Source of the DNA: Rosistilla carotiformis
GTDB lineage: Bacteria; Planctomycetota; Planctomycetia; Pirellulales; Pirellulaceae
Direction: 5' to 3'
DNA length: 64,000 bases
NCBI RefSeq assembly: GCF_007753095.1
Contig: NZ_CP036348.1
Location: forward strand, 4,154,001 to 4,218,000
Shown: in pieces, positions 1 through 64,000 of the stretch
Position numbering within the stretch: the first letter of the stretch is position 1
Layout: the number at the start of each line of letters is the position of its first letter
Notes under the pieces: generated by a model
The model's input: the letters and a program-made list of their open reading frames with translations, nothing else
Told to the model about the DNA's origin: nothing
Databases searched by the model: none
Position numbers and translations under genes: made by a program

Positions 1-2
1 AG

Positions 3-233
3 GTCATTTATCAAGCACTGGATTTCAGCTCCGGACATCTCGCAACCGACCGACATCACGATCGCATTTCACTTCTCGAAGCTCAGTTCCATCGCGGGTT
101 CTTAATGGTTGAGACGGGGGACTTCCCCAACGCGCGGTTGAGTTTTCAAAAGGCAATCGAATCGAACTTGACACACCCGCTAGGGAAGCTAGGAGCCCTC
201 TATCACGCCGCGTCTGGCGTCCGATCCCCCTAA
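3..233 (+). CDS. C-terminal end of a TPR-like protein (partial)
   Basis: A reading frame open from the left edge of the window to the TAA at 231-233 encodes 76 residues. The stretch LLEAQFHRGFLMVETGDFP followed by ARLSFQKAIE has the spacing of a tetratricopeptide helix pair (small residues at the packing positions, then an A-x-x-x-F-x-K-A-I helix), so this is probably the last repeat of a TPR protein. The start and most of the gene lie outside the window. No function can be assigned. It reads toward the DUF1559 gene that starts 153 bp later and may or may not be cotranscribed with it. Confidence 0.55.
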   Translation, partial: VIYQALDFSSGHLATDRHHDRISLLEAQFHRGFLMVETGDFPNARLSFQKAIESNLTHPLGKLGALYHAASGVRSP

Positions 234-386
234 AGAGAGTTGACATCGCAGCGAAATTACAGGATCATTGACGCAGCACCATTCGCCGAGTCGCTCAGGC
301 CACAAGGCGGGGTGCCATCTGGTATCGAAACGTTTATTCCAATTTCGATACTTAATTCATCCGTCATTCTGCTGGAGATCCAAAAG

Positions 387-1481
387 ATGCGATCAGAATC
401 GAGAAGCCGTACCGGCTTCACCCTCGTGGAGTTGTTGGTGGTAATTGCCATCATTGGAATTTTAGTGGGACTGCTGCTGCCTGCGGTCCAAGCGGCGCGT
501 GAGGCGGCTCGTCGAATGCAATGTTCGAACAACCTAAAGCAGCTAGGGGTTGCACTGCACAATTACCACGACACCCACAAGGCATTTCCGTCAGCACCAG
601 GGACAAACGAAGTTCTTAACGCAGATGGTGGGACCATCTATAGCTGGGATCGCTGGAGTGGGTTGGAGGGTTTGCTGCCATTTGTCGAACAGCAGGCGCT
701 TTACGACAACTGCGACTTTCGTTTTTCTAACGGCAGTAGTGACACGACAAGTGGTGGTCTAACAAACGCGCAGGTTCGCGACACACGTCTTGACAGCACG
801 TTTACCTGTCCAAGCGACCCAGGTTCTTCGCTCAGTTACCACGATTCCCATTCTCCTACCTCCTACTGTTTTTCGCGCGGACCGCAAGCGCACTGGGACG
901 TAACCAACGGCCAGGAGGGCGGGTTTGCCGATGGTGAAAATTGGCACCGGATGCGAGACATCACCGATGGTACGTCCAATACTCTGGCCATGGCGGAGGC
1001 CGTTTTGGGAAGAAACCAGGGAATGTGGGACACGACGGCGCAGAACCGCGAGCGAGGCGTGATAGTCCAAGCTCCAGGCTCGTTTACCCAGTCGCTTTCG
1101 GGCAACTCGCGTGTGTTCCGAAATACACAGCCCTATATCGACATCATCAACGCGTATTACAACGACACCTGCCTTGCTGCGTATGATGCAGGCGGCTCCG
1201 GTGTATTTAACGGTTCAAATGACGAAAACGGTCGTTATTGGAATTCGGGCGATACAGGGCATGGACCACAAATCACTACTTTCATCGGTCCTAATGCTGG
1301 CCCCGGTTGTGACCTCGATACTTCATACACAGAAGCCGCACTCAAAGAGCCGAGCAGTTATCATCCAGGTGGTTGTTTGACGTTGCGTTGCGACGCTTCG
1401 GTTGGTTTCCAAACTGAAACGATCGACCAAGCAACTTGGATTGCGTTAGGTAGTATTCGCGGCGGTGAAACTGCGAATTAA
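387..1481 (+). CDS. DUF1559 domain prepilin-like protein, copy 1
   Basis: Protein of 364 residues. Residues about 10-32 (GFTLVELLVVIAIIGILVG) are a type IV prepilin/pseudopilin N-terminus: a G|F cleavage site for prepilin peptidase, Glu at +5 and a hydrophobic helix. This is followed by the conserved QAAREAARRMQCSNN segment of DUF1559 (SBP_bac_10-like). The C-terminus carries the family motif SSYHPGG and a Gly/Ala-rich end. The ATG at 387 is chosen because GGAG lies 9 bases upstream; the frame is open further upstream but those residues are not family-like. DUF1559 proteins are greatly expanded in planctomycetes and are thought to be pseudopilin-like exported or surface proteins; their function is not established. 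A 48-residue lipoprotein gene follows 87 bp downstream before a terminator, suggesting a two-gene unit. Confidence 0.93.
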   Translation: MRSESRSRTGFTLVELLVVIAIIGILVGLLLPAVQAAREAARRMQCSNNLKQLGVALHNYHDTHKAFPSAPGTNEVLNADGGTIYSWDRWSGLEGLLPFVEQQALYDNCDFRFSNGSSDTTSGGLTNAQVRDTRLDSTFTCPSDPGSSLSYHDSHSPTSYCFSRGPQAHWDVTNGQEGGFADGENWHRMRDITDGTSNTLAMAEAVLGRNQGMWDTTAQNRERGVIVQAPGSFTQSLSGNSRVFRNTQPYIDIINAYYNDTCLAAYDAGGSGVFNGSNDENGRYWNSGDTGHGPQITTFIGPNAGPGCDLDTSYTEAALKEPSSYHPGGCLTLRCDASVGFQTETIDQATWIALGSIRGGETAN

Positions 1482-1568
1482 CTTCAAACACAACGACCTG
1501 CATTCGTGGAACGCTGTCGGTTTGCCTCGCCCGTTCATTAGCATTTAGATATAGGAATACCAACCCAG

Positions 1569-1715
1569 ATGAGACATTTGCGTTTATTGTGCCTGTTGGC
1601 TGCAGCAACGATTGTTGGATGTGGTCCCCAAGTGTCCGGACCAGGTCCCGAACCTGCATCCGATCCAGATGCTCCTGTCGACGTGACCCTTGAAAAATCC
1701 ATGACGTCTGAATAG
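1569..1715 (+). CDS. Small lipoprotein paired with DUF1559 copy 1
   Basis: A 48-residue protein. It starts with a basic-hydrophobic signal (MRHLRLLCLLAAATIVGC) ending in the lipobox IVGC, so Cys18 would be lipidated and the mature peptide is only about 31 residues, Pro/Asp-rich (GPGPEPASDPDAPVD). It lies between DUF1559 copy 1 and a strong terminator. The two other DUF1559 genes in this window also have a similar tiny lipoprotein nearby (2495-2650, 5988-6149). Function unknown; the pairing suggests an accessory to the DUF1559 product in the periplasm or at a membrane. Confidence 0.75.
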   Translation: MRHLRLLCLLAAATIVGCGPQVSGPGPEPASDPDAPVDVTLEKSMTSE

Positions 1716-1753
1716 GAAGAACTGTCCTCCAAAGTTCAAATTAATCGTGCGTA

Positions 1754-1790
1754 GCCCCTCGCAACATACAGCGTGCGAGGGGCTTTTTTT
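1754..1790 (+). terminator. Rho-independent terminator of the first DUF1559 unit
   Basis: GCCCCTCGC at 1754-1762 pairs perfectly with GCGAGGGGC at 1775-1783 (9-bp GC-rich stem, 12-base loop) and is followed by seven T residues at 1784-1790. It lies 38 bp after the small lipoprotein stop, so it closes the DUF1559/lipoprotein transcript. Confidence 0.9.
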
Positions 1791-2494
1791 GCGCGAGCAT
1801 TGAATGACTCAGACGTCATTGTTTGCCCTAAAACATCGCTGACTCGGGTCGCTTCCTACGTGAAATGGTCCCCTCCCAACTGAATATACTCGCCGTGCAA
1901 TCGATCGTGCGTGGGAGCCGCAAGTAACTGTGAGTTCGCCCAAGCTGTGGCAATGTTGCCTACCTGAAACCATGGCTCACCACGCCATCCATATGGGTGA
2001 TCACATAATGAACGGTAACCAGGGCTAGAGCCCCGCAAGGCGCTGCAAGCGACGGATGGGCGAATATACGGCAAGCCGACGAATTCTCAGAACTTCACTC
2101 AACCTAGGCACCTGCAGTCTCGAACACTGGATTTCCAACCGGCTCCAGACCATCTGAGATGGCACCTCTCCTTAGACGCCCCCCCCCACAAGGACGTTTT
2201 CGCCGCATTCTGCGGCCAGATCTCCAACTAACGCCCCCTCAAGGCTTGACTATTTAGCCTAAGTCGGAGAGATTTTCGCACCCAACCTACGTCATCAACG
2301 AAGGACAATCCATCGGGTTGCCACTCGTTGACCTCGCCTGACTCGAAATGCGGGTCGTCAAAAGTTTGTTGAATTCTTGCGATACCGGTACGCGGTAGAC
2401 GTGTTGGATTAGTGTAGGCGTGGAAATTTCTAGGGCGCATGTCGCGCAACCCACACCCGCTGAAAACCGTTTTGAACTTGGAGAACTGAGGTAC
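1791..2494. other. Intergenic stretch without a convincing gene
   Basis: About 700 bp between the first terminator and the next lipoprotein gene. Short open frames exist on both strands, for example 1856-2074 on the minus strand, but none has a ribosome site or recognisable similarity. A run of nine C lies near 2178-2186. It may contain decayed sequence; nothing can be assigned. Confidence 0.5.
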
Positions 2495-2650
2495 ATGAAA
2501 GTCGCTCAATGGATCGTTGTTTTGATATGTCTCACGACGCCACTGCTGGGCTGTGGCAATCCAAATTCCGTGAGCCCCGATGATCCCAAATTTAACGAGC
2601 CGATGCCGCCAGTCGACGGAGCCGCCGAGCAAGCTGCTAAGCAAAAGTAG
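2495..2650 (+). CDS. Small lipoprotein upstream of DUF1559 copy 2
   Basis: A 51-residue protein: signal peptide (MKVAQWIVVLICLTTPLLGC) with lipobox LLGC, then a short mature region rich in Pro, Asp, Glu and Ala (DDPKFNEPMPPVDGAAEQAAKQ). The ATG at 2495 is preferred to an upstream in-frame start at 2420 because it begins directly with the signal sequence and has a purine-rich CTGAGG just upstream. It resembles the lipoproteins at 1569-1715 and 5988-6149 in size, lipobox and acidic/Ala-rich tail. Unlike those two it precedes the nearest DUF1559 gene, by about 530 bp, and may be the remaining partner of a lost DUF1559 gene. Confidence 0.7.
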   Translation: MKVAQWIVVLICLTTPLLGCGNPNSVSPDDPKFNEPMPPVDGAAEQAAKQK

Positions 2651-3177
2651 TCGATTGGTATGCCAACGGAGCCCCGTCAACAACGGCTCCGATATGCGAA
2701 TACAGAGAGCCACCGTGTCTATTTGCATACTTGCTATTGGATTCCAGTGAGTCCAAGTTGAGCTTAGGTGTTAGGAGTTCGGCCGCAACAGGTTAGATGA
2801 CCGAACGAACGCTCACGGTCTCTCCGACCATGACGTGTCGACAGCGGTCCGTTACGTCAGAACGTACGCACGTCACTCGCGCGCGCCTCTGCTGGGATGC
2901 GTCACGAGACCGATCGTGGCGCCGCCGAGAAAGAAGTCCAAAAATTGTTAATTTCATCGGGCTCTTTTAAACAGCCGGGTGTTTCAGTTTGGTGTGATTC
3001 GAGGGTCACCAACGGCTTGCTGCCCCATATACCCTTGCATCCCACATGGAAAAACGCATGGAAGCAGGTGCGGTCGTGTTGCTGATTATTGGCGCACCGC
3101 ATCGATCTCCGTGGGCGTTGAACGCCCACAGCACTACAAATTTTTTAAACCATTGTTCCCTTACCTGGAGTCTCTGA
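2651..3177. other. Intergenic region with two hairpins
   Basis: About 530 bp without a supported gene. CGGAGCC at 2667-2673 pairs with GGCTCCG at 2685-2691, 16 bp after the lipoprotein stop, a possible weak terminator without a T-run. GTGGGCGTT at 3111-3119 pairs with AACGCCCAC at 3121-3129 around a single base; this near-perfect palindrome lies about 50 bp before the DUF1559 copy 2 start and could be an operator or a 5' UTR hairpin. Confidence 0.45.
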
Positions 3178-4263
3178 ATGTTGAGAAATGTTCGTCAAAG
3201 CCGTGTCGGCTTTACCCTTGTTGAATTGTTGGTCGTGATCGCGATCATCGGCATTTTGGTCGGTCTATTGTTGCCCGCCGTGCAAGCGGCGCGGGAAGCA
3301 GCCCGTCGGATGCAATGCTCCAACAACATGAAACAACTGGGCCTCGCACTACATAACTACCACGACACCTATCAGTGCTTTCCCGCCAACGCGGGCGTCA
3401 CCCTGCCGCGATCACCTAGCATTGTGAACGAATCATGGGCATCGTGGAGCGGTTTGGCCAGCATCCTGCCTTTCATTGAGCAGGGGCCGCTGTATGACCA
3501 AATCGATTTCAGCTACAACTTCGACGCCAATATCGCGGGGGTCGCCGAGCACAGCAGCGTCGTCCGACGTGTGCGCATCGATGCCTTCGTTTGCCCCAGC
3601 GACCCCGGTTCGTCGGTTGCTTACAACGCGGACATGGCTCCGACCAGCTACTGCTTCTCACACGGTCCCGCTGCGGCCCGCGATCTTGGTGCCGGTAGTG
3701 AACCAGGCGTTTTCGACAAAGACTTCTTCTGCAAGTTCCGCGACATCACCGACGGGACTTCCAATACGCTGGCCATGTCGGAAGCCAAGATCGGTATGGA
3801 TCAAGGGCAATGGAACACAGGTTCGACCAACCGCAACGAAAGTTATCGCGTGGTCGTTGGAACGGCGTTGACCCACGCTCTCGGTGGCAAGAACAACGTC
3901 TTTTACAACACCGCGGCCCACATCGCTGCGATCAATACGTATTACGACACCTGCTTGGGCATGTACGACGCTGGCACCGGTTGGGATACGCAAAGCGATG
4001 AACAAGGACGCCACTGGGGCTGGGGTGGCGCGTTCCGCGGTCCGTTTATCACAACGCTGAAAGGACCGAACTCGGGCCCCAGTTGTGACAACGACGCGTC
4101 GGTCACCGACATGTCGATCAAGGAACCCAGCAGCTACCACCCCGGCGGCGTGATGGCATTACGTGCCGACGCTTCGGTATCATTTGTCGGCGAAACGACC
4201 GACCAAGCGACCTGGATCGCCGCAGGCAGTCGCAGCTTTGGCGAAGTCAGTCAGCTGCCGTAG
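3178..4263 (+). CDS. DUF1559 domain prepilin-like protein, copy 2
   Basis: Protein of 361 residues with the prepilin motif GFTLVELLVVIAIIGILVG at about residues 11-29 and the DUF1559 signature QAAREAARRMQCSNNMKQL directly after it. The central part contains FRDITDGTSNTLAMSEAK and the C-terminal part SSYHPGG then LRADASVSFVGE, all shared with the copies at 387-1481 and 4851-5924; copies 2 and 3 are closer to each other than to copy 1. TGGAG about 10 bases upstream supports the ATG at 3178. A strong terminator follows at 4349-4378, so the gene appears to be its own transcript. Probably exported and processed by a prepilin peptidase; function unknown. Confidence 0.93.
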   Translation: MLRNVRQSRVGFTLVELLVVIAIIGILVGLLLPAVQAAREAARRMQCSNNMKQLGLALHNYHDTYQCFPANAGVTLPRSPSIVNESWASWSGLASILPFIEQGPLYDQIDFSYNFDANIAGVAEHSSVVRRVRIDAFVCPSDPGSSVAYNADMAPTSYCFSHGPAAARDLGAGSEPGVFDKDFFCKFRDITDGTSNTLAMSEAKIGMDQGQWNTGSTNRNESYRVVVGTALTHALGGKNNVFYNTAAHIAAINTYYDTCLGMYDAGTGWDTQSDEQGRHWGWGGAFRGPFITTLKGPNSGPSCDNDASVTDMSIKEPSSYHPGGVMALRADASVSFVGETTDQATWIAAGSRSFGEVSQLP

Positions 4264-4348
4264 GGCCCCCCGCACTCGGTAACGCAACACGTTTTCACGA
4301 GCGATTACCACCTCGGCGTTTAAAGGTTTAACAACCACAAACTCGCGA

Positions 4349-4378
4349 AACCACGCAGCGAACGCTGCGTGGTTTTTT
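4349..4378 (+). terminator. Rho-independent terminator after DUF1559 copy 2
   Basis: AACCACGCAGCG at 4349-4360 and CGCTGCGTGGTT at 4363-4374 form a perfect 12-bp stem closed by only two unpaired bases (the loop will open slightly), followed by a T-run to 4378. It lies 85 bp after the DUF1559 copy 2 stop. Confidence 0.9.
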
Positions 4379-4850
4379 CGTAGACGGCGTTAAATATGAG
4401 AGGTGCGATTTTGTTCGGCCACGTTGGACTGCATTGAATTGCGACGCCTTAAACCGAGACAAATATCGGGAAAAATCGAACAATCCGCGTGTCCCGGTTC
4501 ACCGTGAATCAACGGTAGCGTGTCCCGTTCCATCGCGACCGGTGGTTCCGTCTCTGCACGCAGCACACACCCCACCAATAAAGATCGCCCGCACCGACCA
4601 CAATAACCACCGACACACCCCCTGCACGGAGTCTAAGGTTATCCAGACTGTGCAATTCGGGGTTTTCTGGGGCAGATTCACGCTTTAACCCTACTCTAAA
4701 ACTTGACACCCCCACATAGTCTCGTGAAGGTTGATTTACTCATTCGGCTGATCATAGAGCGCGTGCGATGAGCCGCGACTCGACATTCATACACACATTT
4801 CGGTTCCGAACTGTGCGTCTACTTTTCTTTTCTGCATCGGAGGATTTGAT
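4379..4850. other. Intergenic region upstream of DUF1559 copy 3
   Basis: About 470 bp without a supported coding region. A TTGACA hexamer lies near 4703-4709 but no good -10 partner was found at 17 bp. The only clear signal is the ribosome site GGAGG at 4839-4843 serving the ATG at 4851. Confidence 0.45.
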
Positions 4851-5924
4851 ATGGATCGTTTTGTCAAACGAAGCCCAAAGGGTTTCACTCTTGTTGAATT
4901 GTTGGTGGTGATTGCCATCATCGGAATTTTGGTCGGGCTATTGTTGCCAGCGGTTCAGGCAGCCCGGGAGGCCGCGCGTCGGATGTCGTGTTCGAACAAT
5001 ATGAAGCAGCTGGGTTTGGCGCTGCACAATTATCACGACACCTACCAATCGTTTCCTGCTAGCGCGGGCGTGAGCCTGCCCAATGCAAGTGGGACGATCG
5101 AAGGTTGGAACTCGTGGAGTGGGCTGGCGAGCATCTTGCCGTTCATTGAACAAGGACCACTCTACGATCAAATCGATTTCCGCTACAACTTTGGTGTCAA
5201 CATTTCAGGGGTCGCCGAACACAGCAGCGTGATTCGCCGAACCCGTATTGACGCCTTCCAATGCCCTAGCGATCCAGGGTCGGACGTTGCCTACACGTCC
5301 GACATGGCTCCATCGAGCTACAGTTTCTCGCACGGTCCCTGCACTTCTTGGGACGTTGGAAACGGGAGCGAGCCGGGCATGTTCGACAAAGCCTTCTTCT
5401 GTCGGTTCCGCGACATCACCGATGGAACTTCCAACACACTGGCGATGGCTGAAGCGAAGGTCGGTCGCAATCAAGGCCAATGGGATTCGACAAATCCTAA
5501 CATCGAGGAAAGCTACCGCGTCGTCGTCGGAAATGCTTTGCGGCAATCGGTTTCGGGAACCAGTACGACGTTCCGCAACACACCCGCTTTCATTACCGAG
5601 ATCAATACCTACTTCGACAACTGCGTTGGCATGTATCAATCGGGCTCCGGTTGGGATGGTCAAAGCGACGAACAGAATCGTTGGTGGGCTTGGGGGGGTG
5701 CGTTCCGCGGCCCTTACATCACCACCTTGCGTGGCCCCAACGCGGGTCCTAGCTGCGACAACGATGCGTCGGTAACCGATATCTCGATCAAAGAAGCCAG
5801 CAGTGCCCATCCCGGTGGTTGTATGACTCTGCGTGCCGACGCTTCGGTGAACTTTGCTGGTGAAACGACCGACCAAGCCACCTGGATTGCTATTGGTAGC
5901 CGCGCATATGGCGAGACGCTGTAG
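4851..5924 (+). CDS. DUF1559 domain prepilin-like protein, copy 3
   Basis: Protein of 357 residues. The N-terminus has a short basic leader (MDRFVKRSPK), then GFTLVELLVVIAIIGILVG, a type IV prepilin signal and hydrophobic helix, and the DUF1559 signature QAAREAARRMSCSNNMKQL. The core (FRDITDGTSNTLAMAEAKVG; ITTLRGPNAGPSCDNDASVTD) and the C-terminal HPGG motif match copy 2 closely, indicating a recent tandem duplication. An excellent ribosome site, GGAGG, sits 8 bases before the ATG. A 53-residue lipoprotein gene follows 63 bp downstream, then a terminator, repeating the two-gene layout seen at 387-1790. Confidence 0.94.
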   Translation: MDRFVKRSPKGFTLVELLVVIAIIGILVGLLLPAVQAAREAARRMSCSNNMKQLGLALHNYHDTYQSFPASAGVSLPNASGTIEGWNSWSGLASILPFIEQGPLYDQIDFRYNFGVNISGVAEHSSVIRRTRIDAFQCPSDPGSDVAYTSDMAPSSYSFSHGPCTSWDVGNGSEPGMFDKAFFCRFRDITDGTSNTLAMAEAKVGRNQGQWDSTNPNIEESYRVVVGNALRQSVSGTSTTFRNTPAFITEINTYFDNCVGMYQSGSGWDGQSDEQNRWWAWGGAFRGPYITTLRGPNAGPSCDNDASVTDISIKEASSAHPGGCMTLRADASVNFAGETTDQATWIAIGSRAYGETL

Positions 5925-5987
5925 AAGTTCCCGAAACGGTTGTTTTTGTTACTTATTGTTCTCTCAATGTTAGCGTAGGAATTGATA

Positions 5988-6149
5988 ATGAAGATTGCAA
6001 GCTGGTTTTTGGTTCTCAGTCTTTTCGCCGTGTGTGGTTGCAACGACGCTCCCTCGGGATCGGTCGGGGATGCTAACGATCCGGCACTGACGACCGACTT
6101 AGAACCGATCGATGAGGCTGCAGAAGCTGCAGCCAACTCGGGTCACTAG
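5988..6149 (+). CDS. Small lipoprotein paired with DUF1559 copy 3
   Basis: A 53-residue protein with signal peptide MKIASWFLVLSLFAVCGC; Cys18 follows the lipobox-like AVCGC. The mature peptide is short and acidic/Ala-rich (DPALTTDLEPIDEAAEAAA). TAGGA about 10 bases upstream supports the ATG at 5988. It sits between DUF1559 copy 3 and a terminator, so the two genes are probably cotranscribed. Same type as the lipoproteins at 1569-1715 and 2495-2650. Function unknown. Confidence 0.75.
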   Translation: MKIASWFLVLSLFAVCGCNDAPSGSVGDANDPALTTDLEPIDEAAEAAANSGH

Positions 6150-6181
6150 AAGATCGACGGAACGTCAACTTCAATCACAGA

Positions 6182-6207
6182 AAACGCAGCTCCGGCTGCG
6201 TTTTTTT
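6182..6207 (+). terminator. Rho-independent terminator after the third DUF1559 unit
   Basis: AACGCAGC (6183-6190) pairs with GCTGCGTT (6195-6202) around the loop TCCG, and a run of seven T residues follows from 6201. It lies 33 bp after the lipoprotein stop. Confidence 0.9.
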
Positions 6208-6438
6208 GTCCCTATACGGGATCGATTCCGGTCGTGTTCGAAATGCGTCTCTGACCGCGGGGCGAGCAACGCCTACCGCATCTTGTTTGAGATAGAAGCC
6301 ATTCTTCGACGCCATTGGGATTGCAGGCGGACAGTACACCTCAGGTCGGACCGGAACCGCATTTCAGAGACTCGGCATTATATCCGGCAATAAGAACTGT
6401 GTGCTTGGTGGGAGCGCCATGTCGCTGCCTCCGCACCG

Positions 6439-6620
6439 CAGGCCAGAGGCCGACACAAGAATTGCCAGCATGTGTCGGCCTCCGGACTTTTATGCGTGAA
6501 GCCTACCGGGACCTGAGGCTTACGCCTCCGGCAGTGTCAGTGTCGGCCTCTGGCCTATTGGGGTGGAGGCTACTGGGGAACGGAGGCATATGTCTCCGGC
6601 AGTTGCTGCGTCGGCCTTAG
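6439..6620. repeat. REP-like palindrome patch (isolated cluster)
   Basis: Degenerate copies of the two motifs that make up the large cluster at 43648-45775: GGCC-AGA/GGA-GGCCGACAC in both orientations, and GAGGCTTACGCCTCCGGCAG, a variant of the CCGGCGG/CCGCCGG hairpin. At least three motif-A and two motif-B copies are visible. The rest of 6208-6857 contains no supported gene. Probably a mobile or RAYT-spread intergenic repeat. Confidence 0.65.
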
Positions 6621-6857
6621 GGCTTCGAAGCGGACAGCAAAGTTCTGGCTGGATCGGCGCCGTATTACCGAACTCTGTTTTCTGTCCGGCTCTGACGGGT
6701 CGATTGACCAGAATGCCTTCGGCCGCCCAAGCGCGACCGACGGAAATTAACGAAAACCGCAGTGAGACTTCGCAATTGAAGCGCGGATAGCGAAGGACTC
6801 ACAAGCGGTGACGTGGATTTCGTTAGATGCGGGGCGTATTCCGATGACGTTCGCGCC

Positions 6858-7892
6858 CTAGTATCGAACTTCGACTCGCGACGAGAGACCGATAAACGCG
6901 ATCGATTCATCGAGATCCAAGTAGCTTCCTTGGCGAACACCCTCGACATAGGATCGTGTAGAAAGCGAATTGCACCACCAGGATGCCAAATAGCCCACGG
7001 TAGCGCGGAAGCAACCCGAATCACTCTGCCAACCAATCCCAAGTTCCGTTTCAAGGACGGGGGTAATCCGAAAATCTTCGTATTGGTTGGCCACCATCCC
7101 GCCATTGAATTGATTCGATTGCCGGTAGTCACCGGTCCACTCGCCCCCAAGGAACGATGCCATCCCTTTGCTGTAGCACAGCATGCCCGACTTGCCGCTG
7201 CGACGTTCGGCGTCCAAGCCCAACAACAGGCCAAACCCGTTGAAGTCGATGTCGGTATCGACGGTCACCAATCCTGTCGCTGTCGAAATTTCCTGTTGAG
7301 CGTGCAGAGATTGCTCCATGCTTCCAAACCGGAACCCGCCAGACCAATGAAAGGCGGTCGATTCGGTACAAATCAACGTTTGGCGGTAAACCGCATCGAT
7401 CAAATCAAAGCGGAGCTCCGTGGCTGCCGTGGATTGCAAAGCGTTGCCACCGGTGGTGAATGTGCTGGGATGGATGATCTGTGAATTGAGCACGTTGGCC
7501 TGATTACGAGTCAGCCGATCTTGGGTATCGCCGTCCCAGTGCGTGTAGCTGGCCACCAGACTGCTGGTCGTCGAACTGGCCAACGCGAATCCGACGCGGT
7601 AGCCCGGGGACATATCGACAGCGGCAATCCCGGTCGGCCCCGTCGGAAACGCGTTGGCCGTCGTATCGTTTTGTTCGATCGAATACACGATGTCGGTGTC
7701 GGCGGGACGAAGGTACAGGAATTCTCCAAACACTCCAGTCCGATGGGTCCACCACGGGGGCGGGCATTTCTTTGCGGCAACTTGAATCGAACTGCACTCT
7801 GTAGATTCATCACATCCGGTGTCGGCACAGCCACCATCGCCGATCGTTCCCCCGGGTCCACTCGTTCCACTGCATCGGTGAATCGTGATCAT
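6858..7892 (-). CDS. BBP7-type outer membrane beta-barrel protein (main part, frameshifted)
   Basis: The 344-residue frame shows the planctomycete BBP7 pattern: an early PPPWWTHRTGVFGEFLYLRPADTDIVYSIEQND segment (long-known family start of the barrel), alternating hydrophobic/polar strands through the middle (e.g. HWSGGFRFGSMEQ, YKASF-like strands), and a C-terminal strand ending SSRVEVRY with the terminal aromatic expected of outer-membrane barrels. This frame has no signal peptide: the first 35 or so residues (MITIHRCSGTSGPGG...) are translated from sequence that, in the neighbouring frame, encodes a perfect signal peptide (see 7810-8004). A one-base indel in the GGGGG run near 7850 would join them, so the true gene is probably 6858-8004. 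Function: structural or transport barrel of the outer membrane, substrate unknown. Confidence 0.75.
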   Translation of the reverse strand: MITIHRCSGTSGPGGTIGDGGCADTGCDESTECSSIQVAAKKCPPPWWTHRTGVFGEFLYLRPADTDIVYSIEQNDTTANAFPTGPTGIAAVDMSPGYRVGFALASSTTSSLVASYTHWDGDTQDRLTRNQANVLNSQIIHPSTFTTGGNALQSTAATELRFDLIDAVYRQTLICTESTAFHWSGGFRFGSMEQSLHAQQEISTATGLVTVDTDIDFNGFGLLLGLDAERRSGKSGMLCYSKGMASFLGGEWTGDYRQSNQFNGGMVANQYEDFRITPVLETELGIGWQSDSGCFRATVGYLASWWCNSLSTRSYVEGVRQGSYLDLDESIAFIGLSSRVEVRY

Positions 7893-8004
7893 CCATCACC
7901 GAGACGTGAGCAAGCCTCTCCTGAGCGTAGGCGCTCGATTCCATCCACGGCCCTAAAAAGACGAGTACCAGCAACAGGCCGGATACCGTGATTCCATTTC
8001 CCAT
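7810..8004 (-). pseudogene. 5' part of the BBP7 gene in another frame: signal peptide
   Basis: Starting at the ATG at 8004 (AAGGAAG 8 bases upstream), this frame encodes MGNGITVSGLLLVLVFLGPW followed by MESSAYAQERLAHVS: a canonical Sec signal peptide with cleavage after AYA. It continues to a stop at 7810 overlapping the BBP7 frame. The BBP7 frame lacks any export signal, so the two are almost certainly one gene split by a +1 base in the homopolymer GGGGG (minus strand) near 7850. Either the gene is broken in this strain or the base is a sequencing error. Confidence 0.7.
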
Positions 8005-8424
8005 CGCGAACTTCCTTGTAGGTCTTGAAGGTCTGTCGTTCACGGCTGCGTGATGCACAAACTTTCTTTGATTCGAAACAACTTAACTAACTGCTAACTT
8101 GCATCGGAAACCTACACCTGCTACCACCACTATGGCTATTAATCGCGACAAACTCCACGCATCCCACCTAAGCTTCCACCCACAGAACAGAAAAGCGAAG
8201 CGATAAGTTTATTGATCGCATAGGTTTGCGCTATTGCAGCACCTACCGGGTGGGCCAGGATCGACCTCTCGAAAGGGCTCTCCGGACCCAAAGTTTGCGC
8301 ACCAAGAGATCGCAGTGGAACCTAGCGTGCGCAGGATTCCCGCGGACGCTGGGGCGTGAAATCTCAGGGCTTCCGCATTCCGGTACTCCGCGTCGGTAGT
8401 CGGATTACGTGTCACTGAGCCTGG
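8005..8424. other. Intergenic region between BBP7 and the subtilase
   Basis: 420 bp containing the upstream region of the minus-strand BBP7 gene and the downstream region of the minus-strand protease gene. No gene, clear promoter or terminator could be supported; a 68-codon minus-strand frame at 8209-8415 has no ribosome site or family resemblance. Confidence 0.4.
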
Positions 8425-11400
8425 CTAGTTGACCAAATTCTGTTCCAGAACGAACAGATCCAACCAATCGTCTTCCTCTTCTTCGTCGTCGGCGAAGGCT
8501 TGATCGACAGTCGCCGACCAGCTTGCCAAATCCACAACCTCCTTGGACGCGGCTTCCGCTGCCGGGCGATTTAAATTCGCCAAGGCATTGATGATCTGCA
8601 GCGCATCCAACGGTGTGACTTGGCCGTCTTGGGAGACATCCAAGTAGTAGCCGCCGAAAGAAGCGAGCGCCCGAAGCGGCTGGCTGACCTGGCTGGTCGT
8701 CCCTCGATTGATTGCGTTGAGTACATGCAGCACGTCCAACGGCGTCACGAATCCATCGGCATTGGTGTCGTAAGGATTCGACGCGTTGGTCAAAGATCCC
8801 AGCACGGTCGGGCCGCCACTGTCGACCGAGACGGGCGGATCGAAGTTGCCCAGCAGCGGCAGAGCGAAATCGTCGCCAAACTGCGCGATCCGATCGTTCC
8901 CCAGAGGCGCGGGACTGAAGGGATCGAAGACGTTGCTTGGGAGCGTTGTTACCAGCGGCACGGCGGGAACGTTGTCGGAGATCAAGAAGTGGAACTCACC
9001 CGCTTCCTTGGGCAATTGCCCTTCGCGTCCGGGCACCCACATCGCAATGTCATCGACACCGTCGAGATTAAAATCGCCCGCCACCGGTCGCTCGTTAAAA
9101 CCACTGAAGCCATAGGTCAATGTGTCGTTGATCGTGGTGTGATCGCGATTCAGGTCGAACCGGAAGACGCCCGTATCGTTGTTGTAGGTGGCCAAATCGT
9201 CGGCGCCGTCGCCGTTGAAGTCGCCGACAACGGGAAGCCCACGCAGCGTCGTTGCAAAACGCTCGCCCACGTCGATGGTGTTGTTACCATTGACGTCGAG
9301 GTACCAATTCTGTCCATCAAACAGACCGATCTCGTCGCCCGGATGGGCCGCGTTAAATTCGCCGGCGATCGGGATTCCGTTGACTTGGTACGCAGCCGGC
9401 ATGTTGCTGACAAAGTCTTGCACGCCATCATCGTCGGTATCCAGAAAGAACTGGTAGACGCCGTTGAAGGCTCCGTACGATCCGACCTTATCGAACCCGC
9501 TGGCCGTCGCCGCCCCAACACCCGCAAAATTGCCAACGAAGTAGGCGTCGGTGATGTTACCAAAGTTGTAGACAAAGTCGCGGTTGGTGGCGTCGTTGTC
9601 CTGCCCCTCGGGATCCCAGACGAAGTTGCCATTGATGTCGGCGTAGACCAAGCCTTGCGACCACGTGGCGACTTCGGGCCGGCTATCGACAGTAAAGCGT
9701 GCGACAAAGTCACCGCCGGGAATCGCATCACCCGTCGGGAAGAAAGGCGTGCCCACCGGTTCGGCTGCGTTGCTTTCGCCATCCAATGCGTTCCCCGCCG
9801 GATCGATGATGTTGTCCTGCAAGGTCAACGTATAGCGATCGTCGGGCAATGGCTCGGCGAAGGTCAAACGAATCGAGCCGGTGGCGATGCTTCCAGCGCT
9901 CAACGGATCCGACGTATAGGCGATATGCGTGATCGGGATGATTCCCGAGTGATCGCCACGCAACACGATCGGTGCCAGCGGCGGGACATTCGACACCGCG
10001 GCGTACAAGAAGGCTGCGGTGCGCGCTGGAAAATCTTGCAGGTCGATCGTCAATCCATCGACCGCTGGCGTCGGCCCTTGAATAACATCGTTTGGCTTCA
10101 GCGTAAACAGATTGTGGGCGGGCGAACTGGTGATGTAGACGTTGGTCACCTGAGGGCCGTTCGTATCGATAAAGATATCCAGCGTTTGCACCACCGCGCC
10201 GCCGGGATTCTGATTTCCGGCGGAATCTTCGGCAGTGATCAAGATCGTTCGCAGACCATCGACCGGCAGGGCGGCCAGACGCTGCGTATCGTTCATGTTG
10301 ACGGTCGACGTCAATTCCCAGCGACCAAACGGTTCCTGATTCGTGCCGTCCAACGGACTGGCAACGGTCTGCCCGATCAAAACATCCGCGGCGGTCAGTG
10401 TGCCGCTGCCATCGACGTCGACATACGCTTTGACAATCGCATTGGCTTCCGCGTGTCCCCAAAACGTCGGCGTTAAGTCGTTGGTGATGCCATCGTTGAA
10501 AGTTGCGAGGAGGCCGGAGTCTCCCGAATCGCTGTCGGGATGCAAGCCGTCTCCCACGATCGCTGGATCGCCAAAGAAGAGCGTTGGTCCGGCGGTGTCG
10601 ACAACGATCTCCAGAGATGCGCTGCGGGCCCCGAAACCGGTGTCGTTGGCAAACGCATCGATCGATGGATCGATGATTTCGACTTTAGCGCTGATGAAGT
10701 GGCTGCCATCGGACAACACCAACGCAGCGGCGCCAGGTACCGCATCGCGACCAAAATCGAAGACGTAAACGCCGGGTGTGCCGGGCAATTGCCGCGCGTA
10801 ACCAATCGGTGTTTGCGGTGCCGTCCCCTGTTGCTGCGGGCTGCCTTCGAGGAAAACCGCAACGCGGAAGCCCGCGTTACCAACCGCCGCGGCTCCCAAT
10901 CCCGTAGCTTGCGACCCGTTGAACGGAATCACGATCACCTCGTCCGCTGGATTGCCGGCGACCGAATCGCCGGGAAGATCGCGAAGAAGACTGTCGTCGT
11001 CCAAGCGGAAGGTGATGATCGGTGTGTTGTCGCGGGTCACATTGTCAAATTGCGAACGACCGGTATCGGTGGTTTCGATGACAAACGAATCCCCCGCGGC
11101 CGGCGCGGCGATCAAGCCCGGGGCGACACCAAACAACCCAGTTCCGCTGTTGAACGAAGTGATGCTGGCCCGACGTCCGACGTTGGGGCCGCTGGTGAAT
11201 TCGACAGTTTTACCGACGTAATCGAAGGTTGTTGCGGGAAGCACGCCGTTGGCCGGAGCGATCGCAGCGGTAAAGCTGGTCGTGGTGGCGGCCGGAGCCG
11301 CAGCAACGGTTCCCACTTGCAAGATGTCGTTTAGTTCCAGATCGTAGGGAACCGGAGGCGCCTCATTAGTGACCTTTAGTTCGTATCCGTTGACGACGGC

Positions 11401-14400
11401 GGGATCCGCCACTCCGTTTGCCGCGGCGCCAAAGACGGTGACAAAATAGGTTTGCCCCGCAACCGCAGGAATACGCACCCGCGCGTTCGCCGTCCCATCG
11501 GGGTTACCGAAAGCTCCCGCGCCGCCGATCACGTTGCCACCGGAATCGAGAACGTTCAGGCCGAGCTGTCCGCCTTGCGGAAGCAGTGCGGCGCTATAGA
11601 CTTCGAAATAGGCGGTGACATCCAACGTGCCGGTATCCTGGGCAACGATCTGGAAATAGTCGACGTCGGCGGGAACGCCAATGTGTTCACCGAAGTTCGG
11701 AAAGATCGCCAGATTGTCGACATTGATCGAATCGCCACTGCCCAAGAAGGTCGCCGTCGTACGGAACTCGTTCGGTTCAGAAGCGTCCGGCCCTAGCACC
11801 AACCATTGGGGCACGCCACCATTGACGACGACGTTGGGCGAGACGACTTCGATCTCGGCATAACTGATATCAGGCATGGCCACGGCGTTACGGAAGACGC
11901 GAACGCGTCCCTCACCGGGCGTTTGTCCCACGGCGTTGACGGCAAAGTCACTCGCCGGCAACGTTCCACCCGCTGCCGTCGCGATCACCAACGCGTCGCT
12001 CGCCCCTGGTTGTCCGCCATCGACATGAACTTGCAGATTCCCGTTGGGGATGCCGCCGACCGTTGGCGATGGAACGACCAAGAAGGTGTCATTGCCCAAC
12101 CGCCCCGACGCGGTGACTTGTTCGACGTCGTCGCCAAGCGTTACCGTTTTCCAGACAGCGCCTGCGGCATTGGTTACGGTGACCGTACGGTTGGGAGAAT
12201 CGACCAACAACCGATCGTGGCTGTTGGTCCCTTCGACGATCACTTGATCGGCCGCGCTCTCCAACGCATCGACAGTAAACGCTCCGGTCACGTCGCTGAA
12301 GTGGAACGTGGTGTTGTCGTTTTCGTTCTGGAACGTACCTGCAGCGGCACCGCTGGGGCGATACGTTAGCCGATCATCGTCGTTGGTCAAAGTGACGGTT
12401 AACGGTCCGCCACCGGCCAGGACATCAACCGTTTCGATGCGGCCAAACGCGATCGATCCGAAGGTGTCTTCCGTGATTGTTCGATTGGCGGTGTCAATAT
12501 CCAACAATGTGCCCGTGCCACGGACGACCAGTTCGTCGTTTCCACCTCCGTCTTCAACCAACAATCCGCCGACGCCATCAAAGGGACGTAGGAACGGATG
12601 CCCTGCGGCAACTTCAAAACGATCGTCGCCATCGAAACCACGCAAAACCAAAGCTTTCCCGCCGACCGGCAGAATCGTCGAATGAAGCAAGCTATTGAGT
12701 CCACGCTCGCGCACCGTAACCCGTCCGTCGAGCGCAACTTGGATGAGATCATCGTTATCGGTGCCGTCAATCCGCACGACGTCGGTCGGGTCGCCGCTGG
12801 CATCGCGTACCGCGATCGTGGCAGCCGCCACGTTGCGATACTCCAGCGACATGCGCGCTTCGCCATTCTGGTTGGCAGCAGACAGCAGAGTCCCCGAAGA
12901 CTGCTGAGGCGAAGGGGTGTGGGTTACCAAATCGATTCCCGCTGGCGTCGTGTAGTCGATACCGTCGTTACCGCCACGTCCATCGAGAATCAAATGCTCC
13001 ACCGTCGCCAACGTATACGGAGCCGGATCGGCGATCTGCCTTTGCACGACCGCATCGTCGTCGCTGGTGATCGCGACACGCAGCGAATCGTTCCCAGGCG
13101 TGCCGCTGACAATCACCGTATCGCCCGCCGTCGGATCGCCACCGTTGATCGTCATCCCGTTTAACCCCGTTGGCGTCGCCGAATGATTTAGACTGATCGT
13201 GTCCGTCCCGGCCCCCGCATTGATCGTGACGGCCGTCTTGTTTTCGAATTCAATCGGTTCGAAGTTATCAATCGTCACACGTCCCGCAGTCGCTCCGAGG
13301 ATCTGCCCTACTTCGTAGTTGATCTGATTGTCGTCCTGCAGCAGGCTGGCGAGCCCTGGTTGCGCCCCGATCGTGAAGCTCACAGCAACGACATTTGTGA
13401 CGACCGGTTCGAGTCCAAAAAACTCGACAATTTGTCCGTCCAAGGTGTGCGTTCCGTCCCCCGGTAACGCACCGACATGAATGGCTTCATTTGTAAACAA
13501 CGTTCCTGTCGCATCGACCACATTCAATCGGTCGAAGCCAGCCTGTCCCTCAAAACGGATGTTGTTGGCCAGCGGTATTAAGCCACCACGAACGTCAACG
13601 GTCAGCGTATCGTTGTCGCTTGAACCACGGATTGTCAGACCCTCCATCGCGGCTTCAGGTTCGTCGAAGACGAGGTTGCCATTAACGTAGACCTCCACAT
13701 TATCGCCGTTTTGCACCACGCGGAATTCATCCGCGAGCCCATCGCCCGATGCGCTATGGGGAGCGTCGTCGTCAGCGGTGACGACCGTGCGAGGAAAGTT
13801 CGTACTTGCAAGCAATGAAAACGCTTGCGGTCCCCCTTGAAGGGCTCCGGTATGGGAGACCTGAATCGTATAGGTACCCGGCGTTGGATCGGCAATGAAG
13901 ACTTGTTCCACGTTGTCCCGCGAGTTCCTTCCCGTGGTTGCATCCCGATCGGGATCGGTGGGATCGAGCACCCACGGCATCGATACGCCATCGGGACCGA
14001 TCACTCGAATGTCCAAGTCGTTGATCAAACGTGGCGTCCCCACGTCCACCCCCGCGGCGTCGGCTGCGGCGGCGACATCGGTCCATACGATGGTTGCCCG
14101 AAACGGCCCCCCCGCTTTCACGTCGACCGTCCGTTGAATCGTCGCCCCCGATGCCAGTACCGCTTCTTCAAGCATGTGGGTTTGGCCGTCGACCGGTGTC
14201 ACTTCATTCGACAAAAACTCCGCCGCTTTGGCTCCATTGACCAAGCCCCATCCGGCTTTGTAGTCGGGACCGGGATTCCCAACGTCCGACGCCGTGTGAA
14301 TCAACAACGCCTTCAGCGTGGCGCTGCGTGGATCGGACGAATGGAGATCACGGTAATGCTGCAACAATAAAGCACTGAGCCCGGTAACCGACGGCGCTGC

Positions 14401-16260
14401 CATCGACGTTCCCGATTTAATTCCATAATCGGAGTCATTTTCCAAATCGCTGGAGTACAACCGGATGCCGTTGGCGACGACATCGGGCTTGATCCGTCCA
14501 TCGTCGGTCGGTCCAAAAGAAGAGGAACCTTCGAAGCCCAAGCTTCCGTCGTCCCCTCCCGCATCCCCATCGGGAAGCAGCTGGGGTTGAGGGTCGGCCA
14601 GAACGTCACTGTAATTACCTACCGTGAGCGTATTTTTTGCCGTCTTCTGATCTCCACCAATTGTATCGAATCCATCCGCGCCGCCATCTTCAGGCGGAGC
14701 CGCGGTCGCGCCGGCATCGGGAACCAGGTACCACCCACGATCGGTCGACGTGCCGAAACCGCCTTCAAAAAATGTTACATATTGGCCGGTGCCCAATTCG
14801 TCGTTGTAATTGTTTTGCCGATCGTTTCCCGCGGAAACAACCGTCAACAGTTCCGGATTGTTTCGCAACAGTTCATCGAATGCTCGAGAATCATCGGTAT
14901 ATTTTCCGAAGCGTGGATCCTCTTGATTGTTCAGGTCGTAGACCCCCAACCAAAGGTCCGCTCCAACGGTTCCCGGTGCGTTCAGCGGATCTTCATTGCT
15001 GTCGTTCAGATCGAGATTCCATCCTGCACGCGCCCCATACGAATGGTTCGATAGATCGATGGTTGCACTGTTTGCCGCCAGCTCATCAACGTCCCTCGCA
15101 CTGTCGAAATTGATTCCACGTGCGGCAGGTGCGTAGCCAGCGGCGGCCGCATCGATCCCCGTTGCCAAAATCGTGCCTGTGACGTGAGTTGCGTGACTTG
15201 AAAGTCCCGTTGCCGCCGTGTTCAACTCGGTTCCCAGGTCCACTCTCCCAGCGAACTCACGATGCGTTTCACGAACATTCAAACTGTCCCAAACGCCGAC
15301 CACGACCCCAGCTCCATCCAGATCGATTCCGAGGCCGCCATTGTTTCGCAGGAACTCGACATTTGCGGTATCCAAACTGTTCGCATTGTCATAGAAGTCG
15401 GGGCGTTCACCGCGTGGATCCATCCCTTCACCAAGGTAGAACGCGTTCTCTCCGACCGGTATCGACTGGCCGGCAAGCCCCAAAAAGTCGAGACTTGAAC
15501 CCGATCGGAATTGAGAAATGTAGCGTCCGGCTACGTCCGACATCAGGGAGTTATTGACGAGCCCCAGCGAACTATCGTCGAGAAACGCTTCGCTTTGGCC
15601 CGACCCGATGAACTCATAATAGGTACCTTGTAACTTGCTGCCGTTACTGTAACCGGCGCGGGCCGTGATCCCGCCAATACCATCGATCCCTCCGTCGAAC
15701 TCGCCCGCTTCCCATTGAATCGTGTCGTAATTGAACTCAACGTCGAACGCCCCCGGTTCAAGATCCGTTCGATCGATGAGGATCAACTGAAAGCTGTTCA
15801 GCGGTGTGTCGTTTTCGCTGAAATATCCAACGTCGATCCAATTCACCCCAAACGCAGGCCGGCCATCGACAACATCCGCACCATAGGTGACTTCCCCAGA
15901 ACCCGGTGCACGCGTATCGACGTCTGCCCAAAACGGCGCGAGGATGGGTATTTCAAGATCCTCCAATTCGCTTGGAGTCCAGTCGTTTAACGCGTCCTCA
16001 AAGGTCACGTTGCCATTGTTATTGATGTAGAGCCCGTCGTAGCTGTTGCCAAAAAAGTTGATATCGAATCCCAGCGACACCAGTTGCGAAGAATCGTCAT
16101 CGTTGGATGGCAGTATCTCTGCCTCAAACCCAGGCAAGCTGCGCACCGCAGTCAGAAGGCGTCTGTCTTCTAACAGTTCATGGCGCAATCGTCGTCGCGA
16201 ATTGAACCGTGCGTTTGACGTCGACTGAGATGCCCTACTAAGAAATTTACGATAGCTCAT
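8425..16260 (-). CDS. Giant exported subtilisin-like (S8) protease with NIDO-like, VCBS/FG-GAP and dockerin regions
   Basis: About 2,611 residues from the ATG at 16260 (AGAGGA upstream). Residues 20-38 (SNARFNSRRRLRHELLEDR then RLLTA) are the planctomycete LExRxLL-type export signal. Residues about 45-240 resemble a NIDO domain (NNNGNVTF, PILAPFWADVDTR). The S8 catalytic domain spans about 300-690: Asp325 (VVVGVWD), His356 (SHATHVTG, variant of HGTHV), oxyanion Asn479 (SAGND) and Ser619 (SGTSMAAP), so it looks active, with an insertion between Asn and Ser. Then comes a proprotein-convertase-like beta region, a long array of beta-rich, hemolysin-like Asp/Gly segments, Big/cadherin-like domains, FG-GAP/VCBS-type repeats (DFNGDGADDLA, DFNLDGVDDIA) near 2300-2480, and a C-terminal type I dockerin with two calcium-binding halves (DTNADGFVTPLDVLHVLNAI, DVSQDGQVTPLDALQIINAL). 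Probably a secreted or surface protease acting on extracellular polymers or adhesion. Confidence 0.92.
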   Translation of the reverse strand: MSYRKFLSRASQSTSNARFNSRRRLRHELLEDRRLLTAVRSLPGFEAEILPSNDDDSSQLVSLGFDINFFGNSYDGLYINNNGNVTFEDALNDWTPSELEDLEIPILAPFWADVDTRAPGSGEVTYGADVVDGRPAFGVNWIDVGYFSENDTPLNSFQLILIDRTDLEPGAFDVEFNYDTIQWEAGEFDGGIDGIGGITARAGYSNGSKLQGTYYEFIGSGQSEAFLDDSSLGLVNNSLMSDVAGRYISQFRSGSSLDFLGLAGQSIPVGENAFYLGEGMDPRGERPDFYDNANSLDTANVEFLRNNGGLGIDLDGAGVVVGVWDSLNVRETHREFAGRVDLGTELNTAATGLSSHATHVTGTILATGIDAAAAGYAPAARGINFDSARDVDELAANSATIDLSNHSYGARAGWNLDLNDSNEDPLNAPGTVGADLWLGVYDLNNQEDPRFGKYTDDSRAFDELLRNNPELLTVVSAGNDRQNNYNDELGTGQYVTFFEGGFGTSTDRGWYLVPDAGATAAPPEDGGADGFDTIGGDQKTAKNTLTVGNYSDVLADPQPQLLPDGDAGGDDGSLGFEGSSSFGPTDDGRIKPDVVANGIRLYSSDLENDSDYGIKSGTSMAAPSVTGLSALLLQHYRDLHSSDPRSATLKALLIHTASDVGNPGPDYKAGWGLVNGAKAAEFLSNEVTPVDGQTHMLEEAVLASGATIQRTVDVKAGGPFRATIVWTDVAAAADAAGVDVGTPRLINDLDIRVIGPDGVSMPWVLDPTDPDRDATTGRNSRDNVEQVFIADPTPGTYTIQVSHTGALQGGPQAFSLLASTNFPRTVVTADDDAPHSASGDGLADEFRVVQNGDNVEVYVNGNLVFDEPEAAMEGLTIRGSSDNDTLTVDVRGGLIPLANNIRFEGQAGFDRLNVVDATGTLFTNEAIHVGALPGDGTHTLDGQIVEFFGLEPVVTNVVAVSFTIGAQPGLASLLQDDNQINYEVGQILGATAGRVTIDNFEPIEFENKTAVTINAGAGTDTISLNHSATPTGLNGMTINGGDPTAGDTVIVSGTPGNDSLRVAITSDDDAVVQRQIADPAPYTLATVEHLILDGRGGNDGIDYTTPAGIDLVTHTPSPQQSSGTLLSAANQNGEARMSLEYRNVAAATIAVRDASGDPTDVVRIDGTDNDDLIQVALDGRVTVRERGLNSLLHSTILPVGGKALVLRGFDGDDRFEVAAGHPFLRPFDGVGGLLVEDGGGNDELVVRGTGTLLDIDTANRTITEDTFGSIAFGRIETVDVLAGGGPLTVTLTNDDDRLTYRPSGAAAGTFQNENDNTTFHFSDVTGAFTVDALESAADQVIVEGTNSHDRLLVDSPNRTVTVTNAAGAVWKTVTLGDDVEQVTASGRLGNDTFLVVPSPTVGGIPNGNLQVHVDGGQPGASDALVIATAAGGTLPASDFAVNAVGQTPGEGRVRVFRNAVAMPDISYAEIEVVSPNVVVNGGVPQWLVLGPDASEPNEFRTTATFLGSGDSINVDNLAIFPNFGEHIGVPADVDYFQIVAQDTGTLDVTAYFEVYSAALLPQGGQLGLNVLDSGGNVIGGAGAFGNPDGTANARVRIPAVAGQTYFVTVFGAAANGVADPAVVNGYELKVTNEAPPVPYDLELNDILQVGTVAAAPAATTTSFTAAIAPANGVLPATTFDYVGKTVEFTSGPNVGRRASITSFNSGTGLFGVAPGLIAAPAAGDSFVIETTDTGRSQFDNVTRDNTPIITFRLDDDSLLRDLPGDSVAGNPADEVIVIPFNGSQATGLGAAAVGNAGFRVAVFLEGSPQQQGTAPQTPIGYARQLPGTPGVYVFDFGRDAVPGAAALVLSDGSHFISAKVEIIDPSIDAFANDTGFGARSASLEIVVDTAGPTLFFGDPAIVGDGLHPDSDSGDSGLLATFNDGITNDLTPTFWGHAEANAIVKAYVDVDGSGTLTAADVLIGQTVASPLDGTNQEPFGRWELTSTVNMNDTQRLAALPVDGLRTILITAEDSAGNQNPGGAVVQTLDIFIDTNGPQVTNVYITSSPAHNLFTLKPNDVIQGPTPAVDGLTIDLQDFPARTAAFLYAAVSNVPPLAPIVLRGDHSGIIPITHIAYTSDPLSAGSIATGSIRLTFAEPLPDDRYTLTLQDNIIDPAGNALDGESNAAEPVGTPFFPTGDAIPGGDFVARFTVDSRPEVATWSQGLVYADINGNFVWDPEGQDNDATNRDFVYNFGNITDAYFVGNFAGVGAATASGFDKVGSYGAFNGVYQFFLDTDDDGVQDFVSNMPAAYQVNGIPIAGEFNAAHPGDEIGLFDGQNWYLDVNGNNTIDVGERFATTLRGLPVVGDFNGDGADDLATYNNDTGVFRFDLNRDHTTINDTLTYGFSGFNERPVAGDFNLDGVDDIAMWVPGREGQLPKEAGEFHFLISDNVPAVPLVTTLPSNVFDPFSPAPLGNDRIAQFGDDFALPLLGNFDPPVSVDSGGPTVLGSLTNASNPYDTNADGFVTPLDVLHVLNAINRGTTSQVSQPLRALASFGGYYLDVSQDGQVTPLDALQIINALANLNRPAAEAASKEVVDLASWSATVDQAFADDEEEEDDWLDLFVLEQNLVN

Positions 16261-17045
16261 GTTGTGATCCTCTGCCAAAACCAACCCGACCGACCATCCA
16301 GCTACTCCAGGCCACCCAATCGGCCTAGTCGCTACGATCCGCATTATGCCAGACTCGGATCGAAAATGCATCTCAACGGCGGTGTATTGCGAAAGAATTG
16401 TTAGATCGCAAATACTTCTGTTTTGCTGATTGCATCGACCTACATGGACACGCGACAGAAAGCCGCGCTCGATCGGCGCTTCGTTCAACTCGTTTCTCGC
16501 GAGAGCGATTGGCACTCCTTACGCCGGGTAAAACGAAAAACGACTTAGGCTGCGACGTATTACTGTGGCAAGTGCATCGCTTTAAGTTGCGTTTCGCTAA
16601 CGCTGCTGGATTCACACACTGGCCGATTTCCAATAGGGCGACACTTTGGAATTTGACCTCAACGCCAACAGGTTCTTGCACTTGGCAACCTCTCTACCTA
16701 TCCGTTGTCCTCGAATTGAAGCGGGAACCAACGGGTTGCACGTCCAGAGGGAACGGGAAGAAGGAAATTCCGCTGCAGGATGCCGATACCGGACTTCAGA
16801 GACATGGGGGGGCAGGCCACCACTCTGCAGCGACGTACCGTGACCTATGCTTATGTGGAATCGTCTCCTCAAACGGAATGCTGGCTGGAAACACCGCCCG
16901 CGTAGTCGGAACGACACGATTAAGAGTCGTTGCATACAGAAAATTTTATTTAAATTGTTGTCCTGCCGGGACGACTTGTATGCAACTCTTAAATCGAATC
17001 AATGTCGGCAACCGAATCGAAGCCCACGTTTTGCGACCATGGTAA
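16261..17045. other. Intergenic region with a long imperfect stem-loop
   Basis: 785 bp between divergent genes (protease leftward, diguanylate cyclase rightward). No gene can be supported; the long plus-strand frame across it has no family resemblance. TTAAGAG plus TTGCATAC at 16920-16937 pairs with GTATGCAA plus CTCTTAA at 16978-16992 (15 paired bases with a 3-base bulge, about 40-base AT-rich loop), ending 54 bp before the diguanylate cyclase start. Confidence 0.4.
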
Positions 17046-18086
17046 ATGACTGACAATCGCTCTAATAACGAAAACGACGCGTTCGCGATCGCCAAAGATG
17101 CGCTACGGTTGATCGGCCAGTTTAAGACGCCACCAACCCCCAATGTCTACGGCGTCTGGTACCGGTACGTCGAAGGACACGACACGGAACTGATCAGAAA
17201 ACTATCGCCCGCGGTCACCGAAGCCCAATCGGTCAGCGTGGCGATGCTCGAATCGATCCACTCTCAGACCGCGAACGCTGCCGACGAAACGAACGCCAGT
17301 GTGGGCGAAGCCTTGATCGCCGAACTGGATCGTTTTCAATCCCTGATCACACAACAACAAGCGGCCGGAACGGAATTCGAAGGGACGATCGACACCGCCA
17401 GCAAACTGTTAAACGCCGACGATTCATCCCAGCAAAGTTCTGCCGACTGTATCGCAGTCATCAACGCAGGAGCGACCGCGATGAAACGTCAACTGCATGA
17501 GGCATCCCAAAAGCTGGACGCGGCTCAGTCGCAGATCGCCAAACTCCAGACGGAATTAGCCCAGTCGCGGCGGGGCATGATGACCGACCATCTCACCGGC
17601 ATTGGAAATCGCCGGTACTTTGACGCACAAGTCCGACAAACGCTGAAAAGCCTTCGCTACTGCAGCGGCAGCGTTTATCTGATTTTGATGGATGTCGACC
17701 ACTTTAAGCACATCAACGATTCCTACGGGCACGACGCTGGCGATCAAGTGATCCGATTTATCGCCATGGAGATTTCCCGCCGGCATCCCAACGTTTCTCT
17801 GGCGCGGTTGGGAGGCGACGAGTTCGCCGTGATCCTTCAAACCAGTTCCGCCCTCGCGGCGGTCGAGTTTGCCGATCAGATGCGTGAACATTTCGCCACG
17901 CAACAACTGAATATCATGCCCGCACGGACCCCTATCGGATCCATCCGGATCTCGATGGGACTTGCTAAATTGACAGAAAACGACGACGAAAAAAGTTGGT
18001 ACACGCGAGCCGATGGAATGCTGTACCGTGCCAAGGGGATGGGCCGCGATCAAGTTGCGATCGAAGAAGAGTGCATGCAGGTTTAG
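17046..18086 (+). CDS. GGDEF diguanylate cyclase
   Basis: Protein of 346 residues predicted to make cyclic di-GMP from two GTP. Residues about 1-180 form an alpha-helical N-terminal region (FKTPPTPNVYGVWYRYVEG near 26-44, then coiled-coil-like KLDAAQSQIAKLQTELAQS at about 156-174), a sensor/dimerisation module found before many GGDEF domains and without membrane segments, so the protein is cytoplasmic. The GGDEF domain covers about 178-340: DHLTGIGNRRYFD start, MDVDHFKHINDSYGHDAGD metal/GTP region and the catalytic GGDEF at 256-260. The allosteric RxxD inhibition site expected just before GGDEF is absent (HPNV occupies the position). Start ATG 17046 has a poor ribosome site. It ends 22 bp from the convergent ATPase gene. 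Confidence 0.93.
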   Translation: MTDNRSNNENDAFAIAKDALRLIGQFKTPPTPNVYGVWYRYVEGHDTELIRKLSPAVTEAQSVSVAMLESIHSQTANAADETNASVGEALIAELDRFQSLITQQQAAGTEFEGTIDTASKLLNADDSSQQSSADCIAVINAGATAMKRQLHEASQKLDAAQSQIAKLQTELAQSRRGMMTDHLTGIGNRRYFDAQVRQTLKSLRYCSGSVYLILMDVDHFKHINDSYGHDAGDQVIRFIAMEISRRHPNVSLARLGGDEFAVILQTSSALAAVEFADQMREHFATQQLNIMPARTPIGSIRISMGLAKLTENDDEKSWYTRADGMLYRAKGMGRDQVAIEEECMQV

Positions 18087-18108
18087 GCGACAACCCTTCT
18101 GCCCCCGG

Positions 18109-18861
18109 TTATTCGTCGCTGTCCTCCAGTAGATGACGCAACATTCGCGACGGGGCATCTAGAAAGGACTTCGTTATCCGATAGTGTTCGGTCTCTTCAT
18201 ACGCGATCGGTTCGATTCCGCGTTCGCTAAATTCATAGATCTTCGCCCGCGGATAGCTCATGATAATCGGCGAGTGCGTCGCGATCACAAACTGGGAATC
18301 GAGCCCCACCAATTGATGCAGCAACACCAAAAACTCTAGCTGTCGCTGAGGAGAAAGCGCCGCCTCGGGCTCATCCAAGAAATACAAACCCTGTCCAAAT
18401 CGGCTCTCGATCAAACTCATGAACGCTTCGCCATGCGATTGCTCATGTAGCGACCGCGCTCCGTAATTGTCGCCAACGCCCAGGTTCTCGATCTCCGTCG
18501 CCACGTTAAACAGACTCTCGGCCCGTAAGAACCAAGCGTCGGGGACCAGCGCGTGATACCGTCGCAGGCGAAGGGCCTTATGCAATTCGGAATGACTCTC
18601 GCGCGTCGCAAACAACATGTTGCGGCTCCCCCCTTCGGCGTTCAACCCGTTGGCGATCGCCATCGCTTCGAGCATCGTCGATTTGCCCGAACCGTTTTCA
18701 CCAACCAGGAAGGTCACTTGCGGATGCAGGTCCAGCGATGAAAACCCGCGCATCGCAGGGAGCTGAAACGCATAGTGCTCCGGGTCGTAGATCCGCGACC
18801 GGTCCAGGACGACGGATTCGATAAAGGGTCCCGGCGTCACACCCTGTTTTAACTTCTTCAT
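18109..18861 (-). CDS. AAA/ABC-type ATPase (OLD/SMC-like)
   Basis: Protein of 250 residues from ATG 18861 (a TTG six codons upstream is the alternative). It carries a Walker A motif GENGSGKST at 54-62, an ABC-signature-like SHGE near 142-145, Walker B LYFLDEPEAALSP at 159-171 with the catalytic Glu, and the switch histidine in ATHSPII at 194-200. This layout is that of the small single-domain ABC-ATPase-like family related to RecF/SMC/OLD heads, with no transmembrane or DNA-binding add-on. The stand-alone proteins are often annotated only as AAA family ATPase; they can act in DNA repair or defence but nothing here decides the role. It converges with the diguanylate cyclase gene. Confidence 0.88.
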   Translation of the reverse strand: MKKLKQGVTPGPFIESVVLDRSRIYDPEHYAFQLPAMRGFSSLDLHPQVTFLVGENGSGKSTMLEAMAIANGLNAEGGSRNMLFATRESHSELHKALRLRRYHALVPDAWFLRAESLFNVATEIENLGVGDNYGARSLHEQSHGEAFMSLIESRFGQGLYFLDEPEAALSPQRQLEFLVLLHQLVGLDSQFVIATHSPIIMSYPRAKIYEFSERGIEPIAYEETEHYRITKSFLDAPSRMLRHLLEDSDE

Positions 18862-18972
18862 GCCGCCATTGTCGCCCAACCCCTTTCGGCTGGCCAGATC
18901 CAGTACTTCGTGACGCCGGACGAAACGTCATCGTCCATTCCAGCGACAGTCAATCGCACGATGCGACGCATC

Positions 18973-19107
18973 TCAACGCAAAATATCCCGCACCACGTTC
19001 CCATGCACATCGGTCAGCCGGTAGTCGCGGCCGGCGTGGCGAAAGGTCAGCTGTTCGTGGTCGATCCCCAGCAAGTGCAGGATCGTGGCGTGGAAATACT
19101 GATTTTG
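18973..19107 (-). pseudogene. Decayed 3' end of a DUF1501 gene (copy A)
   Basis: Minus-strand translation gives [20 protein letters not shown], then [20 protein letters not shown] and a stop at 18973-18975. This matches the C-terminus of the intact DUF1501 protein at 31415-32767 ([23 protein letters not shown]...). Homology stops abruptly near 19107, upstream of which no DUF1501 sequence is seen, so only the last 40 or so codons survive. Confidence 0.8.
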
Positions 19108-19647
19108 AACGTTCCGCTGCGAAGCCGCAGACACCGTCCGTTTGAGGTATGTATTTTCAATCTCCGTTGTGTTCGCGGTCGACCATCAAACATGTTGAGT
19201 GGAATCATCAAAACCGGAGGATGCGACTTGCGAGGGATAAGAGTCGGGTGCCACCCGCGTTGCAGTTGCGTGAGAGCGTTTGCGATGACTCCTGTTCCCG
19301 TTGGGGAAGAGCTCACTCCAGTGTGGGCATTGCTTGCGGAAACGACGTGTTTTGCCGTCGTTCAAGACTGCCACAAACGGCCCATCCCGCGTGAAGTTCA
19401 TGTGAATTCATCGACGTTCGCCCGGTCCGTCTCTGCTTGCCGGCGCATCAGATGAAAGTGCCACGACGAAGAAATCGCTTCGTTTTTCCGCGGTACCGGG
19501 AACTAAACTTTTCGGTGGAGTGAATTTGAGCCCAGCGAAACGCAGCTCAGTGGCTGGCGTCGCGTGCTGGGATCGGAGCGCCTGCAATGCTTACACTAGT
19601 GCGTTTCACATTCCCCTTCAACAATCCACCTCGCCGAAAAACCTCCG
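19108..19647. other. Intergenic region, probable decayed sequence
   Basis: 540 bp between the DUF1501 remnant and the PhoD-like gene. Short frames on both strands lack ribosome sites and family resemblance. It may hold more remains of the degraded DUF1501 locus, but none could be recognised. Confidence 0.4.
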
Positions 19648-21204
19648 ATGCCGCAACACGTTTCGCTTGATCGCCGTTCCCTTTTGACAGCCGCCTCCGC
19701 CGCCGCACTGTGGCCGTTGGCGAACATTTGCATCGCCGAAGCGGCGGACCGTCGCACTCGCACGTCGAACGATCCGTTTCAGCTGGGAATCGCATCGGGC
19801 GATCCAGCCCCCGATGGATTCGTGCTGTGGACGCGGCTGGCGCCCGATCCATTGAACGGTGGCGGGATGCCAGCGGAGAACGTCCGCGTCCGTTGGCAAG
19901 TGGCAACCGACGACGGGATGAAGAACATTGTCCGCAAGGGAGTCGCCACGGCCGACAAAGACTGGGCGCATTCGGTGCATGTCGAGGTGCAGGGCCTGCT
20001 GCCCGATCGGACCTATTGGTACCAATTCGAAGCGGCGGGAGAGATCAGTTCGATCGGCCGCACGCGAACGACGCCCGCCGCCGACGTGATGCCCGACCGA
20101 TTGCGGTTCGCCTTTGCATCATGTCAGCACTACGAGACAGGGTACTTCAATGCGTTACGGCACATGGCCAACGAAGACCTTCATGCAGTCGTCCATCTGG
20201 GCGATTACATCTATGAAGGAGGAATGTCGAAGCCACGGCCGCGGCAGCACAACAGCGCTGAGATCGTCTCGCTGGACGACTATCGCAATCGCTACGCGCT
20301 CTATCGCGGCGACGCCGATCTGCAAGCGGCGCACGCGGCCTTTCCGTGGATCGTCACTTGGGATGATCACGAATTCGACAACAACTGTGCCGGAGAGATC
20401 TCCGAACAGCCAGACGTCGCAGTCTCCGATTTCCTGAACCGGCGAGCCAACGCATATAAAGCGTATTACGAACACATGCCGCTGCGGCGTTCGACGCTGC
20501 CTCACGGCCCCATGATGCAGATCTACCGAAACATCAGCTACGGCCGACTGGCTCAGTTTTCGGTCCTCGACACACGTCAGTATCGCACCGATCAACCCTG
20601 CGGCGATCGCAACAAACCGGCCTGTCAGGGAGTCTTCGATCCCAACGCGACGCTGTTGGGGGACGTCCAGGAGAAATGGTTGTGCGACGGATTAGAGGCG
20701 TCGCCGGCGCGTTGGAACATCCTCGCGCAACAGGTGATGATGGCCCGTGTCGATCGCGTCCCAGGCGATGCGGTCGCGTACAGCATGGATCAATGGGCCG
20801 GTTATGAAGCGGGCCGCAAGCGGCTGATCCAGTTCCTTCAGGATCGCCAGATCGCCAACCCGATCGTCCTAACCGGCGACATCCACACCAACTGGGTGAA
20901 CGATATCAAAGTCGACTTCGACGACGAACAAGCGGCAGCGGTCGCGACGGAGTTTGTCGGAACGTCGATCACTTCGGGGGGTGATGGCGGTGAAAAACGC
21001 AAAGACACCGATGGCGTTCTGGCCGACAATCCGTTCGTCAAGTTCTACAACGCGGAGCGTGGGTACGTCCGCTGCGAAGTCACACCGCAGCAATGGACTA
21101 GCGATTTCCGTGTCGTTCCGATCGTTTCGAAGCCCGAATCGGATTGCCTGACCCGAGCCAGCTTTGTCGTCGAACAGGGTGTTGCGGGCGCCCAACGGGT
21201 CTGA
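19648..21204 (+). CDS. phoD: PhoD-like alkaline phosphatase / phosphodiesterase
   Basis: Protein of 518 residues. The N-terminus [18 protein letters not shown] is a Tat signal (RR with hydrophobic core), so the enzyme is exported folded. Residues about 42-140 form the PhoD N-terminal beta domain ([21 protein letters not shown]). The metallophosphatase domain follows with [13 protein letters not shown] near 156-168, HLGDYIYEG near 183-191 (Asp186), [10 protein letters not shown] at 237-246 and the late LTGDIHTNW motif, which provide Fe/Ca-type metal ligands in PhoD. The family releases phosphate from mono- and diesters outside the cytoplasm. The length is typical. No Pho-box was identified upstream. 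The gene appears to be monocistronic. Confidence 0.93.
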
Positions 21205-21649
21205 ATTTGGTTCGGCCGCCGATCGTAGGAGCCGACGGCCCATCTGCTTGCGTTATCGGACGCTCGGTTCCAAAGATTCGGGCGCCGCTGGCTCCACATG
21301 CACTTTCTACGCGGGAAGCGCTCATTACAGCGGCCGTGGATTGCGTTAGAATCACAGATCGATCGCGGTTTCTATCGACGACCGAACTTCGAAAATTGGC
21401 TCGGCCCGCATTGGATGCGGCCGCTGGACGGGACATCCCCGCAGTGGCACTCCAACCGATGTGGCAGGTTTCGCGTTGTCGGTCGTTGACAGATACCGCG
21501 TCTCCGCGGACGGATCGCTTGTCATCGCCGGAGCTCGATCGCCACCGAGCCCTCTGGGAAACCAAGCGTATGACAAAGCGTGACCGTTCGCGCAAGCTGT
21601 CAAGTTATCGCTAAGCAATCAAGCAATCGGTGAAGAGAGATCCAAGCAC
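21205..21649. other. Intergenic region without a supported gene
   Basis: 445 bp between phoD and the YebC-type gene. An open frame running through it on the plus strand starts inside phoD and has no coding character. GAAGAGAGA at about 21631-21639 is the likely ribosome site of the next gene. Confidence 0.45.
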
Positions 21650-22372
21650 ATGGGAAGAAGCTTTGAAGTTCGCAAAGTGTCGATGGCCAAAACAGCGGGA
21701 CAAAAGTCCAAGCTGTATTCCAAATATGGCAAGCAGTTGTACGTTCTTGCGAAAAACAGCGGAGCCGATCCGGCGGCGAATCCCTCATTGCGCAGCCTGA
21801 TCGACAAAGCGAAACGCGAGCAAGTGCCGGCCCATGTGATCGAGAAGGCACTCGAAAAAGCGTCTGGCGGCGGCGGCGAGGACTTTTCACTAGCACGCTA
21901 CGAAGGTTATGGACCCGGCGGCTGCGCGGTCATCGTCGATTGCTTGACCGATAACAACAACCGCACGATCACCGACGTCCGCAATTGCTTTACGAAGACG
22001 AGCTCCAAGCTGGGCGCTCCCGGTTCGGTCGCCCACTCCTTCGATCACTTGGCCGTGCTGCGATTTCCAGGCGAGAGCGCCGACCAGGTGCTCGAGATCT
22101 TGTTGGGTGCGGACGTCGACGTCGTCGATGTCGAATGCGAAAACGGCCAGGTGACGGTGTTTGCTCCATCGACCGAATTCTACAACGCGAAGCAGGCGTT
22201 GCTCGAAGCGACCCCGGAGCTGGAGTTTGATGTCGACGAAATCACTTTCGTCGCGCAAACCAATACCGACATCAGCCCCGACGACGTGCCGATGTTCGAG
22301 AAGTTTATGAACATGTTGAACGACTGCGATGACGTTCAAGACATCTATCACAACGCGATCTTGCCCGAATAG
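21650..22372 (+). CDS. YebC/PmpR family DNA-binding regulator
   Basis: Protein of 240 residues, typical length for the YebC/PmpR family. The N-terminal three-helix region contains [20 protein letters not shown] and [20 protein letters not shown], followed by the hallmark glycine patch [23 protein letters not shown] and the conserved [12 protein letters not shown]-like sequence (here [13 protein letters not shown]). The usual AGHSKWANIKHRK start is replaced by [28 protein letters not shown], the form of the second (non-RuvC-linked) subgroup. Members bind DNA as transcription factors or help resolve ribosome stalling. It is a stand-alone gene. Confidence 0.93.
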
Positions 22373-22419
22373 TCGATCGCGCGTTTCTTGCCGCGGTTGC
22401 GACGCAATCGCGGTCGCGG

Positions 22420-22553
22420 TCACACCAAGATTTCTTTAACGATCCGGCCATGCACGTCGGTCAGCCGGAAATCGCGGCCGGCGTGGCGGTAGGTCAAGCG
22501 TTTGTGATCGATCCCCATTTAATGCAGGATCGTGGTGTGCAAGTCGTGGGCGA
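22420..22553 (-). pseudogene. Decayed 3' end of a DUF1501 gene (copy B)
   Basis: Minus-strand translation reads FAHDLHTTILH, an in-frame TAA, then [12 protein letters not shown] and [20 protein letters not shown] with a stop at 22420-22422. Apart from the nonsense codon it is nearly identical to the C-terminus of the intact DUF1501 protein at 31415-32767. Homology ends exactly where the 61-bp palindromic element begins (22554), suggesting the element or a rearrangement at it cut the gene. Confidence 0.82.
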
Positions 22554-22614
22554 ATCAAAGACGTCGGGACTTTTTTAACGGCCCCGTTTATCAAAGAGTC
22601 CTGACGCCTTCGAC
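22554..22614. repeat. 61-bp palindromic element, copy 1 (diverged)
   Basis: Two 22-base arms around a 17-base loop. The right arm contains AAAGAGTCCTGACGCC, the left arm ATCAAAGACGTCGGGAC; several mismatches between arms. The loop (ending GTTTATC) and arms match the perfect copy at 24501-24553 plus 26136-26143. No coding capacity. It abuts the DUF1501 remnant on one side and a gene remnant on the other. Confidence 0.75.
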
Positions 22615-22892
22615 CTTGCCTACGCAGCAGCACGGGCGAGACCATCACGCCCCCCGTTGCCGACAGCAGCCAGCGGGATGCGATCGAAGAGGCTGAGCTG
22701 ATCGTTCAAGAATCGTCGTCCAGTTTCTTGGGAGTCGACAAAGCAACGCAGTACCCCGCCCCCACAGCAAACCGATACTCGGATTCGATCCCCGTCGATG
22801 CGGTGGACGCTGCATTAACCGACGATGAGCCGACATCGCAGGAAGAGTGGCGTGAGTTGATCGACACGGCGTTGGGCGAGTTTAACAACTAG
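22605..22892 (+). pseudogene. C-terminal gene remnant of unknown family
   Basis: An open frame of 95 codons starting inside the palindromic element and ending at the TAG at 22890-22892. From about 22632 it has clear coding character: TGETITPPVADSSQRDAIEE, then regular acidic, Ser-rich sequence ending EEWRELIDTALGEFNN. There is no start codon with a ribosome site, so this is the 3' end of a gene whose upstream part was removed at the palindromic element. The acidic C-terminus recalls the tail after the dockerin of the exported protease at 8425, but the family is not recognisable. Confidence 0.5.
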
Positions 22893-23068
22893 GCGACGTC
22901 GAACGCAGCAACGCGCGGTACAGGAAACCTGCGACCGCGCGCAGTAAATAGCAAACTCTAGCAACACCACCGTGAAACCGCTGAATTGCGACACACAACC
23001 GTCAATGCATCGCAATTTGTCAGTTAACTCCTGGCACCCCATGCGAAGCAAAGCCTCTGGACGCCAAA

Positions 23069-23097
23069 TGTTGACACCGCCCCCCACGCGGTCAACA
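23069..23097. promoter_or_regulatory. Inverted repeat upstream of the DUF5343/nuclease cassette
   Basis: TGTTGACACCGC at 23069-23080 and GCGGTCAACA at 23088-23097 pair with a two-base bulge. It lies about 150 bp before the DUF5343 start, in an otherwise unannotated 352-bp gap (22893-23244). It could be an operator or the terminator of the gene remnant; a TTGACA hexamer lies within the left arm. Confidence 0.35.
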
Positions 23098-23244
23098 ATA
23101 GCCGCCAGTAAAGCCGCGAACCGCAATAACAGGTGAGAATCCAATATTTCCCCGGAACGTGCAGGTGAACAACATTGTTATTTCGCTTGCCTGAGAATAA
23201 GAAACACTGAGCCACACCGCGATCCACATCAAACTGAAAATCTA

Positions 23245-23865
23245 ATGGCCACTTTCACGCAAACGCAAAACACTGGCAATCTTCAAGAATTCATCAACGG
23301 TATTCCCAGTCGTGGCGTGCCTGACAAAGTCACAAACAATCATCTAGAAGGTCTTGGCTACAAGTCGAAAAACGACAGGGCCATAATCACCGTCCTTAAA
23401 TTCATCGGTGTTCTGGAGTCCAACGGCGCCCCGTCTGCTGCGTACAAAAAGCTGCGCAACAAACATACGGCGCCTTCCGAATTGGCCGCGTTGATAAAGA
23501 TAGCTTACAGAGAGTTATTCAAAACCTATCCTGACGCCCAATCGAAAGACGGCGAAACACTTAAAACCTGGTTTGCATCGCACACATCGGTAGGCGAAGC
23601 GTCTGTAAAAAACATGGCGCAAACGTTCACCGCGCTTTGCGCTATCGCTGACTTCAATGGAACGCCTGACATCGAGCATGAGGAAGACGATGACAGCGAC
23701 GAAAAACCAGGTCCTCGCAAAAAGCGACGCGTGCGCCGTCAGCTGGATGCACAAGTTGCGTTCAATATCCAGGTGCAGATTCCTGGCGAGCAATCGCCCG
23801 AGGTTTACGAGGCGATATTCAAAAACCTTGGGAAATATGTTCTGGGCGTGGTAGATGACGAATAG
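23245..23865 (+). CDS. DUF5343 domain protein of a candidate defence cassette
   Basis: Protein of 206 residues. Residues about 20-140 match the DUF5343 pattern: GVPDKVTNNHLEGLGYKSKN with DRAIITVLKFIGVLESNG, then AYRELFKTYPDA and a helical NMAQTFTALCAIADF. A charged linker (HEEDDDSDEKPGPRKKRRVRR, about 144-166) leads to a C-terminal segment with the AFNIQVQIPGEQSPEVYEAI pattern seen after DUF5343 in other proteins. DUF5343 looks like a winged-helix-type domain and is recurrent next to nucleases and other defence genes; no activity is established. The next gene overlaps by 11 bp, so the two are translationally coupled. Base composition is visibly more AT-rich than the surroundings, and palindromic elements and an IS flank the pair, suggesting acquisition by transfer. 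Confidence 0.85.
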   Translation: MATFTQTQNTGNLQEFINGIPSRGVPDKVTNNHLEGLGYKSKNDRAIITVLKFIGVLESNGAPSAAYKKLRNKHTAPSELAALIKIAYRELFKTYPDAQSKDGETLKTWFASHTSVGEASVKNMAQTFTALCAIADFNGTPDIEHEEDDDSDEKPGPRKKRRVRRQLDAQVAFNIQVQIPGEQSPEVYEAIFKNLGKYVLGVVDDE

Positions 23866-24436
23866 ACCAATTGAATCTCTAACCCGCCTGGCGATCGGTA
23901 ATGCAGACGCACAACGGAAAATAAATCTGGTCTGTGGTGCAAGTGTCGCCCCACTGACCAACGTCAGAAAAGCGCGTCATATCCAAGACGTCTTTGACTT
24001 ACTAGATGAATTCCCAGATTGCGCTGGATACTCAAACAACCGACGTGGCCGAATCGTATTGCCTCTGGATTCAGAGGACGGCGTACAGGACATGTTGTAC
24101 TTCATGTTGAAACCTGCGATTCCAGACCTCGTACCGGAAACGCCCGTTTCCGGGCCGACTCGACAATACACTATTCAAGATTTTCGTTCGCCGCTATTGC
24201 GCATCGTGATCGAGGCGAAACGCACTCGTAACAAGACGCATGGTAAGCAAATCAAGGCCGAGTTAAATGATGACATTGGTGATTACAAAAACGATCCTTA
24301 TTGCGATGATTTGATTTTCTTTATTTACGATCCAGAAACATTTATAGAATCGGTTACCGGCTTAAAAAACGCGGTCGAGGGAGATCATGCTCACAATGGG
24401 CGGAAATTGCGAGTCCACTGTATCGTTCAGCGATGA
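23855..24436 (+). CDS. PD-(D/E)XK nuclease-fold protein of a candidate defence cassette
   Basis: Protein of 193 residues whose start overlaps the end of the DUF5343 gene. The catalytic core is recognisable: SEDGVQDMLYFMLK (about 73-86), PETPVSG with Glu95, IQDF with Asp109, then RIVIEAKRTRN with Glu120 and Lys122 giving the D-x10-ExK signature, followed by DDIGDYKNDPYCDDLIFFIYDPE (136-161), the helix-strand pair conserved in this restriction-endonuclease-like family. It should cut DNA or RNA in a metal-dependent manner; the target is unknown. There is no DNA-recognition or helicase domain, so specificity may come from the DUF5343 partner. An IS and palindromic repeat begin 65 bp downstream. 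Inference: a two-gene anti-phage or plasmid-maintenance module. Confidence 0.82.
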   Translation: MTNRPIESLTRLAIGNADAQRKINLVCGASVAPLTNVRKARHIQDVFDLLDEFPDCAGYSNNRRGRIVLPLDSEDGVQDMLYFMLKPAIPDLVPETPVSGPTRQYTIQDFRSPLLRIVIEAKRTRNKTHGKQIKAELNDDIGDYKNDPYCDDLIFFIYDPETFIESVTGLKNAVEGDHAHNGRKLRVHCIVQR

Positions 24437-24500
24437 TTGCGACATACCAATGCGTTGCACCGGTTCCGCGAAGTCCGGGCGTCTTCAAATGGAGGGACGG

Positions 24501-24553
24501 ATCAAAGGTGTCAGGACTCTTTTAGCGGCTTAGTTTATCAAAGAGTCCTGACA
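24501..24553. repeat. 61-bp palindromic element, copy 2, left 53 bp (split by the IS)
   Basis: Left arm 24501-24522 includes GTGTCAGGACTCTTT; right arm starts at 24540 with AAAGAGTCCTGACA and is interrupted by the IS after 24553. The missing CCTTTGAT is found at 26136-26143, directly after the IS and target duplication. When rejoined, the two arms are a perfect 22-bp inverted repeat around a 17-base loop. Confidence 0.88.
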
Positions 24554-26126
24554 CAATACTGTTCGGCACGAAAGTTGCGCATTGAATTTTGCGTGTTTCT
24601 GGCACGGCTTTTGCGCACCGGGGAACCAATTGCGGATGGTCCGCCAGTTTGACACACAGCGGATGAGCCAGTGCCAAAGCGACTCCCCAAACGACGAAAG
24701 CCAACGCCAGAAAAACGCCCCAGCGATCAGTGCACGGCCGACGAAGCTCAGCTCGATTTCAGGGCCCGGGATCTGCAGGGCCTGAAGTTTTTTAAAAAGA
24801 TCCGACCGCTGTTAGATTCGCTGCACGAAATCGGCACACAGCGTGACAAGTCCCACAACCGCGACCTGCACATGGACCAGTACGGCGTACTTGTTCTCAT
24901 GTGGATGTTCAACCCTATCCTGACGTCGCTCAGGGGGCTCCAGCAAGCCAGCACACTCAAGGATGTCCAAAAGAAGTTCGGCGTCGGGCGAGCTTCGCTC
25001 GGATCACTCTCGGAGTCGGTGAGCATCTTTGACCCCGAACCGCTGAAGCAAATTGCGGCGCAACTCGCGCACGACGTCCCATCAGCCGATCCTTCAAAGT
25101 TTGACGCGATCGAACACCAACTAACCGCCGTCGACGGAAGCGTGTTCAAGACTGCCGTGCGTGTGGCTTCGCTGGGCTGGTTGCCTAACAAAGCAGGAGG
25201 AACCACGAAGGGAAAGTCCGTTGATGGATACCGAATGCACACGCATTTCGAGATACTTCGCGGAGTCCCCGAACGCATGGATGCGACACCGGCCAAACCG
25301 AAAGGAAAGGATGACGAGAAGTCGGTCTTGGCATCGGTGCTGCAACCCGACCGCTGCTACGTGACCGATCGTGGTTACGCGAAGTTTGAGTTGTTCAATC
25401 AAATCAACGCTATTGGCAGCAGTTACATTTGCCGGGCCCGAGATAATAGTACACCGCAAATCCTAAGTGACCGAGAGCTCACGCAAGCTGACCGCGATGC
25501 CGGCGTTCGCGTCGACCGAGAAGTCATCTTAGGCGCGTGTACGAGCAACCGCAAAACGGTTCCAAGTGATCATCCAGTTCGCTTCATCGAGGTCGAAGTC
25601 CAACCTCATGTGCGCACCGGAAGCAAAGGCACCAACTGCGACGGTCGTCTGCGTTTGGTCACAAACCTGATGGACGTTCCCGCCGAACTGATTGCCGAAG
25701 CGTATCGGCTTCGCTGGCTGATCGAGTTGTTTTTTCGAATGATCAAGCAGCTTTTGGGCTGTCGACATCTGCTGAGCACCAAGCCGGAAGGCGTGGAGAT
25801 CCAGATGTACCTAGCGATCATCGCGTGTCTGTTGATTTTGATCTACACCGGCGGCCAACCGAACAAACGCACCTACGAGATGATCTGCTTCTACTTGCTC
25901 GGCTGGGCCAACCTGGAGGAACTGGAAGCACATATAGAAAAACTGAAACCCAAAGCTCTATAGAAGCACTGCGCGCCGACCGAAGTCCTGTGACTTCGGC
26001 GTTCGCTGCTGCGCGGTCAGTGGTTGACGCCCATCCTTCACCGGGCAATTCGCATCCGGAATCATCATCGCCAACTGCAGTCCTGATCATCTCTGGACGC
26101 AGCAGCAACCGGGCCGAACAGTATTG
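24554..26126 (+). mobile_element. Complete IS4-type insertion sequence (1,573 bp)
   Basis: Terminal inverted repeats of 14 bp, CAATACTGTTCGGC at 24554-24567 and its complement GCCGAACAGTATTG at 26113-26126. The 9-bp target GTCCTGACA is duplicated at 24545-24553 and 26127-26135, the duplication size known for IS4-family elements. One transposase gene (24671-25963) fills most of it. A 150-bp stretch after the transposase contains a small hairpin (CCGAAGTCCTGTGACTTCGG near 25980-26000). The intact ends and target duplication indicate a recent insertion, here into a 61-bp palindromic element. Confidence 0.93.
24671..25963 (+). CDS. IS4 family DDE transposase
   Basis: Protein of 430 residues, intact. 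A basic N-terminus (PKRLPKRRKP) is followed by the RNase H-fold catalytic domain: Asp155 in LTAVDGSVFK, Asp233 in CYVTDRGYAKFELFN, and Glu352 in the YRLRWLIELFFRMIK segment, which fits exactly the Y-(2)-R-(3)-E-(6)-K signature of the IS4 family (Tyr345, Arg348, Glu352, Lys359). A beta-strand insertion lies between the second Asp and the Glu (about 260-335). It should excise and insert the element 24554-26126 and could act on the truncated copy at 26211-27153, which keeps one inverted repeat. Confidence 0.95.
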   Translation: MPKRLPKRRKPTPEKRPSDQCTADEAQLDFRARDLQGLKFFKKIRPLLDSLHEIGTQRDKSHNRDLHMDQYGVLVLMWMFNPILTSLRGLQQASTLKDVQKKFGVGRASLGSLSESVSIFDPEPLKQIAAQLAHDVPSADPSKFDAIEHQLTAVDGSVFKTAVRVASLGWLPNKAGGTTKGKSVDGYRMHTHFEILRGVPERMDATPAKPKGKDDEKSVLASVLQPDRCYVTDRGYAKFELFNQINAIGSSYICRARDNSTPQILSDRELTQADRDAGVRVDREVILGACTSNRKTVPSDHPVRFIEVEVQPHVRTGSKGTNCDGRLRLVTNLMDVPAELIAEAYRLRWLIELFFRMIKQLLGCRHLLSTKPEGVEIQMYLAIIACLLILIYTGGQPNKRTYEMICFYLLGWANLEELEAHIEKLKPKAL

Positions 26127-27036
26127 GTCCTGACACCTTTGATTTGATCGCAAAATTCAATGCGCAACTTTCGTGCCGAACAGTAGTGGTCCTGACACCT
26201 TTGATTTGACCGCGGTCAGCTTGCGTGAGCTCTCGGTCACTTAGGATTTGCGGTGTACTATTGTCTCGGGCCCGGCAAATGTAACTGCTGCCAATAGCGT
26301 TGATTTGATTGAACAACTCAAACTTCGCGTATCCACGATCGGTCACGTAGCAGCGATCGGGTTGCAGCACCGATGCCAAGACCGACTTCTCGTCATCCTT
26401 TCCTTTCGGTTTGGCCGGTGTCGCATCCATGCGTTCGGGGACTCCGCGAAGTATCTCGAAATGCGTGTGCATTCGGTATCCATCAACGGACTTTCCCTTC
26501 GTGGTTCCTCCTGCTTTGTTAGGCAACCAGCCCAGCGAAGCCACACGCACGGCAGTCTTGAACACGCTTCCGTCGACGGCGGTTAGTTGGTGTTCGATCG
26601 CGTCAAACTTTGAAGGATCGGCTGATGGGACTTCGTGCGCGAGTTGCGCCGCAATTTGCTTCAGCGGTTCGGGGTCAAAGATGCTCACCGACTCCGAGAG
26701 TGATCCGAGCGAAGCTCGCCCGACGCCGAACTTCTTTTGGACATCCTTGAGTGTGCTGGCTTGCTGGAGCCCCCTGAGCGACGTCAGGATAGGGTTGAAC
26801 ATCCACATGAGAACAAGTACGCCGTACTGGTCCATGTGCAGGTCGCGGTTGTGGGACTTGTCACGCTGTGTGCCGATTTCGTGCAGCGAATCTAACAGCG
26901 GTCGGATCTTTTTAAAAAACTTCAGGCCCTGCAGATCCCGGGCCCTGAAATCGAGCTGAGCTTCGTCGGCCGTGCACTGATCGCTGGGGCGTTTTTCTGG
27001 CGTTGGCTTTCGTCGTTTGGGGAGTCGCTTTGGCAC
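26065..27036 (-). pseudogene. Truncated IS4 transposase
   Basis: The first 274 residues equal the transposase at 24671-25963 (one visible difference, HE for HD near residue 134-135), then the frame runs into unrelated sequence after RELTQADR and ends at 26065. Asp155 and Asp233 are kept, but the third catalytic residue Glu352 and the C-terminal domain are missing, so it cannot be an active transposase; a dominant-negative effect on the intact copy is conceivable. Confidence 0.9.
26149..26188 (-). mobile_element. Solo IS end (40 bp) with target-like flank
   Basis: CGCAAAATTCAATGCGCAAC onward to GCCGAACAGTAGTG repeats the first 40 bp of the IS (left end, inverted), with one change in the terminal repeat. 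It is followed by GTCCTGACACCTTTGATTTGA, the same flank as the complete IS. It lies between the complete IS and the truncated inverted copy; a footprint of a further insertion plus deletion or recombination. Confidence 0.8.
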
Positions 27037-27153
27037 TGGCTCATCCGCTGTGTGTCAAACTGGCGAACCATCCGCAATTGGTTCTCCGGTGCGCAAAAGC
27101 CGTGCCAGAAACACGCAAAATTCAATGCGCAACTTTCGTGCCGAACAGTATTG
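26211..27153 (-). mobile_element. Truncated, inverted second copy of the IS4 element
   Basis: About 943 bp nearly identical to the left 60 percent of the complete IS, in opposite orientation. The left terminal repeat is intact (GCCGAACAGTATTG at 27140-27153) and followed by GTCCTGACA, as for the full copy. The other end stops abruptly at 26211, in the middle of the transposase gene, against palindrome-derived sequence. The two copies form a large inverted repeat that could drive inversion or deletion. Confidence 0.92.
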
Positions 27154-27158
27154 GTCCT

Positions 27159-27194
27159 GACACCTTTGATTTGATTGACACCTTTGATTTGATT
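27159..27194. repeat. Tandem 18-bp duplication derived from the palindromic element
   Basis: GACACCTTTGATTTGATT occurs twice in direct tandem (27159-27176 and 27177-27194) right after the truncated IS copy. The unit is the outer arm and flank of the 61-bp palindromic element, so this looks like slippage or repeated insertion/repair at the same site. Confidence 0.85.
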
Positions 27195-27548
27195 GAAGAC
27201 CCATTGATCGCTTCCAGGCGGGAGGATCTCTGCGGTCGACATTGCAAAGAAGCAAGCGACCATCGCACCGATCCCACTAGCAACGATCGAAATCGGCCAA
27301 CTGGCCTTCGTGCGTAGGAGCAAGCAATGACGGTCGACGCGATCGATCCGATCGTGATCCCGCTTGCGCCTCTGGCTAACCCTATCGAGTTCTCTCCTGC
27401 ATAACCTTAATCCCGCCACCGAGTTTCAACTGTCGAGGGCAATCCGCCGGCCCGGGACCAAACGACCACTGACGCCTTCGTCAGTAGAGTCTAGACTGGG
27501 GGATTGTCATGGAAGACTCGTTAGCAGTTACTTTAGAGAGAACGTTCG
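27195..27548. other. Intergenic region with a possible membrane-protein remnant
   Basis: About 350 bp. The minus strand translates to a hydrophobic stretch PISIVASGIGAMVACFFAMS, then TAEILPPGSDQW, ending at the repeat near 27194, which could be the end of a small membrane protein cut by the IS region, but no start or family can be supported. The right part is the upstream region of the kinase gene, without an obvious promoter. Confidence 0.35.
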
Positions 27549-30500
27549 ATGCAACGCGACCACGAAGCACAGCAAGAAACCATCGACGGCCGGGCGGACG
27601 ATGAACCAGACGTATTGATGACGATCTCAAAGAACTGGGAAGGTTCGCTGACGTCGGATGCTGAACCTTGGCATACGCTCAAGGCAACGCTGGGTATCTC
27701 GGGTGAGCAAGTCGGTTCGCTCCAGCAGACGTTCGCGCTAAAACTGCGCAGTGTGTTGCCGACCGATGCTTCGGGAACGGTTTCCGATCCGTCCGCCATC
27801 GCCGACGCTGACTATCAGGTGAAATCGTTGTTGGGTGTCGGTGGGATGGGGGCGGTGTATGCAGCGCGACAGCAGTCGATGGATCGGTCCGTTGCGATCA
27901 AGGTACTCAAGGGCGATTCAGCTCGGTCGGAGAGTAGTCGTCTGGCGTTCGTTTCCGAAGCGATCATCACGGGCCGTTTGGATCATCCCAACATCGTGCC
28001 GATTTACGATGTGGGCAAGCAGACCGACGATGCGCTGTTCTATTCGATGAAGCAGGTCGAAGGCGTAGAGTGGAAAAAACGTTTTGCTGAAAACAGCGTC
28101 TCGGAGAATTTGGAGATTCTGTTGCGTGTGTGTGATGCAATCGCGTTTGCACACAACCGTGAGATCATTCATCGCGATTTGAAACCAGCAAACATCATGC
28201 TGGGTCCGTTCGGTGAAGTGCTGGTGATGGATTGGGGGTTGGCGATCCCGACCAAAGATCATCCGCGTCGTGCTTCATTCCCGCCGCTTGGTGCTGGTGG
28301 GACGCCATGTTACATGGCACCCGAAATGGTCACCAACATCGCATCTATTGATGTTCGCAGCGATGTGTATTTGCTCGGCGGGATTCTGTTTGAGATCGTC
28401 ACAGGCAAACCGCCCCATGTTCTCAATTCGCAGCCGGTAGGTCAACGCGAACGGTTGATGGCCTATTTCCGCGCGGCGGCAAACAACGTGATCGCCTCGA
28501 CCGAGGAGGAAGGCGAGTTACTGGATATCGCTCGCAAGGCCATCGCGACCGATCCGGCCGATCGCTACCAGACGGTGCCCGAGTTCCAGGCTGCGATTCG
28601 TGAGTACCTTTCCCATGAGGAGAGCATTGAATTGGCCGCGAACGCGGCAGAACGCTTGAACAGCGCTCAGCAATGCGGCGTTTACGAAGAGTTTAGTCGC
28701 GCACGCTTCGGGTTCGAGACCGCGTTGGAACAGTGGCCGAAAAATGAGCGTGCGGCAGTCGGACTGAAGCAGGCAAACTTTGCTTTTGCAAGTCACGCGT
28801 TTGAACGTGGTGACTTGGATTTGGCGGCGTCGTTGTTAGACGAAGGGGAGCCCGAGCACGCCTCGCTAGGATTGCAAATCGGAAGTGCGATCGTCGATCG
28901 AGACGCGAAACAAAAGCAGCTGCGTCGACTGCGATTCGCGACCCTCGCAGCCAGCCTTGCCGTGGCCATCGTCTCAAGTGTGGGTGCCCTGTGGATCAAC
29001 TCAGAACGGACTAAAGCAATGGTCGCTCGGCAAGAAGAAGCAGCTCAACGAAAGATTGCACAGTTCAACGAATTGAAAGCGAGTGCTGCGGAGGTTGAGG
29101 CTAAACACGAAGCTGACAACGCGGTGCAAAACATGAAGGTTGCCGAACGCAACGCTTACTACTCGGACATGCTGCTCCTGAGGCAAGCCTGGTCCGAAGG
29201 GAACACGGTTATGATGCGCAAACGGCTTGATCGTCATCGCGGCGCCGATGACGGCAGAGGATTCGAGTGGGGGTACTGGAACCGCCTCGCCAACTGCGAG
29301 ATTTTCGCCCTAAGTGGTCATAACAATCGCATCACAGGAGTCGCTTACAGCCCCGATGGCACGCGTATTGCCACTGCGAGTACAGATTGGTCCGTGCGAG
29401 TGTGGGATGCGACAACGGGAATACAGTTGCTTCAGTTTACTGCACATAAAGGAGGATCTAACAGAGTATCGTTTAGTCCGGACGGGACGCGGCTTGCGTC
29501 GTGTGGCGGTGATCAGACCGTGAAGATATGGAATGTAGAAACGGGTAAGCAGATCCTGCTTTTGACGGGGCACACAGGTCGTGTAAACAGCGTTTCGTAC
29601 AACGCCATCGGGACTCGCCTTGCGTCAGCGGGTGACGACAAGTTGGTGAAGGTTTGGGACGCAAAAACAGGACAGCTGATCCATTCACTAACTGGACACA
29701 CGGGACCCGTCCACGACACTTCTTTCGGGCTAGGCGACAAGCTTGCGTCGGTCAGCAGAGATAGAACGTTGAGGATTTGGGACGCGGAGACGGGGCTGGA
29801 GACTCAAACGAATCTTTCAAACACGTCAGATATTTATCGCGTAAAGTTCAGTCCCAACGGCACGATACTTGCGACCGCTGAAGAGGAATCCGTGAAAGTT
29901 CGCGATGCGGCGACGGGGCAGATAAAGGACACGCTGGACGGCCACCTCACCACTGTCCATAGCCTCGCATTCAGCCCTGACGGCACGAAGCTCTGCTCGG
30001 GGAGTTGGGACCGAGCAATCAAAATCTGGGACATGGCAACTGGAGATGAACTCCTCACACTTAGAGGGCACGGCGGCCCCGTCTTCGACGTTTCATTTGG
30101 TTCCGACGGAACGCGTTTGGCGTCGGCAAGTGGGGATCATACAGCGAAGGTTTGGGACGTGTGCTCCAGTCGAGAGTCCCTCATCCTAAGCAACAGTAAA
30201 AGGAAATCGGTTCGATCTGTTTGCTTTAGCCCTGACGAAAAGTTATTGGCATCTACCACATGGGGAAACGAGTTGATTGTCTGGGACGCGGTCGCGGGCC
30301 AGGAAAAAATCGCGATACGCAACGATGTTGGGCTTCTCAAGTGTTTGGCATTTAGTCCGGACGGAACCCGATTAGCGAGTGGTGGAAACGACAGCCTTGT
30401 GAGGATTTGGGACCCTTCCTCTCTACAAGAAAAACAAACGCTTAAGGGTCACGTCGGCAAAGTCACAAGCGTGTCGTTCAGTCCTGATGGGACGGTGTTA

Positions 30501-31229
30501 GTCTCAACAAGCGAAGACCGAACAGTCAAAGTGTGGGATGCAGTAACCGGCGAGAATACCCGCACACTCGAACGACACAGCGATATAGTTCAACACGCTG
30601 CGTTTCGCCCAGATGGTTTGAAGCTAGCAACCGCCAGTACGGATAAAACCGTGAAGTTGTGGGACACCACTACATGGCAAGAGACTGGCACGCTCAATGG
30701 ACACGACATCGAAGTCACTTTCGCAGTGTATTCGCCCGACGGAGGTCGCCTCATCACAGCAGATGGTCGCGGATTGGTAAAAGTCTGGGATGAGGCTAGC
30801 GGCCAGTTGATTCAGTCGTTGGCCAGCCATACCGATAGGATCAGCGCATTAAGTTTCTGTTCAGACGGTAGCCGCATTGCGTCGGTGAGTCGCGATGGAT
30901 CGGTAAAAGTTTGGGACGCGGAAACATGGCAGGAGACACTGTCGCTGAACGGATTTGATAAACAATTAAACGATGTGTCGTTCAATTCCGAAGGCACGCA
31001 ACTGATCACGGCGGATACATCCTGCAATTTAAGAGTGTGGGACGCACGACAGTGGACTCCAGAGTTGCGAATGCAGGCATATACCCGCAGCTACCTGACA
31101 GTGCACCGCGACCGAGCTAAGTCGCTGGAAGAACTTCGCGCGTCGATTCGCGACGATAAAACGATCAACGATACCGTCCGCCAGCAAGCAAGTGATTGGG
31201 CGGAACTGTTTTGGAAGAACCGGAATTGA
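27549..31229 (+). CDS. Membrane Ser/Thr protein kinase with WD40 sensor domain
   Basis: Protein of 1,226 residues. The Hanks-type kinase domain spans about 88-355: glycine loop GVGGMGAVY (96-104), Lys118 in VAIK, catalytic HRDLKPAN (208-215), DWG instead of DFG (228-230, Asp kept) and APE at 257-259. A helical linker with TPR-like character precedes one transmembrane helix at about 461-483 (RFATLAASLAVAIVSSVGALW), then a coiled coil (about 486-540) and a WD40 region of roughly 14 repeats (about 585-1180) with repeated SFSPDGTRLAS and VKVWDA motifs. The kinase is cytoplasmic and the propeller(s) should be on the other side of the membrane. Planctomycetes encode many such kinases, presumably signal receptors; ligand unknown. 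Gene is monocistronic; GAGAG lies just upstream of the ATG. Confidence 0.94.
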   Translation: MQRDHEAQQETIDGRADDEPDVLMTISKNWEGSLTSDAEPWHTLKATLGISGEQVGSLQQTFALKLRSVLPTDASGTVSDPSAIADADYQVKSLLGVGGMGAVYAARQQSMDRSVAIKVLKGDSARSESSRLAFVSEAIITGRLDHPNIVPIYDVGKQTDDALFYSMKQVEGVEWKKRFAENSVSENLEILLRVCDAIAFAHNREIIHRDLKPANIMLGPFGEVLVMDWGLAIPTKDHPRRASFPPLGAGGTPCYMAPEMVTNIASIDVRSDVYLLGGILFEIVTGKPPHVLNSQPVGQRERLMAYFRAAANNVIASTEEEGELLDIARKAIATDPADRYQTVPEFQAAIREYLSHEESIELAANAAERLNSAQQCGVYEEFSRARFGFETALEQWPKNERAAVGLKQANFAFASHAFERGDLDLAASLLDEGEPEHASLGLQIGSAIVDRDAKQKQLRRLRFATLAASLAVAIVSSVGALWINSERTKAMVARQEEAAQRKIAQFNELKASAAEVEAKHEADNAVQNMKVAERNAYYSDMLLLRQAWSEGNTVMMRKRLDRHRGADDGRGFEWGYWNRLANCEIFALSGHNNRITGVAYSPDGTRIATASTDWSVRVWDATTGIQLLQFTAHKGGSNRVSFSPDGTRLASCGGDQTVKIWNVETGKQILLLTGHTGRVNSVSYNAIGTRLASAGDDKLVKVWDAKTGQLIHSLTGHTGPVHDTSFGLGDKLASVSRDRTLRIWDAETGLETQTNLSNTSDIYRVKFSPNGTILATAEEESVKVRDAATGQIKDTLDGHLTTVHSLAFSPDGTKLCSGSWDRAIKIWDMATGDELLTLRGHGGPVFDVSFGSDGTRLASASGDHTAKVWDVCSSRESLILSNSKRKSVRSVCFSPDEKLLASTTWGNELIVWDAVAGQEKIAIRNDVGLLKCLAFSPDGTRLASGGNDSLVRIWDPSSLQEKQTLKGHVGKVTSVSFSPDGTVLVSTSEDRTVKVWDAVTGENTRTLERHSDIVQHAAFRPDGLKLATASTDKTVKLWDTTTWQETGTLNGHDIEVTFAVYSPDGGRLITADGRGLVKVWDEASGQLIQSLASHTDRISALSFCSDGSRIASVSRDGSVKVWDAETWQETLSLNGFDKQLNDVSFNSEGTQLITADTSCNLRVWDARQWTPELRMQAYTRSYLTVHRDRAKSLEELRASIRDDKTINDTVRQQASDWAELFWKNRN

Positions 31230-31414
31230 TGAAGCAGTTCTGTGGTGAAAGCATCTGTGATGATGCACGATGGTGATACTGGACCATAGAATTGCTATCC
31301 TCTGTTGCTGGAATGCTCCCCAGATTACAAACCGCTGTTCAGGCTCTCACATCGCAAAGTGGGTGCCGTCATCGGATGGCACCCACGGGGACCGCCTCGC
31401 AAACGCTGTCACGG

Positions 31415-32767
31415 CTACGCCAGGATCTCCTTGACGATACGGCCATGCACGTCGGTCAATCGAAAATCGCGGCCGGCGTGGCGGTAGGTCAAGCGTTTGT
31501 GATCGATCCCCATTTGATGCAGGATTGTGGCGTGCAAGTCGTGGACGTCGATCTTGTCGCGGACGATGCTGCGTCCCAGTTCGTCGGTCTCGCCGAGCAC
31601 AAAGCCTGCTTTGACGCCACCGCCGGCCAACCAGATCGAAAAGCAATCGCCGTGGTGCCCGCGGCCGAACTTGCCTTCTTTGGTCGGGGTGCGGCCGAAC
31701 TCGGTAGCCCAAACGATTAACGTCTCATCCAACATTCCACGCTGCTTGAGATCTTGGATCAACGCGGCCAGCGGTTGATCCGCGGCCTTGGCCAACGGTT
31801 GGTGCTCTTTCATGTCGCCGTGCGAATCCCAGTTCGGCCGCGATCCGCTGTCGACCAATTCGATAAACCGCACGCCTCGCTCGGCCAATCGACGCGCGAT
31901 AATGCACTGCCAAGCGAAGCTCTTCGTTTCCCCTGGCTTCAGCCCATACATCGACAGCGCCCGTTCATCCTCGTTGCTCAAATCAAACGCTTCAGGTCCC
32001 GCGGTTTGCATTTGAAACGCGGTCTCATAGCTCTTGATCCGAGCGGCCAATTGGGAATCGTCGCGGCGGCTTTGTAAGTGCTTTTGGTTCAGCGAATCGA
32101 CAAGCGACAGTTCCATCTGCTGGATCTTTTGCCGAGTCGTTCGCGGCGCCAGATTCGCGATCGGTTCGGTCCCAGGAATGACTCGCGTTCCTTGATGATA
32201 AGCGGGTAAAAAATCGCTGGCGTAAACCTGCGTGCCGCCATAAGGAAGATGGGGCGCAATCACGATGAAGGAAGGCAGGTTCTGGTTGACCGTCCCTAGG
32301 CCGTAGCTGAGCCACGATCCCATGCTCGGCCGGGCGAACGTTGGCGAACCGGTATGCATCCCGACAGCCGCTTCGGTATGGTCGAAGTGAGCCGACTTCA
32401 TCGACCGGATCAGACAGATCTCTTCCATCGAATCGCGGAGGTGAGGGAACAGATCGCTGACGACCGTCCCCGTCTTCTTGGCTGGCCGAGTGGGGAAGAC
32501 GCATCCCATCAACTTGTCCTTGCCGCTGCCATCGCGTCCCTTTTTCGACGACTTGGGATCGAAGCTGTCGATGTGGGAAACACCGCCGGTGGCAAAGACC
32601 ATGATCACCCGCTTTGCTTTGGCAGGAAAATGAGGCGACTTGGGTGTCAGCGGTCCCATGGCGGGAGCCTCCGCCGCCGCCAGGTCCGACAGAACGGCAG
32701 GGAACAGGATCGAGCTGCCGATCAGCGAACGAAGGCATTGCCGACGCGTCGGTTCGATAAAATTCAT
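31415..32767 (-). CDS. DUF1501 family protein (sulfatase-like fold), paired with PSCyt1 protein
   Basis: Protein of 450 residues from ATG 32767. The N-terminus TRRQCLRSLIGSSILFPAVL resembles a Tat/Sec signal, followed by the DUF1501 core: KRVIMVFATGGVSHIDSFDPK (71-91), MKSAHFDHTEAAVGMHTGSP, WATEFGRTPTKEG and the C-terminal [21 protein letters not shown] with [15 protein letters not shown]1501 has an alkaline-phosphatase/sulfatase-like fold. It lies 26 bp after the PSCyt1/DUF1549/DUF1553 gene on the same strand; this pair is one of the commonest planctomycete operons and is thought to serve periplasmic degradation of complex carbon compounds, but no reaction is proven. Two decayed copies of its last 40 codons lie at 18973 and 22420. 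Confidence 0.93.
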   Translation of the reverse strand: MNFIEPTRRQCLRSLIGSSILFPAVLSDLAAAEAPAMGPLTPKSPHFPAKAKRVIMVFATGGVSHIDSFDPKSSKKGRDGSGKDKLMGCVFPTRPAKKTGTVVSDLFPHLRDSMEEICLIRSMKSAHFDHTEAAVGMHTGSPTFARPSMGSWLSYGLGTVNQNLPSFIVIAPHLPYGGTQVYASDFLPAYHQGTRVIPGTEPIANLAPRTTRQKIQQMELSLVDSLNQKHLQSRRDDSQLAARIKSYETAFQMQTAGPEAFDLSNEDERALSMYGLKPGETKSFAWQCIIARRLAERGVRFIELVDSGSRPNWDSHGDMKEHQPLAKAADQPLAALIQDLKQRGMLDETLIVWATEFGRTPTKEGKFGRGHHGDCFSIWLAGGGVKAGFVLGETDELGRSIVRDKIDVHDLHATILHQMGIDHKRLTYRHAGRDFRLTDVHGRIVKEILA

Positions 32768-32793
32768 CACATCCAACCTTTGACTACCATGGC

Positions 32794-35520
32794 TCAATCG
32801 ACATACAAAAATTCGTTCGTGCGGAACAGCGATCGGACAAGCGCGGTCCAAGCTTCTTGTTCACGCTTCGCAGCATCATCAACAGAATCTCGCAATTGAT
32901 CGTCCAGCGAACGCAACCACTCCATCACGCCATCGCGTTCGGACTGCGATGGCGGACGCCCAAAAGCTAGTTCAAAGGCATAGGGCAACCGTTCGCTGGC
33001 GTCCTTCTTTTCCGCAATCAACCGCGCTGCAAACTTCTCCGCTCGCTCATGCACAAACGGGTCGTTGATCAGATACAGCGACTGGACCGTCGTCACGCTG
33101 CTATCGCGCGCGGCGGTGCTGGCGTTCTGATCAGGGCCGTCAAATGTGGTGAAGAAGGGACGCGCGTTCAGCCGCGCCATCATCAGATAGACGCTCCGCT
33201 TTTTCGAATCGTAGCTGTCGCGGAACGGATGGTGTTGCGTGTACTTCCACTTCTCCGCCGGAGGAAACGGATGGGGGTCGCGCAGCATCTGCAAGTCCAA
33301 CTCGCCGCTTAACAACAGCATCGTGTCGCGCAGCGTCTCCGCTTCCATCCGCTGTCGGGGAAATCGCCAATGGAGTTCGTTGTTCGGATCGACCGCCAGA
33401 GCTTTCGTGTTGCCATCGGCTTGCGAACTCAATTGATAGGTGCGGCTGAGCATGATCCGGCGGTGAAGCGATTTGATCGACCAACCCTCTTCGATGAACC
33501 GAGACGCCAACCAGTCGAGCAACTGCGGATGGCTGGGCGCCACGCCGCGGATCCCGAAGTCGCTGGGCGTCTTCACAAGTCCGCTGCCGAAATGATATTG
33601 CCAGATCCGGTTCGCCATCACTCTTGCGGTCAGCGGATTGTCGGCGGCAGTCATCCACTGCGCCAACTGCAACCGACCGCTCGACTGCGTCGCCTGTTCG
33701 GGAAGCATCTGCCCACCGAGGACCTCTAAGAACTTGCGAGGCACGATATCGCCGGGTTGATCGGGTTCGCCACGCTGCTGCAAATGGACGTCATTTGCGT
33801 TTCCATCAGCCATCGCATACGCCAACTCTTTTCCCGGTTTGCCGCCGTCGACGAGAGCGACAAAGTCGCGTGGCTTCTGATCGAGTTCGATCCCCGGAAA
33901 CGGATACCGCGTGCTTGCGAAGATGCCATACAAACCGTAATAGTCGTCCTGCGAGATCGGATCGAACTTGTGGTCGTGGCAGCGAGCGCAGGCGACGGTC
34001 ATCCCGAGCACCGTGCGGCCCAGGTTGTCGATCGTATCCTCGATCGTCAAATGCTGCGGGTAGTTTTTGATGACCGATCCAAATCGGCGCGAACTCGCCA
34101 GGTAGCCGGTGGCAATCGTCTGCTCGTTCTTCTGCACATCGCTTTCGGCGGGCATCAGATCCCCGGCGATCTGTTCTTGTAGAAAGCGATCGTACGGTTT
34201 GTCGGCGTTAAACGAATCGATGATGTAGTTGCGGTACAGGTAGGCTTCGGGGATGGGGAAGTCGGAGTTGTCGCCAGCGGTGTCGGCGTACCGAACCAGA
34301 TCCATCCAATGCCGCCCCCATCGTTCACCATAACGAGGCGATCGGAGCAACCGTTCGACAACCTTGGCAAAAGCGTCCGCCGAATCATCCGCCACGAAGG
34401 CTTCGATCTCTTGCGGCGAAGGGGGCAAACCGGTCAGATCGAATGTCGCCCGGCGGATCAGCGTCCGCTTGTCGGCATCGCCAGTTGGAACCAGGCCGCG
34501 GCTGTCGAGCTTCTCCGCAATGAACCGATCGATCTCGGTTACCGCCCAATCGGACGACGGCGTTGGAACCGTCGGATCGGACAACGGTCGAAGCGACCAG
34601 AACTGCCTCGCCTTTTCGACATCGATCTTTTTGCGAACGAATCGCGTCGCGGTCGTTCGCGGGTCGGGAGCGCCCATCGCGACCCAGCGTTCCAAATCGG
34701 CGACGTCCGCGGACGATAGTTTTTCATCTGGCGGCATCTCCATCCCATCGGCGTACCGTACCGCTTGGATCAGGAGGCTGTGATTGACGTCGCCGGGAAC
34801 CACCGCCGGTCCATTGGTTCCCCCGCGTCGCAGCGTCGGCCGCGAATCGACTAACAAACCGCCCTGCAGATCATCGCTCTCGCTGCTATGGCATTCGTAA
34901 CAATGCTTTACTAACAGCGGTCGGATCCGGGTCTCGAAGAACGTCAGTTGATCGTCCGTAATCGGAGCCTCGTGCGAACCGTCGTGTTTGCCGCGCCAAA
35001 GTTCGACGCCTGAGAAGTTCGCTGCGCCACCGCGGCTTGTCAGTTCGATCGTCCCTTGGGTGACGTCGACGTACCACGGCCCAAGACGTTCCCAATGCCC
35101 GGCGGCACCGCTGGAAAACTGAGAGACCACGGTTTTACCATCGACGCGAATTTCAAACGTTTCACTTCGGTTGTCCTCCCAAACGTATAGAAAGACCGTA
35201 AACGTTTCGTTGGGCAGGTTCTTCAGCAGCACGCGATTCCCGTTCCACCGACTGCTGCGAATCATCAGCGCCCGCTGCGGATCGGTCGCAGGGACAAGTG
35301 CGACACCTTGTTGTTCAAAGGCCTTGTCCTTGCACTCGTAATTCCCCGACTCCTTCCCTTCCCAACGATTCCCATCGATCAGTACGGCGGGGCCATTGAG
35401 ATTCAGCCCACGAAAGAAGCTTGCCGTTTCATCGGCCGAAGCTGCTGAAGCAAACGTAACTATTGCGAGTATCAACCCACCACGCATAACAACCGTAGAT
35501 AGCACTCGCAAACACTCCAT
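32794..35520 (-). CDS. PSCyt1 / DUF1549 / DUF1553 c-type cytochrome protein
   Basis: Protein of 908 residues. A signal peptide (GGLILAIVTFASAASAD, about 14-30) is followed by a beta-sandwich carbohydrate-binding-like region (about 35-175: VFLYVWEDNRSETFEIRVDGK), the planctomycete cytochrome PSCyt1 with heme motif CYECH at 207-211 and distal DGMEMPPDEKLS, DUF1549 (about 325-530: FIAEKLDSRGLVPTGDADKR, ERWGRHWMDLVRYADT) and DUF1553 (about 610-880: MANRIWQYHFGSGLV, SRTYQLSS). First gene of a two-gene operon with DUF1501 (26-bp gap). Known only as a planctomycete-expanded periplasmic family, proposed to take part in oxidative or hydrolytic breakdown of algal polymers. An alternative start at 35487 begins nearer to the signal peptide. 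Confidence 0.94.
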   Translation of the reverse strand: MECLRVLSTVVMRGGLILAIVTFASAASADETASFFRGLNLNGPAVLIDGNRWEGKESGNYECKDKAFEQQGVALVPATDPQRALMIRSSRWNGNRVLLKNLPNETFTVFLYVWEDNRSETFEIRVDGKTVVSQFSSGAAGHWERLGPWYVDVTQGTIELTSRGGAANFSGVELWRGKHDGSHEAPITDDQLTFFETRIRPLLVKHCYECHSSESDDLQGGLLVDSRPTLRRGGTNGPAVVPGDVNHSLLIQAVRYADGMEMPPDEKLSSADVADLERWVAMGAPDPRTTATRFVRKKIDVEKARQFWSLRPLSDPTVPTPSSDWAVTEIDRFIAEKLDSRGLVPTGDADKRTLIRRATFDLTGLPPSPQEIEAFVADDSADAFAKVVERLLRSPRYGERWGRHWMDLVRYADTAGDNSDFPIPEAYLYRNYIIDSFNADKPYDRFLQEQIAGDLMPAESDVQKNEQTIATGYLASSRRFGSVIKNYPQHLTIEDTIDNLGRTVLGMTVACARCHDHKFDPISQDDYYGLYGIFASTRYPFPGIELDQKPRDFVALVDGGKPGKELAYAMADGNANDVHLQQRGEPDQPGDIVPRKFLEVLGGQMLPEQATQSSGRLQLAQWMTAADNPLTARVMANRIWQYHFGSGLVKTPSDFGIRGVAPSHPQLLDWLASRFIEEGWSIKSLHRRIMLSRTYQLSSQADGNTKALAVDPNNELHWRFPRQRMEAETLRDTMLLLSGELDLQMLRDPHPFPPAEKWKYTQHHPFRDSYDSKKRSVYLMMARLNARPFFTTFDGPDQNASTAARDSSVTTVQSLYLINDPFVHERAEKFAARLIAEKKDASERLPYAFELAFGRPPSQSERDGVMEWLRSLDDQLRDSVDDAAKREQEAWTALVRSLFRTNEFLYVD

Positions 35521-35983
35521 GGATCGATGGCCGAGGGAATTCGCAATTCAAAAGTTGCCGCCGCAGGATGCGGAGGTATTCCGTATCCACGCCTTGGCCG
35601 GTGGCTGGAATGAAAACCACATCGAAGAACAAGCCTTCTCTCGATCGCTACTCCAGCTTCCGACCGACAGCGAGACCGATTATACGGAGTGCGAAATCGC
35701 AAGTCACGCGTAATACGACCTGGTGCTTTCGTTTCGAGCAGCCATGTTGCCGCGGAGCCGATCGGTAGCCCCGTCGATTGAAAATTCGTTGACCGCGGCG
35801 GGTAAACGTGCAACACCCTGCAGAACCGAGCCAGAATCCTCGGAATATGCCAAATAGTTGTGTTGTAGCGAACGCCCGGCAGGGGGCCTTTCCAAGTCGG
35901 ACGATTTTGGTTGCCATGCTCTCTTTTACTAGGTACCGTTCGGCGTCGTTCTCTTGTTCCAAGGTTCCCGCCAGCGATCCAAC
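35521..35983. other. Divergent intergenic region
   Basis: 463 bp between the leftward cytochrome operon and the rightward acyltransferase gene. It should contain both promoters; no convincing -35/-10 or operator was identified and no gene can be supported. Confidence 0.4.
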
Positions 35984-37222
35984 ATGGCCTCCCTCGCAAC
36001 CACAACCGCCCCTGCTCGCGCCGCAGGTCTGGACCGCGTCTGGCGAGTTGGCAAGCATGTGGCGGAGCTGGATGGTTTGCGGGGCTTTGCAATTTTGATC
36101 GTGACGCTGTATCGATTCTCCAAAGAGATACCGACGGATTCATCGGTCGGGCATCTGATGCACCTGGGGGCGAGTTTCGGCAGCCGAGGCGTGGAGCTCT
36201 TTTTTGTCCTCTCTGGATTCTTGATCACGGGGATCCTGATCGACGGCAAGGACCAGCCCCACTACTTCCGAAACTTCATTGCACGACGCAGCCTGCGGAT
36301 CTTCCCGCTCTACTTCGCAACCTTGATCGCGTTGGTCGTCGCCGCCCATTTCGTTCCCGCGATGCGAACGATGTTTCACGATGCGATCGACAATCAATTC
36401 TACCTTTGGACCTATCTGGTCAACGTGAAGATGAGCTTCGCCGATCAGTGGTGTTTTGGATACCTGGACCATTTTTGGTCGCTGGCGGTCGAAGAACATT
36501 TTTACCTAGTCTGGCCGTTTGTCCTGTACCTGATCTCCAACAAAGTCGCCCTTCGCACGGCGGTCGGTTTGGCGATCGTCAGTGCCACTTCGCGGATCGC
36601 GTTTGTCCTACTGAGCGACAACGGAGTCGCACCCGATGTCCTGACGTTGTTCCGCTGCGATGCGTTGTTGATCGGAGCGGCGATCGCGTTGATCGCTCGC
36701 CAGCCCCGAGGACTCGAACCGCTCCGGCGCTGGCTGCCGGTGACGACTATAATTGGCGGGCTGTTCGTGCTTGCTTGCGGAATCACGGAGAAGCGGTTCT
36801 TCACGATACCGCTGACGATCTGGCCGATCGTTTGGGGTGGGATCCTGATTGGGTTGCTCACAGCCAATCGATCCGCGCCACTGGCTCGCTTCTTCAACCT
36901 CAAATTTTTGCGGACGCTTGGCAAATACAGCTACGCCATGTACGTCTTCCAAAATCCATTGATCCCACTCACCTCCGCTGTCGTTTCGGTCGCCGCGTTT
37001 GAAACGCTGGTCGGTGGGGCGCTGCTTGCAAACGTGCTCTACATCGCAGTGATGTTCGTCCTGACCTATGCGGCGGCGGTGCTCAGTTGGAACGTGTTGG
37101 AACGCCACTGTCTACAACTGAAACGCTGGTTTCCCACCGGGGCATCCAGCGACGTGCCCGTTGTCAAAAACAACCAGTCCACCACGGGCACGTTCGTCCC
37201 GACGAACGCTCCGGCGAACTGA
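35984..37222 (+). CDS. Acyltransferase 3 family membrane protein
   Basis: Protein of 412 residues from ATG 35984 (a TTG at 35954 would add ten residues). It has the acyltransferase-3 (OafA/NodX) pattern: ELDGLRGFAILIVTLYRF at the start of the first helix, RGVELFFVLSGFLITGIL in helix two, RRSLRIFPLYFATLI in helix three and DHFWSLAVEEHFYLVWPFVL in helix four, with about ten membrane helices in all. Members transfer acetyl or other acyl groups to sugars of cell-surface polysaccharides or glycolipids in the inner membrane. The usual catalytic His of the first helix is replaced by the LYR sequence (family consensus often xYH), so activity deserves a check. No sugar-synthesis genes are adjacent; the substrate is unknown. 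Confidence 0.9.
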   Translation: MASLATTTAPARAAGLDRVWRVGKHVAELDGLRGFAILIVTLYRFSKEIPTDSSVGHLMHLGASFGSRGVELFFVLSGFLITGILIDGKDQPHYFRNFIARRSLRIFPLYFATLIALVVAAHFVPAMRTMFHDAIDNQFYLWTYLVNVKMSFADQWCFGYLDHFWSLAVEEHFYLVWPFVLYLISNKVALRTAVGLAIVSATSRIAFVLLSDNGVAPDVLTLFRCDALLIGAAIALIARQPRGLEPLRRWLPVTTIIGGLFVLACGITEKRFFTIPLTIWPIVWGGILIGLLTANRSAPLARFFNLKFLRTLGKYSYAMYVFQNPLIPLTSAVVSVAAFETLVGGALLANVLYIAVMFVLTYAAAVLSWNVLERHCLQLKRWFPTGASSDVPVVKNNQSTTGTFVPTNAPAN

Positions 37223-37271
37223 GCCTCGACGAAATGCGACGGCTACCAATTGATTTGGTGCATCGAACGGA

Positions 37272-38795
37272 TCATCCCAACGCGGCGTGGACCTTCGTCA
37301 CGAGCCCGTTGTCGCGATCATCGCTACCCGGTAACAGAAACGCCGCGTTGGCGAGGAAGGCGTTGCGAAAGGCGGGGGAGACCGCGTAAAAATCTTCCAG
37401 CACCGCAGAACTAAATTTGTAGTCGTGCGAATCGTTTCCCTTTAAGAAGACCAACCGCCGCGCGGCATTGATCACCGATTCGGGCGGACCGCCTCCCTTC
37501 AAATAACCGAGCATCTGCGTCGCCGCTTGCTCGCGATCGCTCGAGACCGTGCGGAAGATCGTCTCAAGATCGGCTTCGGTCTTCCCACCGGCCTCCGCTG
37601 GTGTGGCATCGATCCGCAGATCGGCGATCTTTCCTCGCGACCGCATCGATTCGCGGAAGTAGGGAATAAAGGCCGCATTTTGCAGCAGCAATTCGCGACG
37701 CGTTTGATCGCGGAACGCCGTTCGGTAAGCGTACTGCATCGCGTTGGTTGCTGTCGCCGAATGCAACGCGATGATCCCCGGCTGTTGGCCGATCATCTCA
37801 CCGGCGGACAAGAAGATCGCATCGGCGATCGATTGTGGCGCGATCCCGTCGGCAAGCATCTGCACGCTGGCGTCGACAGCTTCGTTGGGCGACGCGCTGC
37901 GCAACGTATCCAACAAAGACAACGTCGCCGCGGAATCGATCCGACCATGATTCCAGTCCTCACCTAGCGTCGAAAGCTTTTCCTGCGTCACTCGCCAGGC
38001 GGCGTCGGGTCCAAGGTCATGCTCGGCTGGATTCGGTTCGCCGTTGTGATTCAACATAGCGTAGGCGAGTGAACGGAGAACCGGTTCGGCGTATCGCCAG
38101 CCGATACATTGCAGCGTCCGGTACGCGTTGGCCACGTAGATCGCTTTGTGACCAATGCTGCGATAGTCGCGGCAACCGTAGTGAGCCAACAGGTCGAAGA
38201 CTTCCGCAGCGCTAGCCGATCGGCAGAGCGAGGCGATCGCGACATCGGCCGCTTCGACATCCCATGCATCCATCGCCTCACGAAACGCTTGGTTCGCACG
38301 ATGCGACGGTGGCAGCTTCGCCTCATCGACCGCCGCCATGGTCCAATCTCCCTCGCGGACATCGCGTGCCTGAGCCGACTTAAAATAGTCCAGCGCCCAA
38401 AAGATCGGCAGCCAACGGTCGCTATCGGGAGCGGCGACGCTGGCGAGGTGTGCGGAATTGACAACCAAAACGGCGTGAAACTTAAAACCAACGCTCGGTC
38501 GCGGTTGGATGTTCCGCACCCCAGCCAACAACAGCGCCGCGAGCACTTCTTGGTAACTGGTTCCCGATTGAATCTTCGCTGCAAACCGCTCGATCACTTG
38601 TTCCCGCGGCGTCTCTTCCAACAACCGGACCAACGGTTCGATGTCGGGCGAAAATTGAACCGCCGACGCGCCGAGTTGCGTTTCCGCTGCCGATACCGAA
38701 GGCAAACGGCCGAGAAAATCGAGCTCGTTTAGTGTCAGCACCGCCCCCGCAGCACCCACCGACTTAAAAAACTGTCGCCGTTGAGGAACGTTCAT
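37272..38795 (-). CDS. Tat-exported protein of unrecognised family
   Basis: Protein of 507 residues; GGGAGA upstream supports ATG 38795. The N-terminus RRQFFKSVGAAGAVLTLNEL is a Tat signal, so a folded, possibly cofactor-bearing protein is exported. The rest is mostly alpha-helical with several conserved-looking His/Cys/Trp patches: GFKFHAVLVVNSAHLAS (about 103-119), LPIFWALDYFKSAQARD, HYGCRDYRSIGHKAIYVANA (about 204-223) and AYAMLNHNGEPNPAEHDL. The histidines in FHAVLVVNSAHL and CRDYRSIGHKAI could bind a metal or heme, but no known family is recognised. It lies between the acyltransferase (convergent, 49 bp) and the PKS-like gene, and is not obviously in an operon. Confidence 0.75.
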   Translation of the reverse strand: MNVPQRRQFFKSVGAAGAVLTLNELDFLGRLPSVSAAETQLGASAVQFSPDIEPLVRLLEETPREQVIERFAAKIQSGTSYQEVLAALLLAGVRNIQPRPSVGFKFHAVLVVNSAHLASVAAPDSDRWLPIFWALDYFKSAQARDVREGDWTMAAVDEAKLPPSHRANQAFREAMDAWDVEAADVAIASLCRSASAAEVFDLLAHYGCRDYRSIGHKAIYVANAYRTLQCIGWRYAEPVLRSLAYAMLNHNGEPNPAEHDLGPDAAWRVTQEKLSTLGEDWNHGRIDSAATLSLLDTLRSASPNEAVDASVQMLADGIAPQSIADAIFLSAGEMIGQQPGIIALHSATATNAMQYAYRTAFRDQTRRELLLQNAAFIPYFRESMRSRGKIADLRIDATPAEAGGKTEADLETIFRTVSSDREQAATQMLGYLKGGGPPESVINAARRLVFLKGNDSHDYKFSSAVLEDFYAVSPAFRNAFLANAAFLLPGSDDRDNGLVTKVHAALG

Positions 38796-39018
38796 CCGTC
38801 GTCTCCCGCCTTGAATTCGAAGCGTCGGAAAAACCGCTCGGCCTACCGATCGCTATCAGAGAAATTCCAGGGCGACGTCTCGCGTGAACCTAAGTTTCAT
38901 CAACAGCGAAGACATCGTTCGACGCCATCCCATCGCCCAACCGCAAAATCATTATACGGCATCCCCGAAGGATCTCCCCAATAGAATCTCACCGATTACG
39001 GGACGCTTCCCCATTCGC

Positions 39019-42000
39019 CTAAACGGTCGCGTCGATCACGGTGGCAATGATTCGTCTGCTTTCATCTCGCGTCAGGATCGCGGTCCAACGATGGCCGGCC
39101 ATCGCTGGCAACTGGGCAAGCAAGTTGCCGGCGGTATCGGCGGTCGCTTGTCCCTCGCCGTCACAGGCGGTGACGCGGACGTTTTTCCAGTCACCCAACA
39201 GCCCCAGGCCGGTCGCTTTGGCGACTGCCTTCTTCGTCGCGAGGATCGCAGCGAAGCAGCGCTCACGGTTTTCGCACGCCGACAAAAGCGAGACCTCTTC
39301 GGGCAGCAACGCTTCGGCAACTTGAGCCTCGTCGAAGTCGGCGATCGGCTGAACCGCAACGCCAACGCGGCGGGCTGTCGATGCAATCGCGTAGCTGATT
39401 TTGTTGCAATGAGCTACCGAGATGTTCGGCATCACCGCGTCGGCCGATGGCACGTCACCCGCGCTTGGATGTTTAGCTCGCCTTGGCAACGCATAAGGTC
39501 GGCCGTTGTCATCGTGCCGCGTGTCGATATCGGACATGTACAGCCGCTGACCGTGCTGTTGATGCCACAAACGACGAACGGCATCCTTGGCGACGACGCG
39601 GCCAAAGACCCAGCGAACCTTCTCGGCGTGAGGGATTTGCGCGTCGATGAAGTCTTCGTATTCCTGTTCGCTCAACAACACTTCGGCTGCCGCTCGCAAC
39701 AGCGTCGGTTGCGACAGGTCGTCCAACCAAGCGAACCTCGCGGTGGCGATCGCATCATCCGCCGCCGAAGCCTGCGTCGAAAACTCTTCCGACAAATGGT
39801 AGACGTTCTTGGGGCCGTGGAAATTGACTTCGTGAAACGGCAGATAGAAACGCCACAGTCGCACGCCGTTGATGCGATTCCAAACGCGTCCCTCGCCGTC
39901 GATCGAAACGACCGAATGAGTGAAGTGCCGCGGCGATTGCTCGTCCAAACTCCCGTGGCATTCAAACCGTGTTCCCACTGCGGGCCGCGGTCCGAAGAAC
40001 TCGACGCTCTTCACCTCAAACGGCAACATGATCCGCCCCGTCTGGTCGGGCTGTTCCAGATGCCAGGCCGCGTTGGGATGCATCGCGACATCCAACAGCA
40101 CCGGATCGCCAAGGAATTCGACCGGCCGATCGTCGCGGAACAGCTCATCCCGCGGCAGGACTTCGATCGTTGATTCGATTCCTTGTTTGCCGATCTTCGC
40201 CAGGCTGCGGACGCCTTGAAACAACTCGCCGTGAAACAAATTGTTATACATCGTCTTCAGCGTCGTCTCGCACTGCTGGGCGTCGGTCAGTTCCAACGGC
40301 TGGGCGAGCGGAGCTTCCGGATACGCAGCGGCCAGGGTCACGGTGCCAACAGCCGCCAGCTTCGGTTTGTCACCAAACGGCTCTTCCCGGTTCCCGGTGT
40401 CCATCACACGGACCAGCACGCGCGTCGTCGCGTCGTCGTCCGATGGCATCAAGGTCGCTTCGATCCGGATCGTGATCGGATCGCGCTCGTAAAACGCTAA
40501 CCATCGCGACAACTGGACTCGGCTGATCGAACAGACGACCCGTTCGGGAGCCAGCTGCAGCGCCGCCTCCATCATCATCTCCAGCGTAAACGTCATCGGC
40601 ATCACCGGCAGCCCACATTGCTCGGGCCGGATCGCGCTCACCTCGCGGCCGCCGACGGTATGATGCGTCGCGTAATGTTCGATCGCTGGATCGAGCAGCC
40701 GATGCATGACCAGATGCATTCCCGGTTCGAACTCGCTGACTTCGCCCAACAGCGGCAATTCGGGACGGGGCAATCCTCCTCCGCCGCCGCTCGCCGCTTC
40801 CTCAAACGCATGCTCCTCGCCCGACCATAGGCTTTCATTCGCCAGAATGTCATCGGTGGGCAGCGCCGCCGCGGCGGCCAGGCGACGTCGCGATCGATTT
40901 CCGGCCGTCGCACGTCGTCCGCCGCGAGGACCGATCGTCCGCCCCGCGTTCTTGGCGACGAGAAACTGCTGCATCACATCGCTCTGTTCCGCCAGCAACT
41001 GCTGCATCGTTTCCAGATGAGACGACATCACCGAGACGCTGCCAGGAGCGATCGCTGCGGCAACCTCTTCGCGCGGCGACGGCTGAACAAAGGAATTCCC
41101 TTGAGCCTGTCGGAACTGCAGATCCAACGCCTCCAACTGGATCGGAACGTGATGCGCGGCCAACTGAGCCGCGACGTGGACGATCTGATCGGCGGTCGAC
41201 AAACGGGGCGTGTCCATCGGGATCGCCGCATGCGGCTGGCCCCGCAAGATATCAGCGACAAAGGAACTGATATTCCCCCGCGGGCCAACTTCCAGGAACA
41301 GCCGCACGCCGTCGGCGTACATCTGTTGGATCAGCGATTGGAACCGGACCGGGTTGTGCCAATGAGCCAACGAGAGCTGGCGGATCTGGTCGCTGTCGTC
41401 GGGAAAACGTTCGCCGGTGGCACACGAATACAACGGCACATCGGGCGATCGGAAACCGACGCGATCGAAGGCGGCACGCAGCGGGTCCATCAGCGGTGCG
41501 AACATCGGCGTGTGGTAGGGCTGCTGCAGCGAAAGCGCCTCGACGATCCAGCCCGCTTTTTCGATCGCCTCACGAACGCGCCGCGTCGCTTCGCGTCGGC
41601 CAACGACGATCGATTGATGCGGGCAATTGTCCATCGCCACCATCGCCTGGTCGCTCATCCCCGCCATCGACAACGTTTGGAAGACGACAGGTTGCACCTT
41701 GTCGGCGGCCGCGGCAACGGCCAGCAGTTCCGCGTCGCCGCCGCCCGATTGAACCTCCATCTGGTTCATCACGTTGGCGAACATCGGCAGTTCTGTCGTC
41801 AACTCCATCGACCCGGCGGTCATCAGTGCCGCCAATTCACCGGCGCTGTGACCGGCGGCGGCTTGCATCGGCACGCCCAACATCTTGGCAACTTCGCTCA
41901 AGCACCAGCCCGCACTCAAGACGCTCAGCATCGCATTGTCTAACCGACGCAACAACTGTTCGGCTCGATCGCGATCGTCCTGCTGCCAACCATCGATAAA

Positions 42001-42429
42001 GTAACGCAGGCTGTGAAACGGCGGGCCGATCTGACGGGCAAAACCGTCGCACTGTTGGAGCACCGATTCGACTTCGGGCCACTGGGAATCGAGTCCCTGC
42101 AGCATTCCCAGGTACTGAGCCCCTTCGCCGGGGAAGAGCCACGCGATGCCACCGGACAGTCCCAGCGGTTCGGGATAATAATAGATCCCGCCGACATCGT
42201 GGATCGGTTTGTCCGGGCGTCGCTCCAAGCGATCGGCGGCGCGAGTTGCCAACAGACGCAGCGTTTCCTCGCTGTCGGCGACGATCAACAACCGTTCAGG
42301 AGCATGCGGATCTGAAGTTGCCGATTCCCCACCAGCCAACGCTCTCAGGTTCGCAACCAGTTGAGGTTGCGATTCGGCCGCGATCACATACGGTTTCAAT
42401 CGGTCGGAGCTTGCGTTGGTATCGGTCAT
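39019..42429 (-). CDS. PKS/PfaC-like acyltransferase-dehydratase-phosphopantetheinyltransferase-like protein
   Basis: Protein of 1,136 residues with three recognisable parts. Residues about 90-400 are a malonyl/acyl transferase domain: LFPGEGAQYLGM, nucleophile Ser195 in GHSAG, His306 in QPYHTPMF and VGPRGNISSF. Residues about 570-870 are a hot-dog dehydratase: HHTVGG (His589/590), PMTFTLEMMMEAAL and LFHGELFQGV. Residues about 930-1090 align with 4'-phosphopantetheinyltransferases (PNISVAHCNKISYAI, VGVAV, ATKKAVAKATGLGLL), but the metal ligands are lost: the GxDxE motif reads GVAVQ (1023-1027) and the KE of WxxKE reads KK (1066-1067). There is no ketosynthase or carrier domain here or in adjacent genes. 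It must work with ketosynthase/ACP proteins encoded elsewhere, for a polyketide or long-chain lipid. The flexible linker 440-560 is Gly/Arg/Ala rich. Confidence 0.88.
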   Translation of the reverse strand: MTDTNASSDRLKPYVIAAESQPQLVANLRALAGGESATSDPHAPERLLIVADSEETLRLLATRAADRLERRPDKPIHDVGGIYYYPEPLGLSGGIAWLFPGEGAQYLGMLQGLDSQWPEVESVLQQCDGFARQIGPPFHSLRYFIDGWQQDDRDRAEQLLRRLDNAMLSVLSAGWCLSEVAKMLGVPMQAAAGHSAGELAALMTAGSMELTTELPMFANVMNQMEVQSGGGDAELLAVAAAADKVQPVVFQTLSMAGMSDQAMVAMDNCPHQSIVVGRREATRRVREAIEKAGWIVEALSLQQPYHTPMFAPLMDPLRAAFDRVGFRSPDVPLYSCATGERFPDDSDQIRQLSLAHWHNPVRFQSLIQQMYADGVRLFLEVGPRGNISSFVADILRGQPHAAIPMDTPRLSTADQIVHVAAQLAAHHVPIQLEALDLQFRQAQGNSFVQPSPREEVAAAIAPGSVSVMSSHLETMQQLLAEQSDVMQQFLVAKNAGRTIGPRGGRRATAGNRSRRRLAAAAALPTDDILANESLWSGEEHAFEEAASGGGGGLPRPELPLLGEVSEFEPGMHLVMHRLLDPAIEHYATHHTVGGREVSAIRPEQCGLPVMPMTFTLEMMMEAALQLAPERVVCSISRVQLSRWLAFYERDPITIRIEATLMPSDDDATTRVLVRVMDTGNREEPFGDKPKLAAVGTVTLAAAYPEAPLAQPLELTDAQQCETTLKTMYNNLFHGELFQGVRSLAKIGKQGIESTIEVLPRDELFRDDRPVEFLGDPVLLDVAMHPNAAWHLEQPDQTGRIMLPFEVKSVEFFGPRPAVGTRFECHGSLDEQSPRHFTHSVVSIDGEGRVWNRINGVRLWRFYLPFHEVNFHGPKNVYHLSEEFSTQASAADDAIATARFAWLDDLSQPTLLRAAAEVLLSEQEYEDFIDAQIPHAEKVRWVFGRVVAKDAVRRLWHQQHGQRLYMSDIDTRHDDNGRPYALPRRAKHPSAGDVPSADAVMPNISVAHCNKISYAIASTARRVGVAVQPIADFDEAQVAEALLPEEVSLLSACENRERCFAAILATKKAVAKATGLGLLGDWKNVRVTACDGEGQATADTAGNLLAQLPAMAGHRWTAILTRDESRRIIATVIDATV

Positions 42430-42450
42430 CGGTTCCAGAGTCAGTCGAGG

Positions 42451-43446
42451 CTATCGCAGTCGAACGCGACAGAGGTACGAATCGGCGGTGATAAATAGGT
42501 CCTTGCCGTCGGGGCCGCCGAGGGTGCAGTTGCTGGTTCGTTGGCCCGTCAGCAAACGGCCGATCAGTTTTCCCGAGGGTTCAAAAACATAGATCCCGCC
42601 GGGGCCCGAGGCCCACAGGTTGCCTTGCGGATCGACGGCCAATCCATCGGGCAAACCGGGCAACTTGCCTACCTGATCGGTTGCATCATAAAGGATCGAC
42701 ATTGCCCCAGCGGTACCATCGTCATTCAAAGCAAAGCGAGCCCAGATTGCGTGTTTGGGGTCCGACTGAGCGACGTACAACGTTTTTTCGTCGGGCGAGA
42801 GACCGATTCCGTTAGGACGAGCGAGTTCCTTGGAGATCAGGGTCAGCGTACCATCGGTCGCCAACCGGTAGACGCCACAGAAGTCGAGTTCGCGCCGCGG
42901 GTCGTCGTATCGCTTTGGCATTCCGTAGGGCGGATCGGTGAAGTAGATCGCTCCGGAGGAATGAAGCACCAAGTCATTGGGGCTGTTCAGTCGCTTGCCT
43001 TGATAATTGTCGACCAGCGTTCGCTTGCCGCCATCGCGCGTCAAAACGCTGACGCGGCGATCGCCATGTTCACACATCATGACTTGCCCCTTGGCATCCA
43101 AAGCCAAGCCGTTGGCTCCCGGTTCCAAACCGTAATAAGTGTTACCTGTGTAGCCGCTAGGGCTCATAAACAACGACACGCCGCGCTTCGCATCCCAACG
43201 GAAAATCGAATTCCGCGGGATATCGCTCAGCAACACATAACCACCCTCCTCGGGAACCCACAGCGGCCCCTCGGACCACGTGAAGCCCGACGCAAGGACT
43301 TCGATCTTTGCATCTTTCGCCAACAGCTTGTCTAGCGCGGGATCCAAGCGTTCGATCCTGCCAAGTGAATCCTGAGCCGAACAAGGTTGAGCGGCCAGTC
43401 CAAACAAAATCGCAGCCAGCGCAAGGGAGCGGAGAGCGAAGGTCAT
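42451..43446 (-). CDS. SMP-30/gluconolactonase-like beta-propeller protein
   Basis: Protein of 331 residues from ATG 43446. The signal peptide MTFALRSLALAAILFGLAAQ (cleaved near CSAQ) sends it to the periplasm. The SMP-30/LRE-like propeller shows the metal-binding residues: Glu in FTWSEGPLWV, Asn/Asp in LNSPNDLVLH, Asn in ELARPNGIGLSPDEKTLYV and Asp in GLPDGLAVDPQGNLW. Members hydrolyse lactones such as gluconolactone or related sugar acids; the substrate here is not evident. It ends 21 bp before the PKS-like gene start on the same strand, so the two could be cotranscribed, which might couple it to lactone processing, though this is speculative. Confidence 0.9.
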   Translation of the reverse strand: MTFALRSLALAAILFGLAAQPCSAQDSLGRIERLDPALDKLLAKDAKIEVLASGFTWSEGPLWVPEEGGYVLLSDIPRNSIFRWDAKRGVSLFMSPSGYTGNTYYGLEPGANGLALDAKGQVMMCEHGDRRVSVLTRDGGKRTLVDNYQGKRLNSPNDLVLHSSGAIYFTDPPYGMPKRYDDPRRELDFCGVYRLATDGTLTLISKELARPNGIGLSPDEKTLYVAQSDPKHAIWARFALNDDGTAGAMSILYDATDQVGKLPGLPDGLAVDPQGNLWASGPGGIYVFEPSGKLIGRLLTGQRTSNCTLGGPDGKDLFITADSYLCRVRLR

Positions 43447-43647
43447 GATGAAGCCTCGAGAGAGTTTTTCTGGGGGAAGAATCCGCTCCCGCACCCAGTG
43501 CCTATGGGGGCGGGAGAGCACGCGGAATAGCTTAACCACTCACCGCGTCGATGGGAACCAAAACAGAAAATCACGATTCGATTTCCAGCGATCTCCTCAA
43601 AGACAATCGATCGGTGGTGCTGGGTTGGCAAGCTGTGACCTTCAGCC

Positions 43648-44040
43648 AGGCCGGAGGCTGGCACATGGAATACACACATGTGTCGGCCTCCGGCCTTGGA
43701 ATTTATGGTGCTGCCGATACCGGCGGCTTACACCGCCGGCAGTTCATGTGTCGGCCTCCGGCCTAGGGATTGGTGGTGCTGCCAGTACCGGCGGCTTACA
43801 CCGCCGGCAGTTCGTGTGTCGGCCTGCGGCCTGATGGATGTTGACACAATCGGCTGATACTTTGAGGCACAGGGGATTTATTGAGCCGTATATATCTCAT
43901 TCTCCCACCTTGGTCAGGTACTGCGTCAAGAGCGGATTGCAGGCCGGAGGCCGACACAACTAATGCCGGCGGTGTCAGCCGCCGGTTCTCAACCGGTCGG
44001 TTCCCTACCAATGCCGTAGGCCGCCACAAGGAATGCCATC
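43648..44040. repeat. REP-like palindrome cluster, left part
   Basis: Motif A (GTGTCGGCCTCCGGCCT or its complement) and motif B (CCGGCGG CTTACA CCGCCGG hairpin followed by CAG) alternate at about 43650-43830 and again, inverted, at about 43940-44000. Two almost identical A-B units of about 68 bp lie in tandem (43690-43830). The cluster abuts the tyrosine transposase gene at 44099. Confidence 0.85.
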
Positions 44041-44098
44041 GAGCCAGCAGGCACAAGAAGAAATCGATTGCCTAAATGCAGCTCCCTAAACCTTCGAA

Positions 44099-44551
44099 CT
44101 ACTCCCAAACTCGCGCTGGATCGAATTCGATTTCATGTTTTGCCAATAGCGTGAGATACTCATCCTGGAAGGTCTGTTTCGCATGATGTGTCAACTGATT
44201 TTGGATATACCTGACAACCCTGTCGGCTTGAGAAGGGCTAACCGTAAACGCGCCGTAACCGTCTTGCCAATGAAACTTGAGTTTTCCCGCTCGCGCATCG
44301 TTGACCTGACGACTTGAATTAGATTTCAACGCTCCTACAAAATCGGCAACCGCGACTTTCGCTGGAATCCGGACCAGCACGTGCGCGTGGTCGTAGAAGC
44401 CGCCAATTTTGATCGCGAACCCTTCCAGATTTTTTGCGATTCCAGCCATGTACGACCAGACTTGGTCGCGAAGCGCATCGTCTTGCAACAACGGGCGTCG
44501 ATCCTTCACGCTGAAGACGATGTGATAGAGCAACTGTTGGTGCGTGGACAT
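44099..44551 (-). CDS. REP-associated tyrosine transposase (RAYT, Y1 HUH family)
   Basis: Protein of 150 residues from ATG 44551 (GGAG 8 bases upstream). HUH motif: His55-Ala-His57 in GGFYDHAHVLVRIP; nucleophilic Tyr115 in RVVRYIQNQ; N-terminus LLYHIVFSVKDRRPLL is the standard first strand of the IS200/REP-associated transposase fold. These enzymes nick and rejoin single-stranded DNA at hairpins; chromosomal RAYT copies are thought to spread REP palindromes. The gene sits alone in the middle of the palindrome clusters at 43648-44040 and 44690-45775 without IS200 ends, which fits a domesticated RAYT with its own REP repeats. Confidence 0.92.
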   Translation of the reverse strand: MSTHQQLLYHIVFSVKDRRPLLQDDALRDQVWSYMAGIAKNLEGFAIKIGGFYDHAHVLVRIPAKVAVADFVGALKSNSSRQVNDARAGKLKFHWQDGYGAFTVSPSQADRVVRYIQNQLTHHAKQTFQDEYLTLLAKHEIEFDPARVWE

Positions 44552-44689
44552 GCTGGTACTCCACCGGAATCGATTGGTGTCGCAATACAATATTGTTTAA
44601 CAAATCCAGCCTACACCGCTTCAACCTAATGTTAAGAGTTTTTGAGGCAAATTGGTTGATCGATTACCGGGATTCAACACTTGATTGTG

Positions 44690-45775
44690 CCGGCCTCCGG
44701 CCTAGGGAGTTTTTTGGTCCTCAACATACCGGCGGCTTACACCGCCGGCAGATCGTTTGTCGGCCTCCGGCCTAGGGTGAGTTCTTGCTCGGCCGCTAAC
44801 CGGTGGCTTACACCGCCGGCAGATCGTGTGTCGGCCTCCGGCCTGGGTGATTGCTGAAACATGTCCTTGAGTTGGGAGTGGTCAGGCAAACCGGGGGACT
44901 CGGTGCGCTGAAGCTATGTTGGTGCCCCTCGTTCAGGACAATAGACAAGAGCTGTATTTAGGCCGGAGGCCGACATAACTAATGCCGGCGGTGTAAGCCG
45001 CCGGTGGCCAAGCTAGGAATAATCCCCGAGGCCGGAGGCCGACAAATCTAATGCCGGCGGCGTGAGCCGCCGGTGGGCAAGGTCGGTTACTAGAGCAGGC
45101 CGGAGGCCGACACAAGGAATGCAAAAAATGTGTCGGCCTCCGGCCTCGGGGGAGTTCTTGCTCGGCCGCTAACCGGCGGCTTACACCGCCGGCAGATCGT
45201 GTGTCGGCCTCCGGCCTGGGGGGTTGCTGAAACATGTCCTTGAGTTGGGAGTGGTCGGGCAAACCGAGGGACTCGGTGCGCTGAAGGTATGTTGGTGCCG
45301 CTCGTTGAGGACAATAGACAAGAGCTGTTTTTAGGCCGGAGGCCGACATAACTAATGCCGGCGGTGTAAGCCGCCGGTAGCCAGGGTCGGTTACTGAACC
45401 AGGCCGGAGGCCGACACAAGGAATGTAAGAATGTGTCGGCCTCAGGCCTCGGGGGAGTTCTTGCTCGGCCGCGAACCGGCGGCTCACACCGCCGGCAGTT
45501 CGTGTGTCGGCCTCCGGCCTGGGGGGTTGCTGAAACATGTCCTTGAGTTTGGAGTGGACGGGCAAACCGGGGGACTCGTTCTTGCTCGGCCGCTAACCGG
45601 CGGCTTACACCGCCGGCAGATCGTGTGCCGGCCTCCGGCCTGGGGTGAGTTCATGCTCGGCCGCTAACCGGCGGCTCACACCGCCGGCAGATCGTGTGTC
45701 GGCCTGCGGCCTGAGACTTTGCTAATCGCCGCAAACCGGCGGCTTACACCGCCAGCGGATCGTGTGTTGGCCTGG
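44690..45775. repeat. REP-like palindrome cluster, right part
   Basis: About nine motif-B hairpins (CCGGCGG CTTACA CCGCCGG, in both orientations) each next to motif A (GTGTCGGCCTCCGGCCT), packed within 1.1 kb. On top of this, a segment of about 165 bp starting GAAACATGTCCTTGAGTT occurs at about 44858 and again at about 45230 with few changes, and in part near 45531, so the cluster grew by segmental duplication with a period of about 370 bp. Open frames across it are by-products of the GC-rich repeat. Confidence 0.88.
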
Positions 45776-45803
45776 GGCTGGCTGAGATAGGGGATTGGGA
45801 ACC

Positions 45804-47576
45804 CTACAGGCTGCGCAGGAAGGTTAGCAGGTCTTCGAGGTCGGGTTGAGAGAGCGGTTGATCGAGGGTGTGCTTGTGCTCGGTGAAGACAGCTTCCAAC
45901 GAATCGGCTCGCAGATCGTGGAAGTAGCGGGGGCCGCGCTGGCCGACGCCTAGGAGCGATGGCGGGTTGAAGAGGGTGTGTCCGAGTTCGTCCTCGAGCC
46001 CGACGTCGTACAATTCCGCCGAGGTGTATTTGCTGCCGGCGTGGCAATCGTTGCACCCTTGGCGTTGGAAGATCACTTGGCCGCGCGCGATCGACTCGCC
46101 GACTTCGGGAATCGACGCGTCGACGATTGGTGGCGGTGGGACCAAGGATTCCAGAAACGCAGTCAGCTGGACCACCTGTTCGCTAGTGAGCGTATTGTGC
46201 CCCTGCATCGTCGTGCGGACGGTGCGCTGCAGTTGAGCCTCCAACTTTTCATCGGCACCGATCCAGCCGAAGGGAGCCGTATCGGCGCGGCCCAGCAGCG
46301 AGAGCACTCGTTTGGGCGAGGTGTACGCTCCGTCGCTTAGATTGTCCGCGCGCTCATTGACCGCATGGCCGCCGGGATGACAGCTGGAACAACTCATCCA
46401 ACCATCGTGCGCCAGCGACGCGTCGTGAAACAGGCGTTCGCCGAGTTCGGCCGTCGTCGGAGTCCAGCCTTCCGACAGGCGAACGGTTTTCAAGACGCTT
46501 CGCTCGCCGATGTCGATCTTGGTCAATGAATCGTCCAAACGATTGACCACCCAACCGGTCTTGCCTCGGCTGTCGACAGCGACCGCAACGGGATTGATGC
46601 CGACGGGCAGCCGAGCCAATTCGTAGAACTCTTCGTGTCCAATCGCAACCTCGTTAGCTCCACCCAATGGAACGATAACGATCCCGTCGACGGTGCAGAC
46701 GAGATCGTTCGGATCGGCGCCTCCCTGCCCCACGATTCCAATCGGATCGATGTGCCCGTCTTTGTAGAAGTTCTCTTCGTCCGCTTCCATCACACGCCCG
46801 CGGTCCAACCAACGCAGATCGTTGGAAACCATCATGCCCCAGTGGATGTCATTGTTAGACGATTGAGCGGCGGAGTTAAGCATTTGATGTGAAACGATCA
46901 ACCGCTTGCCGTCGGGATCGTCGATCATGCCGCGGATCCGATGCCCGTAAAATTCGGTCTGCCGCAGTTGTTGCCCGGTAGCCGCATCCAAGTACGCGAT
47001 CTGGCTACCAAACGCATCCACTGCCAACACAACGTTTTCTGGCTGAAGCAACCGCAGCGTCTGCGGTGAAAAATTTAAGTCGCACGTCCATACGCGATGC
47101 GCGGGACTGTCGTTCGAAGTGGGCACGACGCACGTGACGCTGCGACTCCAAAGCCCCGCGACCAGCAACTGGTTGCCTTCCGCGGCGATCACCGAAGCCG
47201 GACTCTTCACGCAATCGATCACGCTGCCGGTCGATAATTTGCCGTCGACAAAGTGGATTTGAACGAGACGATTTCCCGCCTGGTCGATCGCCCACACCGA
47301 TGCGTCGGGCAACGCTTCGACCGCGACCACGTCACCGCCGATCGACAATTTCGATTGCAACTGGCCCGTGTCGCTGTCGAGTGCAAGAATTACACCACTG
47401 CGCCGGCATGCAACGAGCAACGTTTGATCCTCGGCCACGAAACAGGCGTCGACCGGCCGAAGCGGTTGGACCGCGTTTGCGGTGTTGGGTACACCGAAGG
47501 CGAAACACGCGGCCAACGCCAGCGAGCCGTGGCGCAAAGAACCCATGAGGCGGGAAAGTTTAGAATCGTTGAGCAT
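45804..47576 (-). CDS. Periplasmic beta-propeller di-heme cytochrome c protein
   Basis: Protein of 590 residues. A signal peptide (about 11-35, ending NTANA) is followed by a YVTN/YncE-like propeller (about 38-370: VDACFVAEDQTLLVACRRSG, VNPVAVAVDSRGKTGWVVN-like blades) and a C-terminal MauG/cytochrome c peroxidase-like part with two heme motifs: CSSCH at 396-400 (in MSCSSCHPGGHAVNERAD) and CNDCH at 508-512, ending with the YFHDLRADSLEAVFTEHKH pattern. Such fused proteins may oxidise or transfer electrons to surface substrates; the natural partner is unknown. It ends just next to the REP cluster and is not in an obvious operon. Confidence 0.9.
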   Translation of the reverse strand: MLNDSKLSRLMGSLRHGSLALAACFAFGVPNTANAVQPLRPVDACFVAEDQTLLVACRRSGVILALDSDTGQLQSKLSIGGDVVAVEALPDASVWAIDQAGNRLVQIHFVDGKLSTGSVIDCVKSPASVIAAEGNQLLVAGLWSRSVTCVVPTSNDSPAHRVWTCDLNFSPQTLRLLQPENVVLAVDAFGSQIAYLDAATGQQLRQTEFYGHRIRGMIDDPDGKRLIVSHQMLNSAAQSSNNDIHWGMMVSNDLRWLDRGRVMEADEENFYKDGHIDPIGIVGQGGADPNDLVCTVDGIVIVPLGGANEVAIGHEEFYELARLPVGINPVAVAVDSRGKTGWVVNRLDDSLTKIDIGERSVLKTVRLSEGWTPTTAELGERLFHDASLAHDGWMSCSSCHPGGHAVNERADNLSDGAYTSPKRVLSLLGRADTAPFGWIGADEKLEAQLQRTVRTTMQGHNTLTSEQVVQLTAFLESLVPPPPIVDASIPEVGESIARGQVIFQRQGCNDCHAGSKYTSAELYDVGLEDELGHTLFNPPSLLGVGQRGPRYFHDLRADSLEAVFTEHKHTLDQPLSQPDLEDLLTFLRSL

Positions 47577-47808
47577 TGCAAAGGTTCCAGTTCGATTCCA
47601 GGCGGGGGCGACGTCGCAGGCAATTTCCTGTTGAGGTGCACCTAAATCTTAACAAAGGAACGATGCCCGCCATACGGCAACCTCCCCGACACCTTCCATT
47701 TCGTCGCTTTTCATTCGCCACGAAGCGGATTACCCCACGTGACACCGGCACGAAACGACGGGTTAGGAAAAGGATGCGTTCTAAGGAAACCGTCCTTCGT
47801 CGCCGCGA

Positions 47809-49152
47809 TCACCGATCGGGCGGCGTTTGCTCGACCGCCCGCTCCAGGATTTGGCACGCTTGATTCGGCGACAGGCTATGGCGCAGTTCGGGCAAAACGA
47901 AGATTCGAACACGTTTGACATAGTTGTCGAACTGCTGACGGGCCAAAACCGCGGCGACTGGCGAAACATCGCCTAGCGTTCGCACGAATCCTTGTTCATC
48001 GACAACATCGACGTTGATGTCGACCTCCAATTTTTTCGGCGGCGCGTCGATCAAGACATGCGTGGGACCAACTCTCCGACCGATCTCCACACTGGCCAAC
48101 CGCGCAAACGTTTCGCTGCAACGCACCAACCATGGATAGGATCGACCGGCGAGCGAGGCATGGATCTGCGGCGAATCTAAAACGCTGAACTGAGCGATCT
48201 CTTTAAACAATCGCCGTTGCGCACCAAACAGGCCTTGAGCCAGCCATTGGACGTCCGTCCCAGCGCTGGCCATCAATAAACGCTCAATCCAAGGCGCGTC
48301 GGTCAGTTCGCAAATCCCATCCATGTCCAACCGCTCGTGCAATTGGTAAACCGCCCGTTGCAGCATCGCCGTCGCCGCGCGAACGGTCGGATGCCAATAA
48401 ACCTCGCTGAACATGATGTAACGTGAGAAGACCATCATCTCCGCGGCGGTGCGCCCCTTATCGGTGATCGCCAAACGCGGCCGCGTGGGGTGAATCGCCA
48501 ACGACGCGATCAACCGACCGACGTCAAAGTTGCGTCCATAAGGAACGCCTGCGTGCAGACTGTCTCGAACCAGATAGTCCACCTTGTCGACATCGATCGG
48601 CCCGCTCAAAAGGCTTGTCAGCACTTGGGTCTCGTCCGAATCACAATTGCCATCCAACAGGTCGCAAACCCGTTCGGGGTCCACATTCCAATCGTCGCGG
48701 ATTCGATCGGCGATTTCCGTTTGCGTGATGATCCGACGCGCCCGCACCTCGTGTCGCGGTAGGCCTGGCAATTGCATGTCTTCGGTCGGATGACAGAACG
48801 GCCAATGACCGACATCGTGTAACAGCGCTGCCAACAAAAAACGTTCTCCACCGCGCGGCTCGACGATTTCGGCGAATCGATCGGTCGCCACCAACCGCTG
48901 CAGGAAAAGCAAGGCGTTGCGATAGACTCCCAGCGAATGCTCCAAACGCGAATGGGTCGCCCCCGGATAAACGAGCCCGACTAGCCCCAACTGACTGATT
49001 TGGCTGAGCCGCCGCAATGGAGCGGCATCGAGCAACCGCGCGGCACGATCCGAAAGGGGCACGTTCCATTCGGGAGGGATCCGCACCACGCCCGGCGGCG
49101 CCGCAATCGAAAGCAATTCAGGAATTTGCGCAAGGGCTGCACGGTGACTCAT
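47809..49152 (-). CDS. HD-domain phosphohydrolase (dNTPase/SAMHD1-like)
   Basis: Protein of 447 residues. Conserved HD-family residues: THSRLEHSLGVYRNA (first His), LLAALLHDVGHWPFCHP (His-Asp pair) and VDKVDYLVRDSLHAGVPYG (late Asp), the arrangement of the SAMHD1/dGTPase-like subfamily that hydrolyses dNTPs or related nucleotides. The C-terminal part (about 300-447) is the usual helical extension. It starts 5 bp after the stop of the SNF2 helicase gene, with a GAGGG ribosome site inside the helicase end, so the two are translationally coupled. Coupling of a nucleotide hydrolase to a helicase could point to DNA metabolism or phage control, which is inference. Confidence 0.9.
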   Translation of the reverse strand: MSHRAALAQIPELLSIAAPPGVVRIPPEWNVPLSDRAARLLDAAPLRRLSQISQLGLVGLVYPGATHSRLEHSLGVYRNALLFLQRLVATDRFAEIVEPRGGERFLLAALLHDVGHWPFCHPTEDMQLPGLPRHEVRARRIITQTEIADRIRDDWNVDPERVCDLLDGNCDSDETQVLTSLLSGPIDVDKVDYLVRDSLHAGVPYGRNFDVGRLIASLAIHPTRPRLAITDKGRTAAEMMVFSRYIMFSEVYWHPTVRAATAMLQRAVYQLHERLDMDGICELTDAPWIERLLMASAGTDVQWLAQGLFGAQRRLFKEIAQFSVLDSPQIHASLAGRSYPWLVRCSETFARLASVEIGRRVGPTHVLIDAPPKKLEVDINVDVVDEQGFVRTLGDVSPVAAVLARQQFDNYVKRVRIFVLPELRHSLSPNQACQILERAVEQTPPDR

Positions 49153-49157
49153 CGCGG

Positions 49158-52100
49158 CTAGGTCCCTCGCACGAGATCGATCAGATCACTGGTCGACAAC
49201 TTGGCCGCCGCGTGCGTCCCTTCCATCACTCCCGAAACCAAATCGCGTTTCGCATCGTGAAGTTTCAGGATCTCTTCCTCGATCGTCCCTTCGGAAATCA
49301 ATCGATAGACCATCACCGGATTCTCTTGCCCGATACGATGGGCCCGATCGGTAGCTTGGTCTTCGACGGCGGGGTTCCACCAGGGATCCATATGAATCAC
49401 ATAGTCGGCTGCGGTGAGATTGAGTCCGGTGCCGCCGGCCTTCAGTGAGATCAGAAACGCCGTAGCGTCCCCGTTTTGAAAACGATCGACGCCCGCTTGC
49501 CGTTGATCGGCGGGTGTCTGTCCATCCAGATATTCGTAGCGGATTTCCTCCTGGTCGAACATCTCACGGATCAACGCCAAATGCTTCACAAACTGGCTGA
49601 AGATCAACACCCGATGGCCTTCCTCCTTGAGTTCGGCCACCGTTTCGAGCAACAACTGCAACTTGGACGATCGCTGTGTTAACGATTCATCGACCATCCG
49701 CGGACTACACGCGATCTGTCGCAATCGTGTCAGCAGTGCCAAGATCTTAAATCGCTGGTCTTTCACGTCGCCGAGATTGGCAATCTGATCGATCTCGCCG
49801 ATCGCCGATGCCCGCACCTTATCGTACATTCGGCGCTCGGCATCGCTCAATTCGACATACAAGTTCATGTCACTGCGCGGCGGCAAATCCTTCAGCACCT
49901 CCGTTTTGGTGCGTCGCAACACAAACGGTTGCAAGCGATCTCGCAACGCCAACCGACGCGATTCGTTGTTATCCTTTTCGATCGGACCTGCGAACCGTTT
50001 GCGAAATTGATCCCAGCCACCGAACACGCCGGGAGAGATCACGTGGAACAGGCTCCACAATTCGCCAAGGTGATTTTCGACCGGGGTGCCTGTCAACGCG
50101 ACCTTCCATTGAGCCGGAATTGTAGCGATCGCGGCAGACGTTTTGCTGCGGCTGTTCTTGATCGCTTGGGCTTCGTCCAACACCAACGTCGACCATTGCA
50201 CGCCTGCCAACGCTTCGGCATCGCGAAGCGCCAGACCATAGCTGCACACAACCAACGTCCCCGGCCCGACACCATTTAGGAATTCGCCACGTTCGGTCTC
50301 TCGGTAAAGGTGGACGCTTAGATCGGGGGCGAACCGTTCGGCTTCGCGCACCCAATTGAATCCGACCGAAGTCGGAGCGATCACCAACGTGGGACCTTCG
50401 CTGCTGCGATCCAAGATCACCGCCAACGTTTGCAGCGTCTTGCCCAAGCCCATGTCATCGGCCAGGATTCCCCCAACGCCCCACTCGGCGAGTCGTCGCA
50501 ACCACCGGAAACCGTCGGTCTGATAATCACGCAACGTCGCGTTCAGGTTGCTGGGAAGGACCGGTTCCAATTTCTCGGCCCGCTCCAATCGGACCAAACA
50601 TTGGTGCCAGGCACGGGTCGCTTCGACTTGGACATCGTGACTCAAGAAGTCGCGCACCGCGGAAGCCGACGTGGCGTCAAACTTCAGCGAGCGCCGGTCC
50701 TGAGTGATCGAATCGCGAAGCCCGGTCAATTGGGCTCGCAAGCCCTTCTCGATCTTCGTCCACCCCTTATCGCCGATGCGAACGAAGTCGCCCCGCACGC
50801 TCGCGTCGCCCGTCTCCTGCAACGCCCCCAACAGATCGACCAATTCGACCGATTCTTCGCCCAGCTGGCAGCTGCCCGACAATTGAAACCAATCCTGCTT
50901 GCGGTTGATGCCGACGCTGACGTTGCTGGACGTCACCGCCCCCAGAACCTTCAGCGGCTTTTCAGAACCCTTGTCCCACAGCACTTCGGTTCCATCGGCT
51001 TCCAAGTCTTGCAAGTGGGCGATCAACTGCAACGCCGCTTCGAAATCCTGAATGCTGCCGTCGAACGTTCGCGCCGTCTGCCCCAATCGGCCCAGCAGCT
51101 CTTCGGCCGCGCGGACTTCTGCGTCGGCATCGCGTTGAAATTGCACCGGCTGGCCATCGCGGTTCCCCGACTTCAACATCAGCCCCGTACCCGGACGGTG
51201 CAGCACATCCATCGCGTCCCGAACGCGGACGCCGTAGTCGAGCGAACCGCTGGCGTGCGCGCGTAACAGAACCACGGGGCGACACGCGTCGGCAACGATC
51301 TGCCCGGCGATCGTCTCGGGAACTTTGATGTTGATCACGCGTTGCAGATCGGCGACGCGGCGAAGTAGATCCTGTTCAAATTCGACCGGAATCCGCGGCA
51401 GCCTAAAAACCGAAACGATCGTCTTCAACCGGCTGGGGTGCATATCGCAAACGCGCACGCTGGCGAGATCGTTGCGGATGTGAATCAGACAACTGTCGTT
51501 GAACAGGTACGTGTTGTTGTATTGTTTGCTGCCAACAAGTCCCAACCAACAATGTTCGTCATCCTTGCAGAAGGCAAAGGTCGCATCGAAGCGAACCACT
51601 TCGGCCGGATGGTTGTTAAACAAGATGTTCGGCTGGCCGACCATTTCGCGAATCGCCGCCACGGGATCCAGCTTGACGTGGACGCGGTAATAATTCGACT
51701 CGAATTGAATCAACGCTTTGATGCGGCGATCGGCTTCACTCAGCGAAACATCTAAATCGGCGAGGTTGGTCAGCGCCGTTTTGCGTCCTTTAGTCCATCC
51801 CCCGCCACGCTTCTTCGCCTGTTGGACAACGGCAAAGACTTCGTGATCGGTCCCGCGAGTGGAGATGTTCCACGCGATCCGATCTTGCGAGACGGTTTGC
51901 AACGGAGGCAGTTGCGCGTCGTCGATTTCCATTGCTGCCTCGGGAACGACCAAGGCATCCAGCAGGCTCTCGATCCGCGCTTTGTCACTGAAATCAAAGC
52001 GTTTGGGATCCATCGATCCGGAATGGAACAACCCTTGGGCGACCTGACGATTTAACCAACTGCGGTAGTCACGCAATTGTTCGTAGACGTAGTCGACAAA

Positions 52101-52535
52101 GTGGAAGCAGTGCGAGCAATAGTATTTGCCGAGCGACGTGGGACAGCTGCAGGCGAACTGTTTTCGGAGGCTGCCATCAGGGACTGCCACCATCACATCG
52201 TACCGCTCCGAACCCTGGCGGTACTGACCGGTGACCGTGCCGTCGGAATAGATCGCCGAGACGTGGAACGCATGCGGTGGCTCGTAGGTGTCCGCATCAA
52301 CGATATCATCAGGAAACGAATCCAGAATATCCAGGCAGCCTTCGTACCATTGGCGAACGCGTTCGGCCCCCAGCCGCTTTTGCGGGTCGGAAGAATTCTG
52401 TTCATCCTGCCAAACCGAGCCGGAATCGGATCGGAACGCCGAACCGGGAGATTCGGTGAGCAATTGCTTCAGGATCGACGTGGCATAGGGAGGCATGGGG
52501 CCACCGACGGCGCGTCCACGTTTATTTTTAGCCAT
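49158..52535 (-). CDS. SNF2-family helicase with SWIM zinc finger
   Basis: Protein of 1,125 residues. A SWIM zinc-binding motif, C129-S-C131 then C140-S-H142 (FACSCPTSLGKYYCSH), lies in the N-terminal part. The central region (about 170-640) carries the DUF/bacterial-SNF2 N-terminal module. The SNF2 motor covers about 655-1110: GGILADDMGLGKTLQT (motif I), LVLDEAQAIKNS (DEAQ motif II), ALTGTPVEN, then helicase-C LIFSQFVKHLALI, LKAGGTGLNLTAADYVIHMD and ATDRAHRIGQ (motif VI). It is an ATP-driven double-stranded-DNA translocase that remodels protein-DNA complexes. It forms an operon with the HD hydrolase immediately downstream. The family is common in planctomycetes; the target is unknown. Confidence 0.94.
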   Translation of the reverse strand: MAKNKRGRAVGGPMPPYATSILKQLLTESPGSAFRSDSGSVWQDEQNSSDPQKRLGAERVRQWYEGCLDILDSFPDDIVDADTYEPPHAFHVSAIYSDGTVTGQYRQGSERYDVMVAVPDGSLRKQFACSCPTSLGKYYCSHCFHFVDYVYEQLRDYRSWLNRQVAQGLFHSGSMDPKRFDFSDKARIESLLDALVVPEAAMEIDDAQLPPLQTVSQDRIAWNISTRGTDHEVFAVVQQAKKRGGGWTKGRKTALTNLADLDVSLSEADRRIKALIQFESNYYRVHVKLDPVAAIREMVGQPNILFNNHPAEVVRFDATFAFCKDDEHCWLGLVGSKQYNNTYLFNDSCLIHIRNDLASVRVCDMHPSRLKTIVSVFRLPRIPVEFEQDLLRRVADLQRVINIKVPETIAGQIVADACRPVVLLRAHASGSLDYGVRVRDAMDVLHRPGTGLMLKSGNRDGQPVQFQRDADAEVRAAEELLGRLGQTARTFDGSIQDFEAALQLIAHLQDLEADGTEVLWDKGSEKPLKVLGAVTSSNVSVGINRKQDWFQLSGSCQLGEESVELVDLLGALQETGDASVRGDFVRIGDKGWTKIEKGLRAQLTGLRDSITQDRRSLKFDATSASAVRDFLSHDVQVEATRAWHQCLVRLERAEKLEPVLPSNLNATLRDYQTDGFRWLRRLAEWGVGGILADDMGLGKTLQTLAVILDRSSEGPTLVIAPTSVGFNWVREAERFAPDLSVHLYRETERGEFLNGVGPGTLVVCSYGLALRDAEALAGVQWSTLVLDEAQAIKNSRSKTSAAIATIPAQWKVALTGTPVENHLGELWSLFHVISPGVFGGWDQFRKRFAGPIEKDNNESRRLALRDRLQPFVLRRTKTEVLKDLPPRSDMNLYVELSDAERRMYDKVRASAIGEIDQIANLGDVKDQRFKILALLTRLRQIACSPRMVDESLTQRSSKLQLLLETVAELKEEGHRVLIFSQFVKHLALIREMFDQEEIRYEYLDGQTPADQRQAGVDRFQNGDATAFLISLKAGGTGLNLTAADYVIHMDPWWNPAVEDQATDRAHRIGQENPVMVYRLISEGTIEEEILKLHDAKRDLVSGVMEGTHAAAKLSTSDLIDLVRGT

Positions 52536-52777
52536 CGAACAGACGCCTTTCTGTTTTGGCAGCGCGACGTCCCGATTGATTCGCCGCGACTAGCGACATG
52601 GCATTCCTCGGCGGGTACACGATCGATCGGGCCGCGGTGGCGGTTTGCCGATCGTTGCTGAGGAATCAAAAAGGAAGCAGCATCTGACGCGTGCGGGAGC
52701 AAATTTTACGACCCGACCAATATATCGCCGCATCGCAAGCGACTGAAGCCCGGCCCCGGCCATCCCCCACCGATCGG

Positions 52778-53443
52778 TCAGGATGTGGGACGATCGATCC
52801 GGACGATCGGGGGGGGCGATGCCGAAACGTCGATCGGCTGGGCCGTTTCCGAAAAACGCGAGAGCATCTCATGCAGGCGTTCCATCGGCAGCCCTACGAC
52901 ATTCGAGGCGCTTCCCGAAAGGATCTGCAACCAGTCGTTGCCATCCTGGTATCCGAACGCTCCCGCTTTGCCGACCCAACGCTCGCTGTCCAGATAGGCT
53001 TCGATCGTCGCGTCGTCGATCGCTTCCATTTTCAACTGGGTACAACAGACGTCGAGACAGGCCTTTTGATCGGGCACCGACCACAAACAGATTCCCGTGT
53101 AGACGGCATGATCGGTTCCGGCCAGCATCGTCAACATCTGTCGGGCGTGATCGCGGTCGACCGGTTTGCCCAGGATCTGGCCCCGACACGCAGCCACCGT
53201 ATCGGCCGCGATGATCATTCCCGAATCGATCCGCCGCATCACGTCTTCGGCCTTGCGAAACGCGAGCCGTCCGACCAATTCGGCCGGCGATTCGGAACTG
53301 CAGACGCCACATTCGACCGCGGGATCCGGAGCGATCACATCGAATGAATAGCCAGCTTGCTGCATCAGTTCACGGCGGCGCGGCGAACCGCTGGCCAATA
53401 CGATCGGCAAACCCTCCGGCTGTGGCAACGCATTGTCGGTCAT
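52778..53443 (-). CDS. maf: Maf-like nucleotide pyrophosphatase
   Basis: Protein of 221 residues from ATG 53443 (AGGAGCG upstream); longer frames upstream overlap the DUF3467 gene end and are not family-like. Maf signature: LPIVLASGSPRRRELMQQAG (11-30), AFRKAEDV, MIIAADTVAACRGQILGKP with the catalytic Asp, and MLTMLAGTDHAVYTGICLW. The family hydrolyses dTTP/UTP and modified pyrimidine nucleotides to monophosphates, removing non-canonical bases from the pool. A slightly extended, Pro/Ser-rich C-terminus (VSASPPPIVRIDRPTS) is unusual. Second gene of an operon with the DUF3467 gene (16-bp gap). Confidence 0.92.
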   Translation of the reverse strand: MTDNALPQPEGLPIVLASGSPRRRELMQQAGYSFDVIAPDPAVECGVCSSESPAELVGRLAFRKAEDVMRRIDSGMIIAADTVAACRGQILGKPVDRDHARQMLTMLAGTDHAVYTGICLWSVPDQKACLDVCCTQLKMEAIDDATIEAYLDSERWVGKAGAFGYQDGNDWLQILSGSASNVVGLPMERLHEMLSRFSETAQPIDVSASPPPIVRIDRPTS

Positions 53444-53459
53444 CAAAGTCGCTCCTGGT

Positions 53460-54125
53460 CTACTCGACGTCGTCGGGATCGGGACGGTTGTCGTTGGGGG
53501 GCAACAGGTCGTCGCCGGGGGACTGTGTCGATGGCGGCTGCGGCTTGGGGGGCTGAGGTGGAGGCAGTTGTCCGCCCGCTTGATTGCCACGAATTTGCAG
53601 CTGTTTCATTGCGTTGTCGAGCGATTCGATCAGCCGCGGGATCTGCCCGGCTGCCATGTAAACCCGTGCACTGACGGCCGATTGCGGGAAGAAGCTGGTG
53701 ATGAAGTCCATGCTGAATTCGGCCGCGCCATGACCGATCATGACGCCATTGGCATAAGCGCCACTGAGCAGCGAGTCGCTCATCTTGAGATCATCATAGA
53801 TCTCCTGAGGCGAAGGCCGCCGCGCGTCCGAAGGTGGTTTGGGAGGATCGGCAGGGGCGCCAAAGCGGCCTTTATAGATCTCTAGGTTCTTGCGAAGCGC
53901 TTCCAGGAATTGCGGAAGTACCGGATGCGGCAGGACCACGCGGGCTGCCACCCGATGAGGGCGGGAGATGTTTTGCACAAAATCGAGCACAAATTCGCTC
54001 GGCCCGGTAACGACAATCGCGCCGGTGGAAAAAACCCCTTCGCCAACGTGGTCGGGGATGCGGGCCCGCAGATTGTGCGCATTGTCGCCGGGAACGGGTT
54101 GATCTTCAGACGGTGAATCGTTCAT
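53460..54125 (-). CDS. DUF3467 domain protein
   Basis: Protein of 221 residues from ATG 54125. DUF3467 is seen in the first half: ARIPDHVGEGVFSTGAIVVT, GPSEFVLDFVQNISRPHRVAARVVL and LPQFLEALRKNLEIYKG, a compact alpha/beta module. A second, related-looking copy follows (ANGVMIGHGAAEFSMDFITSFFPQSAVSARVYMAAGQIPRLIESLDNA), so the protein appears to be an internal duplication. The C-terminus (about 180-221) is Pro/Asp-rich and disordered. Function unknown. It is 16 bp upstream of maf. Confidence 0.85.
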   Translation of the reverse strand: MNDSPSEDQPVPGDNAHNLRARIPDHVGEGVFSTGAIVVTGPSEFVLDFVQNISRPHRVAARVVLPHPVLPQFLEALRKNLEIYKGRFGAPADPPKPPSDARRPSPQEIYDDLKMSDSLLSGAYANGVMIGHGAAEFSMDFITSFFPQSAVSARVYMAAGQIPRLIESLDNAMKQLQIRGNQAGGQLPPPQPPKPQPPSTQSPGDDLLPPNDNRPDPDDVE

Positions 54126-54642
54126 CAGAGCCTGTCGCTGTCGAGAAGGAAATTCGAACCGCATTCAAAGGCATGCGGAGCGTGTTGTCGCGTCGAAGCA
54201 GCCGACGCGGGATCTACGACCATCCATCGGTCGGGGTTTAATGTAACCCAAATGTCGCAGATGGGTAGACAATGCCCCCTCGGATCCCAGCGGCAAATCG
54301 CCAGCCCTGCTTGTTTGGACCGCCCGGCGCGGGAGCTTCGTTTCCAGCGAGCCTTCGCGGTCCGCGAGACAGGGGAGTCCAGCCAATTTCTTCTTTCGAT
54401 GGCGAAACGAACCGAACGCCGTATCGGCGGTCGTCCGGGCGCGTCAGGACTGGCCGAACGACCGGACCGCGGCAGCGACTCAGCGAGTTCGCCGCTGCGA
54501 AGCCGATCGGCCAACGCGGAGGGCTGACGCCGGGAACGATCTCTGCCAAACTGGCAACGCCGCCAGACAAAGGCTTGCGGTGACCAGATCCCCGGAAGCG
54601 TAAAGCCTTACCCAAAGCGACCTTGCGACAAACCAAATACGT
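54126..54642. other. Divergent intergenic region upstream of the chaperonin cluster
   Basis: About 520 bp between the leftward DUF3467 gene and the groEL promoter. Frames on both strands are open because of the GC-rich composition but have no ribosome site or family match. No CIRCE element (TTAGCACTC/GAGTGCTAA) was found here or in the 54660-54835 leader. Confidence 0.45.
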
Positions 54643-54659
54643 TTGGCACGCATCTTGCT
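54643..54659 (+). promoter_or_regulatory. Sigma-54 (-24/-12) promoter of groEL
   Basis: TTGGCACG CATC TTGCT: the GG of TGGCACG (54645-54646) and the GC of TTGC (54657-54658) are separated by exactly 10 bases, matching the sigma-54 consensus TGGCACG-N4-TTGCW at every consensus position. Transcription would start near 54670, giving a leader of about 165 bases before the GTG start of groEL. No enhancer site could be identified. Confidence 0.7.
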
Positions 54660-54835
54660 CTATGGGGAGCCTTCAGTGGCGGGCTGCCACTCTGCGCCAC
54701 CGAACGGTTTCGTTTTGCGTGCGACGTATGGCAGCCTGGCATGGCAGCGATTTCACCGTTCACATTTTTTATGGGTCTGCTGGGCTTCACCGCCTGGCGG
54801 CTCGGACACAATGACGTTCACAGGAGAGACACGAC

Positions 54836-56542
54836 GTGGCAAAACAGATCGTGTTTGATGACGATGCGAGGCAACCGCTATTGGCGGGTGCCGCAAAATT
54901 GGCGCGTGCGGTTCGCAGTACGTTGGGCCCTCGTGGTCGCAACGCAGTGCTGGACAAAGGTTGGGGTTCGCCCAAGGTGACAAAGGACGGGGTAACCGTT
55001 GCTGAAGACATCGACCTGGACGACGCAAATGAAAACCTTGGTGCTCAATTGATCAAGGAAGCCGCCAGCAAAACTAACGATGTCGCTGGCGACGGCACCA
55101 CGACCGCCACCGTTTTGGCCGAAGCGATCTTCCGCGAAGGGCTGAAGATGGAAGCTTCCGGCGCCGATCCGATGGCACTCAGCCGTGGTATCGCCAAGGC
55201 TGTCGATATGGTTACCGCAGCGATTCAAAAGCTGTCGACACCGATCAGCGAAAAGAGCAAGGCGGAAATTCGTCAAGTCGCCACGATCGCCGGTAACAAC
55301 GATCCTGAGATCGGCCGCGTATTGGCTGACGCGTTCGCCAAAGTTGGCAAAGATGGCGTGATCACGGTCGAAGAAGGTCGATCCAACGAAACGACCGTCG
55401 ACGTTGTCGAAGGGATGCAGTTCGACCGCGGTTTCCTGTCGCCTCACTTCGTCACCAATCAAGACGATGTCTCCGTCGAATTGGAAAACTGTGCGGTTTT
55501 GATTTTCGAAGAGAAGATCAGCGGCAACAAGAAGATGATCCCGCTGCTCGAAGCGATCAGCAAGTCCAAGAAGCCATTGTTGATCATCGCCGAAGACGTC
55601 GAAGGCGAAGCGTTGGCGACTTTGGTTGTCAACAAGATGCGCGGCATCTTGAACGTCTGTGCCGTGAAGGCTCCAGGCTATGGCGATCGCCGCAAGGCAA
55701 TCCTTGGCGACATCGCCGTCCTGACCGGTGCACAACCGATCTTCAAGGATCTGGGCATCGATCTGGAAAACGTCAAGCTGGACGACCTGGGAACGGTCAA
55801 GAAGGTCAAGATCACCAGCGAAGACTGCACGATGGTTGGCGGTGGCGGAGCGAAGGACAAGATCGAAGCACGCGTCGCTCAAATCCGTAACGAAATCGCT
55901 CACACCGATAGCGATTACGATCGTGAAAAGCTGCAGGAACGCTTGGCCAAACTGGCCGGTGGCGTCGCTCAAATCAGCGTCGGCGCAGCAACCGAAACGG
56001 AAATGAAAGAACGCAAGGCGTTGATCGACGACGCGCGTGCGGCAACGCAAGCGGCATTGGAAGAAGGCATCGTCCCAGGTGGCGGCGTGGCCTTGATCCG
56101 CTGCGAAAAGCATCTTCTGAAGTTGGAAGAGTCGACCGAAGGGGACGAGAAACTGGGCGTTCGCATCATCCGCAACGTGCTGGACAAACCTCTGCGTGCG
56201 ATCGCTGAAAATGCCGGTCTCGAAGGGGGCGTGGTCGTCAATCGCGTCCGCAACCTGAAGGACAAGAACGAAGGCTACGATGCCAACAGCGACAAGTACG
56301 TCAACATGATCACCGCTGGGATCATCGATCCCGCCAAGGTCGTTCGCACCTCGCTGTCCAACGCAGCCAGCGTGGCATCGCTGTTGCTGACCACCGAATC
56401 GTTGATCACCGAAATTCCTGTTGAGGAAGAAGGTGGCGACGACCATCACCATGACCACGGAATGGGTGGCATGGGCGGAATGGGTGGCATGGGCGGCATG
56501 CCTGGAATGGGCGGCATGGGTGGCATGCCTGGCATGATGTAA
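54836..56542 (+). CDS. groEL: Chaperonin GroEL, copy 1 (His-rich/GGM tail)
   Basis: Protein of 568 residues starting at GTG 54836, AGGAGAG 8 bases upstream. All GroEL hallmarks are present: [36 protein letters not shown] (ATP site with Asp), [21 protein letters not shown], and [10 protein letters not shown]. It is slightly longer than usual (about 545) because the C-terminus has a histidine patch (DDHHHDHG) before an extended GGM tail (about 23 residues of MGGMGGM repeats). It makes the 14-mer ATP-driven folding chamber with GroES (56655-56951). The long leader and sigma-54-like site suggest stress-linked regulation. Equatorial residues are conserved, so it should be the housekeeping type. 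Confidence 0.97.
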
Positions 56543-56654
56543 TCCGGCAGATTGCTGCGTTCGGGGATCTGCCGGTGCAGAGCCCCCGGGCGTTTCGATT
56601 CAAATTCAAATACAAAATTCAATAAAAAACGTATCAGTTTAGGAAGCTACACAG

Positions 56655-56951
56655 ATGGCAAAGATCAATATCCGTCCTTTGGATGACCGTGTTGTTGTGC
56701 AACCCGCATCGGCGGAAGAAACCACCGCAGGCGGCATCGTTCTGCCCGACTCGGCTCAAGAAAAACCACAACGCGGCACTGTCGTTGCCGTAGGCCCTGG
56801 CAAATTGTTGGACAGCGGCAGCCGTGGCGAATTGTGCGTTGCTGTTGGCGACGTGGTGATCTACGGCCGTTACGGCGGCAGCGAAATCGAGATCGACGGC
56901 CAAGAGCTGAAGATTCTTCGCGAAAGCGACATCTTGGCAAAGGTTTGCTAG
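56655..56951 (+). CDS. groES: Co-chaperonin GroES
   Basis: Protein of 98 residues, usual length. MAKINIRPLDDRVVVQP, the mobile loop EETTAGGIVLPDSAQEKPQR (about 21-40) and VGDVVIYGRYGG are all typical. It is the lid of the GroEL chamber. Its place after groEL (113-bp gap) and before groEL2 is unusual: most bacteria have groES first. One GroES may serve both GroELs. AGGAAGC about 10 bases before the ATG is the ribosome site. No terminator between groEL and groES was seen. Confidence 0.97.
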   Translation: MAKINIRPLDDRVVVQPASAEETTAGGIVLPDSAQEKPQRGTVVAVGPGKLLDSGSRGELCVAVGDVVIYGRYGGSEIEIDGQELKILRESDILAKVC

Positions 56952-57000
56952 AACCGATCTCCAAGCCCGGCGTGGCGTGAGCCCGCCGGTTTGAATGCGA

Positions 57001-57055
57001 TCGCGGATGGTATATCCGCGACTCGGAAATCCTGGCAGGCAGCCGATGCCTGCCA
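57001..57055. promoter_or_regulatory. Two hairpins in the groEL2 leader
   Basis: TCGCGGAT (57001-57008) pairs with ATCCGCGA (57014-57021) and TGGCAGGCA (57033-57041) pairs with TGCCTGCCA (57047-57055); both stems are perfect with five-base loops. They lie between groES and groEL2, 46-100 bases before the GTG start. Neither has a T-run, so they are more likely mRNA processing/stability or regulatory structures than terminators. Confidence 0.5.
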
Positions 57056-57100
57056 CCCCATAAAACGCACATTCACCGCAACGCTTAAGGACACAGTACC

Positions 57101-58720
57101 GTGGCAAAGCAATTGCTTTTTGATGATCACGCCCGAGCACGCATGCTCGCAGGCGTTGAGAAATTGGCCCAAGCTGTCGCGATCACGATGGGGCCAACCG
57201 GTCGCAACGTAATCATCGACAAATCGTTTGGCGGGCCGACCGTTACCAAAGATGGTGTAACGGTTGCCAAAGAAGTCGATCTGGAAGATCGTTTTGAGAA
57301 CATGGGCAGCAAGCTGGTTGTCGAGGTCGCTCAAAAGACCAGCGACCTGGCTGGCGACGGCACCACGACGGCCACCGTGTTGGCCCACGCGATCTTCAAA
57401 GAAGGTCTTCGCAACATCGTTGCCGGCAGCAACCCAACGGCGATTCGTCGCGGTATCGATCGCGCTGTCGAAGCGGCTTCGGCCAAGCTGCACGAAATGG
57501 CCCGTCCGGTCAGCAGCAAGGATCAAGTCGCCAGCGTTGGCGCGATCAGTGCCAACAACGACAACGAAATCGGCGGCCTGTTGGCCGATGCGTTGGAGCG
57601 TGTTGGCAAAGACGGCGTGATCACGGTCGAAGAAGGCAAGACTCGCGAAACCGAAGTCTCCTACGTCGACGGAATGCAGTTCGACAAGGGCTTCGTTTCG
57701 CCTTACTTCATCACCGATCCAGGCTCGATGGAAGCCAGCTTGGAAAACGCGTTGGTGCTGTTGTACGAAAAGAAGATCAGCAACATCCGCGACTTGGTGC
57801 CAATCCTTGAAAAGTCGGCTCAAAGCGGTCAGCCATTGTTGATCATCGCCGAAGACGTCGACGCCGAAGCGTTGACCTTGTTGGTTGTCAACAAGCTGCG
57901 TGGCACTTTGAACGTCTGTGCCGTCAAGGCTCCAGGCTTCGGCGATCGCCGCAAGGCCATGTTGGGCGACATCGCGGTTCTGACCGGCGGTACGTTGATC
58001 AGCGAAGACTTGGGCATTCAGCTTGAAAATGTCACGCTGGAACAACTCGGCCGCGCGAAGAAGGTCAGCGTCGACAAGAACTCGACAACGATCGTGGAAG
58101 GTGGCGGCAAGCGTGCCGACATCGACAAACGCGTTTCGCAGATCCGTGCTCAGATCGAACAGACCGACAGCGAATACGACAAAGAGAAGTTCCAAGAGCG
58201 CTTGGCCAAGTTGGCCGGTGGCGTGGCGATTGTCAGCGTTGGTGCCGAAACCGAAGCGGACATGAAGCAAAAGAAGGCCCGTGTCGAAGACGCGTTGCAC
58301 GCAACCCGTGCTGCCGTCGAAGAAGGCATCTTGCCAGGCGGCGGTGTGGCGTTGGTACGCTGCAAGCAAGCGGTCGAAGATTGCAAGAAGGGTGCGAAAG
58401 CCGATGAAAAGATCGGTGTCGATATCGTCTTGCGTGCTCTGGACGCTCCAATGCGTCAGATCGCCGACAATGGCGGGATCGACGGTAGCGTCGTTGTCGA
58501 CAACGTCGAACAACTGAAAGAGAACCACGGCTACAACGCTTACACCGGTGAATATGGCGACATGTTCGCTTACGGTGTGATCGATCCCGTCAAGGTGACT
58601 CGCACGGCGCTTGCCAACGCAGCGAGCATCGCTGGCTTGTTGTTGACGACCGAAGCCTTGGTTACCAACTTCGATCAAGAAGACAAGGACAAGCGTGCGG
58701 TTGAAGGCGTCATCGCGTAA
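57101..58720 (+). CDS. groEL: Chaperonin GroEL, copy 2 (no GGM tail)
   Basis: Protein of 539 residues from GTG 57101 (AAGGA upstream). The ATP-binding and hinge motifs are complete: [73 protein letters not shown]. The C-terminus ends [17 protein letters not shown], with no GGM tail or histidines, unlike copy 1. Sequence differs throughout from copy 1, so this is an old paralogue, not a recent duplication; likely substrate or assembly specialisation. Tail-less GroEL copies may have reduced cavity confinement. The gene follows groES by 149 bp with two hairpins between, and a terminator follows at 58752. Confidence 0.96.
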
Positions 58721-58751
58721 CGCGTGACGACTTAACCCTATTTACGACAGC

Positions 58752-58793
58752 ACAGGGCCACTTCCGCGTTCATTCGGCAGTGGCCCTGTTTAT
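58752..58793 (+). terminator. Rho-independent terminator between groEL2 and dnaJ
   Basis: ACAGGGCCACT (58752-58762) pairs perfectly with AGTGGCCCTGT (58779-58789), an 11-bp stem with a 16-base loop and a short T-rich end (TTTATT). It separates the chaperonin transcript from dnaJ, at least partly, since the T-run is interrupted. Confidence 0.75.
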
Positions 58794-58819
58794 TGCAGCA
58801 TCGACGACGGATTCATCGG

Positions 58820-59959
58820 ATGGCCGAAAAACGCGACTATTACGAATTGCTTGGTGTCAGCAAAGACGCCGGCAAACCCGAAATCGACAAGGCATACCGT
58901 CGGTTGGCAATCAAGTACCATCCTGATTCCAACCGCAATGACGAAAACGCCGTCGAACAGTTCAAAGAGATCAGCGAAGCCTACGAGGTTTTGAACGATC
59001 CTGACAAACGCGCCCGCTACGACCAATACGGCCACGCCGGCCTTGGCGGCGGTGCCCCTCAATTCAACGACGTCGAAGACATCTTCGAAGCCTTCGGCGA
59101 CATGTTCGGCGGGTCGGTCTTTGGCGACATGTTCGGTGGCGGACGCGGGGGGCGACGCAAACGCGTCCGACGCGGTGGCGATGTCCGATGCGACGTCACG
59201 CTGACGTTGGAAGAAGCGGCCAGCGGTGTTCGCAAAGAGGTCAAGTTCCGCCGCCGCGTAGCCTGCACCGGTTGCGATGGGTCGGGCGCCGCCAAGGGAA
59301 GCGAACCGCAACCCTGCGTCGCGTGCGGTGGCGTGGGACAAGTCATTCAATCGGCAGGCATCTTGCGGGTCCAGACATCGTGTCCCCATTGCGGCGGCGC
59401 AGGTAAAGTCATCCGCGATCCTTGCCAAACATGCCGCGGTCAGGGACTGGAAGAACGGCGCGTCAGCTTGGATGTCGATATCCCGGGCGGCGTCGACGAT
59501 GGCATGCGGGTTCGAATCACCGGCGAAGGGGAAGCGAGTCCCGACGGCGGACCACCGGGCGACGCGTATTGCTTCGTCAAAGTCATCGAACATGCATTGT
59601 TCCAACGCGACGGCGCGAATCTGATTTTGCAGTTGCCGATCGGTTATTCCCAAGCGGTCTTGGGTGCCGAATTGGACGTGCCGACCCTGGACGGTCGCGA
59701 ATCGCTAACGATTCAGAAGGGGACTCGCAGCGGCGAGGTCTATCGCCTGCGTGGCCGCGGAATGCCCGACCCTCGCGGCGGACGACGCGGCGACCTGTTG
59801 GTGCAAACGTTTATCGAAGTCCCGAAGAAGGTGAACGAGAAGCAGGAAAAATTGCTTCGTCAGTTGGCCGAACTGGACGAAGAGCACGTGATGCCCGAAC
59901 GAAAGTCATTTTTGGAGAAGATCAAGACGTTTTTTGAACCCGAGGAATCGGACGCCTAA
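58820..59959 (+). CDS. dnaJ: Chaperone DnaJ (Hsp40)
   Basis: Protein of 379 residues from ATG 58820. J domain about 5-70 with HPD at 34-36 (IKYHPDSN), Gly/Phe-rich linker (GFGGG-like FGDMFGGSVFGDMFGGGRGGRR, about 92-120), then the zinc domain with four CxxCxGxG-type motifs: CTGCDGSG, CVACGGVG, CPHCGGAG and CQTCRGQG. The C-terminal substrate-binding domains follow (DVDIPGGVDDGMRVRITGEG). It stimulates DnaK ATPase and delivers unfolded clients. dnaK itself is not in the window; grpE follows 128 bp downstream. The Asp/Arg-rich (RRKRVRRGG) linker is typical of planctomycete DnaJ. Confidence 0.96.
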   Translation: MAEKRDYYELLGVSKDAGKPEIDKAYRRLAIKYHPDSNRNDENAVEQFKEISEAYEVLNDPDKRARYDQYGHAGLGGGAPQFNDVEDIFEAFGDMFGGSVFGDMFGGGRGGRRKRVRRGGDVRCDVTLTLEEAASGVRKEVKFRRRVACTGCDGSGAAKGSEPQPCVACGGVGQVIQSAGILRVQTSCPHCGGAGKVIRDPCQTCRGQGLEERRVSLDVDIPGGVDDGMRVRITGEGEASPDGGPPGDAYCFVKVIEHALFQRDGANLILQLPIGYSQAVLGAELDVPTLDGRESLTIQKGTRSGEVYRLRGRGMPDPRGGRRGDLLVQTFIEVPKKVNEKQEKLLRQLAELDEEHVMPERKSFLEKIKTFFEPEESDA

Positions 59960-60087
59960 CAGAAAGTTGCCGGGCCAGGTTTCGCGCCAGCGCGCGTCCT
60001 GATTCGGCCGTTGGAAGCTGCGGATTGGTTTTACGGTGCCTTGGCCATGGGGCACGCCATCCCTTAAATAGGAAAGAATCTCTAATT

Positions 60088-60666
60088 ATGAATAATCAAG
60101 AATCAAACAACCCTGAAGACACCTCGGCCGATGAAGCCGGCTTCGACGCAACTTCCGAAGCCAATCTGAACGACGAAGCTTTCGACGCGGTAGCCGGCGA
60201 GATCGGCGGCAGCAGCGAAGGCCCTTCTTTGGAAATGCAATTGGCCGAAGCCAACGGTCAAATCCTGAAACTGCATGCGGAACTGGAAAACGTGCGCAAA
60301 CGGATCCGTCGCGAAGCGGACGAACAGATTCGCTATGCGTCGCTGCCGCTGATCCATGGACTGTTGGAAGTCTTCGACAACCTGCGTCGTGCCCTGGAAG
60401 CTGCCGAAACGTCGCAATCGACGAGCGGACTTGTCGAAGGCGTCCAAATGGTCGCCAAGCAGTTCGAAGACACCTTGGGCAAGTTCCACTGCAAACCAAT
60501 TCCCGCCAAGGGAGAGACCTTTGATCCACACGTCCACGAAGCGATCTCGCAAATGCCCAGCGATGAATTTGCTGCCGGCACGGTGATGATTGAAGCCACC
60601 CAAGGCTTCCAATTGCACGATCGCGTGGTTCGCCCCAGCCAAGTGGTCGTCAGTACCGGGAACTAA
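60088..60666 (+). CDS. grpE: Nucleotide exchange factor GrpE
   Basis: Protein of 192 residues from ATG 60088 (AGGAAAG about 12 bases upstream). An acidic N-terminus (about 1-45) leads to the long dimerising helix (AEANGQILKLHAELENVRKR) and the conserved YASLPLIHGLLEVFDNLRRALEAAE segment, then the beta domain with KGETFDPHVHEAISQMPSDEFAAGTVMIEATQGFQLHDRVVRPSQVVVS. It exchanges ADP for ATP on DnaK. It lies downstream of dnaJ, an order (dnaJ-grpE without dnaK) suggesting that dnaK is encoded elsewhere. Confidence 0.96.
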   Translation: MNNQESNNPEDTSADEAGFDATSEANLNDEAFDAVAGEIGGSSEGPSLEMQLAEANGQILKLHAELENVRKRIRREADEQIRYASLPLIHGLLEVFDNLRRALEAAETSQSTSGLVEGVQMVAKQFEDTLGKFHCKPIPAKGETFDPHVHEAISQMPSDEFAAGTVMIEATQGFQLHDRVVRPSQVVVSTGN

Positions 60667-60785
60667 CGTGCCGTGGAGGCACGGTGTCCACAATCCATAA
60701 ACTTGCCCCTCTCTGAAGCGCCAGGCAAAACCTGTTGTTGTGCTTCATGATTTTTTAATGTTGAACCATTTCCAGGAACCAATGG

Positions 60786-61091
60786 ATGCCAACCTACGAT
60801 TACGAGTGCGATGCGTGTGGTCACGAGTTTGAGCATTTTCAAGGGATCAATGATCCACATTTGAAGAAGTGCCCCGAATGTAAGAAGTCGAAGTTGCGAC
60901 GCTTGTTCGGCACCGGGGCAGCCGTTGTTTTTAAAGGTTCGGGTTTCTATCAAACCGATTACCGAAGCGAATCCTACAAGAAGGGAGCCGCAGCGGACAA
61001 AAAGAGCAGCAAGCCGAAGTCGGAAAGTAAATCCGCCGACAAGGCACCCGCTGCCAAATCGGAATCGAAACCCAAGAAAGCTGCGGACTAG
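60786..61091 (+). CDS. FmdB-type zinc-ribbon protein
   Basis: Protein of 101 residues. The N-terminal putative zinc ribbon MPTYDYECDACGHEFEHFQG then KKCPECKKSKLRRLFGTGA has two CxxC pairs (Cys8/11 and Cys29/32), the FmdB/CxxC_CxxC_SSSS family. The C-terminus (about 63-101) is Lys/Ser/Ala-rich and disordered. Often found next to grpE/dnaJ or groES in planctomycetes and other bacteria; a role in proteostasis or regulation is inferred from this neighbourhood. AGGAAC just upstream supports ATG 60786; it follows grpE by 119 bp. Confidence 0.9.
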   Translation: MPTYDYECDACGHEFEHFQGINDPHLKKCPECKKSKLRRLFGTGAAVVFKGSGFYQTDYRSESYKKGAAADKKSSKPKSESKSADKAPAAKSESKPKKAAD

Positions 61092-61153
61092 CGGAAGCTT
61101 CCGCTTAACGCTCGATCTATTTAACGCATGCGTAATTTGAGCCCACGAGGTCG

Positions 61154-62200
61154 ATGATGATTGCGGCAATCTATCGCGACTTCAAGGGTTCCATCGCGAT
61201 CGAGAACGTGCCCGATCCGACTCCGACCAAGCAGGGCGTTGTGATCCGAGTGGAAGCCACCGGATTGTGCCGCAGCGATTGGCACGGTTGGATGGGGCAC
61301 GATCCCGACATCCGCTTGCCGCATGTTCCGGGGCACGAATTGGCGGGAGTGATCGAAGCGGTTGGTAGCGAGGTCGCTTCCTGGCGGACCGGCCAATGCG
61401 TGACCCTTCCCTTCGTCTGCGGTTGCGGCCGCTGCCGGCAATGTGCCGCCGGTCAGCAACAGGTTTGCGACCATCAGTTCCAACCGGGGTTCACGCACTG
61501 GGGCAGCTTTGCCCAGTACGTTGCGATCGATTACGCCGACGCCAATCTTGTCGAATTGCCCGATGCGATCGCCTGCACCACCGCCGCAAGCCTGGGTTGT
61601 CGGTTCGCTACCGCGTTTCGAGCGATCGTCGACCAAGGCCAGGTTCGGGCCGGACAATGGGTCGCCGTCCATGGGTCCGGGGGAGTGGGACTCTCAGCGA
61701 TCATGATCGCGGGCGCTTTGGGAGCCAACGTGATCGCGATCGATATCGATGATCGAAAGCTGGATTTTGCGCGGACCGTCGGCGCTGTAGCAACAATCAA
61801 CGCGCAAACCGTCGACGACGTGGTCGCTGAAATTCAAGCGATCACCGGTGGCGGAGCCGATCTGTCGCTCGACGCCTTGGGCAGCCCGACCACCTGCTTC
61901 CAATCGGTCGCCTGCCTGCGAAAGCGAGGCAAACACGTGCAGGTCGGATTGATGTTGGCCGACCACCAACATCCCCCGGTACCGATGGACAAAGTCATCG
62001 CCGGAGAATTGGAAATTTTGGGCAGCCATGGGATGCAAGCGCATCGCTATCCAGCGATGCTCGCCATGATCGCGGCAGGAAAACTGCAACCGGAAAAGCT
62101 TGTCGGGTCGACGATTCCATTGTCCGAAGCCGTTACGGCACTTCCCGCAATGGATCGCTATCAAGGAACCGGCGTTACGATCATCGATCGCTTCGAATAG
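61154..62200 (+). CDS. Zinc-dependent alcohol dehydrogenase family protein
   Basis: Protein of 348 residues. Catalytic zinc ligands Cys39 (GLCRSDWH) and His61-Glu62 (PGHELAG); structural zinc Cys91, Cys94, Cys97 and Cys105 in [17 protein letters not shown]. The Rossmann fold binding NAD(P) is [11 protein letters not shown] near 174-184 with a following Asp in [10 protein letters not shown]. This is an MDR-type zinc dehydrogenase; the substrate is probably an alcohol or aldehyde but cannot be told. Monocistronic with respect to the cluster upstream; the terminal gene before the TetR-type operators. Confidence 0.92.
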
Positions 62201-62386
62201 CTTTGCCTGCCAGCGCCGCCAAACCTTTTCTGCTCCGATCGCTCCAAAGCGTACCGCTACAAACCGGCACTTCCAGACTGCGTCTAGAACCAAAGTGTCC
62301 GGCCCAACGCCATTCTTTAGGGAACTCTTCCTCGGCATGCCCTTTGCGGTGTTCCACGTTGCCAGTGGCCCTTCCCACGGCTCAAA

Positions 62387-62408
62387 GTCTTGACCGTTCG
62401 GTCCAGAC
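62387..62408. promoter_or_regulatory. TetR-type operator, site 1, overlapping a putative promoter
   Basis: GTCTTGACCG (62387-62396), then TT, then CGGTCCAGAC (62399-62408): a palindrome with 9 of 10 paired half-site positions. TTGACC (62390-62395) could be a -35 with TAGAGT 17 bases downstream as a weak -10, so binding would block RNA polymerase. It is about 135 bp upstream of the CMD/SDR genes. Half-site resembles site 2 at 62506. Confidence 0.6.
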
Positions 62409-62505
62409 CCAATAGAGTGCATTGGTAGCGCAAGACGCGTTTGCCCCGACGGTGACGCGTCGTAGCGGGAGGAGACCACTCGGGATCCTCGTTTTTTTAA
62501 GGCCG

Positions 62506-62527
62506 GTTTAGACCGACCAGTCCAAAC
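62506..62527. promoter_or_regulatory. TetR-type operator, site 2
   Basis: GTTTAGACCG (62506-62515), AC, CAGTCCAAAC (62518-62527): 8 of 10 half-site positions are symmetric. It shares the half-site consensus GTYTNGACCG with site 1, and lies 15 bases before the start of the CMD gene, near or in its ribosome site. No TetR gene is in the window; it may lie past the right edge. Confidence 0.58.
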
Positions 62528-62542
62528 TATGGAGCCAGGAAA

Positions 62543-63112
62543 ATGACCGACTTCAACGTCCACACGATCCAGTCCGCTCCCGACGCGAGCAGGCCACAAC
62601 TAGAACAGAGTCAGAAGGCGTATGGATATGTGCCCAATCTCCACGGCGTGATGGCTGAGTCACCCGCGTTGTTGGAAGCTTATCGAACAGTCGCCACGAT
62701 CTTCGACACGAAAACGGAGCTTAGCGCGACCGAACGGCAAATCATCGCGATGACCAACAACCGGCTGAATGGATGCACCTACTGCATGGCCGCGCACACT
62801 TCGATCATGCAAGCGGCAAACGTTTCCGAAGATGTGATCACCGCGCTTCGTGACGGCACGTCGATTGCAGACCCGAAGCTGGAAGCCCTGCGCGTCTTTG
62901 CGGAGCAGGTAAACACCAAGCGTGGTTGGGTGGCGGAGGATGATATCGAAGCGTTACTAGCCGCTGGATACACCAAGCAGACCGTTTTCGAAGTGATCGT
63001 CGGGACGGCGTACAAGGTGTTGTCGAACTACACCAACCACATCGGGCAAACCCCGTTGGATGAAGGTTTCGCCAAAAACGAATGGAACGCAGAACCCCAG
63101 CGGGCCAATTGA
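62543..63112 (+). CDS. Carboxymuconolactone decarboxylase / AhpD-like protein
   Basis: Protein of 189 residues; GGAGCCAGGAAA upstream. The redox-active motif is CTYCMAAH at 78-85 (Cys78, Cys81, His85), in the AhpD-type all-helical fold, with a preceding RQIIAMTNNRLNG segment. Peroxidase-type activity or lactone ring opening is possible; annotation is generic. It is the first gene after the two TetR-type operators and probably forms an operon with the SDR gene 290 bp downstream, although the gap contains a small hairpin (GCAAGCG/CGCTTGC near 63193-63215) and a GCCCGGCA/TGCCGGG-type hairpin. Confidence 0.9.
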   Translation: MTDFNVHTIQSAPDASRPQLEQSQKAYGYVPNLHGVMAESPALLEAYRTVATIFDTKTELSATERQIIAMTNNRLNGCTYCMAAHTSIMQAANVSEDVITALRDGTSIADPKLEALRVFAEQVNTKRGWVAEDDIEALLAAGYTKQTVFEVIVGTAYKVLSNYTNHIGQTPLDEGFAKNEWNAEPQRAN

Positions 63113-63402
63113 AGACGAGCCGCATCCGTAATCGTTCAACCTCGTTTGCGACGACCAAATTCAACCGCCCGGCAACGCCGGGAGGGTTAAAAAGCAAGCG
63201 TTTAGCGACGCTTGCCTGGGAGTGACAGAATCAGGTAGCCCGCGCAACCGAAGCGGCGCTGACACGCCTCTCCAAATGACACTTCGCAAGTGTGATCCTC
63301 TTCAAACGGACGTTGGAAGAGAGTCAAACGTATTCCAATAGTCAACGTCCTCGATCGAGCGCCAATCGATCCAACGACATCCTTTCAACGGAGCGAAAAC
63401 AG

Positions 63403-64000
63403 ATGACATTTGACGTGAAGAACAAGACGGTACTGGTTACCGGTGCCAACCGTGGGATTGGCAAAGCGATTCTAGAAGAAGCGTTGCAGCGAGGAGCGGC
63501 CAAAGTTTATGCGGCGGTCCGAAATGTTGATTCCGCCGCACCATTGGTCGATGCGCACGGAGACAAAGTCGTGCCGATTCGGATCGACTTAGATGATCCC
63601 GCATCGATCACAGCGGCCTCAGAAACGGCAACCGACGTCGACGTTGTCGTCAACAACGCGGGCGTCCTGAAAACCGCTTCGGCCATCGCTGGCGATGCAA
63701 TCGAATCGTTGCAGTTCGAAATGAACGCCAACGTCTACGGATTGATGCGTGTCGCACAAGCGTTCGCTCCCGTATTGAAAGCCAATGGCGGCGGAGCGCT
63801 CGTCCAGCTGAACAGCGTCGCATCGGTGAAGACCTTTCCCAACTTTGCAACTTACTGCGCGTCGAAGGCGGCCAGCTATTCGATCACCCAAGGGCTACGT
63901 GAAACCTTGCGGGAACAAGGCACCCAGGTCGTCAGCGTTCATCCGGGCCCTATCGATACCGATATGGGAACCGCCGCGGGATTTGAAGAGACAGCCTCCC
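63403..64000 (+). CDS. SDR family oxidoreductase (partial, runs off the window)
   Basis: The 199 codons in the window start at ATG 63403 (GGAG about 10 bases upstream) and have no stop before the edge. Classical SDR motifs: TGANRGIG (13-20, NAD(P) binding), NNAG (84-87), catalytic Ser138 and Tyr151-x3-Lys155 (YCASK). The protein shows [20 protein letters not shown] and a PGPIDTDMG loop typical of classical SDRs. Substrate unknown. Probably cotranscribed with the CMD/AhpD-like gene and controlled by the TetR-type operators upstream. Confidence 0.9.

Follow-up and report, generated by a model that had tools for sequence, protein, structure and literature searches.

A DUF5343 and PD-(D/E)XK nuclease gene pair in Rosistilla carotiformis: a candidate effector-swapped relative of PDC-M34

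Introduction

A stretch of 64,000 nucleotides from the genome of Rosistilla carotiformis (NZ_CP036348.1, positions 4,154,001 to 4,218,000; hereafter the window) carries two small overlapping genes, one for a DUF5343 protein (gene A) and one for a predicted nuclease (gene B). Judged from its sequence, the pair has roughly an even chance of being a two-gene abortive-infection or antitoxin-like module, namely an effector-swapped relative of PDC-M34, which is a computed phage defence candidate of PADLOC that consists of DUF5343 and HEPN_Swt1 proteins. In the paper library searched, DUF5343 and PDC-M34 returned no paper. DUF5343 proteins are found with several classes of effector, and their C-terminal tail follows the presence of a separate partner; this makes a domain of unknown function open to experiment, as a proposed control subunit that carries a docking tail. 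The DNase version would additionally give a simple read-out, loss of DNA, of both DUF5343 sensing and partner control.

The gene pair and its predicted products

Gene A (23245..23865, forward strand) encodes a PDC-M34A-like protein of 206 aa with a DUF5343 domain at residues 8-140 (Pfam PF17278, E 5.1e-37). In PADLOC, it is matched by PDLC04589 (7.3e-45) and PDLC04588 (3.1e-22), by which it is called PDC-M34A. A linker, which is variable, joins the DUF5343 domain at the N-terminus to a conserved tail at the C-terminus. A search for its solved relatives found none (best E 0.45). Gene B (23855..24436, forward strand) encodes 193 aa and is a predicted PD-(D/E)XK nuclease of the DpnII-MboI family (PF18742, E 4.8e-23; 81.8 bits, with the cut-off at 27), with a further PADLOC match to Aga_Helical-REase (1e-15). 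The two frames share 11 bp (ATGACGAATAG, 23855..23865, forward strand). The initial annotation had described just such overlapping genes for a DUF5343 protein and a restriction-endonuclease-fold protein, richer in AT than their surroundings, and both open reading frames, both domains, and the composition bear this out (GC 0.499 in gene A and 0.471 in gene B vs 0.570 in the window). A promoter scan gave one site vs 1.8 expected. The upstream leader (22988..23195, forward strand) resembles that of another candidate operon in the same genome, with a local alignment score of 92 vs a maximum of 33 among 50 shuffles.

The predicted catalytic core of B, D109-x10-E120-A-K122 (24179..24220, forward strand), was read from an alignment of six nucleases, B among them, in which D109, E120, K122, and also E95 are invariant. 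The intact D-x10-ExK core proposed from the single sequence is therefore present and is conserved in 6/6 of the aligned proteins. By sequence, the nearest solved relative of B is EcbAgaN (PDB 23wq), with whose D298, E309, and K311 the three core residues align; a profile of the six nucleases matches it at 8.3e-11 and B alone at 0.069. Four of the aligned proteins are unpaired nucleases, 25-28% identical to B. No annotated DUF5343 gene was seen in the two plasmid regions viewed around such unpaired nucleases, no DUF5343 match was obtained in two genomes of the family with other unpaired nucleases, and no relatives of gene B were found in viral contigs.

Partners of DUF5343 proteins

Profile searches yielded 28 DUF5343 loci, 24 of which have an effector-type partner, either adjacent or fused. 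HEPN_Swt1 adjoins 15 of them, a class that is Pfam-confirmed for 5/15 loci and otherwise assigned by profiles built from the same loci, with L092 and L105 placed in it via identical loci under other names (L065 and L048). Four loci have a DUF4145-like partner, where three scanned proteins scored 18.4-21.0 bits in Pfam, under the cut-off of 23.1, and L095 was assigned only by a profile built in this analysis. Two further loci have another HEPN-like partner, termed the RNECAH class after the authors' own reading of a motif (L107 scored 21.2 bits against DUF4145; the best E for L106 was 0.14), and one carries a fused kinase. No partner was found at 4/28 loci. In a DNA-pattern search, HEPN_Swt1 adjoined 55 of 56 loci, the remaining one being cut by a contig end. 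The idea that DUF5343 recurrently lies next to nucleases thus holds as far as the pairing is concerned, but the usual neighbour is HEPN_Swt1 and not a PD-(D/E)XK enzyme.

A PD-(D/E)XK nuclease of B's type stands beside DUF5343 at only two of the 28 loci (DUF5343 + PF18742), the window and L103, which lies in another genus of the family. The genes of L103 likewise overlap by 11 bp. Its nuclease is 35% identical to B in the six-nuclease alignment and 40% over 150 aa, and its DUF5343 protein is 26% identical to A. The Pfam-scanned neighbours of L103 are a transposase, a DUF6714 protein, and a protein with no match.

The range of partners bears on the suggestion that the DUF5343 protein provides target specificity. 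According to this explanation, the pair would be a restriction-like enzyme in which A recognizes a DNA sequence or modification and confines cutting by B to such sites. The fold family of B does include restriction enzymes, and some of the N-terminal region present in its unpaired relatives is missing from B. However, other members of the family of A have HEPN-type, HEPN-like, or kinase partners, to which a reader of DNA sites would be ill-suited, and no methyltransferase was found among the proteins scanned on either side (19648-35520), so that a type II restriction-modification system is not called here. A restriction-like enzyme is accordingly rated improbable, and a specificity role of DUF5343 gains no particular support. 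Because the effector partners are so varied, a general role as sensor, regulator, or antitoxin fits DUF5343 better.

The C-terminal tail of gene A

Residues 174-200 of A (NIQVQIPGEQSPEVYEAIFKNLGKYVL, 23764..23844, forward strand) form the conserved tail, which was recognized with a profile of HEPN_Swt1-class tails. Among the 11 sequences searched, this profile matched the A proteins of the window (2.3e-9) and L103 (7e-6) and both RNECAH-class proteins (4e-10 and 1e-6). Matches to the DUF4145-class were weak (1e-3 to 2e-2) but occurred in 4/4 proteins, and the kinase fusion and two partnerless proteins gave none in all three cases. L062 and L071 were left out of the profile, L032, L078, and duplicates were counted as Swt1, and L097 and L109 were outside the test. 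By profile, the tail is recognizable whenever a separate gene encodes the partner, weakly so in the DUF4145 class. Its proposed role is to dock an effector that can be exchanged.

The same anatomy would suit a plain type II toxin-antitoxin system, in which A is the antitoxin and B the DNase toxin; the N-terminal domain of A would autoregulate, its C-terminal tail would neutralize the toxin, and the locus would be kept by addiction with no phage-specific sensor. Small overlapping genes in antitoxin-first order, the domain-linker-tail build of A, and the accessory position adjoining insertion sequences speak for it. Nevertheless, in the PADLOC candidate family that includes A, one constant A is combined with several partners, some of them near known defence systems. 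Addiction modules are common on plasmids and phages. At the sensitivity used, no DUF5343 match was obtained in 72,556 plasmid records with the window protein or the protein of L044, nor in 50,697 phage records with the latter, which argues against a plain toxin-antitoxin system; the tail of L044 alone found nothing in plasmids, and the window protein and alignment A3 had no match in viral contigs. Overall, a plain toxin-antitoxin system, including these roles for the parts of A, is considered possible but unlikely.

Genomic surroundings and distribution

The pair is not part of the core genome. A second species of the genus lacks the segment 22550..31393 at the corresponding site, and in the window this segment is flanked by 147-bp repeats of a DUF1501 3' end (22403-22549 and 31398-31544). 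Both other species of the genus examined lack the locus, one of them showing an empty site, and the distribution is patchy (4/241 genomes of the family). The locus is accessory, and no sign emerged that it is core, vertically inherited housekeeping. Together with the PADLOC match of A and a domain in B related to an abortive-infection DNase, the patchy distribution and the empty site uphold the earlier description of a compact candidate defence or selfish module.

The two palindromic elements noted around the pair are indeed related sequences of ~60 bp (22548-22605 and 24495-24552, 83% identity), but the second is not an independent element. An insertion sequence (24501..26143, forward strand) with perfect 17-bp terminal inverted repeats and a DDE_Tnp_1 transposase (Pfam) at 24671-25963 has this element as its left terminal hairpin; another copy of the insertion sequence, located near 3.707 Mb and itself degenerate at the left end, is 100% identical to 24540-26144 over 1605 bp. 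The fold of this hairpin was equalled by 0/200 shuffles (z -5.6), and that of the forward-strand element at 22548..22605 by 18/200 (z -1.4). The latter looks like a decayed relative of the hairpin, probably a decayed insertion sequence end. For these reasons, the palindromes were rejected as module boundaries.

Decayed gene ends do adjoin the pair, as had been noted: 22403-22549 is 88% identical to 31398-31544, the 3' end of an intact DUF1501 gene, and 22625-22939 matches, at 86% identity, the end of a large ORF in another part of the genome. Such remnants, with the insertion sequence copies and fragments beside the pair, would be expected if it were inactive debris within a decaying region rich in insertion sequences. 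Yet both frames are open, and the catalytic residues, the tail, and the gene overlap match those of a homologous pair in another genus, which makes debris a very improbable explanation.

The neighbours from 19648-35520 comprise PhoD, YebC, a 54-aa ORF with no match, a transposase, a WD40 kinase, DUF1501, and PSD1/PSCyt proteins. A local defence island was not found: of the 8 larger window proteins submitted to PADLOC, only an SNF2 helicase was matched, and for the DpdE/ZorD match at 49161-52535 Pfam shows no domains other than SNF2 and Helicase_C. Near some HEPN_Swt1-type loci there are type I R-M, Gabija, pAgo, and MADS genes, among the families listed (the best 25 of 117) in a scan that covered HEPN_Swt1-type loci only (14/28 full-length pattern-search loci; 128/129 ORFs, one large ORF being omitted). 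The control, small and from one phylum, comprised 56/59 ORFs, drawn from the window plus four further regions of the genome and family, with the best 25 of 53 families listed; ORFs >1500 aa, both REase-type pairs, and the second candidate operon (L111 5800-9700) were left out, which makes it cleaner in favour of the preferred reading.

Proposed mode of action

In the preferred reading, an abortive-infection or antitoxin-like module, gene A would be the constant part. Its tail would bind B, the product of the overlapping gene, and restrain or position it. Once an invader is sensed by A, or A itself is perturbed, B would be released or activated and would cut DNA with no strong sequence preference, and as a consequence the infected cell would halt growth or die.

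More broadly, and with confidence somewhat short of even, DUF5343 may be a general control subunit whose C-terminal tail serves as a plug docking at least four effector types, and the kinase fusion may dispense with the tail. The locus would then belong to an effector-swapping immune platform, with a DNase here replacing the usual RNase, as HEPN_Swt1 is predicted to cut RNA and gene B to cut DNA. The effector types concerned are HEPN_Swt1, DUF4145-like proteins, RNECAH-type HEPN-like proteins, and the PD-(D/E)XK DNase.

A recent swap onto a HEPN_Swt1-type A is not favoured by the trees. In a 32-row tree (the 11 non-Swt1 rows plus one in three of the Swt1 rows), the HEPN_Swt1-paired A proteins and the kinase fusion form a clade with support of 100/99. 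The A of the window lies outside the HEPN_Swt1-paired clade in this tree and in one of 74 rows; joining it to that clade is not rejected (p-AU 0.467). The 74-row tree omitted L024 and L076, which duplicate L015 and L014, as well as L032 (partner cut off) and the split ORFs L062, L071, and L078. Rows were labelled Swt1 by default where no label was assigned manually, and L019, L097, and L109 had no match to the profile built in this analysis.

Comparison with known systems

PDC-M34 shares with the pair its gene order, similar sizes, the C-terminal tail on A, and the first gene itself (gene A matches PDC-M34A at 7e-45). They differ in the second gene, which is HEPN_Swt1 (PDC-M34B) there and a PD-(D/E)XK protein here; gene B had no PDC-M34B match listed at E up to 10, and the pair is not called PDC-M34 by its second gene.

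EcbAgaN serves a long-B prokaryotic Argonaute as its effector nuclease. Acting jointly with the Argonaute, it degrades genomic DNA and kills the cell, as a suicide DNase that the Argonaute activates (PDB 23wq). In the paper library searched, AgaN as a whole word returned no paper. Both systems are two-component DNases, as predicted for the pair, with related PD-(D/E)XK domains and the same D-x10-E-x-K spacing. However, EcbAgaN has 390 aa vs 193 aa for B, which lacks the N-terminal part, and is partnered by an Argonaute gene, whereas B has the DUF5343 gene beside it. The unpaired DpnII-MboI-type nucleases, found on plasmids and in relatives within the family, have the domain and catalytic residues of B, but the four aligned are ~60-100 residues longer at the N-terminus.

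Finally, the AbiJ-NTD proteins described in a survey of the HEPN superfamily (PMC3710099) offer a parallel in design principle, with a shared N-terminal domain joined to HEPN, restriction-endonuclease, or kinase effectors. There, the parts form one polypeptide and the domains are different ones (PMC3710099).

The gene pair and its surroundings

The window spans positions 4154001-4218000 of a single 7.44-Mb contig that represents the whole genome of a member of the Planctomycetota. The initial annotation described two overlapping genes for a DUF5343 protein and a restriction-endonuclease-fold protein, and this was confirmed: gene A (DUF5343) occupies 23245-23865 and gene B (a DpnII-MboI-type PD-(D/E)XK protein) 23855-24436, both on the forward strand, with an 11-bp overlap. 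A whole-genome search with A found one copy. The leader preceding A (22988-23195) resembles that of a second operon of the same genome (L111, 7726-8055), which contains a HEPN_RiboL-PSP-like gene, below the Pfam cut-off, and an unnamed gene; a common leader is followed by different cargo. A homologue of 22625-22939 is also found near that operon.

The pair is accessory within the genus: the two other species examined both lack DUF5343 and any match to B. In one of them (G072), the DUF1501 gene directly follows yebC and segment 22550-31393 is absent; in the other (G006), the sequence downstream of yebC differs. Similarity searches located DUF1501 3'-end-like copies around the yebC region at 22403-22549, 31398-31544 and 19001-19092, which may serve as recombination sites. 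Because 147-bp copies (88%) flank segment 22550-31393, its entry via recombination between DUF1501 3' ends is suggested. The segment also carries a WD40 kinase gene and, within 24501-27170, an insertion sequence that has 17-bp terminal inverted repeats plus a hairpin at its terminus; next comes a partial copy of the element (960 bp, 99%) in inverted orientation, with extra copies of the element's end.

Partners of DUF5343 at other loci

Profile searches yielded 28 DUF5343 loci: four from 241 genomes of the family, a further seven from a 392-genome draw of the phylum, another one when the PADLOC model was used as the query on 151 genomes from one order, and ten and six from draws of 398 and 366 genomes of two phyla (those of L065 and L048). 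Two of the 28 (L092, L105) belong to centre genomes picked for carrying the gene, the window being another centre, and L019 and L098, below the cut-off, were left out of the count. The partner was HEPN_Swt1 at 15/28 loci, DUF4145-like at four and a HEPN-like protein with our RNECAH motif at two, the latter two classes scoring under Pfam cut-offs. A PD-(D/E)XK partner occurred at two loci (REase-type) and a fused Ser/Thr kinase at one; no partner was found at four, two of them fragmentary. The kinase fusion is in frame (L016, 1486-2856), and its contig carries a DUF5343-HEPN_Swt1 pair (L020) about 4 kb away. The partners at L106 (768-1298) and L107 (2120-2656) share an RRNECAH motif, reach the threshold of no Pfam model, have no PADLOC match and are perhaps an unnamed effector family.

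A DNA-pattern search, biased by the tail motif in its query, gave 56 loci spread over many phyla, one of them in an archaeon; four were already among the profile-search loci. HEPN_Swt1 was the partner in 55 (in pieces at L062 and L078), and the remaining locus was truncated by a contig end. The B domain on its own, without DUF5343, is commoner, B being matched in 8 of 149 family genomes. Relatives of B include one annotated as a transposase behind the defence gene dsr1 on a Pantoea plasmid (L100, 397-5402) and one annotated as a malate dehydrogenase beside an Abi family gene (L101, 4725-6589).

The second REase-type pair (L103) belongs to another genus of the family (G1087), near a transposase and a DUF6714 gene. 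Its A protein shares 26% identity with that of the window and its B protein 35% over the alignment (40% over 150 aa), with D-x10-E-x-K retained. The genes again overlap by 11 bp (ATGGACAATAA in the window vs. ATGACGAATAG in L103), and compared with four unpaired relatives, both paired nucleases lack 60-100 residues at the N-terminus. Trees of A group the HEPN_Swt1-paired proteins with the kinase fusion in one clade (100/99), and the window and L103 proteins lie outside it among the other classes. The trees do not establish a single REase-type clade, but the test rejects neither that grouping (p-AU 0.41) nor a position of the window protein beside the HEPN_Swt1 clade (p-AU 0.467); REase-type sequences sit on long branches.

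The C-terminal tail of A

After a variable linker, A ends in a conserved tail (YNIQIHLPxTxDIxVYNAIFKSLKEHL). A profile built from HEPN_Swt1-labelled tails only, with E-values for 11 sequences searched, matched the window protein (2.3e-9), L103 (7.1e-6), L106 (3.6e-10), L107 (1.1e-6) and, weakly, 4/4 DUF4145-class proteins (1e-3 to 2.1e-2); it did not match the kinase fusion or the partnerless L017 and L108. Therefore, among the proteins tested, the tail accompanies a separate partner, to which it may dock.

Defence context

Near 14 HEPN_Swt1-type loci (128 ORFs), the best 25 of 117 families included type I R-M subunits, GajB, pAgo with a nuclease and MADS proteins. For the control (56 ORFs), the families listed were an SNF2-helicase model and a kinase-type model, each represented by a single ORF, the former a window gene and the latter presumably the WD40 kinase at 27549. 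Since this control was of limited size, drew on a single phylum and had been cleaned to the advantage of our reading, the defence-gene neighbourhood is suggestive only; the scan concerns HEPN_Swt1-type loci and does not place REase-type loci in defence islands.

Comparison with known systems

The sole PDB match of the nuclease profile was EcbAgaN, the effector nuclease of a long-B Argonaute (8.3e-11; 0.069 with B alone). PMC10620215 describes EcbAgaN as a DNase that is stimulated by target recognition by its Argonaute partner, with which co-purification was not seen, and that breaks down genomic DNA and causes cell death; D298A abolishes activity, and the double change E309A-K311A is inactivating. 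The catalytic D298, E309 and K311 align with D109, E120 and K122 of B, which, judged by its sequence, is probably a DNase like EcbAgaN.

PADLOC labels A as PDC-M34A (7e-45), the DUF5343 component of a phage defence candidate. The PADLOC search gave no PDC-M34B match for B, whose top match was the Argonaute-associated Aga_Helical-REase (1e-15). Five partner proteins at other loci matched both PDC-M34B and Pfam HEPN_Swt1. As far as the available portions of PMC12988326 go, such candidates were discovered by a "guilt-by-embedding" approach, experimental proof is missing for most, and PDC-M34 itself goes unmentioned. The window shares the first gene of PDC-M34, but its second gene encodes a different enzyme class, so the pair lies outside PDC-M34 by membership. 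It may function as PDC-M34 does, and a design with exchangeable effectors is plausible; the pair is a novel variation on a candidate already in the catalogue.
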